Assembly (NCBI RefSeq): GCF_921293095.1
Contig: NC_060249.1
Location: forward strand, 75,713,907-75,777,906
Reading direction: 5' to 3'
From: Ischnura elegans
Lineage: Eukaryota > Arthropoda > Insecta > Odonata > Coenagrionidae
Length of the DNA: 64,000 bases
This document shows positions 1-64,000 of this stretch, in pieces. Position 1 is the stretch's first letter. Every line of letters begins with the position of its first letter. The position numbers and the translations under genes were made by a program. The notes below the pieces were generated by a model. That model was given only the letters and a program-made list of their open reading frames with translations, was not told the DNA's origin and ran no database searches.

Positions 1-2
1 AA

Positions 3-1802
3 GAAAATGGAGTACCCCAGGGGTCCGTACTGAGCGTGACCCTATTTGCCATTGCGATAAACGATGTGACCGAGTGTATCCGCTCCCCAGTTATGGGCTC
101 GTTGTTTGTTGATGACCTCGCTATTTTCTGCAGGTCATCAAAATTAACGAATGCCTCTAGGCTGATCCAGCTGACTCTAAATAAGCTCTCCGTTTGGTCT
201 CAGAGGAATGGATTCCGTTTCTCTACTGAGAAAACGAAATGCATTCACTTTTACCGAGGACGGGGTGTACAAGCCCCACCGTCCCTATATCTCAATGGTA
301 ATGAGCTTCCTTACGTTGAGAACGCCCGATTTCTGGGTATGACATTGGACCGGCGCCTGAATTGGCGCGAACATTTCCGAGCTCTAAGAGACAAATGCTT
401 CAAAGTTCTGAACATTTTACGGTTTCTGTCGCATTCGACATGGGGCGCGGATCGTACCTCAATGCTTATGCTGTATCGAGCATTAGTACGTTCAAGGCTA
501 GACTACGGGTCGATTGTGTACTCATCCGCCCGTGAGACCTACATGAAACCGCTCTCGACGGTTCATAATACGGGACTGCGTTTAGCAACGGGTGCCTTCA
601 GGACCTCCCCTGTCTTGAGCATTTACGCCGATACAGGAGAGCCTCCCCTAGTCAATCGCAGAGAGACGTTGATGTGCAATTATGCCACAAAAATTTTATC
701 CGCGCCGAACCACCCCTGTTTTAACATTATTTCTCACCCACTGCTTTTAGACCTTTTTAACCGAAAGACAAGATCCACTAAACCTCTAAGTGTTCGCTTC
801 AGAAACCTAATCGCAGAACGCAATTTTACCTTGCCCGCCACGTACCCCACTGGGTACAGCAACGTGCCGCCGTGGTTAATTCCCCGGCCAGCTTTGAGAC
901 TTGATCTTACTCGCTGCTCTAAATCTACTACTATGCCGGGAGAATACCAACAACTTTTCAAGGAATTCCGCGCCGAAAACTCCGAATCTACGTTCGTATA
1001 CACTGACGGTTCGAAATCGGATACCGCCTGTGGGTGCGCTGTGGTATCCCCATATCATGGAGTCCTTAAGGCAAAATTGCATCCGTACTGTTCCATTTTT
1101 ACGGCTGAGCTCACTGCCATTAGGATTGCTCTCCGATCCATTAAAAACAGTGTTGCGTCATTTATGATCTGTACAGATTCTTACAGTGCTCTCCAATCCA
1201 TATCTCTTTATTCTCCTTGTCACCCCATTGTTCAGGACATACAAAGCACTCTGTTATCCCTGAGTAAAAAAGGGACCACTATAAGCTTCGCTTGGGTCCC
1301 TGGACATGTGGGCATACCAGGGAATGTGAAAGCAGACTCTGCGGCCAAAGATGCGCTCAGGTCTCCGGATACAGATTTTCAGTTAATGCCGGCGGAAGAT
1401 TTAGGGAATGCCATGAGGGGTATGATTAGACAAAATTGGAAGACGCAATGGCTCGAAATCCAAAATAACAAACTTCGGGAAATTAAGCCCGTAATAACGG
1501 CGTGGCAGACCTCTATAAGAAATGTCCGCAGGGAGGAAGTGGTTTTAACACGCTTAAGAATTGGTCACTGCTTATTAACCCATTCATACCTCTTCACCGA
1601 AGAGAGAATACAGCCCCAATGCTTAAATTGCGATTGTCCACTAACAGTGCGACATATCCTGACGGAGTGTGCAAGATATCGTACTGCACGGGTGAATCAC
1701 AACCTCGGAGTCAACCTAGCTGAGGTACTAGGAGACACTCCCGAAAACATTTCCCGACTGATAGCATTCCTACACTCAACTCGACTTTTCAATAAAATAT
1801 AA
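3..1802 (+). CDS. ORF2 C-terminal part: reverse transcriptase end plus RNase H (I-clade LINE copy 1)
   Basis: The frame is open from the window edge, so the true start lies upstream. The first residues carry the RT motif NGVPQGSVLSVTLFAIAIND, then the FVDD catalytic box (the family's version of YADD) near 110. The RNase H domain shows YTDGSKS, TAELTAI, CTDSYSAL and KADSAAK, which supply the usual acidic catalytic residues, and the motif WVPGHVGIPGN. The C-terminus has the CX2CX8HX4C zinc-knuckle-like motif after PQCLNCDC. It would prime and copy element RNA at a chromosomal nick and degrade the RNA strand. No internal stop is seen. It ends 130 bases before the tail, as in the other copies. 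Confidence 0.9.
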   Translation, partial: ENGVPQGSVLSVTLFAIAINDVTECIRSPVMGSLFVDDLAIFCRSSKLTNASRLIQLTLNKLSVWSQRNGFRFSTEKTKCIHFYRGRGVQAPPSLYLNGNELPYVENARFLGMTLDRRLNWREHFRALRDKCFKVLNILRFLSHSTWGADRTSMLMLYRALVRSRLDYGSIVYSSARETYMKPLSTVHNTGLRLATGAFRTSPVLSIYADTGEPPLVNRRETLMCNYATKILSAPNHPCFNIISHPLLLDLFNRKTRSTKPLSVRFRNLIAERNFTLPATYPTGYSNVPPWLIPRPALRLDLTRCSKSTTMPGEYQQLFKEFRAENSESTFVYTDGSKSDTACGCAVVSPYHGVLKAKLHPYCSIFTAELTAIRIALRSIKNSVASFMICTDSYSALQSISLYSPCHPIVQDIQSTLLSLSKKGTTISFAWVPGHVGIPGNVKADSAAKDALRSPDTDFQLMPAEDLGNAMRGMIRQNWKTQWLEIQNNKLREIKPVITAWQTSIRNVRREEVVLTRLRIGHCLLTHSYLFTEERIQPQCLNCDCPLTVRHILTECARYRTARVNHNLGVNLAEVLGDTPENISRLIAFLHSTRLFNKI

Positions 1803-1879
1803 ATGATACCTCTTGTAAATTATTGACACGTTAATTTCAGAACGGACCTAATCCCCTTTATCAATACCAGTCAGTGAGT

Positions 1880-1910
1880 GGTGCAAAATGGCCTTAGCCG
1901 CCGACGCACC
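1880..1910 (+). promoter_or_regulatory. 3'-terminal hairpin of I-clade LINE copy 1
   Basis: GGTGC (1880-1884) pairs with GCACC (1906-1910). An inner stem GGC/GCC replaces the GAC/GTC found in copies A and B, so both sides have changed together. It probably serves as the recognition element for the element's own reverse transcriptase (inference). Confidence 0.7.
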
Positions 1911-1934
1911 CTATAAATTAAACACTACTACTAC

Positions 1935-3504
1935 TTGTGGGCAACAGGCGCTTTGTCTTGTATAAGTAATAAAGCGTTTTATGGCTTCTACTCTTAACAT
2001 TTATGCAATGCGCATTCCAATTTAAATTGCGGTCCATAATTACCCCCAGATTTTTTACTTGCTCTTCATAGGGGAGAGGTCGATGTTTAACCATGATTTC
2101 TGGGATGTGGTTAAGATTTATCTTGAGGGAAAGGTTTCTACTGCTAAATATAATGGCTTTTGATTTATTTTCATTTAGTTTCAGACCATTAGTCTCAGCC
2201 CACGTGCTAATATGTTCAATATCAGTATTCAGCTTATCTATAGCTTGTATGAGGTTTTCAGGAGTTGCATGAAGGTATATTTGAAAGTCATCGGAATAGA
2301 GAAAATATTGTGAGTGAATTAAGCATTTCGGTAGGTCGTTGATAAAAATGGAGAATAGTAATGGGCTAAGAACAGAACCTTGAACCATTCCTGTGTCCAC
2401 ATTTTGCCAAGTAGATGTTACTCCGTCCTTCCCTATTACAGCCTGCATTCGTTCGGAAAGATATGATCGGAACCATTTAACAACACTATTTGAGAAATTG
2501 TATGCTTTTAACTTCTGCAATAGGAGAGTGTGGTTAACGGAATCGAATGCTTGTGAAAAATCGAACAAAACAAGCACAGTTAACTGTCTATTATCCATTG
2601 CTTTTAATATGTCTTCGGTTAGGCGCAGAAGTATAGTTTGTGTGCTGTGTCCCTTCCTGAAACCAGATTGTCTTGGGTCGAGTATGTTACGGTCGGTGAT
2701 ATACGCACTTATTTGATCAAATACGATTCTCTCAAGTATTTTAGCTGTGGCACATAGTAATCCTATTGGTCTATAGTCACTCGGATTGGAAGGTTTGGGA
2801 CATTTAGGAATTGGCCATAAAAAGGTTCTTTTCCATACATCTGGGTATATACCTAGTTGTAGAGAGGAGTCAAAGATATTTAAGAGAACAGGTAGTAACA
2901 TAGGTAATACCTTTTTAATAAAATCTATAGGAATTTCATCATAGCCTCTAGCGTTTGTGGTGATGTTTTTACATGCTTTAGTGACCTCTGTAAGTTTCAC
3001 GTGTGAAAAGAAGAACTGGTTATCAAGATCAACAGCCTCATTGCTGATGGAGGTTTGGGGAAGAATTGCCTTCTTTCTGAGAGAGAAGTAATTGTTTATG
3101 ATGTCTGGATGTATGTTTAACTTATCGTCTTTATGTTTTGTAGCGATTCCGAGATTTCGCAAATGCTTCCATGTATTTTTTGCACTCTGGAATTCTGAGA
3201 AAAGCGCGTGATAGTATTTATTTTTTTCTTCACGAATCTTTTTCTTCGTAAACTTTATCAGGGCTTTGTACGATGCAAAGGCATCAGGGTCACCATACCT
3301 TCTATATAATGCTCGGGCATAGTTCCTTCGCTTAATTTCCGTCTTTATTTCGGGTGTTATCCATGGAGTTGGTGGGTGGGTCACACGAATAGTGCGAATA
3401 GGAGCGTTCAAATCAAATGTATCTATAACGTTGGAATTGAATATTTCTACTTTATCATTTGGGGATATTGCATTCGCTATTGCATCCCAGTCTTTATTAC
3501 TCAG
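1935..3504 (-). CDS. LINE ORF2, reverse transcriptase part (second block)
   Basis: This continues the ORF2 of the PHD-finger LINE after the inserted DNA transposon. RT motifs in order are PIPKCPKPSNPSDYRPIGLL, SGFRKGHSTQTILLRL, LFDFSQAFDSVNH, GMVQGSVLSPLLFSIFINDL and the catalytic box YSDD (Y-S-D-D instead of Y-A-D-D), followed by NLGVIMDRNLNWNAH in the thumb. The frame is open to the junction with the (TAC)n tail of I-clade copy 1 near 1933, where the true C-terminus has been displaced out of view. An internal ATG at 3411 is not the real start. Confidence 0.85.
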
Positions 3505-5542
3505 TAGGGGCTTTCTCTAACTCGTTAACGTTTTGTTGTTAACGGGTTGTTAACGAAAGTCCTCTCTTGCAACGACACCCTCTTATCGAAAGTGTGTTTC
3601 TGTATCTCACCTTAACGAAAGCTCGTCGTTGCAAAACAAGACCACGGCTCGTCGATAGCAAACAATACACCGTCGGCGCCTGCGAGTGAGGCTAGAATTT
3701 TCAACCAATCACATGCCTAGATTTATTCGTTCGGTAGCATTAAGAAGCAGTGCCTCACTACGGTATCTAATAAACGATAAATAGTCACCATAAATAAACA
3801 AGAAGCTACTAAAGAACGCACCGTTCGATTTGGAAAAGAATAATAAATGATGGAGAAAACTGATGAGTATCATTTTAGTAGTGGATTCATTTACTGTTTT
3901 TATAATGTGTCGTAATATATTTCCATGAAGAACAAAATAAAATAAGGGGGAAATTAGTGTAAGTAAGCGTGTATATTCAAGGATTCAACAGTCGTCGATG
4001 GAAGAATATTGGCAACTTTTGGTGCATTACGTATCGTAATTTTCAAGTATAATTATCTTGAAGAGGACTTTGTCTGCTACTTACTCGTTCACCTACGCCT
4101 ATAATAATTTTACTCTCGTAGTCATAGTAGTGACAAAATTATTTTTATTAGTATTATAACGATGTAAATTTCGGAGTGCATCTTCAGCCACGGCTTGTTT
4201 ACATCGTTTGCCTTATTTCCGCTATAAGTGCACAACTTCCACAGTGGTAGTTATTCAATTAGAAAAACTTAATGACGCTTTCATCATATTTTGGGATGTT
4301 TGAAATCAATTCGTTGATAAAAAAATACCGAGATTACGCGGATGTCATGGAAGGAATCATCGCGAGTGTTGTGATTGTGAACTCGTGTCACAAACTTAAC
4401 GTTTTTTAGTGTCAATTTCTTGAGTAAAGATTACGGAAGTGTTAATGCTGTTGGTGTTGTTGTTGCTTATAATTTTATTCCACGCAAAGCGAAGATAAAC
4501 ACAATAAAGTAAACATAGAAAAAAATGCGCATTTATAAGGAAGTAATATAATATTTTCATAGTCACTCACCATGTTGAGGCATCGAATTACTGATTAAAC
4601 TCACACAAAAGCAAAACGTAGCATAGGTTAATCGTTGGTAGCCACAATTAGGCATAGAAAATCACTGCAAACAGCAACTGCAAATGATATTAAAATAAAT
4701 GTATGCATGTATCCATCAAAACACAGGCATATTATTCGTTGGGACTTAGTTTAACAGCATTGCAAAAGTTAAAAGTGACGACTAATGAGTTCTGAGTACA
4801 TGAGGGAAACCGTAATTATTTTCGTGAACGGTGGCTTTAGCCAGCCAAAAAAAGGCGTCAAAATACCCGTCAGTGTTACGGCCACATCGGGGGCTATTCA
4901 AAAGGTTGTTTTGAATTAAAAATTCGGCGAAAATTAGGATTCTGAACATTCCTAAGTCGTCTTCTCTGCACTAGATGCTTAATTACATTTGCTCTCTCCT
5001 CAAGATGTGATTAAGATCCCTACTTAAAAAGTTAAGACCGATCAATCGAGCCTAAATAAACTATCGACTGAAAATAATCGGAGCACTATAATTGGAATGT
5101 GTAAATGTTATTTTCACAAGGTAAATAACTTTCTTAAATCTACTTCAAACAACATGTTTACTCCCCCGCAAAAACTAATGTCTCTGTTGCCACTTTTTAT
5201 AATCATTGATTGCTGCAAAACGTTTTAATGCTTTCCATCTCCTTTGCAAAAGTGTATCTATAATTTTTCAAGTAAAAATACCTTTATCCCTTTGTGGTAG
5301 CAGAATCATAACTTTACCACGCACTGAGCAACCGATACCTAAAAAAATTATAGCGGGCGTCGATAAGCTTAAGACGGGCTCCCAAGTCCCCCGATAAGCT
5401 ATCGGCATTTTTCGTTAGTGCTATCGAGAAAATATCGTTAAACGAGCGTAGAGAAAACCAATTGTCGTTGGTTAAGATTTTCGATAAGCTAACGACGCAG
5501 CAACGTCGATAAGACTTGCTATCGAGTTAGAGAAAGCCCCTA
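3505..5542. mobile_element. Non-autonomous DNA transposon, 2,038 bp, perfect 20-bp terminal inverted repeats
   Basis: The ends are taggggctttctctaactcg (3505-3524) and its exact complement (5523-5542). They are flanked by CAG (3502-3504) and CTG (5543-5545), a 3-bp CWG-type target duplicate with a mismatch at the centre. Removal of the 2,038 bp plus one 3-bp copy restores the reading frame of the surrounding LINE exactly. Subterminal sequence is rich in short motifs of the TCGTTAAC/TCGATAAG kind on both sides. The interior is AT-rich with no credible transposase. A 3-bp W-centred duplicate suggests a PIF/Harbinger relative (inference). Confidence 0.85.
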
Positions 5543-6310
5543 CTGGTCGGAGAGGAATTTGGAGTGGTCAAAATTTCTGAAGTCCCTGTAGGTTATGTGC
5601 TTCACTAATGGGTCTGGTGATTTAATGTCATACACTAAAGTCATTTGATTGTGGCAAGACATGTCGGGTTCATCGACTAATTCAATTTTAACCACCTTAT
5701 TGAGATTATCGACACAGAATAAGTCTAAAACAGACTGGGCGTTGTGCGTATGGCAAGTTGGCCCGGTAGCTACAACGCTGAGATTAAATCCCTGTAACAT
5801 TTCCAACAGCCTATCTTTTTCTGAAGAGGGTTTAAGTAAGTTAATATTAAAGTCTCCCATCACAAGTACATTTTCATACATAGAAATGTGATACCCAAGG
5901 AAGTTTTCAAATTCTTCTAAATTTTGAGATTTTGGAGGTTTATACATAATTAAAATTAAAATTTTTGTTGGTGGTCGACATACCTCTAAGCATAAATACT
6001 CTGGCCGGTTCGAATATTCACTAGGGGACGAACCGATCAGTTCAGCTTGTAAGGATTCATGGACGTATATACCCACTCCTCCCCCTCTCTTTCCTTCACG
6101 GTCATTTCGGAAAAGAGTATAATTGTTCAATGCAACAAAATCATCTCCAATATTTGATTTCAACCATGTTTCAGTAACACCAATTATATGGATCTTTCTA
6201 GAATCATAGTACATTTTAAATTCATCAAAATGTGCGACAAGTGATTGAGCGTTAATTAATGAAATATTGATATTTTTATCAGTGCTAGCATACAGATTTG
6301 TCTCAGACAA
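5543..6310 (-). CDS. LINE ORF2, endonuclease part (first block)
   Basis: This block encodes the apurinic-type endonuclease of the PHD-finger LINE. Visible motifs are LINAQSL (N of the active site), TETWLK (catalytic E), GGGVGIYV, VMGDFNINLL (catalytic D and N) and CHNQMTLVY, in the place of the usual SDH box. The block stops at 5540 only because the DNA transposon at 3505-5542 begins there. There is no ATG at the start: the frame is open back through the ORF1 stop, and the first in-frame ATG comes after the first endonuclease motif. ORF1 ends in C-T7-ATAA (6324-6338 region), so ORF2 may be reached by a frameshift or re-initiation, or the copy may carry a mutation there. Confidence 0.8.
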
Positions 6311-6324
6311 GCACTTATCGCTAT

Positions 6325-7407
6325 TTATAAAAAAAGATCCAGATCTCTCTGAGATTCGATGACAACAACAGGGCCGGTTTCAGATTGCCTCACAAGGATT
6401 TTACCGTTTTTCACCCAAACAAATTTTAATTTGCCATCCTTCTTAAGACCTCTAGCGAGGGCAACTATTTTTGTATTATATTTGGTGAGGGCTTCATCGA
6501 TATATATTGTTTGATTGATCCGGGAGAGAGAAGTTGAATCGGAGAAGCAACCCGCGTCTTTAGAGCTGAAATTTTTCTTGGCACGACGCTTCACAATGAC
6601 CTCATTTTTTTTGCTCTGCCTCACAAAACTGACAATAATCGGGGGGGCGTGTGTGCCTGAATCACTGTTGTGGCGAGGCCTGGGTCTAAAAACTCCGTCT
6701 ATATCCTCGGCTGACACATGCACACCAAGAAAGGAGCAAATTTTTATGACCACACTTTGAATGTCATCATCTTGGAACAGCGGCACACCTCTTATCTCGA
6801 CTGAGTTTTTCAGTGTGCTTTGTTCAGCTTTATTTAACTTAAGATCAAGGTCATTTGCTTTTTCTTGGAGCACGTTTACTGCACCTTTAACTTTTGACAG
6901 TTCTTCCTCAAAGAGATCAAATTTTGATGAAAGTCCAGTCAACAGTTCACTGTTTTCACTTACTTTCTGTGTTAGCTTCTTCTGGTCCTCTTTTAGGGTG
7001 TCCAGTTTCCCATTTACTTGTTCCAGAAGTGCGGTTTGGTCGTTGAAGGTATCTTGCCACGTGATGAAGGTCTTCTTCAGATCTCCATGATCCTCCTGCA
7101 GCTGCTTTATACGATGAAGCAACTCTGCGAGGGGGTCGTCGGCATTCTCGGGCGATGTTCTACTTGGAGCTGAATGACCTGTGGCTCGAACTGGGGTGTT
7201 GTCACCGCGTAAATTCCGGGATTCACCGATGCAAACAGCACAGGACCACGTCTTCTGGAGTTCTACCAGTGTTTGCCAGTCAGTATCTGAGAATGAAACA
7301 CAGTGAGGGTGATACAGTCTCTTACATGTATCACAAGTAAGCTGCTTCTGGTTTCGCTTTATACTGGAACCGCACTTGACGCACTCGCTAGGCATTGTGG
7401 ACTGCAT
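6325..7407 (-). CDS. LINE ORF1 protein with PHD finger and coiled coil (360 aa)
   Basis: The predicted 360-aa protein starts with a PHD/zinc-finger-like module at about residues 8-60 (C-x2-C ... C-x2-C ... H-x2-C ... C-x2-C pattern: CVKCGSS, CDTCKRLYHPHC, WSCAVC). A heptad-rich coiled coil spans about 95-205 (many L/K/E residues) and a conserved basic C-terminal domain about 210-355 resembles other arthropod LINE ORF1 proteins of the Baculo_FP-like type (family placement from memory). It would trimerise and bind element RNA; the PHD finger suggests histone-tail binding that could guide targeting (inference). The first ATG is used; no stop interrupts it. It is followed directly by ORF2 in another frame. 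Confidence 0.85.
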   Translation of the reverse strand: MQSTMPSECVKCGSSIKRNQKQLTCDTCKRLYHPHCVSFSDTDWQTLVELQKTWSCAVCIGESRNLRGDNTPVRATGHSAPSRTSPENADDPLAELLHRIKQLQEDHGDLKKTFITWQDTFNDQTALLEQVNGKLDTLKEDQKKLTQKVSENSELLTGLSSKFDLFEEELSKVKGAVNVLQEKANDLDLKLNKAEQSTLKNSVEIRGVPLFQDDDIQSVVIKICSFLGVHVSAEDIDGVFRPRPRHNSDSGTHAPPIIVSFVRQSKKNEVIVKRRAKKNFSSKDAGCFSDSTSLSRINQTIYIDEALTKYNTKIVALARGLKKDGKLKFVWVKNGKILVRQSETGPVVVIESQRDLDLFL

Positions 7408-8167
7408 TCACCCCTGTGAATCCCTCTCCGATGTAGAAGAATTCCGAGAAATTTCACTCGTAGGTATAACTGACACAGCACTAATTTCACACGGGATCGA
7501 TTTACTCTTCACCCCACGCCGGCTACCGCGAAACTAAAGACGATCGCAGCTGCGCGGGAGCGAACAGTCACGTCAGTGAAGGACGTTTATGACGTCACGA
7601 GAAAGCAAGTCCAATTTATTGTCGTATAAACATTGTCTTTTTCCTTGGATTTGGAGGCACTTAACTCCTTCGACGAGAATGAAGCCAAATCCTAAGATCC
7701 GAGAATCGTTTGATATATTACTCCTCTTCTGTTACTCTCATGGTAACACAGCAATCTACACAATGTCACACAATCACCACGAGATGCTTCCGTGCATACA
7801 CCATCGAACACACTAAACAATTTCCGTGCACAGACCCAGGAAATTTCAAATTCAGATTTCCTCCTCACTCTACACACGCCAATGCACTTCTTCACAATGC
7901 GCAGCAAACAATTCACACGTTTTATTGGCACAAAACACTTCCTTCATTTCATTGGAAAACGGGAATGATTACTTCACAAGAAAGAAAAGGCACGCAAGGC
8001 AAATAAAATCCAACCTTCTCATCACATGGTTATCCATCGACTGAATAGGCAGATTAACAGATCTAACAATCTTGTGCGCGCATTAGGAAGTACATCAAGT
8101 CACTTGGCCACCGACAAAGAGTTAAAATAGCACGAAAGACCACGCTCACGGAGTTTCGGATGCTTAC

Positions 8168-8322
8168 CTTCCTTGATCGCTGCTTCGATATTGCCTCAAG
8201 CGACGTACATGCAGCTGCTTCCTCAGAAGAGGTACCTGGAGGGTCATCCTCCCTTGGGCAATGCCTGGGACATGTCGCCGGCCAACTAATTCTTTTGCTG
8301 CTGCTCAGAGCTTCCATATTCT
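8168..8322 (-). CDS. Possible orphan coding exon (50 codons)
   Basis: On the minus strand a polypyrimidine tract ending TTTTTTTTCAG is followed by AGAAT and ATG (8317), then 50 open codons rich in Ser, Arg and Glu, closed by GGAAG|GTAAGC, a good donor site in phase 0. This has the look of a first coding exon of a host or transposon gene, but no partner exon was recognised to the left and no domain is visible. Chance occurrence is possible. Confidence 0.25.
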
Positions 8323-8356
8323 CTGAAAAAAAAATGGGAAATTGATATTGATTCAC

Positions 8357-9259
8357 AAGAATTGAATATATTCACCGCTATTCATATCCCTATATCTGTG
8401 ATTGTCTCAGGTGGACGCATATTTTGAAGGAGCTATGGGTGATTATTGAATTCTTTCGTGTTAACCAATATTTAAACAAGTAATGTTGACACACGGGGCT
8501 ATATATAATAGAGAAATGGACACTCAAGAATACCTATATCGTCACAACGAATGAATGCAAAACAGAATTTTGCTATAATTTCAATTATCTTTAAGGGAAA
8601 TTCTAGAATATAAACACACAAATAACCCAAGAACTCAATAATTAGTTCGTATTCAAAATCAACACATATAATGCCAATCTATTCAACCACTTACTGTGCT
8701 GTAATTATCACATAATCATAAAAAATATCCTAGGCAATATAACGACCGATACAGTTCAACTGCAGAAGTAATGGGTCATCTCCATCAATACTGACTCAAT
8801 ATTTTCGTAGGGAACAGCTATATATCACGTGTCTGGTGTTTTTTTAAACGCGCCTGTCTGCAGGGTGTTCTCCCAAAAAAATAATTCCTATTACTATCCG
8901 TAACCCAAATATCTTCATACTTCACCTTCAATAACAGCCGGTACGGCCATATTTATTCATCCTCTAAGGACACTTTAGCCCTAATGTGAGCTCCGGTGGG
9001 GCACTTCACGGTTAAGTGACGATTCGGCCATTTTTCCTCTAAAGTGGCGTTTATGAAACGGAAAAAGCAGACTTAAGCCCGGCTAAAGTATAATTCAGCC
9101 GGAAGTGCCGTCTATGAATCCCACCCCGAGGTTCGAAGTAAATATTTAAGTAATCGCTGAAAATATTATCTTGGACTATGTTTAGGATATTGAGTGTACA
9201 TTTCAGCGAGCGATTTCTCGATTATTCCCATTTTAGTTCAACTAGGTTGAAGTACCTTT
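8357..9259. other. No recognised gene
   Basis: This is AT-rich sequence without a convincing frame. A GC-richer part at about 8985-9130 has loosely complementary ends (GTGGGGCACTTCACGG against CGGCACTTCCGG), which could be a degenerate small inverted-repeat element. Confidence 0.4.
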
Positions 9260-9486
9260 GGCGACAAAGGATTAATCGTAAAATACCACATAGGAAAAAC
9301 TTAGTCTTCCAATTCTATTTCAAACTATAGTGCAAACCATTGCATATGTCAAACTTCCAATTAGCATTTGGTAAGGTACACGTGGATTATTTTCTTTATC
9401 ACCTTTCTGTAAATTGTTTAATTTACCTCTACAGGTGTCGAAATGGGTCACATTCTAACATTTTGAACGGAGTCAACATGCCCTTC

Positions 9487-10108
9487 CCCCGCACGGGGGG
9501 AAGAGAGTAATCTCTTCCTTTGGGGAGTCGCGCCCCCACGGACCCGAGCCCACCGGAGAGACAAGCTCGTCAAAAAACCCTTCGTACGCTAGGATAGCGT
9601 CCAGACAGCATGTGACTCTGCTGTGCTGAGTAGCCGAAACATCTGGCGTCCAGATTCACCCACGTGTTTGCCGTGCGTGGAGACCCGTACAAGGGGGAGA
9701 AGGGGATCCTGGTGGGTGAGTTCTCCGGCACCCAGCTGGGCGTCGGAAACCCGGTATGGGCCGGAGTTCAACACCCCACTTCGGCCCTGGATTCCCCGAA
9801 AAACGGGCGGCCGAGAAGAGCCCAGCTCGGTCAATCGGCTCCTGGCGGCTGGGGAGCTTGGCGGCTCCTTCCGAGCGTACGCCAGGACGGGTTAGTGCTG
9901 GAGATATGGGGGTCTCCGTAGGGCGGCCGAAGGCGTGTGGGTTCGGAGGGCCCCCGCGCTGGAGGTTCTAACCCGAAAGAGACCTCCTATCGAAGGTTCC
10001 TATATCCCTTGGGTAGCCCTGGCGACCACACCGGATCTCGGTGTGGCGTCCCGAATGTGTGGCTCCGTGGTGGGTGGGGAGCCCAGGGGATGAATAAAGG
10101 GTTAGTCT
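9487..10108 (+). promoter_or_regulatory. Structured 5' leader of I-clade LINE copy A
   Basis: The first 32 bases form two abutting hairpins: CCCC-GCAC-GGGG (9487-9498) and GGAAGAGA-GTAA-TCTCTTCC (9499-9518), the second capped by a GNRA tetraloop. Further downstream are ACGCTA-GGA-TAGCGT (about 9586-9600) and ACAGCA...TGCTGT (9605-9624). The whole GC-rich leader of about 620 bp is strongly conserved among copies with unlike ORFs. It could hold the internal promoter, a translation element or a self-cleaving RNA (inference). A 71-codon ATG frame at 9756-9971 keeps its length in five copies. Confidence 0.7.
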
Positions 10109-11134
10109 ATGGATCACAATTTATCTCCACCTCCAAAAAGATCCCGTCCGGAAACGGGCGGGGGAGAAATGAAAAACAACAAGTTCTTGGTAATGAAAAG
10201 CCAGAAGGAAGGGGAAACGCTGAAAAAAGTGTCCCCCTTCTTAATCCGTAAAGTGTTATCTGCAGCAGTACCGGGAGACATAAAATCTGCAAAGAAGTTA
10301 CGCGACGGGACCCTATTAATTGAAACATCGAACAAGGCGCAAAGCGAGAAGATCCTTAAAATGAAGCTGTTAAATGATATCCCAGTGACAGTGGAGGTCC
10401 ACCGAACCCTAAACACTTGTCGGGGCGTAATTAGTCACTACGATCTTTTGTATGTGGAAGTCGACGAAATAAAGCATGAGATGGTATCTCAGGGAGTGAG
10501 CGATGTTCGTCGACTAACCACAAAACGGAACGGAGAAGTAACAAATACCACATCCGTAGTGCTTACGTTTTCGTGCGATCGGCTCCCCGACAAGGTGTTC
10601 ATAGGGTATGAATCAGTTCCCGTGCGACCATTCATTCCAGCCCCGATGCGCTGCTTCCAGTGCCAGCGCTTCGGTCACATCGCAACGCGATGCGAAGGCA
10701 AGGCCACCTGCCCACGCTGCGGCCAGGACTCACACGGTGACTCCAGCTGCCCCAAGGGTCCGCAATGTGTGAACTGCGAGGGCACACACCCCGCTTATTC
10801 CCGCAAATGCCCAAAAATGTTAGAAGAGCGTAAAATAATGGAGATTAAAACAACAGAGAAAATTACATATTTCGACGCAAGGAAGAAGTATAGATCAATA
10901 ACTGCCCCGACCTTCTCGAAATCCTTTGCTAAGGTTGTCGAATCAACGGTCACTAAGGCCTCAATTGGCACACAAACCGACTCTATCCCCAAGAATGATA
11001 ATAGCACTGTAGAACCTGCCAAACCGGATAAGGCATCTAAACCGGCTGCTAAAAATAATTCCACCGCTGTGGGTTCCCCTAAAAGGAACCCAACCAACCA
11101 ATCAACCCACTGGCGTAACGCAAAAGAAGCGTGA
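10109..11134 (+). CDS. ORF1 nucleic-acid-binding protein, copy A (341 aa)
   Basis: A Gag-like ORF1 protein. After a basic N-terminus (PPPKRSRPETGG) comes a domain of about 150 residues typical of jockey/I ORF1 proteins. Three zinc knuckles follow from about residue 182: CFQCQRFGHIATRC, CPRCGQDSHGDSSC and CVNCEGTHPAYSRKC, then the conserved MLEERKIMEIKTTEKI segment. It would coat element RNA and take it to the nucleus. The 341-residue frame ends with an unusual tail; a conserved acidic-then-basic tail found in copy G (ending RLKR) is present here just downstream (to 11273) but in the +1 frame. The same break is in copy B. Confidence 0.9.
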   Translation: MDHNLSPPPKRSRPETGGGEMKNNKFLVMKSQKEGETLKKVSPFLIRKVLSAAVPGDIKSAKKLRDGTLLIETSNKAQSEKILKMKLLNDIPVTVEVHRTLNTCRGVISHYDLLYVEVDEIKHEMVSQGVSDVRRLTTKRNGEVTNTTSVVLTFSCDRLPDKVFIGYESVPVRPFIPAPMRCFQCQRFGHIATRCEGKATCPRCGQDSHGDSSCPKGPQCVNCEGTHPAYSRKCPKMLEERKIMEIKTTEKITYFDARKKYRSITAPTFSKSFAKVVESTVTKASIGTQTDSIPKNDNSTVEPAKPDKASKPAAKNNSTAVGSPKRNPTNQSTHWRNAKEA

Positions 11135-11317
11135 GGTTACGCCACCCCCAACTACCTCCGGCGTCACAAAAGGTAAACTGAACCAACCAGAGTCAATGGA
11201 GGAAGACGAAAGTCTCTCGGAGACAGAGATCCTCCAAGCCAAGAAAAAGACAAAGAAGAATAGACTTAAGCGCTGAACATACCTCACGCAGTTCAAGTTT
11301 TTTATTTATCTTTAATC

Positions 11318-14026
11318 ATGGCTTTTATTTTACAATGGAATTGTAATGGTTTTTATCGGCACAAGGAGGAGCTGGCCATTTTACTGCGTGATTTCAATCC
11401 AATGTGCATTTGCCTGCAAGAAACACATTTTAAAGCAACGGACAAGGGTATTTTAAGTGGTTTTAACGTTTTTAGATATGACGACATAAGTGGCCAACGG
11501 GCACACGGTGGTGTTATGATCGCCACTAGGGAGACCCTTCATGTCTCCCGGGTGGCGCTTAACACGCCTTTTCAGGCGGTAGCGGTAACGCTGCACGGCC
11601 CCCAGTCGGTGACTCTATGTAACGTATACCTTCCAGAGGGGGCACCGGTGACCCTTTTTTATTTAGACTCCCTTATCTGCCAACTGTCAAAACCCTTTAT
11701 TATAGTAGGTGATTTTAATGCCCATGATACACTATGGGGTAGCTCCAGGGCACAGTGCAATCAGAGAGGACGCATTTTATCGCAGTTTTTAACAGTCTCT
11801 AACCTGGTTTTATTAAACGACGGAAAGAAAACTAGGTTCAATAGTTTTAACGGCAATTATTCGACTATTGACCTTTGTTTTACTTCGAGCACATTAATGG
11901 ACAAATTTCAAATGAATGTTCACGACGATCTATGTGGGAGTGATCACTTCCCCATTACTATTAATAGAGAGGAATATTTTAACCCCAATATTTTACGTCC
12001 TAGCAATTGGAGTATCCGGAGAGCCGACTGGGCTCTTTTTAAAGAATCATTCAATTTTACATTTAACGAAGGCCGCTGTGGTATCCAGAATATTGAATTT
12101 TTGACAAACAGTATCGGCGAATGTGCAAATAGTAGTGTGCCAAGGTCAGGACACGCCCGTATGAAGCCTTCCGTTCCATGGTGGAACGACGATTGCGCCA
12201 AGGCTATTCAGGCACGCAAGAGAGCGCTAAGAATTTTTAATAAACACCCAACAGCCATAAATTTGGCTTCCTTTCGCCGTCTCCGAGCCAAAGCCCGAAA
12301 GGTGGTCAAAGAGGCGAAGAAAGACTCCTGGATGTCATTTGTATCCGGGATAAACTGCCGGACACCAGTGTCGCAGGTGTGGAAAAAGGTGAGGAGTATC
12401 TGTGGTGACCACCGTCAGCATGGAGTCACATACATTAAAAACAATGACAACATCGTAACCTCATCGGCCGCCATCAGCGAGATATTCGGACGGCTGTTAG
12501 CTAACATAAGCGGCAACTCCAATTATGAGGACTCCTTCCTATCCTTGAAGAGACGCTGCGAATTGCACACACTTTCTTTCGCTGATAGGGGGACACTGGC
12601 GGACTACAATGTCCCATTTTCCCTTTGGGAACTAAAATCAGCAATCGCAGCTTCCCGCGACACGTCCCCGGGGATGGATGAGATCCATAATGCCTTTCTC
12701 CGGAATCTTCCAGGGAGAGCTTTATTGGAAGTTCTTTTATGTTTCAATCAACTTTGGGCAGAGAGAAGCTTCCCACCGTCCTGGCGCGAATCTATAGTTA
12801 TTCCAATTTTAAAACAGGGCAAGGATAAATCTGATCCAAACAACTATCGTCCAATATCCCTCACCAGCTGTCTGTGTAAGGTAATGGAAAGAATGGTGAA
12901 CCGACGACTTGTTTGGTGGCTGGAGCGTCGAAACCTTCTTTCCACTGTCCAATGTGGCTTCCGACGCGGCCGATCGACAGTTGACCACCTTGTCAGGACA
13001 GAGAACTACATCCAGGAGGCCTTTGTCCTTCGTCAGCACGTTGTTGGTATTTTCTTTGATCTAGAGAAGGCTTACGACCGGGTCTGGCGCCGGAAAATAC
13101 TCTTGACGCTCCACAAATGGGGATTTAGAGGCCATCTGCCAATATTCATTGAAAATTTTTTAAAGAACCGCACTTTTAAGGTCAGAATAGGCCGAGACTT
13201 ATCGCAATCTTATTCCCTGGAAAATGGGGTACCACAGGGCTCCGTATTGAGCGTGACACTTTTCGCGATAGCCGTAAATGACGTGGCGGATTGTGTCAAA
13301 GCCCCAACGATGAGCTCGCTGTTCGTGGATGACCTGGCAATCTTTTTCCGGTCGTCCAAACTTGTATCGGTAGCCAGACAACTACAGTTAGCTTTAAATA
13401 ACCTAGGCAACTGGTCACGGAAAAATGGTTTTAAATTTTCAGCGGAAAAGACCAAATGCGTGCATTTTCACCGGAAGAGAGGTTACTTTGCCCCTCCAGT
13501 TTTAAAACTGGATGGCAGACCCCTTCCGTACGTGGAGTCGGCTCGGTTCCTAGGTATGACCCTAGACCACCGATTAAATTGGCGGGAACATATTCAGTTT
13601 TTAAGAAATAATTGTCTTAGGACCCTAAATATTTTAAAGTTTTTAACCCACTCCTCATGGGGCGCCGACCGCAGCATGATGCTTTTACTATATCGCGCAC
13701 TTGTTCGATCCAAGCTGGACTATGGGAGTTTTATTTACTCGTCTGGCCGCGAGTCAATTTTAAGAACCTTGACGACGCTGCACAACACAGGGTTGCGGCT
13801 CTCAACTGGTGCCTTCCGCACCAGCCCGGTGCTCAGCATTTATGCAGACGCTGGAGAGCCGCCTTTGCAGAGCCGAAGGAACATCCTGATGTTAAACTAC
13901 GCGGCGAAAATCCTAGCCTCAAGAGGTCACCCGTGTTTTAATATTGTTTTTAATCCAAAGTTTTTAAGAATTTTTATTATAAGAACGAGAGCCACTAAGC
14001 CACTAAGCCACTATGTGTACGATTGA
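11318..14026 (+). pseudogene. ORF2, copy A: endonuclease and reverse transcriptase (N-terminal 902 aa)
   Basis: The endonuclease at residues 1-220 shows LQWNCNG, QETHFK (E35), GDFNAHDTLWG and GSDHFPI. The RT shows NYRPISLTSCLCKVMERM, CGFRRGRSTVDH, FFDLEKAYDRVW, NGVPQGSVLS and FVDD at about residues 670-672. Compared with copy B, an extra CCACTAAG near 13995-14010 shifts the frame just before the RNase H part, which continues at 14023-15030. This is the only break seen between ORF2 start and end in this copy. A one-residue C-to-F difference follows the FVDD box relative to copy B. Confidence 0.9.
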
Positions 14027-15030
14027 AAGAGTTCATCGAAGCATCCGGAATTCAACTCCCGGATGTAGCTCCAATCGTTTACCCCGATATCCCGCCATGG
14101 ATAATTCCACATCCCAAAATTTATGATGCTTTTAAAGGACTCCAGAAAGAATACTCCACTGCCTCAGAGTATCAGTGTCATTTTAATGAATTCGTCAGTC
14201 GCCATAAGGGCAGTCGACTCATGTATACAGACGGATCCAAGTCGGAAGCCGCCTGTGCCTGCGCAGTGTCCTCGGCATACCACGGCATCAAGCAGACGAG
14301 ACTCAGCCCGTTGTGTAGCATATACACAGCGGAGCTTATCGCCATTAAGATGGCGTTGGGGATGGTCGCCGACGATTGCAACCCTTCCACCATAGTATGC
14401 ACCGACTCAAAGAGCTCGCTGCAATCTATCGCCGCTATTTTCCCGACGCACCCTATTGTGCAAGATATCCAAATCGCTCTATATTATATCTGTAAACGTG
14501 GACGCCAAGTGTCGTTCCTATGGGTTCCCGGGCACATGGGAATAACAGGAAACGAAAAAGCAGATGCAGCTGCAAAGGCGGCGCTCACGCTGCCGGCACA
14601 GGCTTCGACTTCTGTAACCTATCAAGACCTGCAGATGGCCATGCGCGGAATAGTTCTACGGCAGTGGAGTGAGGTATGGACGAACGTAACGAATAACAAA
14701 CTGAGAATTATCAAACCGGTTACGTCAATGTGGCCCTCTTCTGTTGGGAGGAATCGTAGGGAGGAGGTCATTATTACTAGACTGAGAATCGGTCATTGCG
14801 CCCTGACACATTCCTATCTCTTCACCCAAGACAAGATCCCACCTCGATGTGGCTATTGTGACTGTCCCCTGACTGTGAGACACCTCTTGACGGAGTGTGA
14901 TGAGCATCATATTACGCGAAGCCGGACAGGCGTCAGGGGCAACCTAGAATTTATTCTGGGCGATGACCCTGGCCGCCTATGCCGCGTCATAGAATTCGTT
15001 AAGAAAACTGGTCTTGTGAATTCGATTTGA
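14023..15030 (+). pseudogene. ORF2, copy A: RNase H and C-terminal zinc motif (frame-shifted continuation)
   Basis: This frame carries the remainder of ORF2 after the 8-bp duplication: YTDGSKSEAAC, YTAELIAIKMAL, CTDSKSSL and NEKADAAAKAAL give the D-E-D-D set of RNase H, with WVPGHMGITGN between. The end has CGYCDCPLTVRHLLTEC, the C-terminal Cys-His motif. Here the Cys-His motif is complete, whereas in copy B a 1-base deletion breaks the frame at that very place. The two sister copies thus carry different, private breaks. Confidence 0.88.
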
Positions 15031-15118
15031 TAGGCTCGAAGTTTACATCAATATTGTCAACAGTGCCGCACCAAACTGAAATTATAGTATATGCTTATGT
15101 CGCAATTTGATTGCGCGT

Positions 15119-15148
15119 GGTGCTAATGACCTTAGCTGTCGATGCACC
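15119..15148 (+). promoter_or_regulatory. 3'-terminal hairpin of copy A
   Basis: GGTGC (15119-15123) pairs with GCACC (15144-15148); the inner stem is GAC/GTC around CTTAGCT. It is followed by about 17 bases and the (TAC)n tail. The inner stem differs from copy 1 (GGC/GCC) by a compensated change. Confidence 0.7.
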
Positions 15149-15867
15149 CTTAACCCCAAACCTACTACTACTACAACATGCCCTTCACATACTCCTGATA
15201 AATCGAAATTTCATCGCCATTTCTTTTGATTCTCATGCAAGTACATTTTTGGCTTTGGCATTTGAAGAAAGGTCTCTTAATTCAGTGTTTTTTCAGTGCA
15301 TTCAGCAAATTTATTGCAACGTTACTGTGACCGAAAACCAAAAAACCTTCAGCATATACGGCAAGGATACACAGAGAATCATTATTACCATTTACATGTA
15401 CACAAGGTTTAGTTAAAAAATTAATTAAATCCTATATCAATTAATACCCTTTAACTCTATCGTACCATGATTTTGAAGCCTGTTTTAGTCCATAGATTGC
15501 TCTTTTAAGGAGACACACTTTGTTCTCTGCCCCTAGTTTGACAAAACCCTCAGCCTGTTTTTATGACTTAATAATAGTTTATTAATAACAATATATACAT
15601 ATTCCATCATGTCTTTTAACATATAACAATCTAGGCCCCGTTAAGTCTCAATGACTTGTCAGCGGGTTCCAATACATCACAAAAATATATGACAGCATTT
15701 GTATAATACAGATACATTTTCCCAACTAATGCAAGCATACATACACATGCGAACTAGCCTTCAATTGATATTCATATACATTAGTATACCAGTATCTAAT
15801 ACATTTATATACATTTTTTTTATTTATATATTGCTTTCAAGGATAATAACATACATTAGAAAAACGG

Positions 15868-16212
15868 TCACTCGATTTCATTTACCTTCTTTTTCATTTT
15901 CCAACAACCAATTAACAGATATTTCAACAACATATTAACAATAATTTTTAACCATTGATCAACAAACATACACTTAATCCTTATTACATACATAAAATAC
16001 ACACATGACTTATCATATGTTAATTTTTGTGCCAATCTTTGTAAAATAATGCTAACTTCATCCCAGTTTTTTTTCATTGATCTAATGTTTAGATGAAAAA
16101 CACTGAGATCATATTTAGCTTTAACAATGTATTCAATATTAAAATAAGAATAACACTTTATCTCCTCAATTTTGCTGACAACATCAATAACATCCATTAT
16201 GATTATAATCAA
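15868..16212 (-). pseudogene. LINE ORF2 start (endonuclease fragment)
   Basis: The frame starts 30 bases after the ORF1 stop, with its own ATG (16212 or 16197). It carries FHLNIRSMKKNWDEVSIIL, the first endonuclease motif (N of LNIRS) typical of CR1/Jockey-type ORF2. After about residue 64 the similarity ends and the sequence is AT-rich filler, so the endonuclease is truncated and inactive. Confidence 0.55.
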
Positions 16213-16242
16213 TGACCACTATGATTTGCTATAATATATGAA

Positions 16243-17155
16243 TTAGTTTATTTTATTAAGGTCTTTCTCATCAGTAATTCTGATAGTTAATGCATTGGGA
16301 TCTTTCTTTACCAAAATTTTCTCAAATTTGACCCATACATATCTGAATTGTTTTTCTTGACATTTCATTTTTGCCTTCCAGAATAATTCATTAAAGTATC
16401 CCGTAAGGGTTTCGTTTACATATATACCATTATAATTGCTGCTATTTTTTAATACTTTTCTTTTAACAATCCATTCTTCCCACATGATTCTTGAAGTAAA
16501 CTTAACAAAAAGCTTACTTTTTCCATCTTCTTTTTTTCTTGGAACTAGATAAGTCTCGTCAATGTCCTTAATGTGAAAGTTCTCTATACCCATGTCCTTA
16601 GCTAAATCGGTTATCACTTCGTAACAACTCTTTCTTTGTTATGTCAGCTCCAACAATTTCTAAACTTTTACAGTTTTGTTTTTGTTCCATGTTTCTAACT
16701 TTAATTTGGAGGTTGTCAATTATTTTGTTCTTTTCTGGCAATTCCAATTTTAGCTCGGTTATTATTTGTCTAAGGTCTTTTACGACACTTATTTGTTCAC
16801 ATATAACGTCATACTTCTCACATAAGAAGGATAAAATCTTTTTAATATCAGTGATGTCTTGATTTATATTAATGTCACTATTTTTACCTGCATCAGAAGA
16901 AGGTGAAAGTGAAGCCGGTGATGAGGTCTTTTTAGAATTCCTGCAGGTAGGTCACCTCCAAGATTCCTTATTTTTCTTCGACATTGCCCGATACGAACTG
17001 TCACGTAAACCGGCACAATGATAGTGTAAATTGGAACTGCACCCGTGACATTTCACATGATCACCATCACCGGGTAACTGATCTTCACAACGTGTACAAG
17101 AAGTCATTTTGGCACAAAAAAAGACAAAAACTTTGATGCACCAAAGAAAAATCAC
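16243..17155 (-). pseudogene. LINE ORF1 with PHD finger, frame-broken
   Basis: The N-terminus (17155-16952) has a Cys-rich PHD-like start: TRCEDQLPGD, CHGCSSNLHYHC. A Lys/Glu/Leu-rich stretch between about 16880 and 16640 reads as a coiled coil in another frame. The C-terminal domain (16617-16243) ends near YVWVKFEKILVKKDP, the counterpart of FVWVKNGKILVRQSE in the ORF1 at 6325-7407. Two frame breaks (near 16950 and 16620) separate these blocks. Confidence 0.7.
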
Positions 17156-18215
17156 TCCGAGTCGATTGTCAATTTTTTGTAAATGTAAACAATGATCAGA
17201 ATTTTGAGAAAATAAATATCTTAGAGGCTATTATATCACCAACAATAGATGATACAAAAAATGGTCTCTTAAATCGAAAATATATCACTTGGTATACTAG
17301 TTAACCAAATTAAATGAAAAGAGAAACTTTTTCTGCAACTCACAACAAATCCTACGAGCAAGCATAACCAGTGCTGCCCCCTCTCCTCCTTATGTAAATT
17401 GTTTCCTAAAGCCCCACCCGGGAGAAGAGGGTGATCTCTTCCTTTGTGGAGCAGCGCCCCACGGACCCGAGCCCTACGGGGAGACAACCTCGTCAAAAAA
17501 CCCTTCGTAAGCTAGGATAGCGTCCAGACAGCATGTGACACTGCTGTTCTTAGTAGCCGAAACATCTGGAATCGTGATTTACCCACGTGTTTGCCGTGCG
17601 TGGAAACCCGTTTGTGGGGGATAAGGGGATCCTGGTGGGTGAGTTCTCCGGCATCCAGCTGGGCGTCGGATACCCGGTATGGGCCGGAATTCGATACCCC
17701 ACTTCGGCCCTGGATTCCCCAGAAAAAGGGAGGCCGAGAAGAGCCCAGCTCGGTCAATCGGCTCCTGGCGGCTGGGGAGCTTGGCTGCTCCTTTCGAGCG
17801 CACGCCAGGAAGGGCTAGTACTGGAGATATGGGGGTCTCCTTAGGGCGGCCGAAATCGTGTGGGTCAGGAGGGCCCTTGCGTCGGAGGTTCTAACCCGAA
17901 GGAGACCCCCAATCGAAGGTTCCTATGTCCCTTTGGTAGCCCTGGCGACCACAACGGATCTCGGTGTGGCGTCCCGAATGTGTGGCTCAGTAGTGGGTTG
18001 GGAGCCTGGGGGATGGAGAGATTTCGATGTTTAATGTAGACTATTACCCTTCCTCCGTCGAAAAGATCCCGTCCGAAAACGCGCGGGTGAGAATTTAGAG
18101 AATGCATGTGAGAGATTTTTGATAATGAAATGTTCCAAGGATGGTGACTCTCACGAAGATTTCTCCTTTCCTCATCGGGCGAGTGCTGTCAGCGGTTTAA
18201 TGGCTGTAGCGCAAG

Positions 18216-18566
18216 GTGAAATCAATTTCAGCTTCAGGACATCTCAGCAGTGTGCCCTACTTGAGAATTGACGGCAATCTCTTAACAACAGCGCCCGCCA
18301 TTTCTGAAGCTTTTGGTCAGGTCGTTAGTCAGATCATCTGCCAGGGGTGGCGGAGAGAGGAGATTGTCATTACACGGTTGAGAGTAGGACACTGCGCCAT
18401 GGCTCACTCTTATCTATTCACGGAAGATAAAATCCCGCCTCAGAGTAATGAATGTGACTGTTATCAGTGTAAGACATTTCTTGACAGAGTGTTATCTATA
18501 CCGGGTATGGCGAAATTGAATGGACCTTGTCGGAGGATTAAAAGACATGCTCCGTCACGACCCTGA
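18216..18566 (+). pseudogene. Chimeric remnant frame of copy C (116 codons)
   Basis: The frame joins a segment from the endonuclease-RT linker (SSVPYLRIDGNLLTTAPAIS) to the ORF2 C-terminal region (RREEIVITRLRVGHCAMAHSYLF). It lacks every catalytic motif. It is the by-product of two internal deletions and is not expected to have a function. Confidence 0.7.
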
Positions 18567-18661
18567 GCAACTTAGCCAGGTAATAAATTTTTTAAAAGTA
18601 ACTGGCCTTTTACACAAAGTTTGGCATAACTTCACCAACTTTTTAACATGAGATATGGTGT

Positions 18662-18690
18662 GGTGCAAAATGACCTCATGTCGACGCACC
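18662..18690 (+). promoter_or_regulatory. 3'-terminal hairpin of copy C
   Basis: GGTGC (18662-18666) pairs with GCACC (18686-18690); the inner stem GAC/GTC is kept although the loop has shrunk to CTCAT. It is retained even though almost all coding sequence is gone. Confidence 0.65.
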
Positions 18691-19906
18691 CTTAAAACTA
18701 CATTACTACTACTACTGCTACTACCCTGCTACACCAATCTTTTCATTATTTGCTACAGTGATTTGCATGTCAGTACCAGCATTAGAATCTAAGTCAGACA
18801 GCCAATCTCTGCGCCTCGTCATGTGAGCAGACAAACAAGAGTCTATATACCATTTTTCAGGCCGTACTTGACTTGACATCGCCTTGAGTCAGGCAACATT
18901 TTCTCTCTACACTCAGAATTTAAAGAATTCGAATAGCCTATAGGATTTACATTAATACCCGCACTTTTATCTAGGCAATCACGGGGAAAATGTCCATACT
19001 CGTGCCATTTATAACATCTGACATCTTGTTTATGTCGAATCCCGTTTTCTTTCGATAACCTGTATCAGACTTCTTCCCACCAGATGACGGAAAGGTGCAC
19101 TTGTTGCTCTTGTACATCGTGGTAAAAGCAACTGCTGACGCCTTCATGTCAGTTGGCACCCTGTTACCCTCTTGGAGCAGCTTCTGATTTACTGTCTCCA
19201 TCTTGAGCTTGTCCGTCGCTGTGTTCTCCACAGCAATCCGGAACGGCCGGTAGTCCTCCGTTAGCCCTCTCAGCATCAGGACTGCGAGGGACTCGTCGTC
19301 TACCTGCTTCCCCATGCTCTTTAATTTAGCGTCAATCTCCGTGAACTTATTCACATTTTCTTCTATGTCGGAATAATTCACTAATTTCACATCGAAAAAC
19401 TGAACAATGAGAGCAATATGTCGATTTACACTTCTGTTCTCATACGTGGCCTTCAGATGTAACCATGACATACCATAGGTCTGTCTGCTTACCCGTCACC
19501 TCCATTTTAGGGCCATACTCAAGGAGCATGTAGATTTTAGGTCTCGCTTTTTGAGCTAGCTTCTTCTGTATCGCCGAGGTACTAGCAGACAACTCTTCAC
19601 TCACGAAGTCCGTCATATTCTCATGGATGAGATACATTTCCATATCCATGGCCCAAGTCTCGTAATTCGCTGCTCCCCGAAACTTCTCCATCTGCGGCAA
19701 CGAACTCGCTCCGTAGTGAATGTTCGTGATGCATGTTGCAATTTCTTCGCCCATTTTTGACGCACAAACTAGAAACACTTAGTTCGCCACAACGTGGTCT
19801 CGCGACACAGGCTAAAAAAATTAATTTTTATAAAAACGCACGCGAATTACTGGGAATAAACGTACCCATAGACTAGTGCGAAAAATCCACAGAGGAAAAA
19901 TCATTC

Positions 19907-19978
19907 GCCTTGACCGGGATTCGAACCCGGATCCCTCGATTTCCGGCCGAGTGCGTTAGCCGATTAAGCTACCGAGGC
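19907..19978 (-). tRNA. tRNA-like sequence (tRNA pseudogene or SINE head)
   Basis: On the minus strand 72 bases fold as a cloverleaf. The acceptor stem is GCCTCGG/TCAAGGC with one mismatch, a D arm is present, the anticodon stem is CTCGG/TCGAG, and the T arm CCGGGTTCGAATCCCGG is perfect. The anticodon loop CCGGAAA lacks the universal U33 and would give GGA (Ser), but the long variable arm expected of tRNA-Ser is missing. Box A and box B are recognisable. It is more likely a tRNA-derived repeat than a working tRNA. Confidence 0.6.
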
Positions 19979-20149
19979 GTCATTCTCCCCTGTGGAAATT
20001 TCTTCCCCTTTTGCGGGGTTGAAGTGTTACAATCTGATGAAGCACGTAACCTGATGTCGACAGGGTACAGAAAAGTTCAAAAACTGGTTGCAATGAATTT
20101 AGGATTAATGGAAAGAATCATACACACAGTATTTCATGTTGCTTATACT

Positions 20150-21475
20150 TAACTATTTATTGTATTGCTGGAACATTTTTAACAACTTGATACAGTCCAA
20201 AAAATGTTGTAAACTCACTCCAAAAAATGTTGTCATTAAACAAGTGGTGGGCCAATCTGTCCCTTTTTCGAGCTCCCTCCACATTGCTGCCCTCTCGCAC
20301 AGCGACATTAGGCTGCTCGAAGTTAAGGGCACCTTCATTCAGAGCAGGTACCCACTCCGGATAAAAGTACTCCTTCTGCTGTTCACAAATATTATGAAGT
20401 GCCACACAAGCCTTCCCCACATGCTGAACATTATTAACTCCGAGATCCATCATCTACAACAGCACGCGCAGTTTGTACACATGGCCTCGGGAGAGAGGGA
20501 GACAAAGGGAAGCCTCCATCCCCAATTATATGCAGTTTTGAGTCGCACTCTCTACGCTCGAGCTCTACTTTCAGGCCACCAAAATTATACACAGTGGCAT
20601 CTTTGACTCTTCCTGGCCTGCCTATATTAGTATACAGGAACTTATATTCATGGTCTACCAGGGCCATCAACACCATTAAGTGATACCCCTTGTAATTCCA
20701 ATAGTCCATTGGATCTTCCGACGGCTTTATGATTCGGATGTGGGTGCCGGCAATGGCACCAAAAGTATTGAGGAATTGCCAGAGACTCCAAACCACCTGG
20801 CAGTTTCCTCTTTGCGAGCATTGTCCCTGGAAAATTGCACTATCAAAGGGAGCACTTCTTTGTTTCAGGCGTCACAAAGCTCGTACAAAATTGAGGGTAC
20901 AGTGCTCGCACCAACCCAGAACATGTCCCCAACAGCCCAGAAATCAGAGTAGCCCTTAAGGCAAAATATGGCTATCGCCACCCTCTTCTCCACCTTAATA
21001 CAATTCCTCATCTCGCGTGTTCTGCCTCTCTATAGAGGCAGACAAAACACCCAGCAGGGTGAAAAATGTCTCTCGCCCCATTCGGAATTTCTTACGGAAC
21101 CTTTCCTCCGTTTAGAAGGGCACCACTTTCTCCCAATACCCTTCCTCCGAACTGAGGAAGTGCAACTCCGGCTGTAGCCACCTCCGTCGCTCTCTTCCTC
21201 GACCTCTCAAAAATTGAAGAGCCAACCTCCTCAAGCGTAGCCGCCGCATTAACGTTCGGGTCACCATCTATCCGGCGTTTTCTTTCGGAGGCTTTCTTTG
21301 ACAGACCTTTAATAAACTGAAACACAAGTAACATTTGGTTGACTGGGTTGTAAAACGCAAATTACATTTCAACAAATAATTAAACTTTTCACACCACAAA
21401 CCTCTGGAATTAATACATTTTCATCCTCGAATGAAAATTCATCTGGAAATCCTTCAATTTCACCGCCTTCCATTT
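20150..21475 (-). pseudogene. PIF/Harbinger transposase relic (HARBI1-like), copy 2
   Basis: Reading right to left, a first exon starts with ATG at 21475 (MEGGEIEGFPDEF...), a short intron follows (donor near 21403, acceptor TGTGTTTCAG near 21320), then a basic region with KKASERKRRI. Next come a helix-turn-helix/N-terminal domain (KVEKRVAIAIFCLKG; 20900-21040) and the DDE domain (20434-20796: FGAIAGTHIRI with the first D replaced by A, then DYWNYKGYHLMVLMALVDHEYKFLYTNIGRPGRVKDATVYN with the second D). The C-terminal part (20157-20453) holds ACVALHNICEQ. Several frame breaks and the D-to-A change make it inactive. No terminal repeats were recognised. Confidence 0.75.
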
Positions 21476-21799
21476 CTTAATGTCTTCAATTGAAACTGTT
21501 AGCGATATCACGCCACACAGGAAAATGGCTACGTTCACCCGCTTTCAGTTTTTTTAGAAGTTGAAATCATTGCCTTCAGATGGCGAGGTGTCGACTTAAG
21601 CCTCTCATTAAGAACGGGTTCGCGCTGAGAGATTTGGCTGAGCTAAGCCGGACGAGCTGATCCTAGCGTGTAGAACAGGCACTAAGCACCTTCTGTCACA
21701 TGACAGTTTTTTTAATCAGGCGCAAGATAAAGTGGACGAATCGAAATAATATATAGCGAAGCGAAGAAAGAGATTAAGCGGATAGTTTACCTACTCTTG

Positions 21800-22540
21800 A
21801 ACATACTACATCTGAAATCTTGGGTTTTTCATGAACATATGAGCACAAACACAGAAAGATTGTTCTTGTGATTTGTTAATCATCATCATGAATGCAACAC
21901 GAACTGGAATTCGTTTAATGTCAAAAGGGCATATAAGTTTGGATCATGGAATCTTCGGAATGAGAACTTCCTCAATTTTGAATTTTTCTTTGAGTATAGT
22001 CGCTTGAATCACATTCACTGTCAGTTTTTTTTAATCACCAAACGCGTTTTGTTAGATAGTTTTGGTAGCTTTAGGTTTCGAAAGATCATGAACATAGACC
22101 AAACCTTTAGCTGTAAATCGTTCCGTGGTAAGCCAGGTACGTCTAAGGACTTTAAAATGAAGACAGATAGTTGGTGACTTCGTCTTCATTTTTACACAAG
22201 TGATAGACTTGAATTCATGCAGAGTATCAACTATTTGATCCTGATTTACCTAGTTTGAGTTATAAATATCTTCGTTCTAGGCCGTCAAAATTGCACGCTC
22301 AATAAACCATTTGTGATTTTTGTGGTGATCAATCATATTCGGGAACGCTTTGTTGATGAGCTCACCTTCCCATGAAACTAATTTGCAAAATTTCCGAGGA
22401 AGTGAAATCAAACTGCTCGATTCGTCGACAGAAGCACGGACCTTACCGATTGTCAACAATTGTTTGAAGATGTTTACAAACACGGTAGTGAAGTACAACT
22501 CGAGCTGGGCCATGGCCTCATTTAATACAGGCCGGAACAT
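21800..22540 (-). pseudogene. Helitron Rep/helicase C-terminal relic
   Basis: The segment LPRKFCKLVSWEGELINKAF...NHKWFIERAIL (22277-22540, minus) matches the PIF1-like helicase of Helitrons just before the ERAIL motif. To the left, decayed stretches correspond to the later RNLKLPKL-type motif (where RNL-P-LCNGT is usual) and the IPIRVAFMMMINKSQ-type motif (usually FPVRLAFAMTINKSQGQ). Several stops and frame changes are present. No Helitron 3' hairpin end was identified. Confidence 0.65.
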
Positions 22541-22662
22541 GGAAATTTGGCAAATGTGTGGGGGTCCTTTCGTGTTTGTTTAAGATCATGGCGACGTATG
22601 CGTGAAGCGTATCCGTGTGACCAAAGAAGCATTAAATCTCTTGTAAAAAAAGCAGAACTGGA

Positions 22663-24298
22663 CCCCGAACGGGGGGAAGAGAGTAATCTCTTCCTTTGGG
22701 GAGTCGCGCCCCCACGGACCCGAGCCCACCGGGGAGACAACCTCGTCAGAAAACCCTCCGTACGCTAGGATAGCGTCCACACAGCATGTGACTCTGCTGT
22801 GCTGAGTAGCCAAAACATCTGGCGTCCAGATTCACCCACGCGTTTGCCGTGCGTGGAGACCAAGGAGTACAAGGGGGCGAAGGGGATCCTGGTGGGTGAG
22901 TTCTCCGGCACCCAGCTGGGCGTCGGAAACCCGGTATGGGCTGGAGTTCAATACCCCACTTCGACCCTGTATTCCCCGCAAAACGGGCGGCCGAGAAGGG
23001 CCAAACTCGGTCAATCGGCTCCTGGCGGCTGTGGAGCTTGGCGGCTCCTTCCGAGCGTACGCCAGGACGGGTTAGTGCTGGAGATATGGGGGTCTCCGTA
23101 GGGCGGCCGAAGGCGTGTGGGTTAGGAGGGCCCTTGCGCCGGAGGTTGTAACCCGAAGGAGACCCCCAATCGAAGGTTCCTATGTCCCTAGGGTAGACCT
23201 GACGACCACACCGGGTTGCGTTGTGGCGTCCCAAATGTGTGGCTCCGTGGTGGGTGGGGAGCCCAGTGGATGAAAAAGTTAAGTTTTATGGAAACCAATA
23301 ATCTTCCTCCGACGAAAAGATCCCGTCCTAACCAGGCCGGGGGAGAAAAGCTTTTCTGCGCGTCCAAGCGCCACCTAATTATGAAGTGTTCTAGGGATAA
23401 CGAGACTTTCACTAAGGTGTTTCCATTCGTTATATAGCGCTTTTTCTCGTGCTATCTGAAGGGCGACTTGAAATCAGCCAAAAAATCACGGGGTGGTACC
23501 TTGCTATTAGAGACAGCTATTGACATACAGAGCGAGAAACTCTTAGGCATTAAGATGTTTAATGAGTTGCCGGTGACAGTGGAGCCACACCGTACACTTA
23601 ACAGTTAGAAGGGGGTCGTATCTCATTTCGATTTCCTGCACTTGGACGCCAAAACTATTGCTGAAGAGATGGCGTCGCAGGGCGTTACAGGATGCCGAAA
23701 GGTCACAAGCCGTTGAAACGGTGAGATAAAAAGCACCACCTCCGTGATCCTCACGTTCGCTATGGAAACCCTCCCCAGCAGGGTATTTATTGGGTACGAA
23801 TCGGTTCCCGTGAGACTGTTCATCCCCAGCCCCATGCGTTCTTTATAGTGCCAGCGCTTCGGCAACATCGCTGCGCGATGTGATGGCAAGGCCACCTGCC
23901 CGCGCTGCGGCGAGGACAAGCACGATGGGGACAAGTGCGCTGAAGAGGCCTGCTGCGTGAATTGCGAGGGTACCCATGCGGCTTACTCTCACGATTGCCC
24001 GAAAATGATAGAGGAACGGAAGATCATGGAAATTAAAACTCTGGAAAAAATCTCTCTACCTAGAGGCAAGGAAAAAGTTTAAAGCCCTTAGTGCCCCCAC
24101 TTTCTCGCGTTCCTTTAACGCAATCGCCTCCGCTCCAGCTAAGAAGTGCACCATATCCACACAGAATCTGAAAAGCAGAAAGAAGTACTTCATAAAGCAA
24201 ATGCGAATAATAGTAGCTATACTAAAAAAACACCTCTAATACTACCGTAGTGTCTCCCAAAAGAGTCACCAAGAAAACCAATGAAAAACCTGTTCAGC
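22663..24298 (+). mobile_element. I-clade LINE, copy D, first block (5' leader and most of ORF1)
   Basis: The copy begins CCCC-GAAC-GGGG and the GTAA-capped stem, so the 5' end is complete. The leader leads to ORF1 at about 23288. ORF1 is decayed with several stops and frameshifts, but the zinc-knuckle region (about 23850-23990) is plain: CQRFGNIAARC, CPRCGEDKHDGDKC, CVNCEGTHAAYSHDC. It is interrupted at 24298 by copy E and resumes at 29925. Its wear relative to A, B, E and H marks it as older. Confidence 0.85.
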
Positions 24299-24837
24299 CC
24301 CCCACAAGGGGGGAAGAGGGTGATCTCTTCCTTTGGGGAGCCGCGCCCCCACGGACCGGAGCCCACCGAGGAGACAACCTCGTTAAAAAAACCCCGGTAC
24401 GACTAGGGTAGCGTCCGGACAGTCATGTGGGCCCGACTGTCCATGTAAGGCGATACCATCCTGCCTTAGCCCACCCACGTGTTTGCCGTGCGTGGCGACC
24501 CGTGTCGCAGGGAACTGGGATCCTGGTGGCTGAGGGGGCCTCCTCTGTGGGAGGGGAGAATCCCCAACACTCCACTTTGGCCCCTGACTCTCCTAGACGG
24601 GCGGCCGGGAACTAACCCATTCCCGGTCAATCGGCTCCTGGCGGCTGGGGAGCTTGGCGGCTCCTTTCGAGCGTACGCCAGGAAGGGTGAGCGTGATCCA
24701 AAGGGACACTGCCAAGAGCATTCTCGGAGGGGCACGTCTATATCTTCGGGGGAACCTGGCGCTCTGCACCGGCCCGCGGTGCATCGTCCCCTTGTCGGAC
24801 TCCATGGTGGGTGGGGCCCCGGAGATGAATATAATCA

Positions 24838-26028
24838 ATGTCTATGGATATCCAAAACCCAACACCCATTGCCTCTAGGGAGGCTAATCCCAGCAAAAGG
24901 CTATGTACGGAAAATGTACTACAGAATGATTACCCTTCTTACGTAGTAATGAGCAGCATAGAAGAAGGAGCTTTGAAAAAAGTGTCTCCGTTCGTAATCG
25001 CGAAAGTGATCCAGGGGTTGGTTGGCGATGTAAAAACAGCGAAGAGACTGCGGTCAGGTTCTCTCCTCATACAGGTCAACAATTCAAGACAAGCAAAGAG
25101 ACTGCTTGAGGTGAAAGAGTTCTTCCAAGTCCCAGTGAAAGTTGATCCCCACCGATCACTTAACACTTGTGACGGCGTCGTAACATCTTGGGATCTTTCA
25201 GACTGCACCGAGGAGGAAATCAAAGAAGGTCTGAAAGACCAAAAGGTGATATCGGTCCGCCGCTTGAAAACGAGGCGAAGCGGCACTCTAAAGGACACGA
25301 ACAGCTTTGTCCTCACCTTCGCCCTTCCGAAGCTTCCCGCGTCCATCTATGTATGCTACAGCGCTATCCAAGTTCGACCGTATATTCCTAAGCCTATCCG
25401 ATGCTTCCGTTGTCAAAGGTATGGACACACATCAGGCAACTGTAAAGGAGAGGAACTCTGTGGTAGATGCTCTCTGAAGAAGCACGAAGGAGACTGTAGT
25501 GAAAAGGAAAAATGTGTGAACTGCCATAGAGACCATTCAGCGTGGTCAGCATCCTGCCCAATATTTGCAGAAGAAAAGAAAATACAAGAAATAAAAACCT
25601 CAAAGAAAATAACTTACGGAGAAGCCAAGAAAGAATTCAGAGCTCTGAACCCTGTTTTCTCTGGAAAATCCTATAGCCAGGTGACGGCCAAAAAATATGT
25701 GGACGCTGCCGTGCAGACACACACGCCTTCTGTATGCGCGCCATGCAAAGGCGTGTTCCTGCCCGCCAAGCCTAAGAACTTAACAAGTATCAGCATCACG
25801 AAGGATAAAGCTAAGGCTACTGCGGAGAGTGACTCTTCGGGCGAAAACTCGCCTTCATCAAAGAAGGCCAAAACACTCTTACGAAAAACTCATTTAAAAA
25901 AATCAGACCTCGAGGAGGATGCAGTATCAGACGATATGATGGACGCCGATCCCTCCGAGGTAGCTAAACAATTTAAATGCTTGACAAATCCTCCAGGAAA
26001 GGGGAAGACGAGACTACGACGATCGTAG
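24838..26028 (+). CDS. ORF1 nucleic-acid-binding protein, copy E (396 aa)
   Basis: This is the intact ORF1 of the second I-clade subfamily. Three zinc knuckles lie at about residues 185-240: CFRCQRYGHTSGNC, CGRCSLKKHEGDC and CVNCHRDHSAWSASC, followed by FAEEKKIQEIKTSKKITY, the same layout as in copy A. The C-terminal third is long, polar and acidic (SDSSGENSPSSKKAK, EEDAVSDDMMDADPSE) and ends in a basic RLRRS tail. It is expected to bind element RNA. The 44 bases between its stop and the ORF2 ATG are much fewer than the 183 in copy A. Confidence 0.9.
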   Translation: MSMDIQNPTPIASREANPSKRLCTENVLQNDYPSYVVMSSIEEGALKKVSPFVIAKVIQGLVGDVKTAKRLRSGSLLIQVNNSRQAKRLLEVKEFFQVPVKVDPHRSLNTCDGVVTSWDLSDCTEEEIKEGLKDQKVISVRRLKTRRSGTLKDTNSFVLTFALPKLPASIYVCYSAIQVRPYIPKPIRCFRCQRYGHTSGNCKGEELCGRCSLKKHEGDCSEKEKCVNCHRDHSAWSASCPIFAEEKKIQEIKTSKKITYGEAKKEFRALNPVFSGKSYSQVTAKKYVDAAVQTHTPSVCAPCKGVFLPAKPKNLTSISITKDKAKATAESDSSGENSPSSKKAKTLLRKTHLKKSDLEEDAVSDDMMDADPSEVAKQFKCLTNPPGKGKTRLRRS

Positions 26029-26072
26029 TCGACCGTATAAGTTTTTAATACCTTTATCTCTTTTTATTAATC

Positions 26073-29000
26073 ATGAATTTTATGTTTAAAACCTTACAGT
26101 GGAACTGTAACGGTATTTACAGACACAAGGAGGAACTGTATGCTCTAGTTAAGAATTCCAACACATCCTGCGTATGTCTGCAGGAAACCCATCTGAAACC
26201 ATCCGACAGAATGTCACTACAGGGCTATTGCGTTTACCGGGCCGATGATATTAGTGGCAATAGAGCCCAGGGAGGGGTTGCAATAGCTGTCCGGGAGAGC
26301 ATTTACTCCTCACAGATCATTTTAAGAACCCCCCTCAGGCAATTGCAGTTTCTGTAGCCACCCCAGAGTTAGTTACCTTTTGTAACGTTTACTTGCCCCA
26401 GTGGGCACCTGTAAACAAGAATGCCCTAGAGTCGCTAGTCGCTCAGCTTCCAAAACCACACGTGCTGTTGGGGGATTTTAATGCTCATGACTCCCTTTGG
26501 GGAAGCAACAGAGCACAAGCTAATATGTAGTAGAGGAAAGCTAATAGCTAATTTTATTAATGATTTTAATTTTATTTTACTCAACAACGGCGAACACACT
26601 CGTTTCAATAGTCATAATGGAGAGTTTTCGGTTATTGACTTGTGTTTTTATAGTTGTAGTTTAGGAGCTAGATTACAGCTGTCAGTACATAACGACCTCT
26701 GCGGGAGCGACCATTTCCCGATTTTTATTTCAAAACCGAGTAGACGAACTTGCGATTTTAACGGACCCCGTACTTGGACGATTAAAAAAGGGGACTGGCC
26801 GCTTTTTAGAAATCTTTTCAATTTTACATTTACTGACGACCGAAATGGAGCTGAAAATGTTTTAACCCTTACGAAAGCTATATTGGATGCTGCCGAAGCT
26901 AGCGTCCCTAGGACATCGATAGCTGCAAGGCGTCCACCCGTCCCATGGTGGAACAACGAGTGCGCAGAAGCTATTGCCGCAAGGAAAAGAGCACTTAAGA
27001 ACTTTCAAAAATACCCAACTACAATGAACGTGGCAGCTTTCCGACGACTCCGGGCCAAAGCTAGGCGGATAATCAAGGAAAATAAAAAGGCTTCGTGGAT
27101 TTCCTATGCGTCCCAAATAAACTTTCGGACTCCTATATCTAAGGTATGGGAAAAGGTGAATAAAATCACAGGAAACCGAACGTCCACTGCTATCGCTGGC
27201 CTAAAAGCGGGACCCAAAATTGCAACTTCCAGACAGGAAGTCGCGGAAGCATTTGTGGAGCACTTCGCTGAAGTAAGCTCTTCCAAAAATTATGATCAGG
27301 CATTCATATCAATGAGACGGATAGCTGAGGCAGCCCCTATGAATTTTGACAATAAAGCGGACTTTCCATATAATGAGCCCTTTAGTCTATGGGAACTCGA
27401 AGCCGCAATCGCATGCTCAAAGAATACAGCTCCAGGTGGCGATAACATCCACTATGCCTTTATACGGAATCTCCCCGTTAAGGCTTTTGCTGATATATTG
27501 TCAACGTTCAACCAGATCTGGTATGATGGATCTTTCCCGGATGCATGGCGGGAATCTGTAGTCATCCTTGTCCTTAAACAGGGTAAGGATCGCAGCGATC
27601 CTGGGAGCTGCCGCCCCATATCACTAACAAGTAGCCTCTGTAAAATAATGGAGAGAATGGTTAACCGACGCCCGGTTTGGTATCTTGAAAGCCGAGACCT
27701 TCTCTCCAAAATTCAATGTGGCTTTCGCCGCAACCGATCGACAACGGATCATCTCGTCAGAAGCACCAACTTCATACACGAAGCCTTTTTGCTCCGACAG
27801 CACGTCATAGCAGTATTTTTCGATATAGAAAAAGCCTATGACCGATTATGGCGACACAAAGTTTTAAAAACTGCATGAATGGGGTTTTAGGGGCAACCTT
27901 TTAACTTTTATCAGGAATTTCCTAGAAGAACGGGTCTTTAGAGTTAGAATCCACAACATCCTGTCAAGTTCCCGCACCCAAGAAAACGGGGTCCCTCAAG
28001 GTTGTATTTTAAGCGTCACGCTGTTTGCTATCGCAATTAACAGCATTTAGGAATGCATAATACCTCCGGTAATTGGATCCTTATTCGTTGATGACTTGGC
28101 GGTTTTTTGCCGGGCATCCACGCTCCATTCCGCTACGAGGCAAATTCAGATGACCCTCAATCGGATCGAGTAGTGGTCCAACTACAATGGTCTTCGATTC
28201 TCGCCTGAGAAGACAAAATGCATGCACTTTTACCGATTACGTGGAATATTCCCTATACCATCCCTGTTCCTCGGCAGAAAGAAGCTACCTTTTGTGCAGA
28301 CGACTCGTTTTTTAGGGCTGATATTCGACTTTCGGTTGAATTGGCGCGACCACACCTCTATTGTTCGGGACAAATGTTTTAAAAATTTGAACGTAATGAG
28401 AGTTTTAGCAAGTACGACTTGGGGTGCTGACCGAACCACGATGCTCATGTTCTATAGAGCTTTGGTGAGGTCTAAACTTGAGTATGGTTCGGTTGCCTAC
28501 TCTTCGACCCGAGAGTCCTATTTAAGACCTTTGACGACAGTACACAATGCTGGCCTCCGGTTGGCCACTGGTGCGTTCAGGACCAGCCCGATTACTAGTA
28601 TCTACGCTGACTGTGGGGAACCACCGTTATCCATCCGGAGAAATATTTTAATGTGCAATTATGCTGCCAAAATTTTATCATTAAAAGATCACCCTTGTTT
28701 TAATGCAATTTTTAAACCTAGATTTGTGGATGTTTTTAACCGTAGGACAAGATCTACGAAGCCTTTAGGCGTGCGATTTCGTAATTTCATGAATGAAGCT
28801 GAGTTTCGGCTACCCGACATCATCCACCAAGGATGCTCAGCTAACCCGCCGTGGGTCATTCCACGACCAGACGTTATTTTTTCTTTAGCGCGGGGAGCTA
28901 AGTCCTTCACTTTGGATTTGGAGTACAAGCTCCTTTTTAAAGAAGTCCTCGAACGCAAACCGCGGCTTGTACCCATTTATACTGACGGCTCAAAATCCGA

Positions 29001-29778
29001 ATCAGCTGGTGCCTGCGCCGTCATTCCTTATTATGGCGGCACGATCCAAGCTAAACTCAACCCGCTCTGCAGTATATACAACGCAGAACTTCTTGCCATA
29101 AAATATGCTCTGGAAAATATATCTTTACGCAAGTCCTATTTAATCTGCTCAGACTCCTTAAGTGCACTCCGTGCCATTTCAGATTACTACCCCTCTCATC
29201 CCTTGGTGCAGTCCATACAAGATACCCTTTACTCTTTGAGCAGGAAGGGCATTACAATTTCTTTCATGTGGATCCCGGGGCATGTCGGAATTCGAGGCAA
29301 TGAGATAGCGGATGCAGCAGCGAAGAAGGCACTTAGTAAAACCGACATCGATTTCGATAGGATCTCCTCGGACGATCGAAGAGCCGCACTGAAGAGAATA
29401 TGCATGGAGCAATGGCAAGAGGTGTGGAATAATATCGCTGGCAATAAACTAAGAAACATCAAAGTAGAGACGACCGCTTGGTCCACCTCAGCCAGGAATA
29501 GTCGTAGGGAAGAGGTCGCCCTCACTAGGCTTAGAATTGGTCATACTGCGCTCACACATGCATACCTCTTCACCGAAGAGAAACAACCTCCCCGCTGTGA
29601 TAGTTGTGATTGCATCCTTACTGTGAGACACGTTCTGGAGGAATGTACAAAATACTCTCTTGAACGCAGGGAACTAGTTGGAAACCAAGATATACGAACC
29701 ATTCTGGGTAATAATTTGGATAATATTAATAATGTAATGCAATATATCGTCAACACCGGAATAATTAAACTCTTGTGA
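26073..29778 (+). pseudogene. ORF2, copy E: endonuclease-RT-RNase H, broken
   Basis: The endonuclease start (LQWNCNGIYRHKEEL, QETHLK) lies at 26073-26357. A 1-base deletion relative to copy H (near 26333) and stop codons at about 26527 break it. A second block, 26481-27878, carries CGSDHFPI and the RT motifs SCRPISLTSSLCKIMERM and FFDIEKAYDRLW. A frame change near 27870 and stops near 28048 and 28172 follow, with FVDD in between (about 28090). The last block, 28222-29778, is open and carries the thumb, RNase H (YTDGSKSES, NAELLAIKYAL, CSDSLSAL, NEIADAAAKKAL) and the C-terminal CDSCDCILTVRHVLEEC motif. Confidence 0.88.
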
Positions 29779-29861
29779 CCTCATACAATGGGATACCCTA
29801 TTTTTGTTGAAAGCGCTTAATAGAACCCAATAAGCTTCCTTAAGGTTAGCGAACTATGAGA

Positions 29862-29890
29862 GGTGCAAATGACCTTGCTGTCGACGCACC
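29862..29890 (+). promoter_or_regulatory. 3'-terminal hairpin of copy E
   Basis: GGTGC (29862-29866) pairs with GCACC (29886-29890), inner stem GAC/GTC around CTTGCT. The (TAC)n tail follows at about 29905-29913. Confidence 0.65.
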
Positions 29891-29924
29891 CCAAAAAACG
29901 CATCTCTACTACTACCTGTTCAGC

Positions 29925-30186
29925 GGGAGAAAACTCCCTCTCCTGGTCCCTCCGGCAAAGGTTTGGAACCGATGCAGGAGGATATGGACGAAGATCTCTG
30001 CATTTCTGACACAGAGATCGAAAAAGTAAGAAATAAAGTAAAAAGAAAATGAGGAAGAGTCGCTAAAAGCGACGATCCTACAGATTTCGGTGCTAATGCT
30101 GCTCCAAATTTATAATATTTACTTGTGTATTTTGTTTTTTTTTCTTTAACCCCTCTTAAACTTTTTTATGACTGTTACATTACAAT
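29925..30186 (+). mobile_element. I-clade LINE, copy D, second block (ORF1 end and ORF2 start)
   Basis: The ORF1 tail of copy D resumes directly after the right target-site duplicate of copy E: GKGLEPMQEDMDEDLCISDTEIEK, almost the same as in copy G (36340-36410). An untranslated spacer follows, then the ORF2 start ATGACTGTTACATTACAAT (about 30166). After about seven codons copy F begins. The rest of copy D is not found to the right of copy F, so the RT and 3' end were lost. Confidence 0.85.
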
Positions 30187-30703
30187 CCCCATACGGGGGG
30201 AAGAGAGTAATCTCTTCCTTTGGGGAATCGCACCCCAACGGACCCGAGCCCTCCGGGGAGACAACCTCGTCAAAAAACCCTTCGTACGCTAGGATAGCGT
30301 CCAGACAGCATGTGACTGCTGTGCTGAGTAGCCGAAACATCTGGCGTCCTGATCACCCGCGTGCTTGCCGTGCGTGGACACCCATACGTGGGGGAGAAGG
30401 GGATCCTGGTGGGTGAGTTCTCCGGCACCCAGCTGGGCGTCGGATACCCAGTATGGGCCGGAGTTCAATACCCCACTTCGGCCCTCGGCCCGGCAAGCTC
30501 ATGGAGAGAATGGTTAATCGGAGGCTCATTTGGTGGTTGGAACGCCGAAACCTTCTCTGCAATATTCAATGTGGATTTAGAAGGTGCCACTCCACATTGG
30601 ACCACTTGGTGAGGATCGAAAATTATATCCAAGAAGCCTTCATCCTCCGCCAACACGTGGTTGGGGTATTCTTCGACATAGAGAAGGCCTACGATCGGGT
30701 TTG
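30187..30703 (+). mobile_element. I-clade LINE, copy F (5' leader joined to an RT fragment)
   Basis: The copy starts with CCCC-ATAC-GGGG and the GTAA-capped stem and keeps about 295 bp of leader. It then jumps directly (about 30483) into the RT: LMERMVNRRLIWWLERRNLL, CGFRRCHSTLDHLVRIENYI, GVFFDIEKAYDRV. It stops abruptly near 30703 without FVDD, RNase H or tail. It sits at the start of ORF2 of copy D. Loss of its 3' half together with the rest of copy D could be a single deletion next to the Harbinger element. Confidence 0.8.
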
Positions 30704-30825
30704 CATCTACGGCAAAGAAGAAATTATAAAAAAAAGAAACGACACGACCGTGTGTGCTTGTTGCAAACTAACTTTCAGATATAAGAGTTGAAGTGTATTT
30801 CTGTGAACATATTTGAAGGGAAGAA

Positions 30826-32486
30826 ATGAATGCAGTACCGCCATTGAATCCTGTACAAATGGAATGGAGGTTTAACGCCTTATTTGGCCTTGTTTTACTA
30901 AGAAGACGGCGATATGCAAGAAAAAGGTGGTGGGTTCGCCCAATATTTGAGGAACGCAGAAGGCAGGGAGACTACCATCATCTCCTCCAAGAGATGAGGC
31001 TGAACGACCGCGAGTCATTTTTTAATTACTTAAGAATGTCCCCAGAAATGTTCGATGCGTTGCTGGCAATAGTGGGACCTTCGATAACGAAAGCTTCTTT
31101 GGCTCGAGATGTGATCTCACCCGGAGAACGGCTAAGCATCACTTTAAGGTGAGTTTAAATTGAATTGAATACCGCTGAGGTATTTTACTGCTGATGCTAG
31201 TTCTAAATTTGCTACAGCAGTAGTGAATTAATTCTCTGAGCAGTTGTAACATTTGATTTCTGCGTTCTCTGTACTTAGGTTCTTAGCAGCTGGGGATAGC
31301 TTGGGTAGCTTATCTTACCAATACCGTGTGGGAAAAACCACCATTTCTAATGTGGTAAGCGAAACCTGCGAAGCTCTTTGGACTTGTTTTAGAGGTAGAG
31401 CATTTTTAGTGCCTTCCGTTACCAATTGGAGACGTGTAAGCCACTTTCTGGCAGAAGTGGAATTTTCCGAACTGCATTGGGGCGATTGATGAGAAGCACA
31501 TTGTAATTCAGGTAGGTCAAAAAACTTCTTTCCTTCTCTATTTTCAATGCATCCATGTCCATAAGTGATTCATAATTTCTCTCTTTGTGTATTTCAGGCT
31601 CCATCTAACTCTGGATCAGTTTTTCATTTACAAGGGCACGCATAGTTTGGTCCTGCTGGCTGTGTGCGATGCCAACTACACATTCACAGTAGTTGACATT
31701 GGTGCTGCTGGAAGGCAGAGTGATGGAGGCGTTTAAAAAAAATCTTTATTGGGCCAGTACCTAAATGAAGATAACTAAAGTGTTCCACCTCCTGCTGCCT
31801 TGCCTGGGTCACAGGCATTGTTACCTCACGTATTGGTCGGAGATGAGGCGTTTCCATTAAAAACATATTTAATGAGACCCTACCCTGGGAAAAATCTGAC
31901 GCAGAGGAAGAGAATTTTTAATTACCGCCTTAGTCGAGCCAGGAGAGTAGTTGAAAATGCCTTTGGCATTATGGTGGCCCGATTTAGGCTACTTCGGAAG
32001 CCAGTTATTGCAAAGTTGGAGAATACTCAGAAGTACATAAAAGCAATTGTTTGTCTGCATAATTGGATAATGAAGAATGAGGTTAGTATTACCATTACTG
32101 TTTAAGAAATCAATTGTTAATTTCGGGATTCTCTTGGGCTTATAGTACCCATTACCGATGGAGTTGCCTTCGAAGGATACCAAAGAAAACATTATTGCAG
32201 TCTGTTTAGCTACCTGTCAATTATACCTACTTCTGCCTTTTACCTTATCTTCTTCCAGGGACCTCGGAATCGGTGTTACTGCCCAGTGGGATATGTGGAT
32301 GGCGAAAATGTTGAAGGGGAATTGGTGCCAGGTCGTTGGAGGGGAGATGCAGGAGAAGATGGTTGTCTAAGGGCCTTAGGTCGGGTGGGAGCGAATAACT
32401 CTAACAGAGATGTATACAAGAATCGAGAAGATTTTGCTACATACTTCATGGAAGCTAGGGAGGTTCCTTGGCAATGGACTCTTTAA
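30826..32486 (+). pseudogene. PIF/Harbinger transposase (HARBI1-like), four exons, copy 1
   Basis: The exon layout is clear: exon 1 30826-31148 (donor AAG|GTGAGT), exon 2 31279-31511 (donor CAG|GTAGGT), exon 3 31598-32082 (donor GAG|GTTAGT), exon 4 32259-32486. Exon 1 holds the RRRQGDYHHLLQEMRLND and FFNYLRMSPEMFDALL parts; exon 2 the helix-turn-helix AAGDSLGSLSYQYRVGKTTISNVV and the GAIDEKH stretch (first D). Exon 3 holds [14 protein letters not shown] (second D), GDEAFPL, RPYPG and RVVENAFGIMVARFRLL (E). The end VPWQWTL is typical. About four small indels (near 31460, 31630 and 31730, for example) break the frame, while all splice sites remain good. Confidence 0.82.
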
Positions 32487-32542
32487 GATCATAACATCAT
32501 GGCTGATGATTGAAATTAAGAAATAATTTAACCATTCAACTT

Positions 32543-32736
32543 TTATTTCTTATTTTTAGAATAATTATAAAAAATTTCTTCAATTTTAAACCTCACTTCG
32601 TACATATCTCTGCGTGGCATATCTCGGAGTCGGGCTGCCAGGGATGCACAATACAAATCAAATTCGTCCATCTCCCTTGGCTGATTTCTCTCTAGCGCAG
32701 CAAGAAGATCATCGTCTTTCCGTCTATTTTCACTCC
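32543..32736 (-). CDS. BESS-motif last exon of a Harbinger accessory (MADF/BESS) gene
   Basis: On the minus strand an acceptor (TTATTCTTTTCAG) at 32737-32738 opens an exon running to a stop at 32543. It encodes DDDLLAALERNQPREMDEFDLYCASLAARLRDM...YEVRFKIEEIFYNY; the second half fits the BESS protein-interaction motif. PIF/Harbinger elements normally carry a second gene with a Myb/SANT or MADF DNA-binding domain beside the transposase, often convergent, which fits this position 57 bases after the transposase stop. The MADF-bearing upstream exons were not found; the region to the right is an old LINE. Confidence 0.6.
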
Positions 32737-32869
32737 CTGAAAAGAATAATTTTAGTTTCAACCGAATTATTTCGTTTAATTTCAGCCACTAATTTAACAA
32801 TTGCAAGAAGTAGTATAATATGTCAGTAGATAATGAGTATAGAATATACAGAAATAAGTCTACAAAAAT

Positions 32870-34200
32870 TAGTTGAACAGAAATACTCTACAAAAACTAC
32901 AGGCCAGTATCTATACTACTGCAATTTGGAAAAAATTATTTGAGCATGTGCATTGAGCAAGAGGCTCCAAGACTATCTTGATGGACAATACATTATATCA
33001 TAAAATCACTTCACCAATACAGTTTTCAGCATGAAAAGCAATTGAATTGGCTCTATTTAATGAAATTGACAATGTTATACGGGAGATAAATTATAAAAAT
33101 AAGGTAATGGGAATATTTTTTGATTTAAGCAAAGCCTTTGATGCTATGGATCATGTCATATCACTTGTGAAATGTGAATCAGTAGGTATGAGGGGTATTC
33201 CATTCATAGTTTCCTCACTGAATAAGTTTTGGCTTAAAGCCTTGGCATAAAGAGTAACCTACCAGAAAGATGGGACTATGTACTTATCCTCTATGTTAGA
33301 AGTTAAGAAAGGTGTACCACAGGGATCTGTGTTGGGTCCTTTTTTTACATTCATCATTGATTTACCCAATAAAATTGTAACTTCCAACTATAAGTGTCTT
33401 ATGTATGCAGATGATGTAACCATTTTATCAAAAAGTAAAAATCAGAACATGTAAATTGATGCCAGTAAACGTATAATGAAATGGATGCAAGCATGGTGTG
33501 ATGGAATTGAACTAATGTTAAATGATGATAAAACCCAAGAGACATTGTTATCTGTTAAGCAGAGCCTCAGGGAGAACGATATGTTGCTGTGCAAAAATAA
33601 TAATTTCAATATTGTGGGATGTACCTACTAAATTTCTTGGCATTTTTGTTGATGTTAATTTGAAGAGGGATAGTACACATATAGCACATATAGTACATGT
33701 GTGTAAAAACCTGGATTCAGCATTTTACATAATTTTAATACTAAAGCACAGTGTAAGCTAGTATGTTATGAAAGCCCTATAGTGTGGCTTATTCTACCCT
33801 AGAATGTCATGTAGTAATGTGATCTTCCTCAGTACTAAATGATGTGTTCATCATACAAAAGAAGTTAGTGAGAAGGATGTGCATATAAAAGTATCATGTT
33901 CATTACTATTGTCCCCCTTTCTTCAAAAGTCTTGAAATTTACATATATAAATGCATATAAATATCAGTGTGTCATGTATGCAAAAAATCGTACGGTTATT
34001 TTCATTGGAAATAATAGCTTCCATTCATATGACACCAGGAGATTTAATGAAATTCATTTCAAATTTTAAAAATTAACACTTGCATCTAGAGGGCCTGAGT
34101 TCATGTGTGCAAAATTGTACAACAAATTACCTGCATCCGTAAAAAATATAGATAGCCTTTTTCAAAAGACAGTTTCAGCATATTTACTGGAGAAAATGTA
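32870..34200 (+). pseudogene. CR1/Jockey-like LINE reverse transcriptase relic
   Basis: A decayed RT reads rightward over several frames. NKVMGIFFDLSKAFDAMDH lies at about 33090-33150, KKGVPQGSVLGPFFTFII at about 33305-33360, and the catalytic box YADD near 33400-33415 (KCLMYADDVTILSKS). Thumb-like sequence (KWMQAWCDGIELMLNDDKTQ) follows to about 33540, then a degraded C-terminal part to about 34200. Many stops are present. It is not related to the PHD-finger LINEs closely enough to call the same family. The 5' part and the tail were not recognised. Confidence 0.7.
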
Positions 34201-34682
34201 AAAGAATATATCTATACATGAATAGTAACATTTCCTCTATGAATATGTTTTGTTTTGACATGCCTTAGACACAGTAGTAGCTTGATGTATTGTGTCCTCT
34301 GGCTGTCCCCCACCTATTAATACCGTAAGCAAAAAAGTCATTTAACTAACGTTAATCTTACCCATCCAAATGCCCATGTGGTGGTTTGCTGGGTAATAAT
34401 AGGTATTAGCTGAACATAGTCGGGAATTTAACCATGTTAATGCCCTCAGAAATCCTAAAATCCACTAATCTTTTACAGTCGTTAGTATAATGGCGTTGAA
34501 ATTTTGGAAGAGACTTCAAAAATGTAATCAGTATTCGTATTCCTTAGAAAGGTGTGAGAATTGATAATGAGAGATCAACAACAAGAATAACTCATTCATC
34601 CTCAGTAGAATAAGCTAAAAAATAATCAGGCTTAAACGGCAAGATCTGATGCCATGATCTAATAAAATGAGAATTTTAGTAA
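34201..34682. other. No recognised gene
   Basis: AT-rich sequence between the old LINE relic and copy G. No frame, repeat or RNA gene was recognised. Confidence 0.4.
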
Positions 34683-35317
34683 CAACATTATCAACCCCGC
34701 ACGGGGGGAAGAGGGTGATCTCTTCCTTTGGGGAGCCGCGCCCCCACGGACCCGAGCCCACCGAGGAGACAAGCTCGTTAAAAAACCTCGTCGCTCGCTC
34801 GGATAGTGTCCAGACAGCATGTGACTCTGCTGTTCTGATTAGCTGTAACATCTGGCGTCCAGAATCACCCACGTGTTTGCCGTGCGTGGAGACCCGTACA
34901 AGGGGGAGAAGGGGATCCTGGTGGGTGAGTTCTCCGGCACCCAGCTGGGCGTCGGAAACCCGGTATGGGCCGGAGTTCAATACCCCACTTCGGCCCTGGA
35001 TTCCCCGATAAACGGGCGGCCGAGAAGAGCCCAGCTCGGTCAATCGGCTCCTGGCGGCTGGGGAGCTTGGCGGCTCCTTCCGAGTGTACGCCAGGACGGG
35101 TTAGTGCTGGAGATATGGGGGTCTCCGTAGGGCGGCCGAAGGCGTGTGGGTTCGGAGGGCCCCCGCGCTGGAGGTCCTAACCCGAAAGAGACCTCCTATC
35201 GAAGGTTCCTATATCCCTTGGGTAGCCCTGGCGACCACACCGGATCTCGGTGTGGCGTCCCGAATGTGTGGCTCCGTGGTGGGTGGGGAGCCCAGGGGAC
35301 GAATTTTGTATATGTGT

Positions 35318-36443
35318 ATGGATAATAACTTCTTACCTCCAACGAAAAGATCCCGTCCGGAAACGAATGGGGGAGAAATGAGAAACAATAAATTTCTTAT
35401 AATGAAATATCAGAAGGAAGGGGAAACACTAAAAAAAAGTGTCCCCTTCCTTAATTAGTAAAGTCCTTTCTGCTACGGTCCCAGGTGATATAAAATGGGC
35501 CAAAAAGTTACGGGATGGATCCCTTTTGATCGAAACGGCAAACCAGGCGCAAAGTGAGAAGGTTCTCAACATGAAACTGATGCACGACATCCCAGTGACA
35601 GTGGAGGTTCACCGAACCCTGAACACTTGTCGGGGAGTTATAAGCCATTTCGACCTACTTTACGTGGACGTTGACGAAATCAAACAAGAGATGGCATCCC
35701 AGGGAGTGTGCGACGATCGTCGGCTGACAACGAAACGGAATGGAGAAATAGTAAACACCACCTCTGTTGTGCTTACATTTACGTGTGACCGGCTCCCTGA
35801 CAAAGTGTTCATAGGGTATGAATCAGTGCCCGTGCGACCAGTCATACCAGCCCCGATGCGCTGTTTCCAGTGCCAAAAATTCGGCCACATCGCACCGCGA
35901 TGTGAGGGCAAGGCCACCTGCCCGCGCTGCGGCAAGGACAAGCACGATGGGGACAAATGTGCTGAAGCGACCTGCTGCGTGAATTGCGAGGGTACGCACG
36001 CGGTTTATTCTCGCGATTGCCCGAAAATGAAAGAGGAACGGAAGATTATGGAAATTAAAACTGTGGATAAAATATCTTACCTAGAGGCAAGGAAAAAGTT
36101 CAAAGCCCTTAGTGCCCCCTCTTTCTCGCGTTCCTTTGCCGCAATCGCCGCCGCTCCAGTTAAGAAGTGCACCATTTCTACACAGACGGAACCTGAAAAG
36201 CAGATAGATGTATAAAAAAAACAAATGCGAGTAACAGTAGCAACAATAAAAAACACCCCTTACACCTCCGTAGTGTCTCCCAAAAATACAAAACCTGACC
36301 AGCGAGAGAAAACTCCCTCTCCTGGTCCCTCCGGCAAAGGTATGGAACCGATGCAGGAGGACATAGACGAAGATCTCTGTATTTCGGACACAGAGATCGA
36401 AAAAGTCAGGAATAAGGGAAGGAAAAGTCGCTTAAAGCGATGA
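35318..36443 (+). pseudogene. ORF1, copy G, broken
   Basis: It starts MDNNFLPPTKRSRPETNGG at 35318. An enlarged A-run (about 35432) shifts the frame; the main block (35439-36215) holds CFQCQKFGHIAPRC, CPRCGKDKHDGDKC and CVNCEGTHAVYSRDC, then MKEERKIMEIKT. A stop at 36213 is followed in the same frame by the acidic tail MEPMQEDIDEDLCISDTEIEK and the basic end SRLKR (to 36443). This shows what the complete family tail looks like and explains the out-of-frame tail in copies A and B. Confidence 0.85.
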
Positions 36444-36536
36444 TTCCACAGATTTCCGGGCTAATGCTGCTCCAAGTTTCAATATTTACATCAATTTATT
36501 TTCTGTTTTTATCTTTCACCCTTTTTAAACCTTTTT

Positions 36537-39346
36537 ATGACTTTTATATTACAATGGAATTGTAATGGATTTTATCGGCATAAGGAGGAGCTGGCTGTTT
36601 TAATAAATGATTTTAACCCTTTATATATATGTCTACAAGAAACGCATTTTAAATCGACAGACAAGGGAATTTTAAAGGGATATAGTGTGACTAGGTTGGA
36701 TGACTTGAGTGGGCGAAGAGCCCAAGGTGGTGTAGCATTAGCGGTCCGGGATATCCTACACACCACCCGTGTGCGGCTAACTACCCCATTCCAGGCTGTG
36801 GCCGTCACCGTCCATGCACCCATGGAGGTAACGCTGTGCAACGTGTACCTCCCCGAAGATGCTCCGGTAAATGACAATAACCTTCAAGCCCTCATACGTC
36901 AATTGCCGCGACCCTATATTTTATTGGGTGACTTTTACGCTCATGATCCTCTGTGGGGCGGCCCTTCTGCCCAACGCAACAGAAGGGGACGGATTTTAAG
37001 CAGCTTTTTCCGAGATTTTAACCTCTTTTTATTGAACAATGGCGAGAGGACACGCTTTAACTCCTTTACCGGAGAATATTCCTCCATTGATTTGTGCTTA
37101 TGCACGAGCAGCATTTTCACAAGACTGAAACTGTCTGTCCATACGGATCTCTGTGGTAGTGACCACTTCCCGATTTTAATCAAATCTGACGAGATTAACA
37201 ATACGAATTTTATCCGCGAGGGCAACTGGATTGTCCACCAAGCCGACTGGTCTGTTTTTAAAAATTCTTTTAATTTCACGTACGATGCTCTTCGGGGCGG
37301 AACAAAGAACGTTGAGGTGCTAACAGCTAGCATAGTGGACGCAGCGAAACGTAGTGTTCCCTTATCTAAGGGCGCAATCCGTCGACCAGCGGTACCATGG
37401 TGGAATGAGGAATGCGCCGAAGCTATTAATAAACGGAAACGTGCCCTCCGTATTTTTAATAAGTTTCCAACTGCCTTTAATCTTGCCTCATTTCGACGAC
37501 TCAGAGCAAAACCTCGACTAATTATAAAGGAGTCAAAGAAGGCCTCCTGGATAAATTATGTATCCTCCATCAACAACAGGACTCCACTAACTCAGGCCTG
37601 GAACAAGGTGAGGGCTATCTCGGGAGCACGGCATGTTCACGGAGTTTCGTGCCTTGTATTTCAAAGTATGAAATTTCACACACCGGATGAGATATGCGAC
37701 GTTTTCGGGGAAGCGTTTGCCAAGACCAGCAGCGACGAGAACTACTCAGCAGCCTTCCTATCCATTAGGGAACGCTCCCCACACTTGAACTTCACCGAAT
37801 CGCACGCAGCAGCCGGATACAATGATCTTTTTTCCTTATAGGAACTGAAGTCCGCCATAACGGATTCCAAAGACACCGCGCCAGGAGTGGACGGTGTCCG
37901 AAACATATTTCTTCGGAATATACCGGAGAACGCGTTGATGGATATTCTCCATACCCTCAACCAAATTTGGGTTGAGGGAAGCTTCCCTACAGCGTGGCGG
38001 GAATCAGTAGTTGTCCCTATCCCCAAACAAGGAAAGGATAAAACAGACCCAAATAATTATAGGCCAATATCCTTGACCAGTTGTCTATGCAAGACCATGG
38101 AAAGAATGGTGAACCGTCGGCTCGTTTGGTGGTTGGAGCGTCGGAACCTTCTTTCCAATATCCAGTGCGGTTTCAGGCGAGGTAGATCCACCACAGACCA
38201 CCTCGTGAGAACCGAAAATTTTATCCAGGAGGCTTTCCTTCTGAGCCAGCATGTCATAGCCGTGTTCTTCGATCTGGAGAAGGCGTATGACCGAGTCTGG
38301 CGCCAGAAGATTCTGAATACATAAGCCCCTAAGTATTACTTTTAATAATTTTATCCTGGACAGTGAGTTTATACTCCCAGAAGTGTACCCCATTGGGAAT
38401 TCGGAAAATGCACCTTGGCAGGTACCTTTTCCACAAGTCAGCTTTGTCCTCCACAAAAATCAAAAATCTTTGACAACTGCCGCGGAATACCAGGATAGCT
38501 TCAAGGAAGTAATGCACCGCTACCCCGACTTCATTCCTGTTTACACGGACGGATCGAAGTCGGAGCGTGCGTGCGGGTGTGAAGTGATCTCGTCTCACCA
38601 TGGAACCCTCAAGGCCAAGCTCAGTCCGCTGTGTAGCGGCTATACGGCAGAACTGTTCGCCATAAAGATGGCTCTGGATGGTATTAAGTGTAGCAACGCG
38701 TCCTTTATGGTCTGCAGCGACTCCATGAGCGCCCTGCAGTCCATTTCCAGTTTTTCTCCCAGTCACCCAATCGTCCAGGAAATTCAAAAGAGACTACTTT
38801 CCCTTGCTCGGAAAAAAAGTGAAAATCCGTTTTCTGTGGGTTCCTGGACATGTAGGTATTGCTGGAAATGAGAAGGCCGACTCGGCCGCGAAGGCAGCCA
38901 GCGACGACGACGTTGCTGATTATGTGCTGGTACCACATGAAGATTTGAAGGCGACCACAAAAAAGATAGCCTCAGAAAAGTGGAAAGAGACTTGGCGCTC
39001 TCTTATCGGAAATAAACTGCGCGCAATCAAGCCGGTAATTTCAGCGTGGCCCACGTCTGTCAGGAGGAATCGCAGGGAGGAGGTCGCAATCGCACAATTG
39101 AGAATTGGGCACTGCGCTCTGACCCACTCGTACCTCTTCACCGAGGAGAGAATTCCACCCCTATGTGATGTTTGCGACTCTCCCATTACTGTGAGACATC
39201 TCCTGACTGAATGTGAGAAATACCGCTCTGTGCGTCATCGGCTGAACATCGGAGGAGACCTAGGGCACATCCTAGGAGACGACCCTGATAGTGTCAGCCG
39301 AGTAATAAAGTTTTTAATAGAGACCGGGCTAATTAACAGTGTTTAA
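36537..39346 (+). pseudogene. ORF2, copy G, broken
   Basis: The endonuclease (LQWNCNGFYRHKEEL, QETHFK, GDFYAHDPLWG with N replaced by Y, GSDHFPI) is in frame to 37841, where a TAG stands at the position of a TGG in copy A. RT motifs NNYRPISLTSCLCKTMERM and FFDLEKAYDRVW follow to 38324. A deletion then removes the rest of the RT. RNase H resumes at 38383 (YTDGSKSERACGC, YTAELFAIKMAL, CSDSMSAL), a one-base gain in an A-run near 38815 shifts the frame, and WVPGHVGIAGNEKADSAAKAAS plus the Cys-His end run to 39346. Confidence 0.87.
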
Positions 39347-39457
39347 ATTCCAACCTTTTTATAAATTGACAACCCCTTTTATTTCAAAACTTTTATGAAT
39401 GTTTAAATGTTTTTTTTAATGCATCTTTTAAAATTTTTGTTTTTATAGATTGCCTGT

Positions 39458-39487
39458 GGTGCTAATGACCTTAGTGGTCGAGGCACC
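39458..39487 (+). promoter_or_regulatory. 3'-terminal hairpin of copy G
   Basis: GGTGC (39458-39462) pairs with GCACC (39483-39487); the inner stem is extended to GACC/GGTC around TTAGT, so it differs from other copies yet stays paired. Confidence 0.65.
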
Positions 39488-39689
39488 CTAAACACAAATA
39501 CTACTACTACCAACATTATCAACAAGGTTATTTCGTCATCTACAAAAGGAAGCACCACTTATTGATAGATTTTTTTTTACTAAAGGAGGATGAAGTTATT
39601 GCTGTTTTTTATCAGTGTTTTAACTTGACATGACCTAGCCCACACAGCACAAAGTGAATAATATGCACATAATATTCAAATTGTATGCG

Positions 39690-40280
39690 AATATTATGCC
39701 ATCACAATGGTATAAATTGTGCATAAAATGTGCATAATATGTGCATATAAATGGTATAATGTCCTCATAAATTGCGATATATGCGAATAATATGCGGAAT
39801 ATATGCACTGATGGAATGGCATTATGTTTGCATATATACGGAATATATGTGGACGTTATACCATTTATATGCTCCTTTTGTGTACATATTATGCACAATT
39901 TATACCATGGATGTGGCCTAAAATATATGCGCATATTATGCCCATATATACCATTTATATGCACCTTTTATGTACATATTATGCACAATTTATACCATGG
40001 ATGTGGCCTAAAATATATGCGCATATTATGCCCATATATACCATTTATATGCTCCTTTTATGTACATTTTATGCATGATTTAAACCATTGATGTGGCTAA
40101 ATATACGCACATATTATACCCATATATACCATTTATATGCACCTTTTAAATACATATTATGCACATTTTATACCATTGATGTGGGCTGCCATATAGTTGC
40201 ATATTATATCATATATACCGTATCTACGTACCTTTTATGCACATTTTATACCGTTGATGTGTGATAATATGCACCCAAGC
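39690..40280. repeat. 90-bp minisatellite with an inverted unit
   Basis: Direct units start at 39861, 39951, 40041, 40129 and 40218 (spacing 90, 90, 88, 89), each opening with ccatttatatgc or a close variant and containing TATGCACAATTTATACCATGGATG. At about 39690-39760 the same unit occurs in inverted orientation (TGCCATCACAATGGTATAAATTGTGC), so the array is partly palindromic. The long open frames across it on both strands follow from the repeat period being a multiple of three and are not genes. Confidence 0.85.
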
Positions 40281-40284
40281 AGAG

Positions 40285-40445
40285 CCAAAGCACATTTAAT
40301 GTGCCTTTAATGTGCATTCATAACAACATTAAATGCACATTGGAAATGTGCATTGAAAGCACATTTTTGTCCTACTTTTTATGTGCATTTAATGCGCATT
40401 AGGAATGCACATTAATCCAGCATTTAAAGCACATTTTTAGACTGG
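40285..40445. repeat. Cluster of self-complementary AATGTGCATT motifs
   Basis: AATGTGC/GCACATT and close variants recur about ten times in 160 bases in both orientations (for example GCACATTTAATGTGC, TTTAATGTGCATTC, AATGCACATTGG). Neighbouring motifs can pair with each other. The cluster directly follows the 90-bp array and shares its TATGCAC/GTGCATA flavour. Confidence 0.6.
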
Positions 40446-40854
40446 TCCACTAGATGATTATATTATATGAAATTACATAATAGCAAATTTTTCTCTTTGA
40501 GAGTAAAGGTAAAATTATGCAAATAATTATTCCAATTCTTTATCATTGCCAACACTTATTTATGGTACAACAAGGGCTCCAATAGAATTAAGTTTATTGT
40601 TGTTGTTGTTGACAAAGATCTAGCATCGCCCTGGCCATGCACCATTGAAATAAAACATGTTGGCAATGAGAAACAAATGACATAATTACTCATTCAATTT
40701 TTCCTAATCTCCCGAAGGAAAAAGAAAATAGTACATGCTTTTGACCACCATGGAATAAGAGTAATCTTCACCCAAAAAAGTTATGACCAATAAAAGAACA
40801 AGTTCCATTGCCTTGCAGATCAATTAAACTTTAATCGTCACTCACTGATGTACA
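40446..40854. other. No recognised gene
   Basis: AT-rich sequence between the repeat cluster and the last exon of the DUF4806-type gene. It contains a short (TTG)n run at about 40599-40614. It would hold the 3' UTR of that gene; no clear polyadenylation signal was fixed. Confidence 0.35.
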
Positions 40855-43044
40855 TTAGATTTCCATTTTTTTGGAATTATTATTATTACAGTTATTTCTT
40901 AGCCAACAGCTCACAATCTTGGCTGCCATTTTGGAGTCCGTAGCTGGATATTTAAACATTACAGCATCTGTAAAATAAATTACAGTCAATAGAGGCGTTG
41001 CAAATTAATATAACTATTCTGGGGAGGGGGGGGGTGTTTGCATCGCTCAAAATATATCTCAACCATGTAACTAAGGGGTCATGTGGTACATCATATAAGG
41101 CTAGGAAATGTTGGGATTAGGATATCTGATACATACCACTGATAACTGAGGCTGTTTTCGTTCCATGTAGGCCCTTTTTATTCTCAGTGCCCCTCCAGTT
41201 TAGCTTCAATTTCAATTCCTTTGATATAATGAAGCGGCAAATATTTCTCAGCATTTCCTCAAAACCTTTGGAGCTGTAGCTCTTCAATGATATCTACTTC
41301 GCCTGTGAGGAGACAAACATTTAGGTGTCAAGTAAAATAATAAATACATAAACTTGGTTTATAAAATAAGAATCTAACCTGTAATTAAATCAGGTGTTAC
41401 TTACAGCAAAATTATAATTATCTCTCTTCTCCAGAAATAACTCAGTTATTGAAAGCCTCATATTGAGATAGAGGCATCTCAGAGGGCCACCCTTGAGGCT
41501 TACTAAATGCATCTGGAGACGACTCGGTTCCAATATGTGCACATATATTCTCTAATATTACACTATGTGCTTTCAATGTCATTTTTATCTCCTCTTGGTT
41601 CTTTAAAATTTGCTTTAAGCATCTTTTCACTCCTGCAGGCATCAAAAAGCAAAAATATACAGTTAAGTAAATTAGGGGCAGTTTTGTATGCGGTAGAACA
41701 TTTCATTAAGTTGCCATTGCTAACCTTCAGATGTTCTTGAACATTCCATCGTACTCCTTTCTGGAGATTTATGCATACCTTCGTGGTTTCTCTTATGAAA
41801 AGCATCTAGTGAGGATAAAAATAAAAACATCAATACACAATGATATTGAAAAAAGGGGACTTGCTTAATAATGATGAATATTACCTTGATTATTGCTCAC
41901 TATGAGCCGAGAAATTTCAGATGACTCTCTTCTTTTAGGTAATTCACATTCAAGATGCTTATCCCCGGAAGAGGAACCACTAGCCTCTAAAACGGGGACA
42001 GTCTGCTTCCTGAAGCTCATTTCATTATCTGTAAAGAAGGGGAAATGGATGCATGACAGATTATATCGTAGAAAAAACATCATGCAAGAGAGTATTTCCA
42101 GCAGTTAATAAGTCAAATAATTGATAACAACTGAATTGCCCTTTACCTTGACTGTTGAAAGTGATCACGCTAGAGTCTAGACTCCTGCTGGTTATTTTTG
42201 GGGGAGAAGGCAATTCTTCCACGCTGTCTTGGTCCGATGATTCACTGCTATACCGTTTTGGCTTCCTTCTTTTTCTCTTAGTTTTTCCTCCTTTCTCGAA
42301 GCCAGATTCAAAGTTATCGGTTTCACAAGCTTTCGCTAGCTTCAGTCTTGCCTTAGGGTAGGAATCTGCAAGAGAAAAGGGATGTAACATGGGGAGTAAC
42401 TAGAGAAAGATAAAGAAATGGACCCCGCACGGGGGGAAGAGAGTAATCTCTTCCTTTGGGGAGTCGCGCCCCCACGGACCCGAGCCCACCGGGGAGACAA
42501 CCTCGTCAAAAAACCCTTCGTACGCTAGGATAGCGTCCAGACAGCATGTGACTCTGCTGTGCTGAGTAGCCGAAACATCTGGCGTCCAGATTCACCCACG
42601 TGTTTGCCGTGCGTGGAGACCCGTACAAGGGGGAGAAGGGGATCCTGGTGGGTGAGTTCTCCGGCACCCAGCTGGGCGTCGGAAACCCGGTATGGGCCGG
42701 AGTCCAACACCCCACTTCGGCCCTGGATTCCCCGAAAAACGGGCGGCCGAGAAGAGCCCAGCTCGGTCAATCGGCTCCTGGCGGCTGGGGAGCTTGGCGG
42801 CTCCTTCCGAGCGTACGCCAGGACGGGTTAGTGCTGGAGATATGGGGGTCTCCGTAGGGCGGCCGAAGGCGTGTGGGTTCGGAGGGCCCCCGCGCTGGAG
42901 GTTCTAACCCGAAAGAGACCTCCTATCGAAGGTTCCTATATCCCTTGGGTAGCCCTGGCGACCACACCGGATCTCGGTGTGGCGTCCCGAATGTGTGGCT
43001 CCGTGGTGGGTGGGGAGCCCAGGGGATGAATAAAGGGTTAGTCT

Positions 43045-44070
43045 ATGGATCACAATTTATCTCCACCTCCAAAAAGATCCCGTCCGGAAACGGGCGGGGG
43101 AGAAATGAAAAACAACAAGTTCTTGGTAATGAAAAGCCAGAAGGAAGGGGAAACGCTGAAAAAAGTGTCCCCCTTCTTAATCCGTAAAGTGTTATCTGCA
43201 GCAGTACCGGGAGACATAAAATCTGCAAAGAAGTTACGCGACGGGACCCTATTAATTGAAACATCGAACAAGGCGCAAAGCGAGAAGATCCTTAAAATGA
43301 AGCTGTTAAATGATATCCCAGTGACAGTGGAGGTCCACCGAACCCTAAACACTTGTCGGGGCGTAATTAGTCACTACGATCTTTTGTATGTGGAAGTCGA
43401 CGAAATAAAGCATGAGATGGCATCTCAGGGAGTGAGCGATGTTCGTCGACTAACCACAAAACGGAACGGAGAAGTAACAAATACCACATCCGTAGTGCTT
43501 ACGTTTTCGTGCGATCGGCTCCCCGACAAGGTGTTCATAGGGTATGAATCAGTTCCCGTGCGACCATTCATACCAGCCCCGATGCGCTGCTTCCAGTGCC
43601 AGCGCTTCGGTCACATCGCAACGCGTTGCGAAGGCAAGGCCACCTGCCCACGCTGCGGCCAGGACTCACACGGTGACTCCAGCTGCCCCAAGGGTCCGCA
43701 ATGTGTGAACTGCGAGGGCACACACCCCGCTTATTCCCGCAAATGCCCAAAAATGTTAGAAGAGCGTAAAATAATGGAGATTAAAACAACAGAGAAAATT
43801 ACATATTTCGACGCAAGGAAGAAGTATAGATCAATAACTGCCCCGACCTTCTCGAAATCCTTTGCTAAGGTTGTCGAATCAACGGTCACTAAGGCCTCAA
43901 TTGGCACACAAACCGACTCTATCCCCAAGAATGATAATAGCACTGTAGAACCTGCCAAACCGGATAAGGCATCTAAACCGGCTGCTAAAAATAATTCCAC
44001 CGCTGTGGGTTCCCCTAAAAGGAACCCAACCAACCAATCAACCCACTGGCGTAACGCAAAAGAAGCGTGA
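43045..44070 (+). CDS. ORF1 nucleic-acid-binding protein, copy B (341 aa)
   Basis: The product differs from the copy A product by about one residue (MASQGV for MVSQGV). It has the same three CCHC knuckles (CFQCQRFGHIATRC, CPRCGQDSHGDSSC, CVNCEGTHPAYSRKC). The C-terminal acidic and basic tail (ESMEEDESLSETEIL ... NRLKR) lies in the +1 frame behind it, ending at 44211, exactly as in copy A. The 183-base gap to ORF2 is the same. Confidence 0.92.
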   Translation: MDHNLSPPPKRSRPETGGGEMKNNKFLVMKSQKEGETLKKVSPFLIRKVLSAAVPGDIKSAKKLRDGTLLIETSNKAQSEKILKMKLLNDIPVTVEVHRTLNTCRGVISHYDLLYVEVDEIKHEMASQGVSDVRRLTTKRNGEVTNTTSVVLTFSCDRLPDKVFIGYESVPVRPFIPAPMRCFQCQRFGHIATRCEGKATCPRCGQDSHGDSSCPKGPQCVNCEGTHPAYSRKCPKMLEERKIMEIKTTEKITYFDARKKYRSITAPTFSKSFAKVVESTVTKASIGTQTDSIPKNDNSTVEPAKPDKASKPAAKNNSTAVGSPKRNPTNQSTHWRNAKEA

Positions 44071-44253
44071 GGTTACGCCACCCCCAACTACCTCCGGCGT
44101 CACAAAAGGTAAACTGAACCAACCAGAGTCAATGGAGGAAGACGAAAGTCTCTCGGAGACAGAGATCCTCCAAGCCAAGGAAAAGACAAAGAAGAATAGA
44201 CTTAAGCGCTGAACATACCTCACGCAGTTCAAGTTTTTTTTTTATCTTTAATC

Positions 44254-47200
44254 ATGGCTTTTATTTTACAATGGAATTGTAATGGTTTTTATCGGCACAA
44301 GGAGGAGCTGGCCATTTTACTGCGTGATTTCAATCCAATGTGCATTTGCCTGCAAGAAACACATTTTAAAGCAACGGACAAGGGTATTTTAAGTGGTTTT
44401 AACGTTTTTAGATATGACGACATAAGTAGCCAACGGGCACACGGTGGTGTTATGATCGCCACTAGGGAGACCCTTCATGTCTCCCGGGTGGCGCTTAACA
44501 CGCCTTTTCAGGCGGTAGCGGTAACGCTGCACGGCCCCCAGTCGGTGACTCTATGTAACGTATACCTTCCAGAGGGGGCACCGGTGACCCTTTTTTATTT
44601 AGACTCCCTTATCTGCCAACTGTCAAAACCCTTTATTATAGTAGGTGATTTTAATGCCCATGATACACTATGGGGTAGCTCCAGGGCACAGTGCAATCAG
44701 AGAGGACGCATTTTATCGCAGTTTTTAACTGTCTCTAACCTGGTTTTATTAAACGACGGAAAGAAAACTAGGTTCAATAGTTTTAACGGCAATTATTCGA
44801 CTATTGACCTTTGTTTTACTTCGAGCACATTAACGGACAAATTTCAAATGAATGTTCACGACGATCTATGTGGGAGTGATCACTTCCCCATTACTATTAA
44901 TAGAGAGGAATATTTTAACCCCAATATTTTACGTCCTAGCAATTGGAGTATCCGGAGAGCCGACTGGGCTCTTTTTAAAGAATCATTCAATTTTACATTT
45001 AACGAAGGCCGCTGTGGTATCCAGAATATTGAATTTTTGACAAACAGTATCGGCGAATGTGCAAATAGTAGTGTGCCAAGGTCAGGACACGCCCGTATGA
45101 AGCCTTCCGTTCCATGGTGGAACGACGATTGCGCCAAGGCTATTCAGGCACGCAAGAGAGCGCTAAGAATTTTTAATAAACACCCAACAGCCATAAATTT
45201 GGCTTCCTTTCGCCGTCTCCGAGCCAAAGCCCGAAAGGTGGTCAAAGAGGCGAAGAAAGACTCCTGGATGTCATTTGTATCCGGGATAAACTGCCGGACA
45301 CCAGTGTCGCAGGTGTGGAAAAAGGTGAGGAGTATCTGTGGTGACCACCGTCAGCATGGAGTCACATACATTAAAAACAATGACAACATCGTAACCTCAT
45401 CGGCCGCCATCAGCGAGATATTCGGACGGCTGTTAGCTAACATAAGCGGCAACTCCAATTATGAGGACTCCTTCCTATCCTTGAAGAGACGCTGCGAATT
45501 GCACACACTTTCTTTCGCTGATAGGGGGACACTGGCGGACTACAATGTCCCATTTTCCCTTTGGGAACTAAAATCAGCAATCGCAGCTTCCCGCGACACG
45601 TCCCCGGGGATGGATGAGATCCATAATGCCTTTCTCCGGAATCTTCCAGAGAGAGCTTTATTGGAAGTTCTTTTATGTTTCAATCAACTTTGGGCAGAGA
45701 GAAGCTTCCCACCGTCCTGGCGCGAATCTATAGTTATTCCAATTTTAAAACAGGGCAAGGATAAATCTGATCCGAACAACTATCGTCCAATATCCCTCAC
45801 CAGCTGTCTGTGTAAGGTAATGGAAAGAATGGTGAACCGACGACTTGTTTGGTGGCTGGAGCGTCGAAACCTTCTTTCCACTGTCCAATGTGGCTTCCGA
45901 CGCGGCCGATCGACAGTTGACCACCTTGTCAGGACAGAGAACTACATCCAGGAGGCCTTTGTCCTTCGTCAGCACGTTGTTGGTATTTTCTTTGATCTAG
46001 AGAAGGCTTACGACCGGGTCTGGCGCCGGAAAATACTCTTGACGCTCCACAAATGGGGATTTAGAGGCCATCTGCCAATATTCATTGAAAATTTTTTAAA
46101 GAACCGCACTTTTAAGGTCAGAATAGGCCGAGACTTATCGCAATCTTATTCCCTGGAAAATGGGGTACCACAGGGCTCCGTATTGAGCGTGACACTTTTC
46201 GCGATAGCCGTAAATGACGTGGCGGATTGTGTCAAAGCCCCAACGATGAGCTCGCTGTTCGTGGATGACCTGGCAATCTTTTGCCGGTCGTCCAAACTTG
46301 TATCGGTAGCCAGACAACTACAGTTAGCTTTAAATAACCTAGGCAACTGGTCACGGAAAAATGGTTTTAAATTTTCAGCGGAAAAGACCAAATGCGTGCA
46401 TTTTCACCGGAAGAGAGGTTACTTTGCCCCTCCAGTTTTAAAACTGGATGGCAGACCCCTTCCGTACGTGGAGTCGGCTCGGTTCCTAGGTATGACCCTA
46501 GACCACCGATTAAATTGGCGGGAACATATTCAGTTTTTAAGAAATAATTGTCTTAGGACCCTAAATATTTTAAAGTTTTTAACCCACTCCTCATGGGGCG
46601 CCGACCGCAGCATGATGCTTTTACTATATCGCGCACTTGTTCGATCCAAGCTGGACTATGGGAGTTTTATTTACTCGTCTGGCCGCGAGTCAATTTTAAG
46701 AACCTTGACGACGCTGCACAACACAGGGTTGCGGCTCTCAACTGGTGCCTTCCGCACCAGCCCGGTGCTCAGCATTTATGCAGACGCTGGAGAGCCGCCT
46801 TTGCAGAGCCGAAGGAACATCCTGATGTTAAACTACGCGGCGAAAATCCTAGCCTCAAGAGGTCACCCGTGTTTTAATATTGTTTTTAATCCAAAGTTTT
46901 TAAGAATTTTTATTATAAGAACGAGAGCCACTAAGCCACTATGTGTACGATTGAAAGAGTTCATCGAAGCATCCGGAATTCAACTCCCGGATGTAGCTCC
47001 AATCGTTTACCCCGATATCCCGCCATGGATAATTCCACATCCCAAAATTTATGATGCTTTTAAAGGACTCCAGAAAGAATACTCCACTGCCTCAGAGTAT
47101 CAGTGTCATTTTAATGAATTCGTCAGTCGCCATAAGGGCAGTCGACTCATGTATACAGACGGATCCAAGTCGGAAGCCGCCTGTGCCTGCGCAGTGTCCT

Positions 47201-47817
47201 CGGCATACCACGGCATCAAGCAGACGAGACTCAGCCCGTTGTGTAGCATATACACAGCGGAGCTTATCGCCATTAAGATGGCGTTGGGGATGGTCGCCGA
47301 CGATTGCAACCCTTCCACCATAGTATGCACCGACTCAAAGAGCTCGCTGCAATCTATCGCCGCTATTTTCCCGACGCACCCTATTGTGCAAGATATCCAA
47401 ATCGCTCTATATTATATCTGTAAACGTGGACGCCAAGTGTCGTTCCTATGGGTTCCCGGGCACATGGGAATAACAGGAAACGAAAAAGCAGATGCAGCTG
47501 CAAAGGCGGCGCTCACGCTGCCGGCACAGGCTTCGACTTCTGTAACCTATCAAGACCTGCAGATGGCCATGCGCGGAATAGTTCTACGGCAGTGGAGTGA
47601 GGTATGGACGAACGTAACGAATAACAAACTGAGAATTATCAAACCGGTTACGTCAATGTGGCCCTCTTCTGTTGGGAGGAATCGTAGGGAGGAGGTCATT
47701 ATTACTAGACTGAGAATCGGTCATTGCGCCCTGACACATTCCTATCTCTTCACCCAAGACAAGATCCCACCTCGATGTGGCTATTGTGACTGTCCCCTGA
47801 CTGTGAGACACTCTTGA
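44254..47817 (+). CDS. ORF2 endonuclease-RT-RNase H, copy B (1187 aa, short of the true end)
   Basis: This is the longest ORF2 in the window. The endonuclease spans about 1-220 (E35 of QETHFK, GDFNAHDTLWG, GSDHFPI). The RT spans about 430-760 with FVDD at residues 669-672. RNase H spans about 960-1090 (Y967-T-D969-GSKS, TAELIAI, CTDSKSS, NEKADAAA). The frame ends inside the C-terminal Cys-His motif (CGYCDCPLTVRH) because one C is lost relative to copy A (near 47812); about 41 codons are displaced. All catalytic motifs are present, so activity may be only partly impaired. It would nick DNA and reverse-transcribe the element's RNA at the target. Confidence 0.92.
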   Translation: MAFILQWNCNGFYRHKEELAILLRDFNPMCICLQETHFKATDKGILSGFNVFRYDDISSQRAHGGVMIATRETLHVSRVALNTPFQAVAVTLHGPQSVTLCNVYLPEGAPVTLFYLDSLICQLSKPFIIVGDFNAHDTLWGSSRAQCNQRGRILSQFLTVSNLVLLNDGKKTRFNSFNGNYSTIDLCFTSSTLTDKFQMNVHDDLCGSDHFPITINREEYFNPNILRPSNWSIRRADWALFKESFNFTFNEGRCGIQNIEFLTNSIGECANSSVPRSGHARMKPSVPWWNDDCAKAIQARKRALRIFNKHPTAINLASFRRLRAKARKVVKEAKKDSWMSFVSGINCRTPVSQVWKKVRSICGDHRQHGVTYIKNNDNIVTSSAAISEIFGRLLANISGNSNYEDSFLSLKRRCELHTLSFADRGTLADYNVPFSLWELKSAIAASRDTSPGMDEIHNAFLRNLPERALLEVLLCFNQLWAERSFPPSWRESIVIPILKQGKDKSDPNNYRPISLTSCLCKVMERMVNRRLVWWLERRNLLSTVQCGFRRGRSTVDHLVRTENYIQEAFVLRQHVVGIFFDLEKAYDRVWRRKILLTLHKWGFRGHLPIFIENFLKNRTFKVRIGRDLSQSYSLENGVPQGSVLSVTLFAIAVNDVADCVKAPTMSSLFVDDLAIFCRSSKLVSVARQLQLALNNLGNWSRKNGFKFSAEKTKCVHFHRKRGYFAPPVLKLDGRPLPYVESARFLGMTLDHRLNWREHIQFLRNNCLRTLNILKFLTHSSWGADRSMMLLLYRALVRSKLDYGSFIYSSGRESILRTLTTLHNTGLRLSTGAFRTSPVLSIYADAGEPPLQSRRNILMLNYAAKILASRGHPCFNIVFNPKFLRIFIIRTRATKPLCVRLKEFIEASGIQLPDVAPIVYPDIPPWIIPHPKIYDAFKGLQKEYSTASEYQCHFNEFVSRHKGSRLMYTDGSKSEAACACAVSSAYHGIKQTRLSPLCSIYTAELIAIKMALGMVADDCNPSTIVCTDSKSSLQSIAAIFPTHPIVQDIQIALYYICKRGRQVSFLWVPGHMGITGNEKADAAAKAALTLPAQASTSVTYQDLQMAMRGIVLRQWSEVWTNVTNNKLRIIKPVTSMWPSSVGRNRREEVIITRLRIGHCALTHSYLFTQDKIPPRCGYCDCPLTVRHS

Positions 47818-48045
47818 CGGAGTGTGATGAGCATCATATTACGCGAAGCCGGACAGGCGTCAGGGGCAACCTAGAATTTATTCTGGGCGATGACCCTGGC
47901 CGCGTATGCCGCGTCATAGAATTCGTTAAGAAAACTGGCCTTGTGAATTCGATTTGATAGGCTCGAAGTTTACATCAATATTGTCAACAGTGCCGCACCA
48001 AACTGAAATTATAGTATATGCTTATGTCGCAATTTGATTGCGCGT

Positions 48046-48075
48046 GGTGCTAATGACCTTAGCTGTCGACGCACC
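48046..48075 (+). promoter_or_regulatory. 3'-terminal hairpin of copy B
   Basis: GGTGC (48046-48050) pairs with GCACC (48071-48075), inner stem GAC/GTC. The (TAC)n tail follows at about 48090-48105. Confidence 0.65.
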
Positions 48076-48352
48076 ATTAACCCCAAACCTACTACTACTA
48101 CTACTATAAAGAAATGGAGAATTACTCTGCCTTACCATATGTGCCCCTCACTTCTACTGAATATATAGGCCATGTTGTATCCACAGGTAATTTCAACATC
48201 CTCTCCTTAAAATCAGTAGGCCAGAAACACTTCTTCTTATTCGGCAGTAGCCACCGCTCCGGCACCACTGCTGTCTCCCTCATTGGCTCCACATTTTTCT
48301 CTTCATCATCCTCATCGAACCACATTAGGAAATCCACAACACAGAACTTGCT

Positions 48353-48639
48353 CTATTAAGAAGAAAAAATATTAAGCAGCAGCAGCTTAAAATTAATTGT
48401 GTAGCTCTAAATAAAATAAATCATCATAACATATGCTTAGAAATAAAATAGAATGCAAAAAAGATTATGACTACAGTTCATTTGCATAGCATATATAAAT
48501 TGCTTTCACAAATTACTATTCTCACCTATAATGAATGAAGAAAGGGGAACACAATATGTTTTTCCCCTTGAACTAAAAGTATAGCCTTGTACTGAATGTC
48601 TTTTAAATCATAAATCTTCAGTTCACTTGAAAGATTCCA
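48353..48639. other. Spacer between transposase-like and DUF4806-type genes
   Basis: About 290 bases, AT-rich, with a CAGCAGCAGC run at 48376-48386. It would hold the transposase 3' UTR and the missing start exon or 5' UTR of the DUF4806-type gene, but no ATG exon with a donor was recognised. Confidence 0.3.
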
Positions 48640-50667
48640 TTACATATGAATTCCCAGTTTACCAGATGAAATTGGATAAGAATATAAGTCAGTGAATGAA
48701 GTGAATTCTCGAGTCACAAATTTAACTGCACTTGAGTTACCATCATGACTACTCAAAATATTCAATATCAATCCATAGCACCCATTCCTCATTAGTACAC
48801 AATTGTCAGGATACCTATCACGTAAAATGTACTTATTCCCTCCATAGGAATGAAACTGCCCAGTAACATTAATCCCATCAGGCAAAGGGCCTTCACTATG
48901 TTCACCAAATGCTCCTCGCATTTCAGACTCCTCCTTGCTCCTCTGAAAGTTTCGCTTCTCACAAAGCCTTTTAAAAATCTGCTGCAGAGGCAAGTTAGAC
49001 GACTTCACAAGTGATTTCATCCATCCAAGCTCACTCTCAAATGGGTAAGCACTAAAACTCTGTAGAGGTCCATGATGACTGACGTCACTGACCAAATGCA
49101 TTAGGCTGTGGACATTATAGGATAAGAATTTTTCCCCAAAAATCTGAGCACTATACGACACAAATATTTTCAAAAACTGGTCTGCATCATCCAAAAATGT
49201 ACTAATCATTTTCTCACTGCTCAAGATGAAAATTGCAGCATGGAACAACAGGAAGCATTTAAATACATTAGTTTTTAGGACATCACTCAAAACAACTGGA
49301 CCAACGTACAACAAGAACTGTCTGCACTCAGAGGCTTTCCATCTTGAAAAGAAGTTCAAAGACCTAACTTTTCTAGTGAATTCAGTGGGCAAGGATGGTG
49401 ATACTTCCTCAATATTGGCATTTAAAGTACGCCTACTGGCAGCCGATAGGCGAGCAATAACATTCCCTTCGAATAGGATATATTTTAAGAATCTCCGCAT
49501 TACCCCAAGGTCCACTAAATGCATTGGCTCAAGAGGTATGTCAGATATAAAATTAGTCTCTATTTCTTCCAATGGAGATTCTCCTTTGTGGTGATACTCA
49601 TCTCCTCTACTTCTAAATGATTCATCAGTTCTTAATGGACCACATAAATTCTGGTATATGGTGTAATGACCCACACTTTCTCCCTCCTGCTCACATCTCT
49701 CACATCCATGCACTGAGGCATGTCCCATCACACACTTGATATAAGCACGGGCAGGTGCATCGCAGATGAATCTAAATCTGAAATTACACTTTCTTCCAAA
49801 TAAACTGGAGCCGTCCTTCTTTAAAACCTTTACTTCTTGTAAAAACTCTGAGAGGTTCTCATCAAGTGGTTTCGGTTTTCCTTCCCCATAAAATATCCCA
49901 ACAGGGAATGGTCTACAGATGCCAATCTGAATACATCTCGCCATTATTGGCCAGCATTCAGTAGAAGTGCTTTTATAGATAGGGAAGCCATCGACGTTGA
50001 TATCAATGAGAATTTCTCCATCTAATAATTCAGAGGTCTTCTTGTACTGCTTTATGCCACTAAGAAGCCCTAAATGAGCGTAGGTGCCATTATCAAGCTT
50101 CTTAACAGCAACTTTCCGCTTCTTCGTCATTCGAAGGGCTTCAGCTGTTTTCGGCAAGTTGGGGTGATGAGGCCTCAGAATCCTTAGCAGAGCTGAAGTT
50201 GCCTTCAAAGTTATTCCGTAGTTAACACTCCACTGTGCAATTTGATTTCTGAGGGATATTCCTCCATCACTCACTGATTCACAACGAACCTCTCCCTGTT
50301 CTTCAGTATCACTGCCAGGATCAGAGGTGAAAGTAAAGGTTTCATCTAACTCGCAATTCATGTCTTCATCCAGTCTAGAAGAGCTTGATGGTGTAGCATT
50401 GCTGAGCAAAGAGATATTTTCCCCTTCCTCCATAGATGTCTGTAGGGTTTCCTCCTCCGAGAATTGATCGTGATCAATTCGATCAACATTTTTACTATTA
50501 CCACTAGTTGATGCACTACCCTGACTTTGTAGGACACTGGCTCCATGGAGGTCATTAAAAAAAATATTTATATACCTTGTAGCCACTCTGTAAGCACGCT
50601 TCTTCATTGACTGCTTAACGCACATGTTTTTGGAAGACATGGCTACTAAATATTTGCACCAACGCAC
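48640..50667 (-). CDS. CACTA/EnSpm tnp2-like transposase protein (675 aa, intact)
   Basis: A single open frame of 675 codons. The N-terminus is basic, then acidic and Ser-rich (about 45-130). From about 130 it matches the animal tnp2-like transposase layout: HHPNLPKTAEALRMT, then INVDGFPIYKSTSTECWPI (candidate first acidic D), FRFRFICDAPARAYIKCVMGHAS (second D) and a Cys-rich HGCERCEQEGE. Next come DIPLEPMHLVDLGVMRRFL and the C-terminal NVHSLMHLVSDVSHHGPLQSFSAYPFESELGWMK, like the DUF4218/tnp2 end of CACTA elements. It should bind element ends and cut them; the reaction is inferred. It is 290 bases upstream of the DUF4806-type gene's first visible exon in the same direction. No terminal repeats were found. 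It could be a live element gene or a domesticated one. Confidence 0.7.
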   Translation of the reverse strand: MRWCKYLVAMSSKNMCVKQSMKKRAYRVATRYINIFFNDLHGASVLQSQGSASTSGNSKNVDRIDHDQFSEEETLQTSMEEGENISLLSNATPSSSSRLDEDMNCELDETFTFTSDPGSDTEEQGEVRCESVSDGGISLRNQIAQWSVNYGITLKATSALLRILRPHHPNLPKTAEALRMTKKRKVAVKKLDNGTYAHLGLLSGIKQYKKTSELLDGEILIDINVDGFPIYKSTSTECWPIMARCIQIGICRPFPVGIFYGEGKPKPLDENLSEFLQEVKVLKKDGSSLFGRKCNFRFRFICDAPARAYIKCVMGHASVHGCERCEQEGESVGHYTIYQNLCGPLRTDESFRSRGDEYHHKGESPLEEIETNFISDIPLEPMHLVDLGVMRRFLKYILFEGNVIARLSAASRRTLNANIEEVSPSLPTEFTRKVRSLNFFSRWKASECRQFLLYVGPVVLSDVLKTNVFKCFLLFHAAIFILSSEKMISTFLDDADQFLKIFVSYSAQIFGEKFLSYNVHSLMHLVSDVSHHGPLQSFSAYPFESELGWMKSLVKSSNLPLQQIFKRLCEKRNFQRSKEESEMRGAFGEHSEGPLPDGINVTGQFHSYGGNKYILRDRYPDNCVLMRNGCYGLILNILSSHDGNSSAVKFVTREFTSFTDLYSYPISSGKLGIHM

Positions 50668-50766
50668 GATCGTCTCCCTTTGAGATAGCTCTATTCACCA
50701 AAGATTATATAGCTATTCACTCTAAAACAATGACCCTTGTCCAAAATGCTGACTACGTTGTAATCC

Positions 50767-50815
50767 CCCCGCACGGGGGGAAGAGAGTAATCTCTTCCTT
50801 TGGGGAGCCGCGCCC
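50767..50815 (+). mobile_element. I-clade LINE scrap: only the first 49 bp of the 5' end
   Basis: CCCC-GCAC-GGGG and the GTAA-capped 8-bp stem are perfect, followed by CTTTGGGGAGCCGCGCCC, then unrelated sequence. Target-primed reverse transcription normally leaves 3' ends, so a piece with only the extreme 5' end must come from deletion, template jumping or another route. Confidence 0.85.
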
Positions 50816-51894
50816 AAGGCGAAAGTGCAGCTCACAACCTGGATCAGTACCTAAGTGCCAAAACTTCGTCTTTCCTTGGAATAGCCTTCCTTCACTTTTC
50901 AAGCTGGGACTCTGACTGAAAAAGTAGCGTCATAATATATTCATTTAGGTAATTAAAAAAATTAATTAAAATACTGGGAATAACGCTCAAAATTAGGAGC
51001 GTAATAATTTCAGATTTGCTTGCAAACCCTATGACAAACGACAACGACTCACGTGTACTTACTTTGATTTTAAATAAAGTCTTGTTCTTCATACCATGAA
51101 GTTTATTATTCCTTATCGTATATGCGTTACCAGAATAGTACTGTGACATAAAATAGTTCCTTAAACCCATCTTTTCCTCGTTAATCTTAGATTTTTCAAT
51201 AGACGTTCAATTCACCCAACTACGGCAATATGGCTACGGCAACGGCTACGTGCTAAGCGAATTATTAGAAGCCATTAGAAACTCCGTACATAATTAATCG
51301 GTGATTCTAACGTCGAATAACAAAATTGGGCCTAGAAAAGCTCGGTTGGCTAGTTTAATATAAGTTTATTTGCCTAATAACAACATTAGTTATAATTACA
51401 ATATTCTAAATGCAATAATATTGTTATTATTTCAATTTTCCGAAATTATGTTAATAAACTGCAAGTCCACGCTATTCATTGAAGTTAGGGTTGTGAATCG
51501 CTGACTGCTTAGCACAGCATGTATTTCACATTGGTGAAATCACGAATTGAACGAATTAACCTGAAATAAAGCATACAGTGTATTAAAGACGAAACAGAGA
51601 TGCTAACATAGAGACAGAAACGGCCATAAATGGGTAATTTAAATAGATCGAAGAAGAAAACAAAGGAAATGCGATTGGCGCTATTTATTCTGGCAACGAC
51701 TGTAGAACGGACGAAAGTACAAGGACAATTTAACCGCAAAGAAACTTTGCACTTAGAAAAGTAATGGCCTGGCAATACGTAGAGAATGATATAGATACCT
51801 GAGAACTTATGACAGGAAACTCGCAGGAATAGTGATTACTGCCTGGATGCTTTGGATGACGAGGGGGCGTCCTCAGCTAGGTTTTCGGATGCAT
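50816..51894. other. No recognised gene, one possible short exon
   Basis: AT-rich sequence. Apart from the possible exon at 51063-51170 nothing is recognisable; the part at about 51780-51894 may include the 3' UTR and end of the Tigger element. Confidence 0.3.
51063..51170 (-). CDS. Possible orphan first exon (36 codons)
   Basis: ATG at 51170 opens 36 codons that end at a strong donor AAA|GTAAGT in phase 0. The peptide is rich in N, K and Y and has no recognisable domain. No partner exon was found on the left. It may be chance. Confidence 0.15.
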
Positions 51895-53024
51895 TTAATC
51901 TGGAACGTCCAGCCAGGTCTGGTCCAGCTTTTTTGAAGAAAGCATCCAAGGAAAGTTGCTTGGCTTTGCAGCTATTTTCCTTGTAAATCTGCCTGTAACA
52001 CCCATTGCAGCATTTACTTCGCGATTTACTTTTGAACTGCGGATTTCATCTGGGTCACCATCTTCGAAAATTTGAAGTGCTTCTTCTATAAGGCAGAATG
52101 CCCTTGCTATTTCCTTGTTTTTTAAAGTTCGAACAGCTGCCTCTGGCTCTTCAGACATTTCGTCGCTGCAAGACCCTACTTGAGTTTCTTCCTCCCGGTC
52201 GTGAATTAACTCTTCATCGCTTAACTCGTGTTGTGCATTTAGCAGATCTTCAGCCTCTTCTTCGTTCACTTCCTCGAAGCCAACTTTCCTGGAGAAAGTA
52301 AGGATATCGGATTTCAAGAGGGAAACATTTTCACCGACATCAAATCCCTTGAAATGTACACAATCTGGCCATACATTTTTCCTCACGCCATTCATACAGG
52401 TTGATGATACAGCTGCCCAAGCCTCGGCGACAATGTCAATAGCATGCTTTATATTGATTTTACGCCAAAAATCTTTCACTAATCGTCTATCACCACCATC
52501 GGTTTCTTCGATCAATTTTGAAAAGGTTCTTCGGACATAGTGTGCCTTAAATGTGGCGATTACGTCTTGGTCCATGGGTTGGATAATGGACGTAGTGTTA
52601 GGGGGTAAGAACACAACTTTGATGTGCTCAGATAAATCAACAATATGAGGTGGGTGCCCAGGAGCATTATCAAGAACCAATAACATTTTGAACTCCAAAT
52701 TGTTTCTTGCGCAGTAAGCCTTAGTTTCCTTGTGCAGATGGTTTTTAAAATACTCTAGAAATAAACCACTTGTAACCCAGGCTTTTGTATTGGAGCGCCA
52801 GATCACTGGTAGAAGCTCTTTCGGATATTTTCGCAAAGCTCTGGGGTTTTCAGAGTGATACACTAATAATGGTTTTAACTTCAAGTCACAATCTGCATTT
52901 CCGCCTAGCACAAGAGTGCAACGGTCTTTGGCAGCTGTAAACCCAGAAGCAACTTTTCCTCCTGAGAGATAAACGTTCTGGATGGCATTCTTTTCCAAAA
53001 TAAACCTGTTTAATCGATGTTTAT
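51895..53024 (-). pseudogene. Tigger/pogo transposase (TIGD1/JERKY-like), C-terminal part, cut by LINE H
   Basis: The frame contains the pogo-type DDE domain. KDRCTLVLGGNADCDLKLKP and the WVTSGLFLEYFKNHL region come first, then LLVLDNAPGHP (second D) and PNTTSIIQPMDQDVIATFK (third D; usually MDQGV). A long acidic C-terminus follows (EEVNEEEAEDLL, EEPEAAVRTL). The first catalytic D and the N-terminal CENP-B-type helix-turn-helix would lie to the right, but LINE H begins at 53025 and they were not found beyond it. The first 20 or so codons of the apparent frame are LINE sequence. The remaining 376 codons are open, so the break looks recent. Confidence 0.82.
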
Positions 53025-53543
53025 CCCCGCACGGGGGGAAGAGGGTGATCTCTTCTTTTGGGGAGCCGCGCCCCCACGGACCCGAGCCCACCGAGGAGAC
53101 AACCTCGTTAAAAAACCCCCGGTACGACTAGGGTAGCGTCCGGACAGTCATGTGGGCCCGACTGTCCGTGTAAGGCGATACCATCCTGCCTTAGCCCACC
53201 CACGTGTTTGCCGTGCGTGGCGACCCGTGTCGCAGGGAACGGGGATCCTGGTGGCTGAGGGGACCTCTGTGGGAGGGGAGAATCCCCAACACTCCACTTT
53301 GGCCCTTGACTCTCCTAGACGGGCAGCCGGGAACTAACCCATTCCCGGTCAATCGGCTCCTGGCGGCTCCTTTCGAGCGTACGCCAGGAAGGGTGAGCGT
53401 GATCCAAAGGGACACTGCCAAGAGCATTCTCGGAGGGGCACGTCTATATCTTCGGGGGAACCTGGCGCTCTGCACCGGCCCGCGGTGCATCGTCCCCTTG
53501 TCGGACTCCATGGTGGGTGGGGCCCCGGAGATGAATATAATCA

Positions 53544-54734
53544 ATGTCTATGGATATCCAAAACCCAACACCCATTGCCTCTAGGGAGGCTAATCCCAGC
53601 AAAAGGCTATGTACGGAAAATGTACTACAGAATGATTACCCTTCTTACGTAGTAATGAGCAGCATAGAAGAAGGAGCTTTGAAAAAAGTGTCTCCGTTCG
53701 TAATCGCGAAAGTGATCCAGGGGTTGGTTGGCGATGTAAAAACAGCGAAGAGACTGCGGTCAGGTTCTCTCCTCATACAGGTCAACAATTCAAGACAAGC
53801 AAAGAGACTGCTTGAGGTGAAAGAGTTCTTCCAAGTCCCAGTGAAAGTTGATCCCCACCGATCACTTAACACTTGTGACGGCGTCGTAACATCTTGGGAT
53901 CTTTCAGACTGCACCGAGGAGGAAATCAAAGAAGGTCTGAAAGACCAAAAGGTGATATCGGTCCGCCGCTTGAAAACGAGGCGAAGCGGCACTCTAAAGG
54001 ACACGAACAGCTTTGTCCTCACCTTCGCCCTTCCGAAGCTTCCCGCGTCCATCTATGTATGCTACAGCGCTATCCAAGTTCGACCGTATATTCCTAAGCC
54101 TATCCGATGCTTCCGTTGTCAAAGGTATGGACACACATCAGGCAACTGTAAAGGAGAGGAACTCTGTGGTAGATGCTCTCTGAAGAAGCACGAAGGAGAC
54201 TGTAGTGAAAAGGAAAAATGTGTGAACTGCCATAGAGACCATCCAGCGTGGTCAGCATCCTGCCCAATATTTGCAGAAGAAAAGAAAATACAAGAAATAA
54301 AAACCTCAAAGAAAATAACTTACGGAGAAGCCAAGAAAGAATTCAGAGCTCTGAACCCTGTTTTCTCTGGAAAATCCTATAGCCAGGTGACGGCCAAAAA
54401 ATATGTGGACGCTGCCGTGCAGACACACACGCCCTCTGTATGCGCGCCATGCAAAGGCGTGTTCCTGCCCGCCAAGCCTAAGAACTTAACAAGTATCAGC
54501 ATCACGAAGGATAAAGCTAAGGCTACTTCGGAGAGTGACTCTTCGGGCGAAAACTCGCCTTCATCAAAGAAGGCCAAAACACTCTTACGAAAAACTCATT
54601 TTAAAAAATCAGACCTCGAGGAGGATGCAGTATCAGACGATATGATGGACGCCGATCCCTCCGAGGTAGCTAAACAATTTATATGCTTGACAAATCCTCC
54701 AGGAAAGGGGAAGACGAGACTACGACGATCGTAG
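53544..54734 (+). CDS. ORF1 nucleic-acid-binding protein, copy H (396 aa)
   Basis: Intact and nearly identical to ORF1 of copy E (differences such as HP for HS in the third knuckle and HFKKS for HLKKS). Knuckles are CFRCQRYGHTSGNC, CGRCSLKKHEGDC and CVNCHRDHPAWSASC. The acidic tail and RLRRS end are kept. Two intact ORF1 copies from one subfamily point to recent spread. Confidence 0.9.
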   Translation: MSMDIQNPTPIASREANPSKRLCTENVLQNDYPSYVVMSSIEEGALKKVSPFVIAKVIQGLVGDVKTAKRLRSGSLLIQVNNSRQAKRLLEVKEFFQVPVKVDPHRSLNTCDGVVTSWDLSDCTEEEIKEGLKDQKVISVRRLKTRRSGTLKDTNSFVLTFALPKLPASIYVCYSAIQVRPYIPKPIRCFRCQRYGHTSGNCKGEELCGRCSLKKHEGDCSEKEKCVNCHRDHPAWSASCPIFAEEKKIQEIKTSKKITYGEAKKEFRALNPVFSGKSYSQVTAKKYVDAAVQTHTPSVCAPCKGVFLPAKPKNLTSISITKDKAKATSESDSSGENSPSSKKAKTLLRKTHFKKSDLEEDAVSDDMMDADPSEVAKQFICLTNPPGKGKTRLRRS

Positions 54735-54778
54735 TCGACCGTATAAGTTTTTAATACCTTTATCTCTTTTTATTAATC

Positions 54779-55264
54779 ATGAATTTTATGTTTAAAACCT
54801 TACAGTGGAACTGTAACGGTATTTACAGACACAAGGAGGAACTGTATGCTCTAGTTAAGAATTCCAACACATCCTGCGTATGTCTGCAGGAAACCCATCT
54901 GAAACCATCCGACAGAATGTCACTACAGGGCTATTGCGTTTACCGGGCCGATGATATTAGTGGCAATAGAGCCCAGGGAGGGGTTGCAATAGCTGTCCGG
55001 GAGAGCATTTACTCCTCACAGATCATTTTAAGAACCCCCCTACAGGCAATTGCAGTTTCTGTAGCCACCCCAGAGTTAGTTACTTTTTGTAACGTTTACT
55101 TGCCCCAGTGGGCACCTGTAAACAAGAATGCCCTAGAGTCGCTAGTCGCTCAGCTTCCAAAACCACACGTGCTGTTGGGGGATTTTAATGCTCATGACTC
55201 CCTTTGGGGAAGCAACAGAGCACAAGCTAATAGTATAGGAAAGCTAATAGTAGAGGAAAGCTAA
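54779..55264 (+). pseudogene. ORF2 N-terminal fragment, copy H (161 codons)
   Basis: The endonuclease start is intact: LQWNCNGIYRHKEEL, QETHLK, GGVAIAV, LLGDFNAHDSLWGSNRAQ. Here the frame is still open where copy E has lost one base. A small duplication (GGAAAGCTAATAG) then introduces a stop at 55262, and LINE similarity ends near 55299. SDH box, RT and RNase H are absent. Confidence 0.85.
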
Positions 55265-55394
55265 TAGCTAATTTTATTAATGATTTTAATTTTATTTCGG
55301 AGTTGAATCGACCGTTTGGTCAACTCTTACCTTTCATTCCATACCGGCCTCACCGGAATCAAACTATCCGATTTTAGAATTTAAAAAATACTTG

Positions 55395-55640
55395 CTTTCA
55401 GAAAGGGAGGAGAAACGGAGGGAGAAAGAGGAGAGGGAGGAAGAGTGACGGAGGGAGAAAGAGGAGAGACGGAGTGAGGAAGAGGAGAAGGAGGGAAAGA
55501 GACGGAGGGAGGAAGAGGAAAAGGAGGAAAAGAGGCGGAGGGAGAAAGAGGAGGAGGAGGAAAAGAAACGGAGGGAGAAAGAGGAGAAGGAGGAAGAGAA
55601 ACGGAGGGAGAAAGAGGAGAGACGGAGGGAAGAAGAGTAA
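55395..55640. repeat. Purine-rich (GGAGGGAGAAAGAGGA)-type tandem repeat
   Basis: About 245 bases are almost pure A and G, built from variants of GGAGGGAGAAAGAGGAG, GGAGGAAAAG and GGAGGGAAGAAG. The long complementary frames on both strands (Arg/Lys/Glu on one, Ser/Pro/Phe/Leu on the other) are low complexity only. It lies at the broken left side of the Gypsy remnant. Confidence 0.85.
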
Positions 55641-57330
55641 AAGGAGGCTTTGGCGATAATATGGGCATTACAAAAGTTAAGGGCATTAGTCTTTGGCCAA
55701 TATTTAATTATCATTTCCGATCATAAGGCTCTTACATTTTTAACCAAATGCAAACTGAACAACAGCCGTTTGACGCGATGGATACTCGCTCTCCAAGAGT
55801 TTAATTTTAAAATTGAACACAGGCCTGGTAAGAGAAATTTAGTGCCTGATTGGATAAGTCGACAGTCGGTAGAGGACAATAATTCTGAGGATGAGAAGAA
55901 AGGAAATTTTTTGACGGCGACAATTGAATTAAATATAAGTGAGTTTCCCGCGCAGGATATCGGGAGGATTGCTGAACTTCAAGAGCAAGATCCCACTTTG
56001 GGGAAAATAAGAAAAGTTCTCAGGGGAGAATTGCAACCCGGTGACCCGTTTTTTAAGAGGGCTACCAGTCTTGCAAAGACGGGTGAGTTGTTCGAAGGCA
56101 TTTTAGCAAAAAAGATGTCAGCAGCTTAAGGAAATGACAGATATAGGTTGTGGGTTCCAGGAGAAATAACAGACGCCCTGATCTGTTTTGCGCACACCCG
56201 TTATGGGCATTGTGGTGCAAGAAAAGTGGAAAATTGGCTTCGAGAGAAATATTATTGGACTAGTATGGGTCGCGAGGTACGAGCAAAAATACGTAGGTGC
56301 GATCTTTGTCAAAAAACGAAACATCCAAATCAAAGTTATGAGGGGCCACTTCAAAATATTATTCCATTAGCTCCTAGGCAGCTAGTCGCCATTGATTTGT
56401 ACGGGCCACTTCCCAGGGCAATATTTAAAAATAAATACGTGTTTGTTGTGTTAGACGTATTTTCTAAATTTGTCCAAATTTACCCAATCAACAAACCAAC
56501 AACGAGAAATTGTCTACGTGTTCTAATAAATAAGTATTTTCCCTTATGTGGCAAACCACAAAGTATATTATCTGATCACGGAACTCAATTTACGAGTAAT
56601 TAGTGTAAACGAAACTGCAAAGTTTGGGAGTTCGTATCATTTATTCATCTATTAGAAGGCCCCAAACCAATCCGAGTGAAAGAGTGATGAGAGAACTGTC
56701 TAGAGTGTTTCGGGCATATTGTTCAAATGAGCACTCGAAATGGCTGGAAATGATACCACACATAAATAGTTGGTTCAATGAGGTAACTCATGAAAGTACG
56801 AAAATGACTCCGACGGAGATTCATTTTGGTCATAAACCTCGGCGTGAGGATGAAATCGTTACGTTGCCGGTAGAGCCGCAAAAATCACAAAATGAAATTC
56901 AGCAGTTTGCTAGGATTCATTTGGAATTGGCAGGTAGGAAAAGAAAGGATCAACAGAGGGCAAAAGGACATCAGTTCAGGGTGGGAGAAAAAGTCCTCTT
57001 GAAGACGCCTCGGTCATCCGATTCTAAACAAAATTTATTTCACAAATTCTTTCATTTGCATACCGGTCCCTTCAGCATTACCAGACATGCGGGGCCAAAC
57101 TCGTGTCACTTATCTGATCAAGAGGGAAAAGAAATTGGGATATATAATTTTGGAAATTTAAAAGTTTACCATGAGCCTATTTAAGAAATAGAGATGATTT
57201 TTTTTGTTTCACATGGGCAAAATTTAATTTCAATCCAATCCAAGGCGGATGGAGTTGTTTTTTTTTGTTTGTCATTAAACTGCGGATCCGTCTCCTCAAG
57301 AACGGTATCCACAGTTTAGGGAGGGGGCTA

Positions 57331-58001
57331 TGTAATGGTTCAAGCCCCATTACAGTGCATTTTTACTCGGCGCATTTTCTTCCCTACCAGTTTACCCGCT
57401 CGTTCCACGACCTTTCCCAAGACCCCACCCCCAAACCATGGCCCGTGGAGGAAGGCGTGGATGAGTAAGAGGGGATGAATGTGTTTTCGCCGATTTTTGT
57501 TTGGTTGTGTGTGAGTGTGTGTGTGTGGGAGGAGGGGAGCTCGGGTTTTCCCTGAGTGAGTGGCGTATTACTCCTCCCTCTCTTCATTGTGCATTACCCC
57601 CACCCCTAGTTGAGGTATGATAAAAGGTGGTGCGCGTAAGAGAACCGAAAGAATTCCTAAGTGACTGTCGGGCGGAGCCTATGCCCAAAATCAATGCGAC
57701 GCACGGCAGGAGGAGACAAGGGGCCCAAGTGTTTCCAGAAAGATTGATCTGGAAGAAGAATTCCCCCCCGTCCGAAGGAGCAAAGGACCAGCTGAAGAGG
57801 ACGCATTATCTCCGTTCCGGATGCAGCTTCCTCCAACAAGGGAGAAAGGAGTGCAGTAAATGGAACGAGAGAGTGTTGGATCCAACCTGGTCGAGACTCG
57901 GACTACGATAAAGTAAGATTGCAGCTATCCCCCCCCAAATCCCCCTTGTGTCTCCTGCCAAGCCAAGTTAAGACAAACAGTCACGGAACGCACCCGTTAC
58001 A
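57331..58001 (+). repeat. Candidate 3' LTR of the Gypsy fossil
   Basis: After a purine tract (GGGAGGGGG) the sequence starts TGTAATGG and a matching end GTTACA falls at 58001, giving 671 bp with TGTAA/TTACA termini. A TATA-like TGATAAAAGG lies at about 57619. There is no second LTR to compare, so the right border is uncertain. Confidence 0.45.
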
Positions 58002-59494
58002 TTAGTGAAAGTGAAATCAGTCACCAAGTACAATTAACGTTCGCACCCCAAATTTACATTTGACGGGATGGACTATCATTTACCTCCCCAGTCAAGAAAT
58101 CATTGAATTTGTATCATATTTACGTGTTCACCACCGAACTTTACTTTGTTATCATCATTTTCTATATTGATTTTCATCTAGAAACCAAGTTATATTGTTG
58201 TTTTTTTATTTATCATCGATGTTTCATAAGTGGCTTTCACCAATTCATATTTCATTAGCGTATAAGAGGGTTCCTTTTGTTTTTTTTGTCATATGCAACC
58301 TTATTTGTTTGAATTATATTTTGTTTAATTGAAAGTGTTTTGAGAGAGTGTTTTTGTTCTGATTCCTCCACGGGTCACCCCATTGAAAATATCCTTCGTC
58401 CTTCCTTTCGCCCCGTCTGATTTCCTTCCCGTAAATGCGTGTTGGGCGAGTGCATCAGCGCCCGAACGTCACCCATCAGTTTGAATCGGGAACCCCCCAC
58501 CCGCAATCATCCTCACAGAAGGGGAATATTTTCTTTATTTTATGTGAATTACGAGAAGTGAGTGGCATAGTTTTGTCCCGTAGGTCCCATGCGGGAGGGA
58601 TCTTCGCGGATTTGCATTTTTTTTATTTTGTGCGACGTCTCCCTCCGGTTCTATTGTGGTATCCGGGCGAGTCGGGGGTGGGATGCCACAATAAGGAAAC
58701 ATTCAGCTAGGTGTTCCAACCAAAGATACCCTAAACACTACTCAGGATTAATAGGAAATTCCAAGCAACATTCCTTCCATCACTCACTGCAATGAATATT
58801 TGAGGGAGTTATCACTATAAACATAACTCTGGTAAACAGCCAGTATCTTATTACTTATCTTCATTGTTTTAAGTTGATAAAGAGAAAGCAATTGTAAAAG
58901 TGAATAATGACATACTCGAACACTAGGAGAATTGACTTGAATTTCACCAGTTTAACGGCAGTCGGAATTAATGTCAATAAAACAATAAACATGAAAAGAC
59001 CGCGCGTATGCACCGTATTACACTTACATTCGCACACTTCCGCTGCCGCTCGTCTCACCATCGCTGTCTGCATCTGCATCACTGCGAGGGCTCTGAGGAC
59101 TCGAGGAGGCGCCTGGCGTATGCTCTACACGAAATTAATGCTTGAGGTGAATATGGGAACAGCAATGGCACGAATACGGTGATGGTACTTTTATTCTCAA
59201 CACAATTTGGTAGGGGTGTAACTAGTAGAAGATACACAAACACATTTACGTACCAGCTTGGATCGAGTCATCGGCCCTGGCTTCGCAAAAAGCAAGCCTT
59301 GTCCCGAAAGCCTCCATCATTTCCCCAAAATGCGGCCATTGGGAAGGGGAAGATACTGTGGAAAGAAATTAGGTAACTAAATGGTAACCTAGACAAAACT
59401 CTTAGCAACGGAACGCCATTCTTACTTCATGTCCACAAGCCTCACTTTAGTCATCACATTCACATGCATACAAAATATAACTTAGGGGGACTTA
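58002..59494. other. No recognised gene
   Basis: Mixed AT-rich and GC-rich sequence. It may include more of the Gypsy LTR or a flanking repeat (GC-rich part about 58420-58700). No frame with recognisable domains was found. Confidence 0.35.
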
Positions 59495-59812
59495 GCAGGT
59501 TCCTGGACATATTGGTATTGCCGGAAATGAGAGGGCCGACTCGGCCGCGAAGGGAGCCATCGAGGTCTACGTTGCTGCCTCAGTGCTGGTACCATACGAG
59601 GATTTGAAGGCGACCATGAAAAAGATAGACTTAGAAAAGTGGAAAGAGACCTGGAAAGTGGAAGACCTCTGACCGGGAATAAACTACGCGCAATGAAGCC
59701 GGTTATCTCAGCGTTGCCCACGTCTGTCAGGAGGAATCGGAAGGAGGAGATCGCAATCGCACGACTGAGAATTGGGCACTGCGCTCTCACCCACTTGTAC
59801 CTCTTCACACAA
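59495..59812 (+). pseudogene. I-clade LINE scrap: RNase H end of ORF2, no tail
   Basis: The sequence reads VPGHIGIAGNERADSAAKGA, then VPYEDLKATMKKIDLEKWKETW and TSVRRNRKEEIAIARLRIGHCALTH, close to copy G (38850-39140). A frame change near 59660 splits it. It lacks the C-terminal Cys-His motif, the terminal hairpin and the tail, and passes near 59812 into Helitron sequence. An internal piece of this kind needs deletions on both sides or template switching. Confidence 0.75.
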
Positions 59813-59834
59813 ACAAACTGGATTGTTTACCCAC

Positions 59835-60080
59835 GCGTGAACATGTCACGTATAACTGTCCGTATGAAGAACAGGGTGTGCCTCAAAGCCACAAAAAGAC
59901 ATCTTTTGGCCTTGAGACTTGTCATTGCGAATGCCAATCTAATTGATAATTGAACCCGTTTGGATTCTATTGGCACATCTGTCGGAATAATAGGGATTCG
60001 TGGTAGTAATACATCCCGTTGGAACATGACATTCATAATTTATGGTGATAGAAAGAGATTTCGAACGACATAAACAATAC
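59835..60080 (-). pseudogene. Helitron helicase C-terminal scrap, copy 2
   Basis: On the minus strand the frame reads VLLPRIPIIPTDVPIESKRVQLSIRLAFAMTSLKAKRCLF, the counterpart of the conserved LIPRIP-x-IPTD and FP-R-AFAMTINKAQGQ stretch near the end of the Helitron PIF1-like helicase. The last motif is damaged. It is the same part of the protein as in the relic at 21800-22540. Confidence 0.7.
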
Positions 60081-60084
60081 TGAC

Positions 60085-61024
60085 GGTCGTCAAGGAGACT
60101 GCCAAAAATGCTAAAATTTAAGCTTTTTTTGGATGTAAATTCACTGTAAATCACGTGGAAAACGAAATTCGATTGCAAGAATAAGAATTTGCATTTATTT
60201 TTCTTTCCAATGGTATATGTCTCAAATTAATAATGTGATCATTATCACTAATTTAAATATGCAAAAGGAAAAAGATCTGCAGTCTCTAAAAGCGAACTTT
60301 ACACGTATTTATCATAGAAATAACTCAGTGCCTCATGCGCCCTGGAGAAGAATGAAAAATAGTTTACAACATATTCTCAGTCCCACTGAACACACACCAA
60401 ATTTCATAGGAATGGGCCCAGCCGTTACGGAGGAATTTGGAAACAAAAAAGCGCGACACGAGAATTATATATATAAAATGAAGGGGTGTTGTCGGTTTTC
60501 TGGGAAATTACACTATTACTTATTGCACTATTACACTATTAAAAAGAAGTGGTATAAGTATAAGTGTAATTTCCAAGAAAACTTATAATGGAATACCACA
60601 TAGTTATAAATGAGTTAGTGAATTTTAGGTTGTTGTCGTTCAGTACATTGAGATTTAAAACGTAAGCCCTTATTTTTTCAGTTATGGTACGTTAGATATG
60701 ACGTTCCTTGATTTTATCGCTCCAGTTGATTATCAACGAGGCATTTCCGCTAGTTATTAATGGCTAATTAATCATATATGGTGAATTAAAAAAAGTTTGG
60801 ATGCAAATGCTTCGAGTGCAATTAACGAAAACGGTGACGCGCGGATACGGATCAATATAGGGGGGAACCATGAATAGCCTATGGTAGACCACCCTACTAA
60901 GTTACTTACTACCATTTTTGTTCTTAAGGAAATAAGTCTTTTTGATAAAATTTTATGCAGTTAAAGTGTACAGTACTTACCTTATTATTCTATTTCTACT
61001 TTGTTATTTAAATTAAACGATTGG
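60085..61024. other. No recognised gene, one short inverted repeat
   Basis: AT-rich sequence. At 60495-60514 and 60563-60582 lies an inverted repeat of about 20 bp (GTTTTCTGGGAAATTACACT against its complement, one mismatch), with a 48-base loop rich in CTATTA and TATAAGT repeats. Confidence 0.5.
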
Positions 61025-61082
61025 GTAGTGGTGCAAAATGGCCTAGCCGTCGACGCATCCCAATTATCAATTATACCACTAC
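61025..61082 (+). mobile_element. I-clade LINE scrap: only the 3'-terminal hairpin and tail
   Basis: GGTGC (61030-61034), then GGCCTAGCCGTC and GCATC (61055-61059), followed by about 13 bases and CCACTACTT, a worn (TAC)n tail. The inner stem GGC/GTC with a G-U pair is half-way between copy 1 (GGC/GCC) and copies A/B (GAC/GTC). It is an extreme 5' truncation that keeps little more than the presumed recognition hairpin. Confidence 0.75.
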
Positions 61083-62047
61083 TTGTAGATTCACTGTTTA
61101 TTAATATTACCTGTGGGTTACGTGACACGTGTCGTAGCTCATCATTGAATATGAATGATGTCTGCATCCTCCAAACGTGTGTGTGTGAATTGACTGGGGA
61201 GTTGATATCACCCGGAGGTGAGGAGTTGAGCTAAAGTGTGCGCGGATGGTACGTACATCTCACATCAAGATTTGGCGCTGCCGTTATCTCACATAAATAA
61301 TTGCCCATATCGGCTAGGTTGCATATGGGAATCCGCTACATAGATGGCCGTCGAGGAAGAACACACTCCCATCAACATCTGGACGGATATGAGAACCGAA
61401 TCTTGCATGAAGGGCGCGGTTCCTGGTTCTTGCGACGGGAACTCCTAATTACCCCACAGCTGCTCGTGCGAGCAATATCCGATCGGGGTCTGCTTTGTTC
61501 GCATCCACCATTTAAGCTAATGGAGATGTGATCCGATAGATGAAAGCGGCAAGTATTTCCGGGAAATTCTGTGGGTTCATCCAGAAAGGATTAGGAGTGG
61601 TGTGGGTAGGGAAAATACCCAATTCAATTGGGTGTTTCCCCTGCATACATTTTCTCTTTATAATTGGGTAAGTTCCCCAAATGAGGATATTAATGATTTT
61701 GTGAGCATAAGCATAGGAATTGTTTTAAGCTCACAAAGATACTGCAAAAAGACCTTGGCTGGTCTCGAAAGGAAATTTTTCTTACTTTCTAAGAATAAGA
61801 AAATATCATTCATGGTTAAAGTCACCCTCTGAAAATCCCAATTCAATGTATCTCTCATATATTTTGCCCCAACGTTTAAGTGGATACTACGGTGAATCCA
61901 CTTAATGTGGCGAATGTAGGGGCACGTCTCCCCACCCAGACGCTTAAAGCAAGATTTTTAATACGGTTATCATTACTTTCGTTTTGTTTTGTGTATTAAG
62001 GAGCCTCAGTCATTTCATTTCATAGTGGAATTTTCATGCCAAAGTAA
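61083..62047. other. No recognised gene
   Basis: No domain, RNA gene or clear repeat was recognised. Small frames here lack recognisable features. Sequence near 61610-61680 has short self-complementary pieces (AATACCCAATTCAATTGGGTGTT). Confidence 0.3.
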
Positions 62048-62049
62048 TA

Positions 62050-62734
62050 GCCCGGTCAAATTAGCCCAAAAAATAGGGGTACCCTGAAATAAATTCCCAA
62101 AAAGCTGAAAATTTGCAAGAACGTTAGGAATACTACTCTAATGAAATCCTGAAAAGTCCTAGTTCCCGTATGTGCACAAAATGTTTTTCAAGGTCAAAGG
62201 TCACAAATTAGGTTTTCTTCATTTTTTAGGCAAACTGTTATTTTTATGATGAAAAAAATCAGAACAAAAATTTTAGATCAGATAATTACCCACAGCATTG
62301 TCACCATACTTTTTTCTCTTAGAATTACCATTTCTGAGAAAAAAAGCCATTTGAAAGTTAAGTGGACGTGAATTCTCCGTAATATGCAAGACAATATCGT
62401 TGCGCTCTCTGAACATTATTGGACAGCTCCTGCTAACTTTCGAATGGCTTTTTCTCAGAAATGGTGAATCATCTTAGAGAAAAAAGTATGATGATAATTT
62501 GTAGATAATTTCTTGATCTAAAGCAGGTCTCAGCAATTTTTATCGTAAAAGTTACCGTTTGGCAAATAAATGCAAAAAAACCCATTTTGTGACCTTTGAC
62601 CTTGAAAAAATTTTTTTCTGTTCAAACGGGATCGATGGGGATTTTTCAGGATTTCTTGAGGTATTACTAGCGTTCCTGTAAAATTTCAGCTTGTTGGGAA
62701 TTTATGCAAGGGTCAATATCTATTTTGACCTGGC
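62050..62734. mobile_element. Foldback/MITE-type element, arms of about 300 bp
   Basis: The left arm 62050-62361 and right arm 62434-62734 are inverted copies of each other, separated by a 72-base loop. Shared blocks include TTTTCAAGGTCAAAGGTCACAAA, CATACTTTTTTCTC, CCATTTCTGAGAAAAA and AAATTCCCAA-AAGCTGAAA. The ends read TA-GCCCGGTCAAA and GACCTGGC-TA, in keeping with a TA target duplicate. The arms differ by about a quarter, so it is old. No coding capacity. Superfamily unsure; the TA duplicate suggests Tc1/mariner. Confidence 0.8.
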
Positions 62735-62736
62735 TA

Positions 62737-64000
62737 TACAGAGAATATTTCGTACAGTAATTGTTGTATGTTGTTTTTAATCTCAAATATGAGGAGAGCG
62801 TTTGCCTGTCAGACCCTTGTGTCCCCTGACCTTCCGGAAAATTACTGAATCCGCCCTTGACGGTGTAGTTTAATCGTACAAGTAATACATTCCTGTGTAA
62901 TTATGAACTTTGTCGTCAATGCCAACGGTGTTAATCGTGAGCGATGAATTTGCGAACATTTTACCACACTAGGGGTGCGATGCTAAAATCCTTGTTCAAA
63001 GTTTTTATGGATAGTGCTATATTTGTGCCTGAAATTTGGAGTGAGGCATTATTTGTTTATTTTTTAAAAACACTTTCTTCGCGAGTTCAAACTTTATGTC
63101 AATCGAATTTATCCCGTCCAAATGTAATTCTGTATTCACTATCGTGGGTTTTATCAGAATTATTTTCGTTCAAGAAATCGCGTCATAAATGGGCACACCG
63201 AAGCGTCAAGTTGCTCTGAACCCACGTAGAGAAAAAAATCATAGTTTTAACCCACACGAAGAGCAGCGAAGGCATAGTATCAGTTCCATATGAACTGATA
63301 GGAGTTACTACATAAATAGTTTCTCTATCAAAACCACTCGCAATGGGGACTTATTGCGTTGAATCCTGTGTGTGAGGAAATTTACAATTTATAAATTTCT
63401 CTAATAAATCGGAAAAACAGGCTGGAAAGTTTCATTTCCAGGCCAAATCTCTATTATACATGGAGAAATTTAACTATCCCCAATGTGTTGGTGCAAAAAT
63501 TCAGGCGACAAATTTATGACAAAATTGTGTCAAAATGATTTCTTATATCAGCCCACCTCCCTAATACGCCACTCAATACCCTCACTATATTCTCTTCAGG
63601 CGGTGAAAGAGTCCCTGACGCATGTTTATTCTGTAAATTATTGATCAAAGATTAAATGGAAACTGTCGATTTTTATGATATCTTCTAGAGATTAATTTAA
63701 CGAGAAGAAGAGCTACAAACAAAGCATTTATAACTAATTTGAGCTTCTCGTGGAAAATTCCGTGAAAATATCTATTCAGACGGGATTATCGAGGAAGCAT
63801 TCGGATGAATAATGCCCCTCGTATCAATGGAGGAGTTCTAGCAGGAAGACGTTGGCGGAAGTGCGAATATCATCCAGGGCATCCTACCGCTCCGTGACGT
63901 TCCCTCTTTTCCTCCTACCTTGACCTTTTTTATATTGTGGAAAATGGCAGAAAGGCCCGATTCTTACCTTCTAATCTAAAAGAGAGAGAGATATCGCTAT
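62737..64000. other. No recognised gene
   Basis: AT-rich sequence with no domain-bearing frame. A 91-codon frame at 62944-63219 has no recognisable motif. A short (GA)n run lies at 63980-63990. Confidence 0.35.

Follow-up and report, generated by a model that had tools for sequence, protein, structure and literature searches.

An apparently selected 3'-terminal hairpin shared by families of I-type LINEs in Ischnura elegans

A short hairpin near the 3' end of several families of I-type LINEs in the genome of Ischnura elegans looks to be a real, selected element, and it probably serves this set of LINEs as a cis-acting 3' recognition element. The sequence-only reading had taken paired changes across copies as the mark of a selected RNA fold, probably the recognition element for the reverse transcriptase (RT). 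The selected fold is supported by an island of conservation and by the contrast between internal and terminal branches, and not by covariation. The whole survey covers one genome.

The hairpin and the elements that carry it in the window

The window is the 64,000-nt stretch C4:75713907-75777906 within the 1.72-Gb genome. The hairpin was confirmed there at 7 of 7 coordinates, always on the plus strand and preceding a TAC-rich tail: in copy 1 of family F1, with GGC/GCC inner arms (1880–1910), in element A (15119–15148), in the internally deleted copy C (18662–18690), in the element starting at 24300 (29862–29890), in the element at 34695–39510, with a GGTC arm (39458–39487), in the second A-type copy (48046–48075), and in a severely truncated scrap (61030–61059). 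It is located 3' of ORF2 wherever the reading frame reaches its end and 5' of the TAC repeats, the distance to the short simple-repeat tail being about 11–17 nt. The hairpin is generally 29–31 nt long. Its outer helix of 5 bp is followed inward by an A-rich internal loop, and an inner helix of 4 bp, one pair of which is U-G, closes an apical loop of 6–7 nt. For element A, the outer helix is GGTGC/GCACC, the inner helix is TGAC/GTCG with the U-G base pair, the apical loop has 7 nt, and a (TAC)4 tail follows at 15163–15174 on the plus strand.

The inner arms GAC/GTC at 15119, 18662, 29862, and 48046 are as the sequence-only reading described them, and GGC/GCC at 1880, GACC/GGTC at 39458, and GGC/GTC at 61030 likewise read as claimed. 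The variable loop between the arms was also borne out, with most of the apical loop varying. The outer arms GGTGC...GCACC, ascribed to all copies, are present in six of the seven; the scrap at 61030 reads GGTGC...GCATC. A (TAC)n tract had been described after each hairpin, and a TAC-rich tail is indeed found at the sites, in a degenerate form at 61030. The letters at 61030 had further been called a G-U intermediate. They are present, and a shifted register offers another reading: in the minimum-energy fold of both copy 1 and the scrap, GGC pairs with the first GCC of AGCC. Because this shifted register has the lower energy, there are two readings even for the GGC/GCC change of F1. The folding energies are modest: z ranges from −1.1 to −4.1 over the seven copies and is −2.4 or weaker in six.

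GACC/GGTC is absent from the other 137 hairpin-bearing loci ascertained through ORF2 (see below), its sole carrier (L035) being the window copy at 39458 itself, and is therefore a change of one copy. The elements holding the hairpins at 15119 and 48046 are 99.5% identical and were therefore counted as one lineage. The sequence upstream of the scrap at 61030 clusters by BLAST with L104, L095, and L100.

Element A spans 9487–15177 on the plus strand, with CAACATGCCCTTC at both ends, read by eye as a target-site duplication, and the second A-type element spans 42423–48104 on the same strand, with ATAAAGAAATGGA on both sides, also read by eye. The second element includes, on the plus strand, ORF1 with three CCHC knuckles (43042–44067) and ORF2 with endonuclease, RT, and RNase H (44206–47814). 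Direct repeats of ~10–13 bp were seen by eye at both ends in 4 of the 5 copies inspected, and none was clear for copy C.

In the excerpted descriptions of the Drosophila I factor, ORF1 has three Cys-His motifs, and ORF2 has an endonuclease, RT, RNase H, and a C-terminal Cys-His motif (PMC2881922, PMC3747384). All of these features were found in the present elements, and this match of the ORF1/ORF2 architecture supports the I-clade label, which came from the sequence-only reading, as a probable assignment. The elements also resemble the I factor in ending in short tandem repeats, which are TAA in the I factor and TAC or AACT here; the excerpts do not mention a hairpin for the I factor (PMC2881922, PMC3747384). 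Among the literature titles and abstract openings listed, none concerned an I-clade 3' hairpin.

At the opposite end of the elements, 300 nt near the 5' ends (9687–9986, 34896–35195, and 42623–42922; also at 17610 and 22867) are 90–100% identical across different families. For the copies at 9687 and 34896, this region is 99% identical, as against 66% for the ORF2 DNA of the same two elements, and it looks to have been exchanged or homogenised between families. With Rfam at gathering thresholds, nothing but one tRNA was detected in the whole window, a tRNA gene or tRNA-like sequence at 19906–19978 on the minus strand (RF00005, 47 bits).

The survival of the hairpin in copy C and in the scrap had been put forward as evidence. 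It proves little: in target-primed reverse transcription the 3' end is copied first, so that such survival is expected. Copy C was also considered as a mobile non-autonomous family and rejected: among the 40 candidates scored out of 191, its 441-nt internal query matched in full at its own locus only, and the other matches listed start no earlier than query position 135 and are consistent with C-terminal fragments of ORF2.

Occurrence and conservation of the hairpin in the genome

The pattern GGTGCN{1,3}AATN{11,16}CGANGCACC gave 875+832 matches in the genome, compared with 0+1 for the reversed control, which indicates that the hairpin does not occur by chance. Patterns joining the outer stem to the TAC tail (556+1042 matches vs. 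1+3 in the control) and the inner stem to the tail (545+1007 vs. 0+0) were also counted, with long-tailed loci entering more than once. The frequent GGTGCTATTTCGC...GCACC was rejected as an instance of the hairpin, being by eye an inverted repeat in the apparent RT-coding part of another LINE. This inverted repeat, found at L004 (C1:348719-348748) and similar places, has the same GGTGC/GCACC arms as the hairpin, probably by coincidence.

For sampling through the coding sequence, four 55-residue ORF2 pieces were compared with the genome, with 150 scored matches each. The loci read comprised 120 stretches downstream of ORF2 matches, hand-picked for diversity, and 30 loci from one ORF2 search; 2 of the 4 F1 loci fetched in this way were picked after their hairpins were already known. 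At a call threshold of at least 40, the maximum in 60 shuffled sequences being 31, the hairpin was observed in 138 of the 150 loci, with both outer arms exact in 106 of the 138. The other 12 have a 3' part that is apparently interrupted, replaced, deleted, or decayed, and none of the families seen in the 150 loci lacks the hairpin. L108 was rejected as a hairpin-less family, since its sequence changes into another abundant repeat after position ~17. At this locus, an A-type ORF2 end runs directly into the other repeat, for which 39 further matches with 96–98% identity were listed.

The same kind of hairpin precedes AACT repeats in family T4 (L199, L200, L206, and L207, on C1), probably also in L205, and CTAA-type repeats in L209. 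These results indicate that the hairpin and the tail are separable in evolution. The TAA repeats of the I factor are reportedly essential for precise initiation (title of Chambeyron 2002). ORF2 is located upstream of the hairpin in both T4 and L209, for which reason T4 was rejected as a SINE; the ORF2 piece of T4 is 51% identical to that of F1. Families T4, L208/L209, and L210 are known solely from patterns with prescribed outer arms, which deprives their intact outer stems of value as a test. Among the 60 pattern-chosen loci, read over ~240 nt upstream, no multi-member cluster with a clearly non-LINE upstream sequence was found that could represent a partner SINE, and the singletons resemble short truncated copies. 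L201 and L202 have the hairpin and tail in common, with no detectable shared sequence upstream, and would be insertions truncated almost at the hairpin.

For five families found through ORF2 (L109, L156, L065, L104, and L179), with upstream sequences that fall into separate BLAST clusters, the hairpin identity was 0.88 on average, with a minimum of 0.81. The 30-nt blocks from −120 to −31 showed an identity of 0.47–0.49 (shuffled, 0.48–0.49), positions −30 to −1 showed 0.51 (shuffled, 0.48), and the 18 nt downstream of the hairpin showed 0.65 (shuffled, 0.54). The hairpin identity was likewise 0.88 for 11 representatives, four of which come from one cluster. Longer ORF2 pieces of the families compared are 44–56% identical, and the 55-residue query pieces are closer to each other (~64–83%). 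The hairpin has been kept while the upstream sequence drifted apart, suggesting that the copying machinery probably grips it.

Changes on internal and terminal branches were compared by parsimony, in a McDonald-Kreitman-like manner, on trees built from the flanks without the hairpin; the deep branches of these trees are unsure, since flanks cannot be aligned between families. In the tree of 141 rows, taken from the ORF2-ascertained loci and the window, the paired columns changed 2 times on internal and 59 times on terminal branches, compared with 20 and 40 times for the unpaired columns (p = 1.2e-5). For 204 rows, which include the 60 pattern-chosen rows found by parts of the hairpin, the respective numbers were 4 and 87, compared with 33 and 86 (p = 6e-6). 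The outer helix exhibited no internal changes, as against 31 (141 rows) and 41 (204 rows) terminal changes, and in both trees the internal branches with paired changes all fall within F1. Most internal changes map to the apical loop or to the internal loop on its 5' side; several unpaired positions (b3, b4, l1, l5, and the A after the inner stem) are also free of them. These results show that the paired positions are held in the multiplying lineages and lost in dead copies.

Paired changes and covariation

For the 138 ORF2-ascertained copies and nine pairs, 44 cells carry a one-sided change that breaks the pair, 16 carry a one-sided change that still pairs, and 1 is changed on both sides; 1180 cells are as in the consensus, and 1 is a gap. 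Excluding F1, the one-sided changes amount to 42 broken and 16 still paired. The still-pairing share (16 of 60, 27%) is below the neutral expectation of 35–40% under a transition/transversion model. Changes across copies had been described as keeping the stem, and broken cells outnumber kept ones (44 vs. 16), a result that the sequence-only reading had itself named as speaking against a selected fold. Inserted copies drift freely, so this count says little about selection; dead copies need not keep the stem, and a copy-to-copy comparison could therefore not have shown selection. For dead transposon copies, the balance of pair-keeping and pair-breaking changes is barely informative, whereas that between internal and terminal branches is informative.

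Among the 100 matches listed for the first of the above patterns, which leaves the inner stem unconstrained, the middle pair is A-U in 79, G-C in 17, G-U in 3, and A-C in 1. Fifteen of the 17 G-C pairs are plain GGC/GCC, the other two being L198 and L196. In the 11 representative hairpins, variation is absent from all five outer pairs and from two of the four inner pairs. The outer invariance arises partly by choice, as the T4, L208, and L210 rows came from outer-arm patterns. One of the other inner pairs has one two-sided and one one-sided change, and the other has a broken cell (L208). The observed two-sided count was reached by 82 of 500 shuffles of these representatives. When the partners were slid by 1–3 columns, the paired cells fell from 99% to 16–65%; a slide by −3 or −2 columns also yielded one two-sided pair, with 59% and 40% of the cells paired, respectively. 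RNAalifold recovered the outer and inner helices from the 11 hairpins.

On the 204-row tree, three two-sided kept events were counted, one internal and two terminal (P = 0.22), under a null in which the substitutions of each branch were reassigned; the internal event alone, the F1 change from GAC/GTC to GGC/GCC, gave P = 0.21. On the 141-row tree, the F1 change is split over successive branches, one for each side, and the count of two-sided events is zero. The paired changes that had been taken as the mark of a selected fold are thus not above background by either the tree test (P = 0.21–0.22) or the shuffles (82 of 500), and covariation was rejected as proof of the fold. Since most pairs never vary, the covariation test has little power.

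The conservation pattern could fit recognition of the helices and the internal loop, or of plain sequence. It is unlikely, in our view, that ORF2p or a host protein reads the conserved letters as a primary-sequence signal, with an old and unused complementarity. The arms are nearly invariant between lineages, with a single internal two-sided change (P = 0.21), and the unpaired positions b3, b4, l1, l5, and the A after the inner stem are also without internal change, in line with such a signal; however, the blocks kept best are complementary to each other, over 5 and 4 bp, and the internal changes are mainly located in the apical loop or on the internal loop's 5' side. Because the arms hardly vary, sequence and structure are inseparable on the present data.

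Comparison with known LINE hairpins and proposed role

The hairpin resembles the known 3' stem-loops of LINEs, with a reversed conservation pattern as the point of interest. For L2-clade LINEs, as excerpted, the ORF2 protein binds a 3' stem-loop on which mobility depends; in the zebrafish elements ZfL2-1 and ZfL2-2, the loop decides specificity, and stem exchange left mobility, about half of it in one case, whereas stem changes in UnaL2 are said to lower mobility strongly (PMC4176376). As in these three elements, a short 3' hairpin stands beside a short tandem repeat; unlike in ZfL2-1 and ZfL2-2, it is the apical loop that varies here, with stems that are nearly fixed. For monocot L1s, the excerpted review by Ohshima describes stem nucleotides that vary with compensatory mutations, a conserved loop and 3' flank, and SINEs that share the hairpin (PMC3747384). 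The present hairpin is similar to that of the monocot L1s and their SINEs in being a LINE 3'-end hairpin with conserved letters. It differs in that the stems are nearly invariant with one internal paired change, that no SINE was found among the 60 pattern-chosen loci, and that compensatory stem changes above background, as reported for monocot L1s, were not observed. Fixed stems with a free apical loop appear unusual, the reverse of the L2-clade and monocot L1 cases compared.

Like the stem-loops of stringent-type LINEs, the hairpin is positioned at the 3' end beside the tail repeats and is held by selection in multiplying lineages. By analogy with these LINEs, we infer that its most likely role is template recognition by the ORF2 protein and its RT. 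The ORF2 protein, or its RNP, would hold the helices and the internal loop at the 3' end of the RNA, leaving the apical loop mostly unread. It would then set the tail on the nicked target, where target-primed reverse transcription would begin, and the tail unit would be free to switch between TAC and AACT with the hairpin unchanged.

A role in RNA 3'-end formation, in stability, or in localisation, or as a site of ORF1p assembly, instead of RT recognition, would fit the position at the RNA 3' end and the three CCHC knuckles of ORF1; it seems quite unlikely, given that the 3' stem-loops of L2-clade LINEs, according to the excerpts, serve ORF2 recognition (PMC4176376). An absence of selection, with recently shared 3' ends or with paired changes arising by drift in dead copies, would accommodate the drift of copies (44 cells broken, 16 kept), the near-identity of the elements at 15119 and 48046, and the somewhat similar 18 nt downstream (0.65 vs. 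0.54), but is highly improbable with the 31–120 nt upstream at background, the longer ORF2 pieces at 44–56%, and the hairpin at 88%.

Returning to recognition by the ORF2 protein, we tentatively consider it possible, though doubtful, that the arrangement is turned around compared with L2-clade and monocot L1 elements: the enzyme would read two fixed helices and the internal loop with the conserved U-G, mostly ignore the apical loop, and tolerate the change from TAC to AACT, and co-resident families, with longer ORF2 pieces ~50% identical, would have a single interchangeable 3' key in common, with which one family could mobilise the RNA of another. If the ORF2 proteins read the hairpin, cross-mobilisation and the respective roles of stem and loop would be directly testable. 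One 31-nt 3' key is apparently common to several LINE families of one genome.
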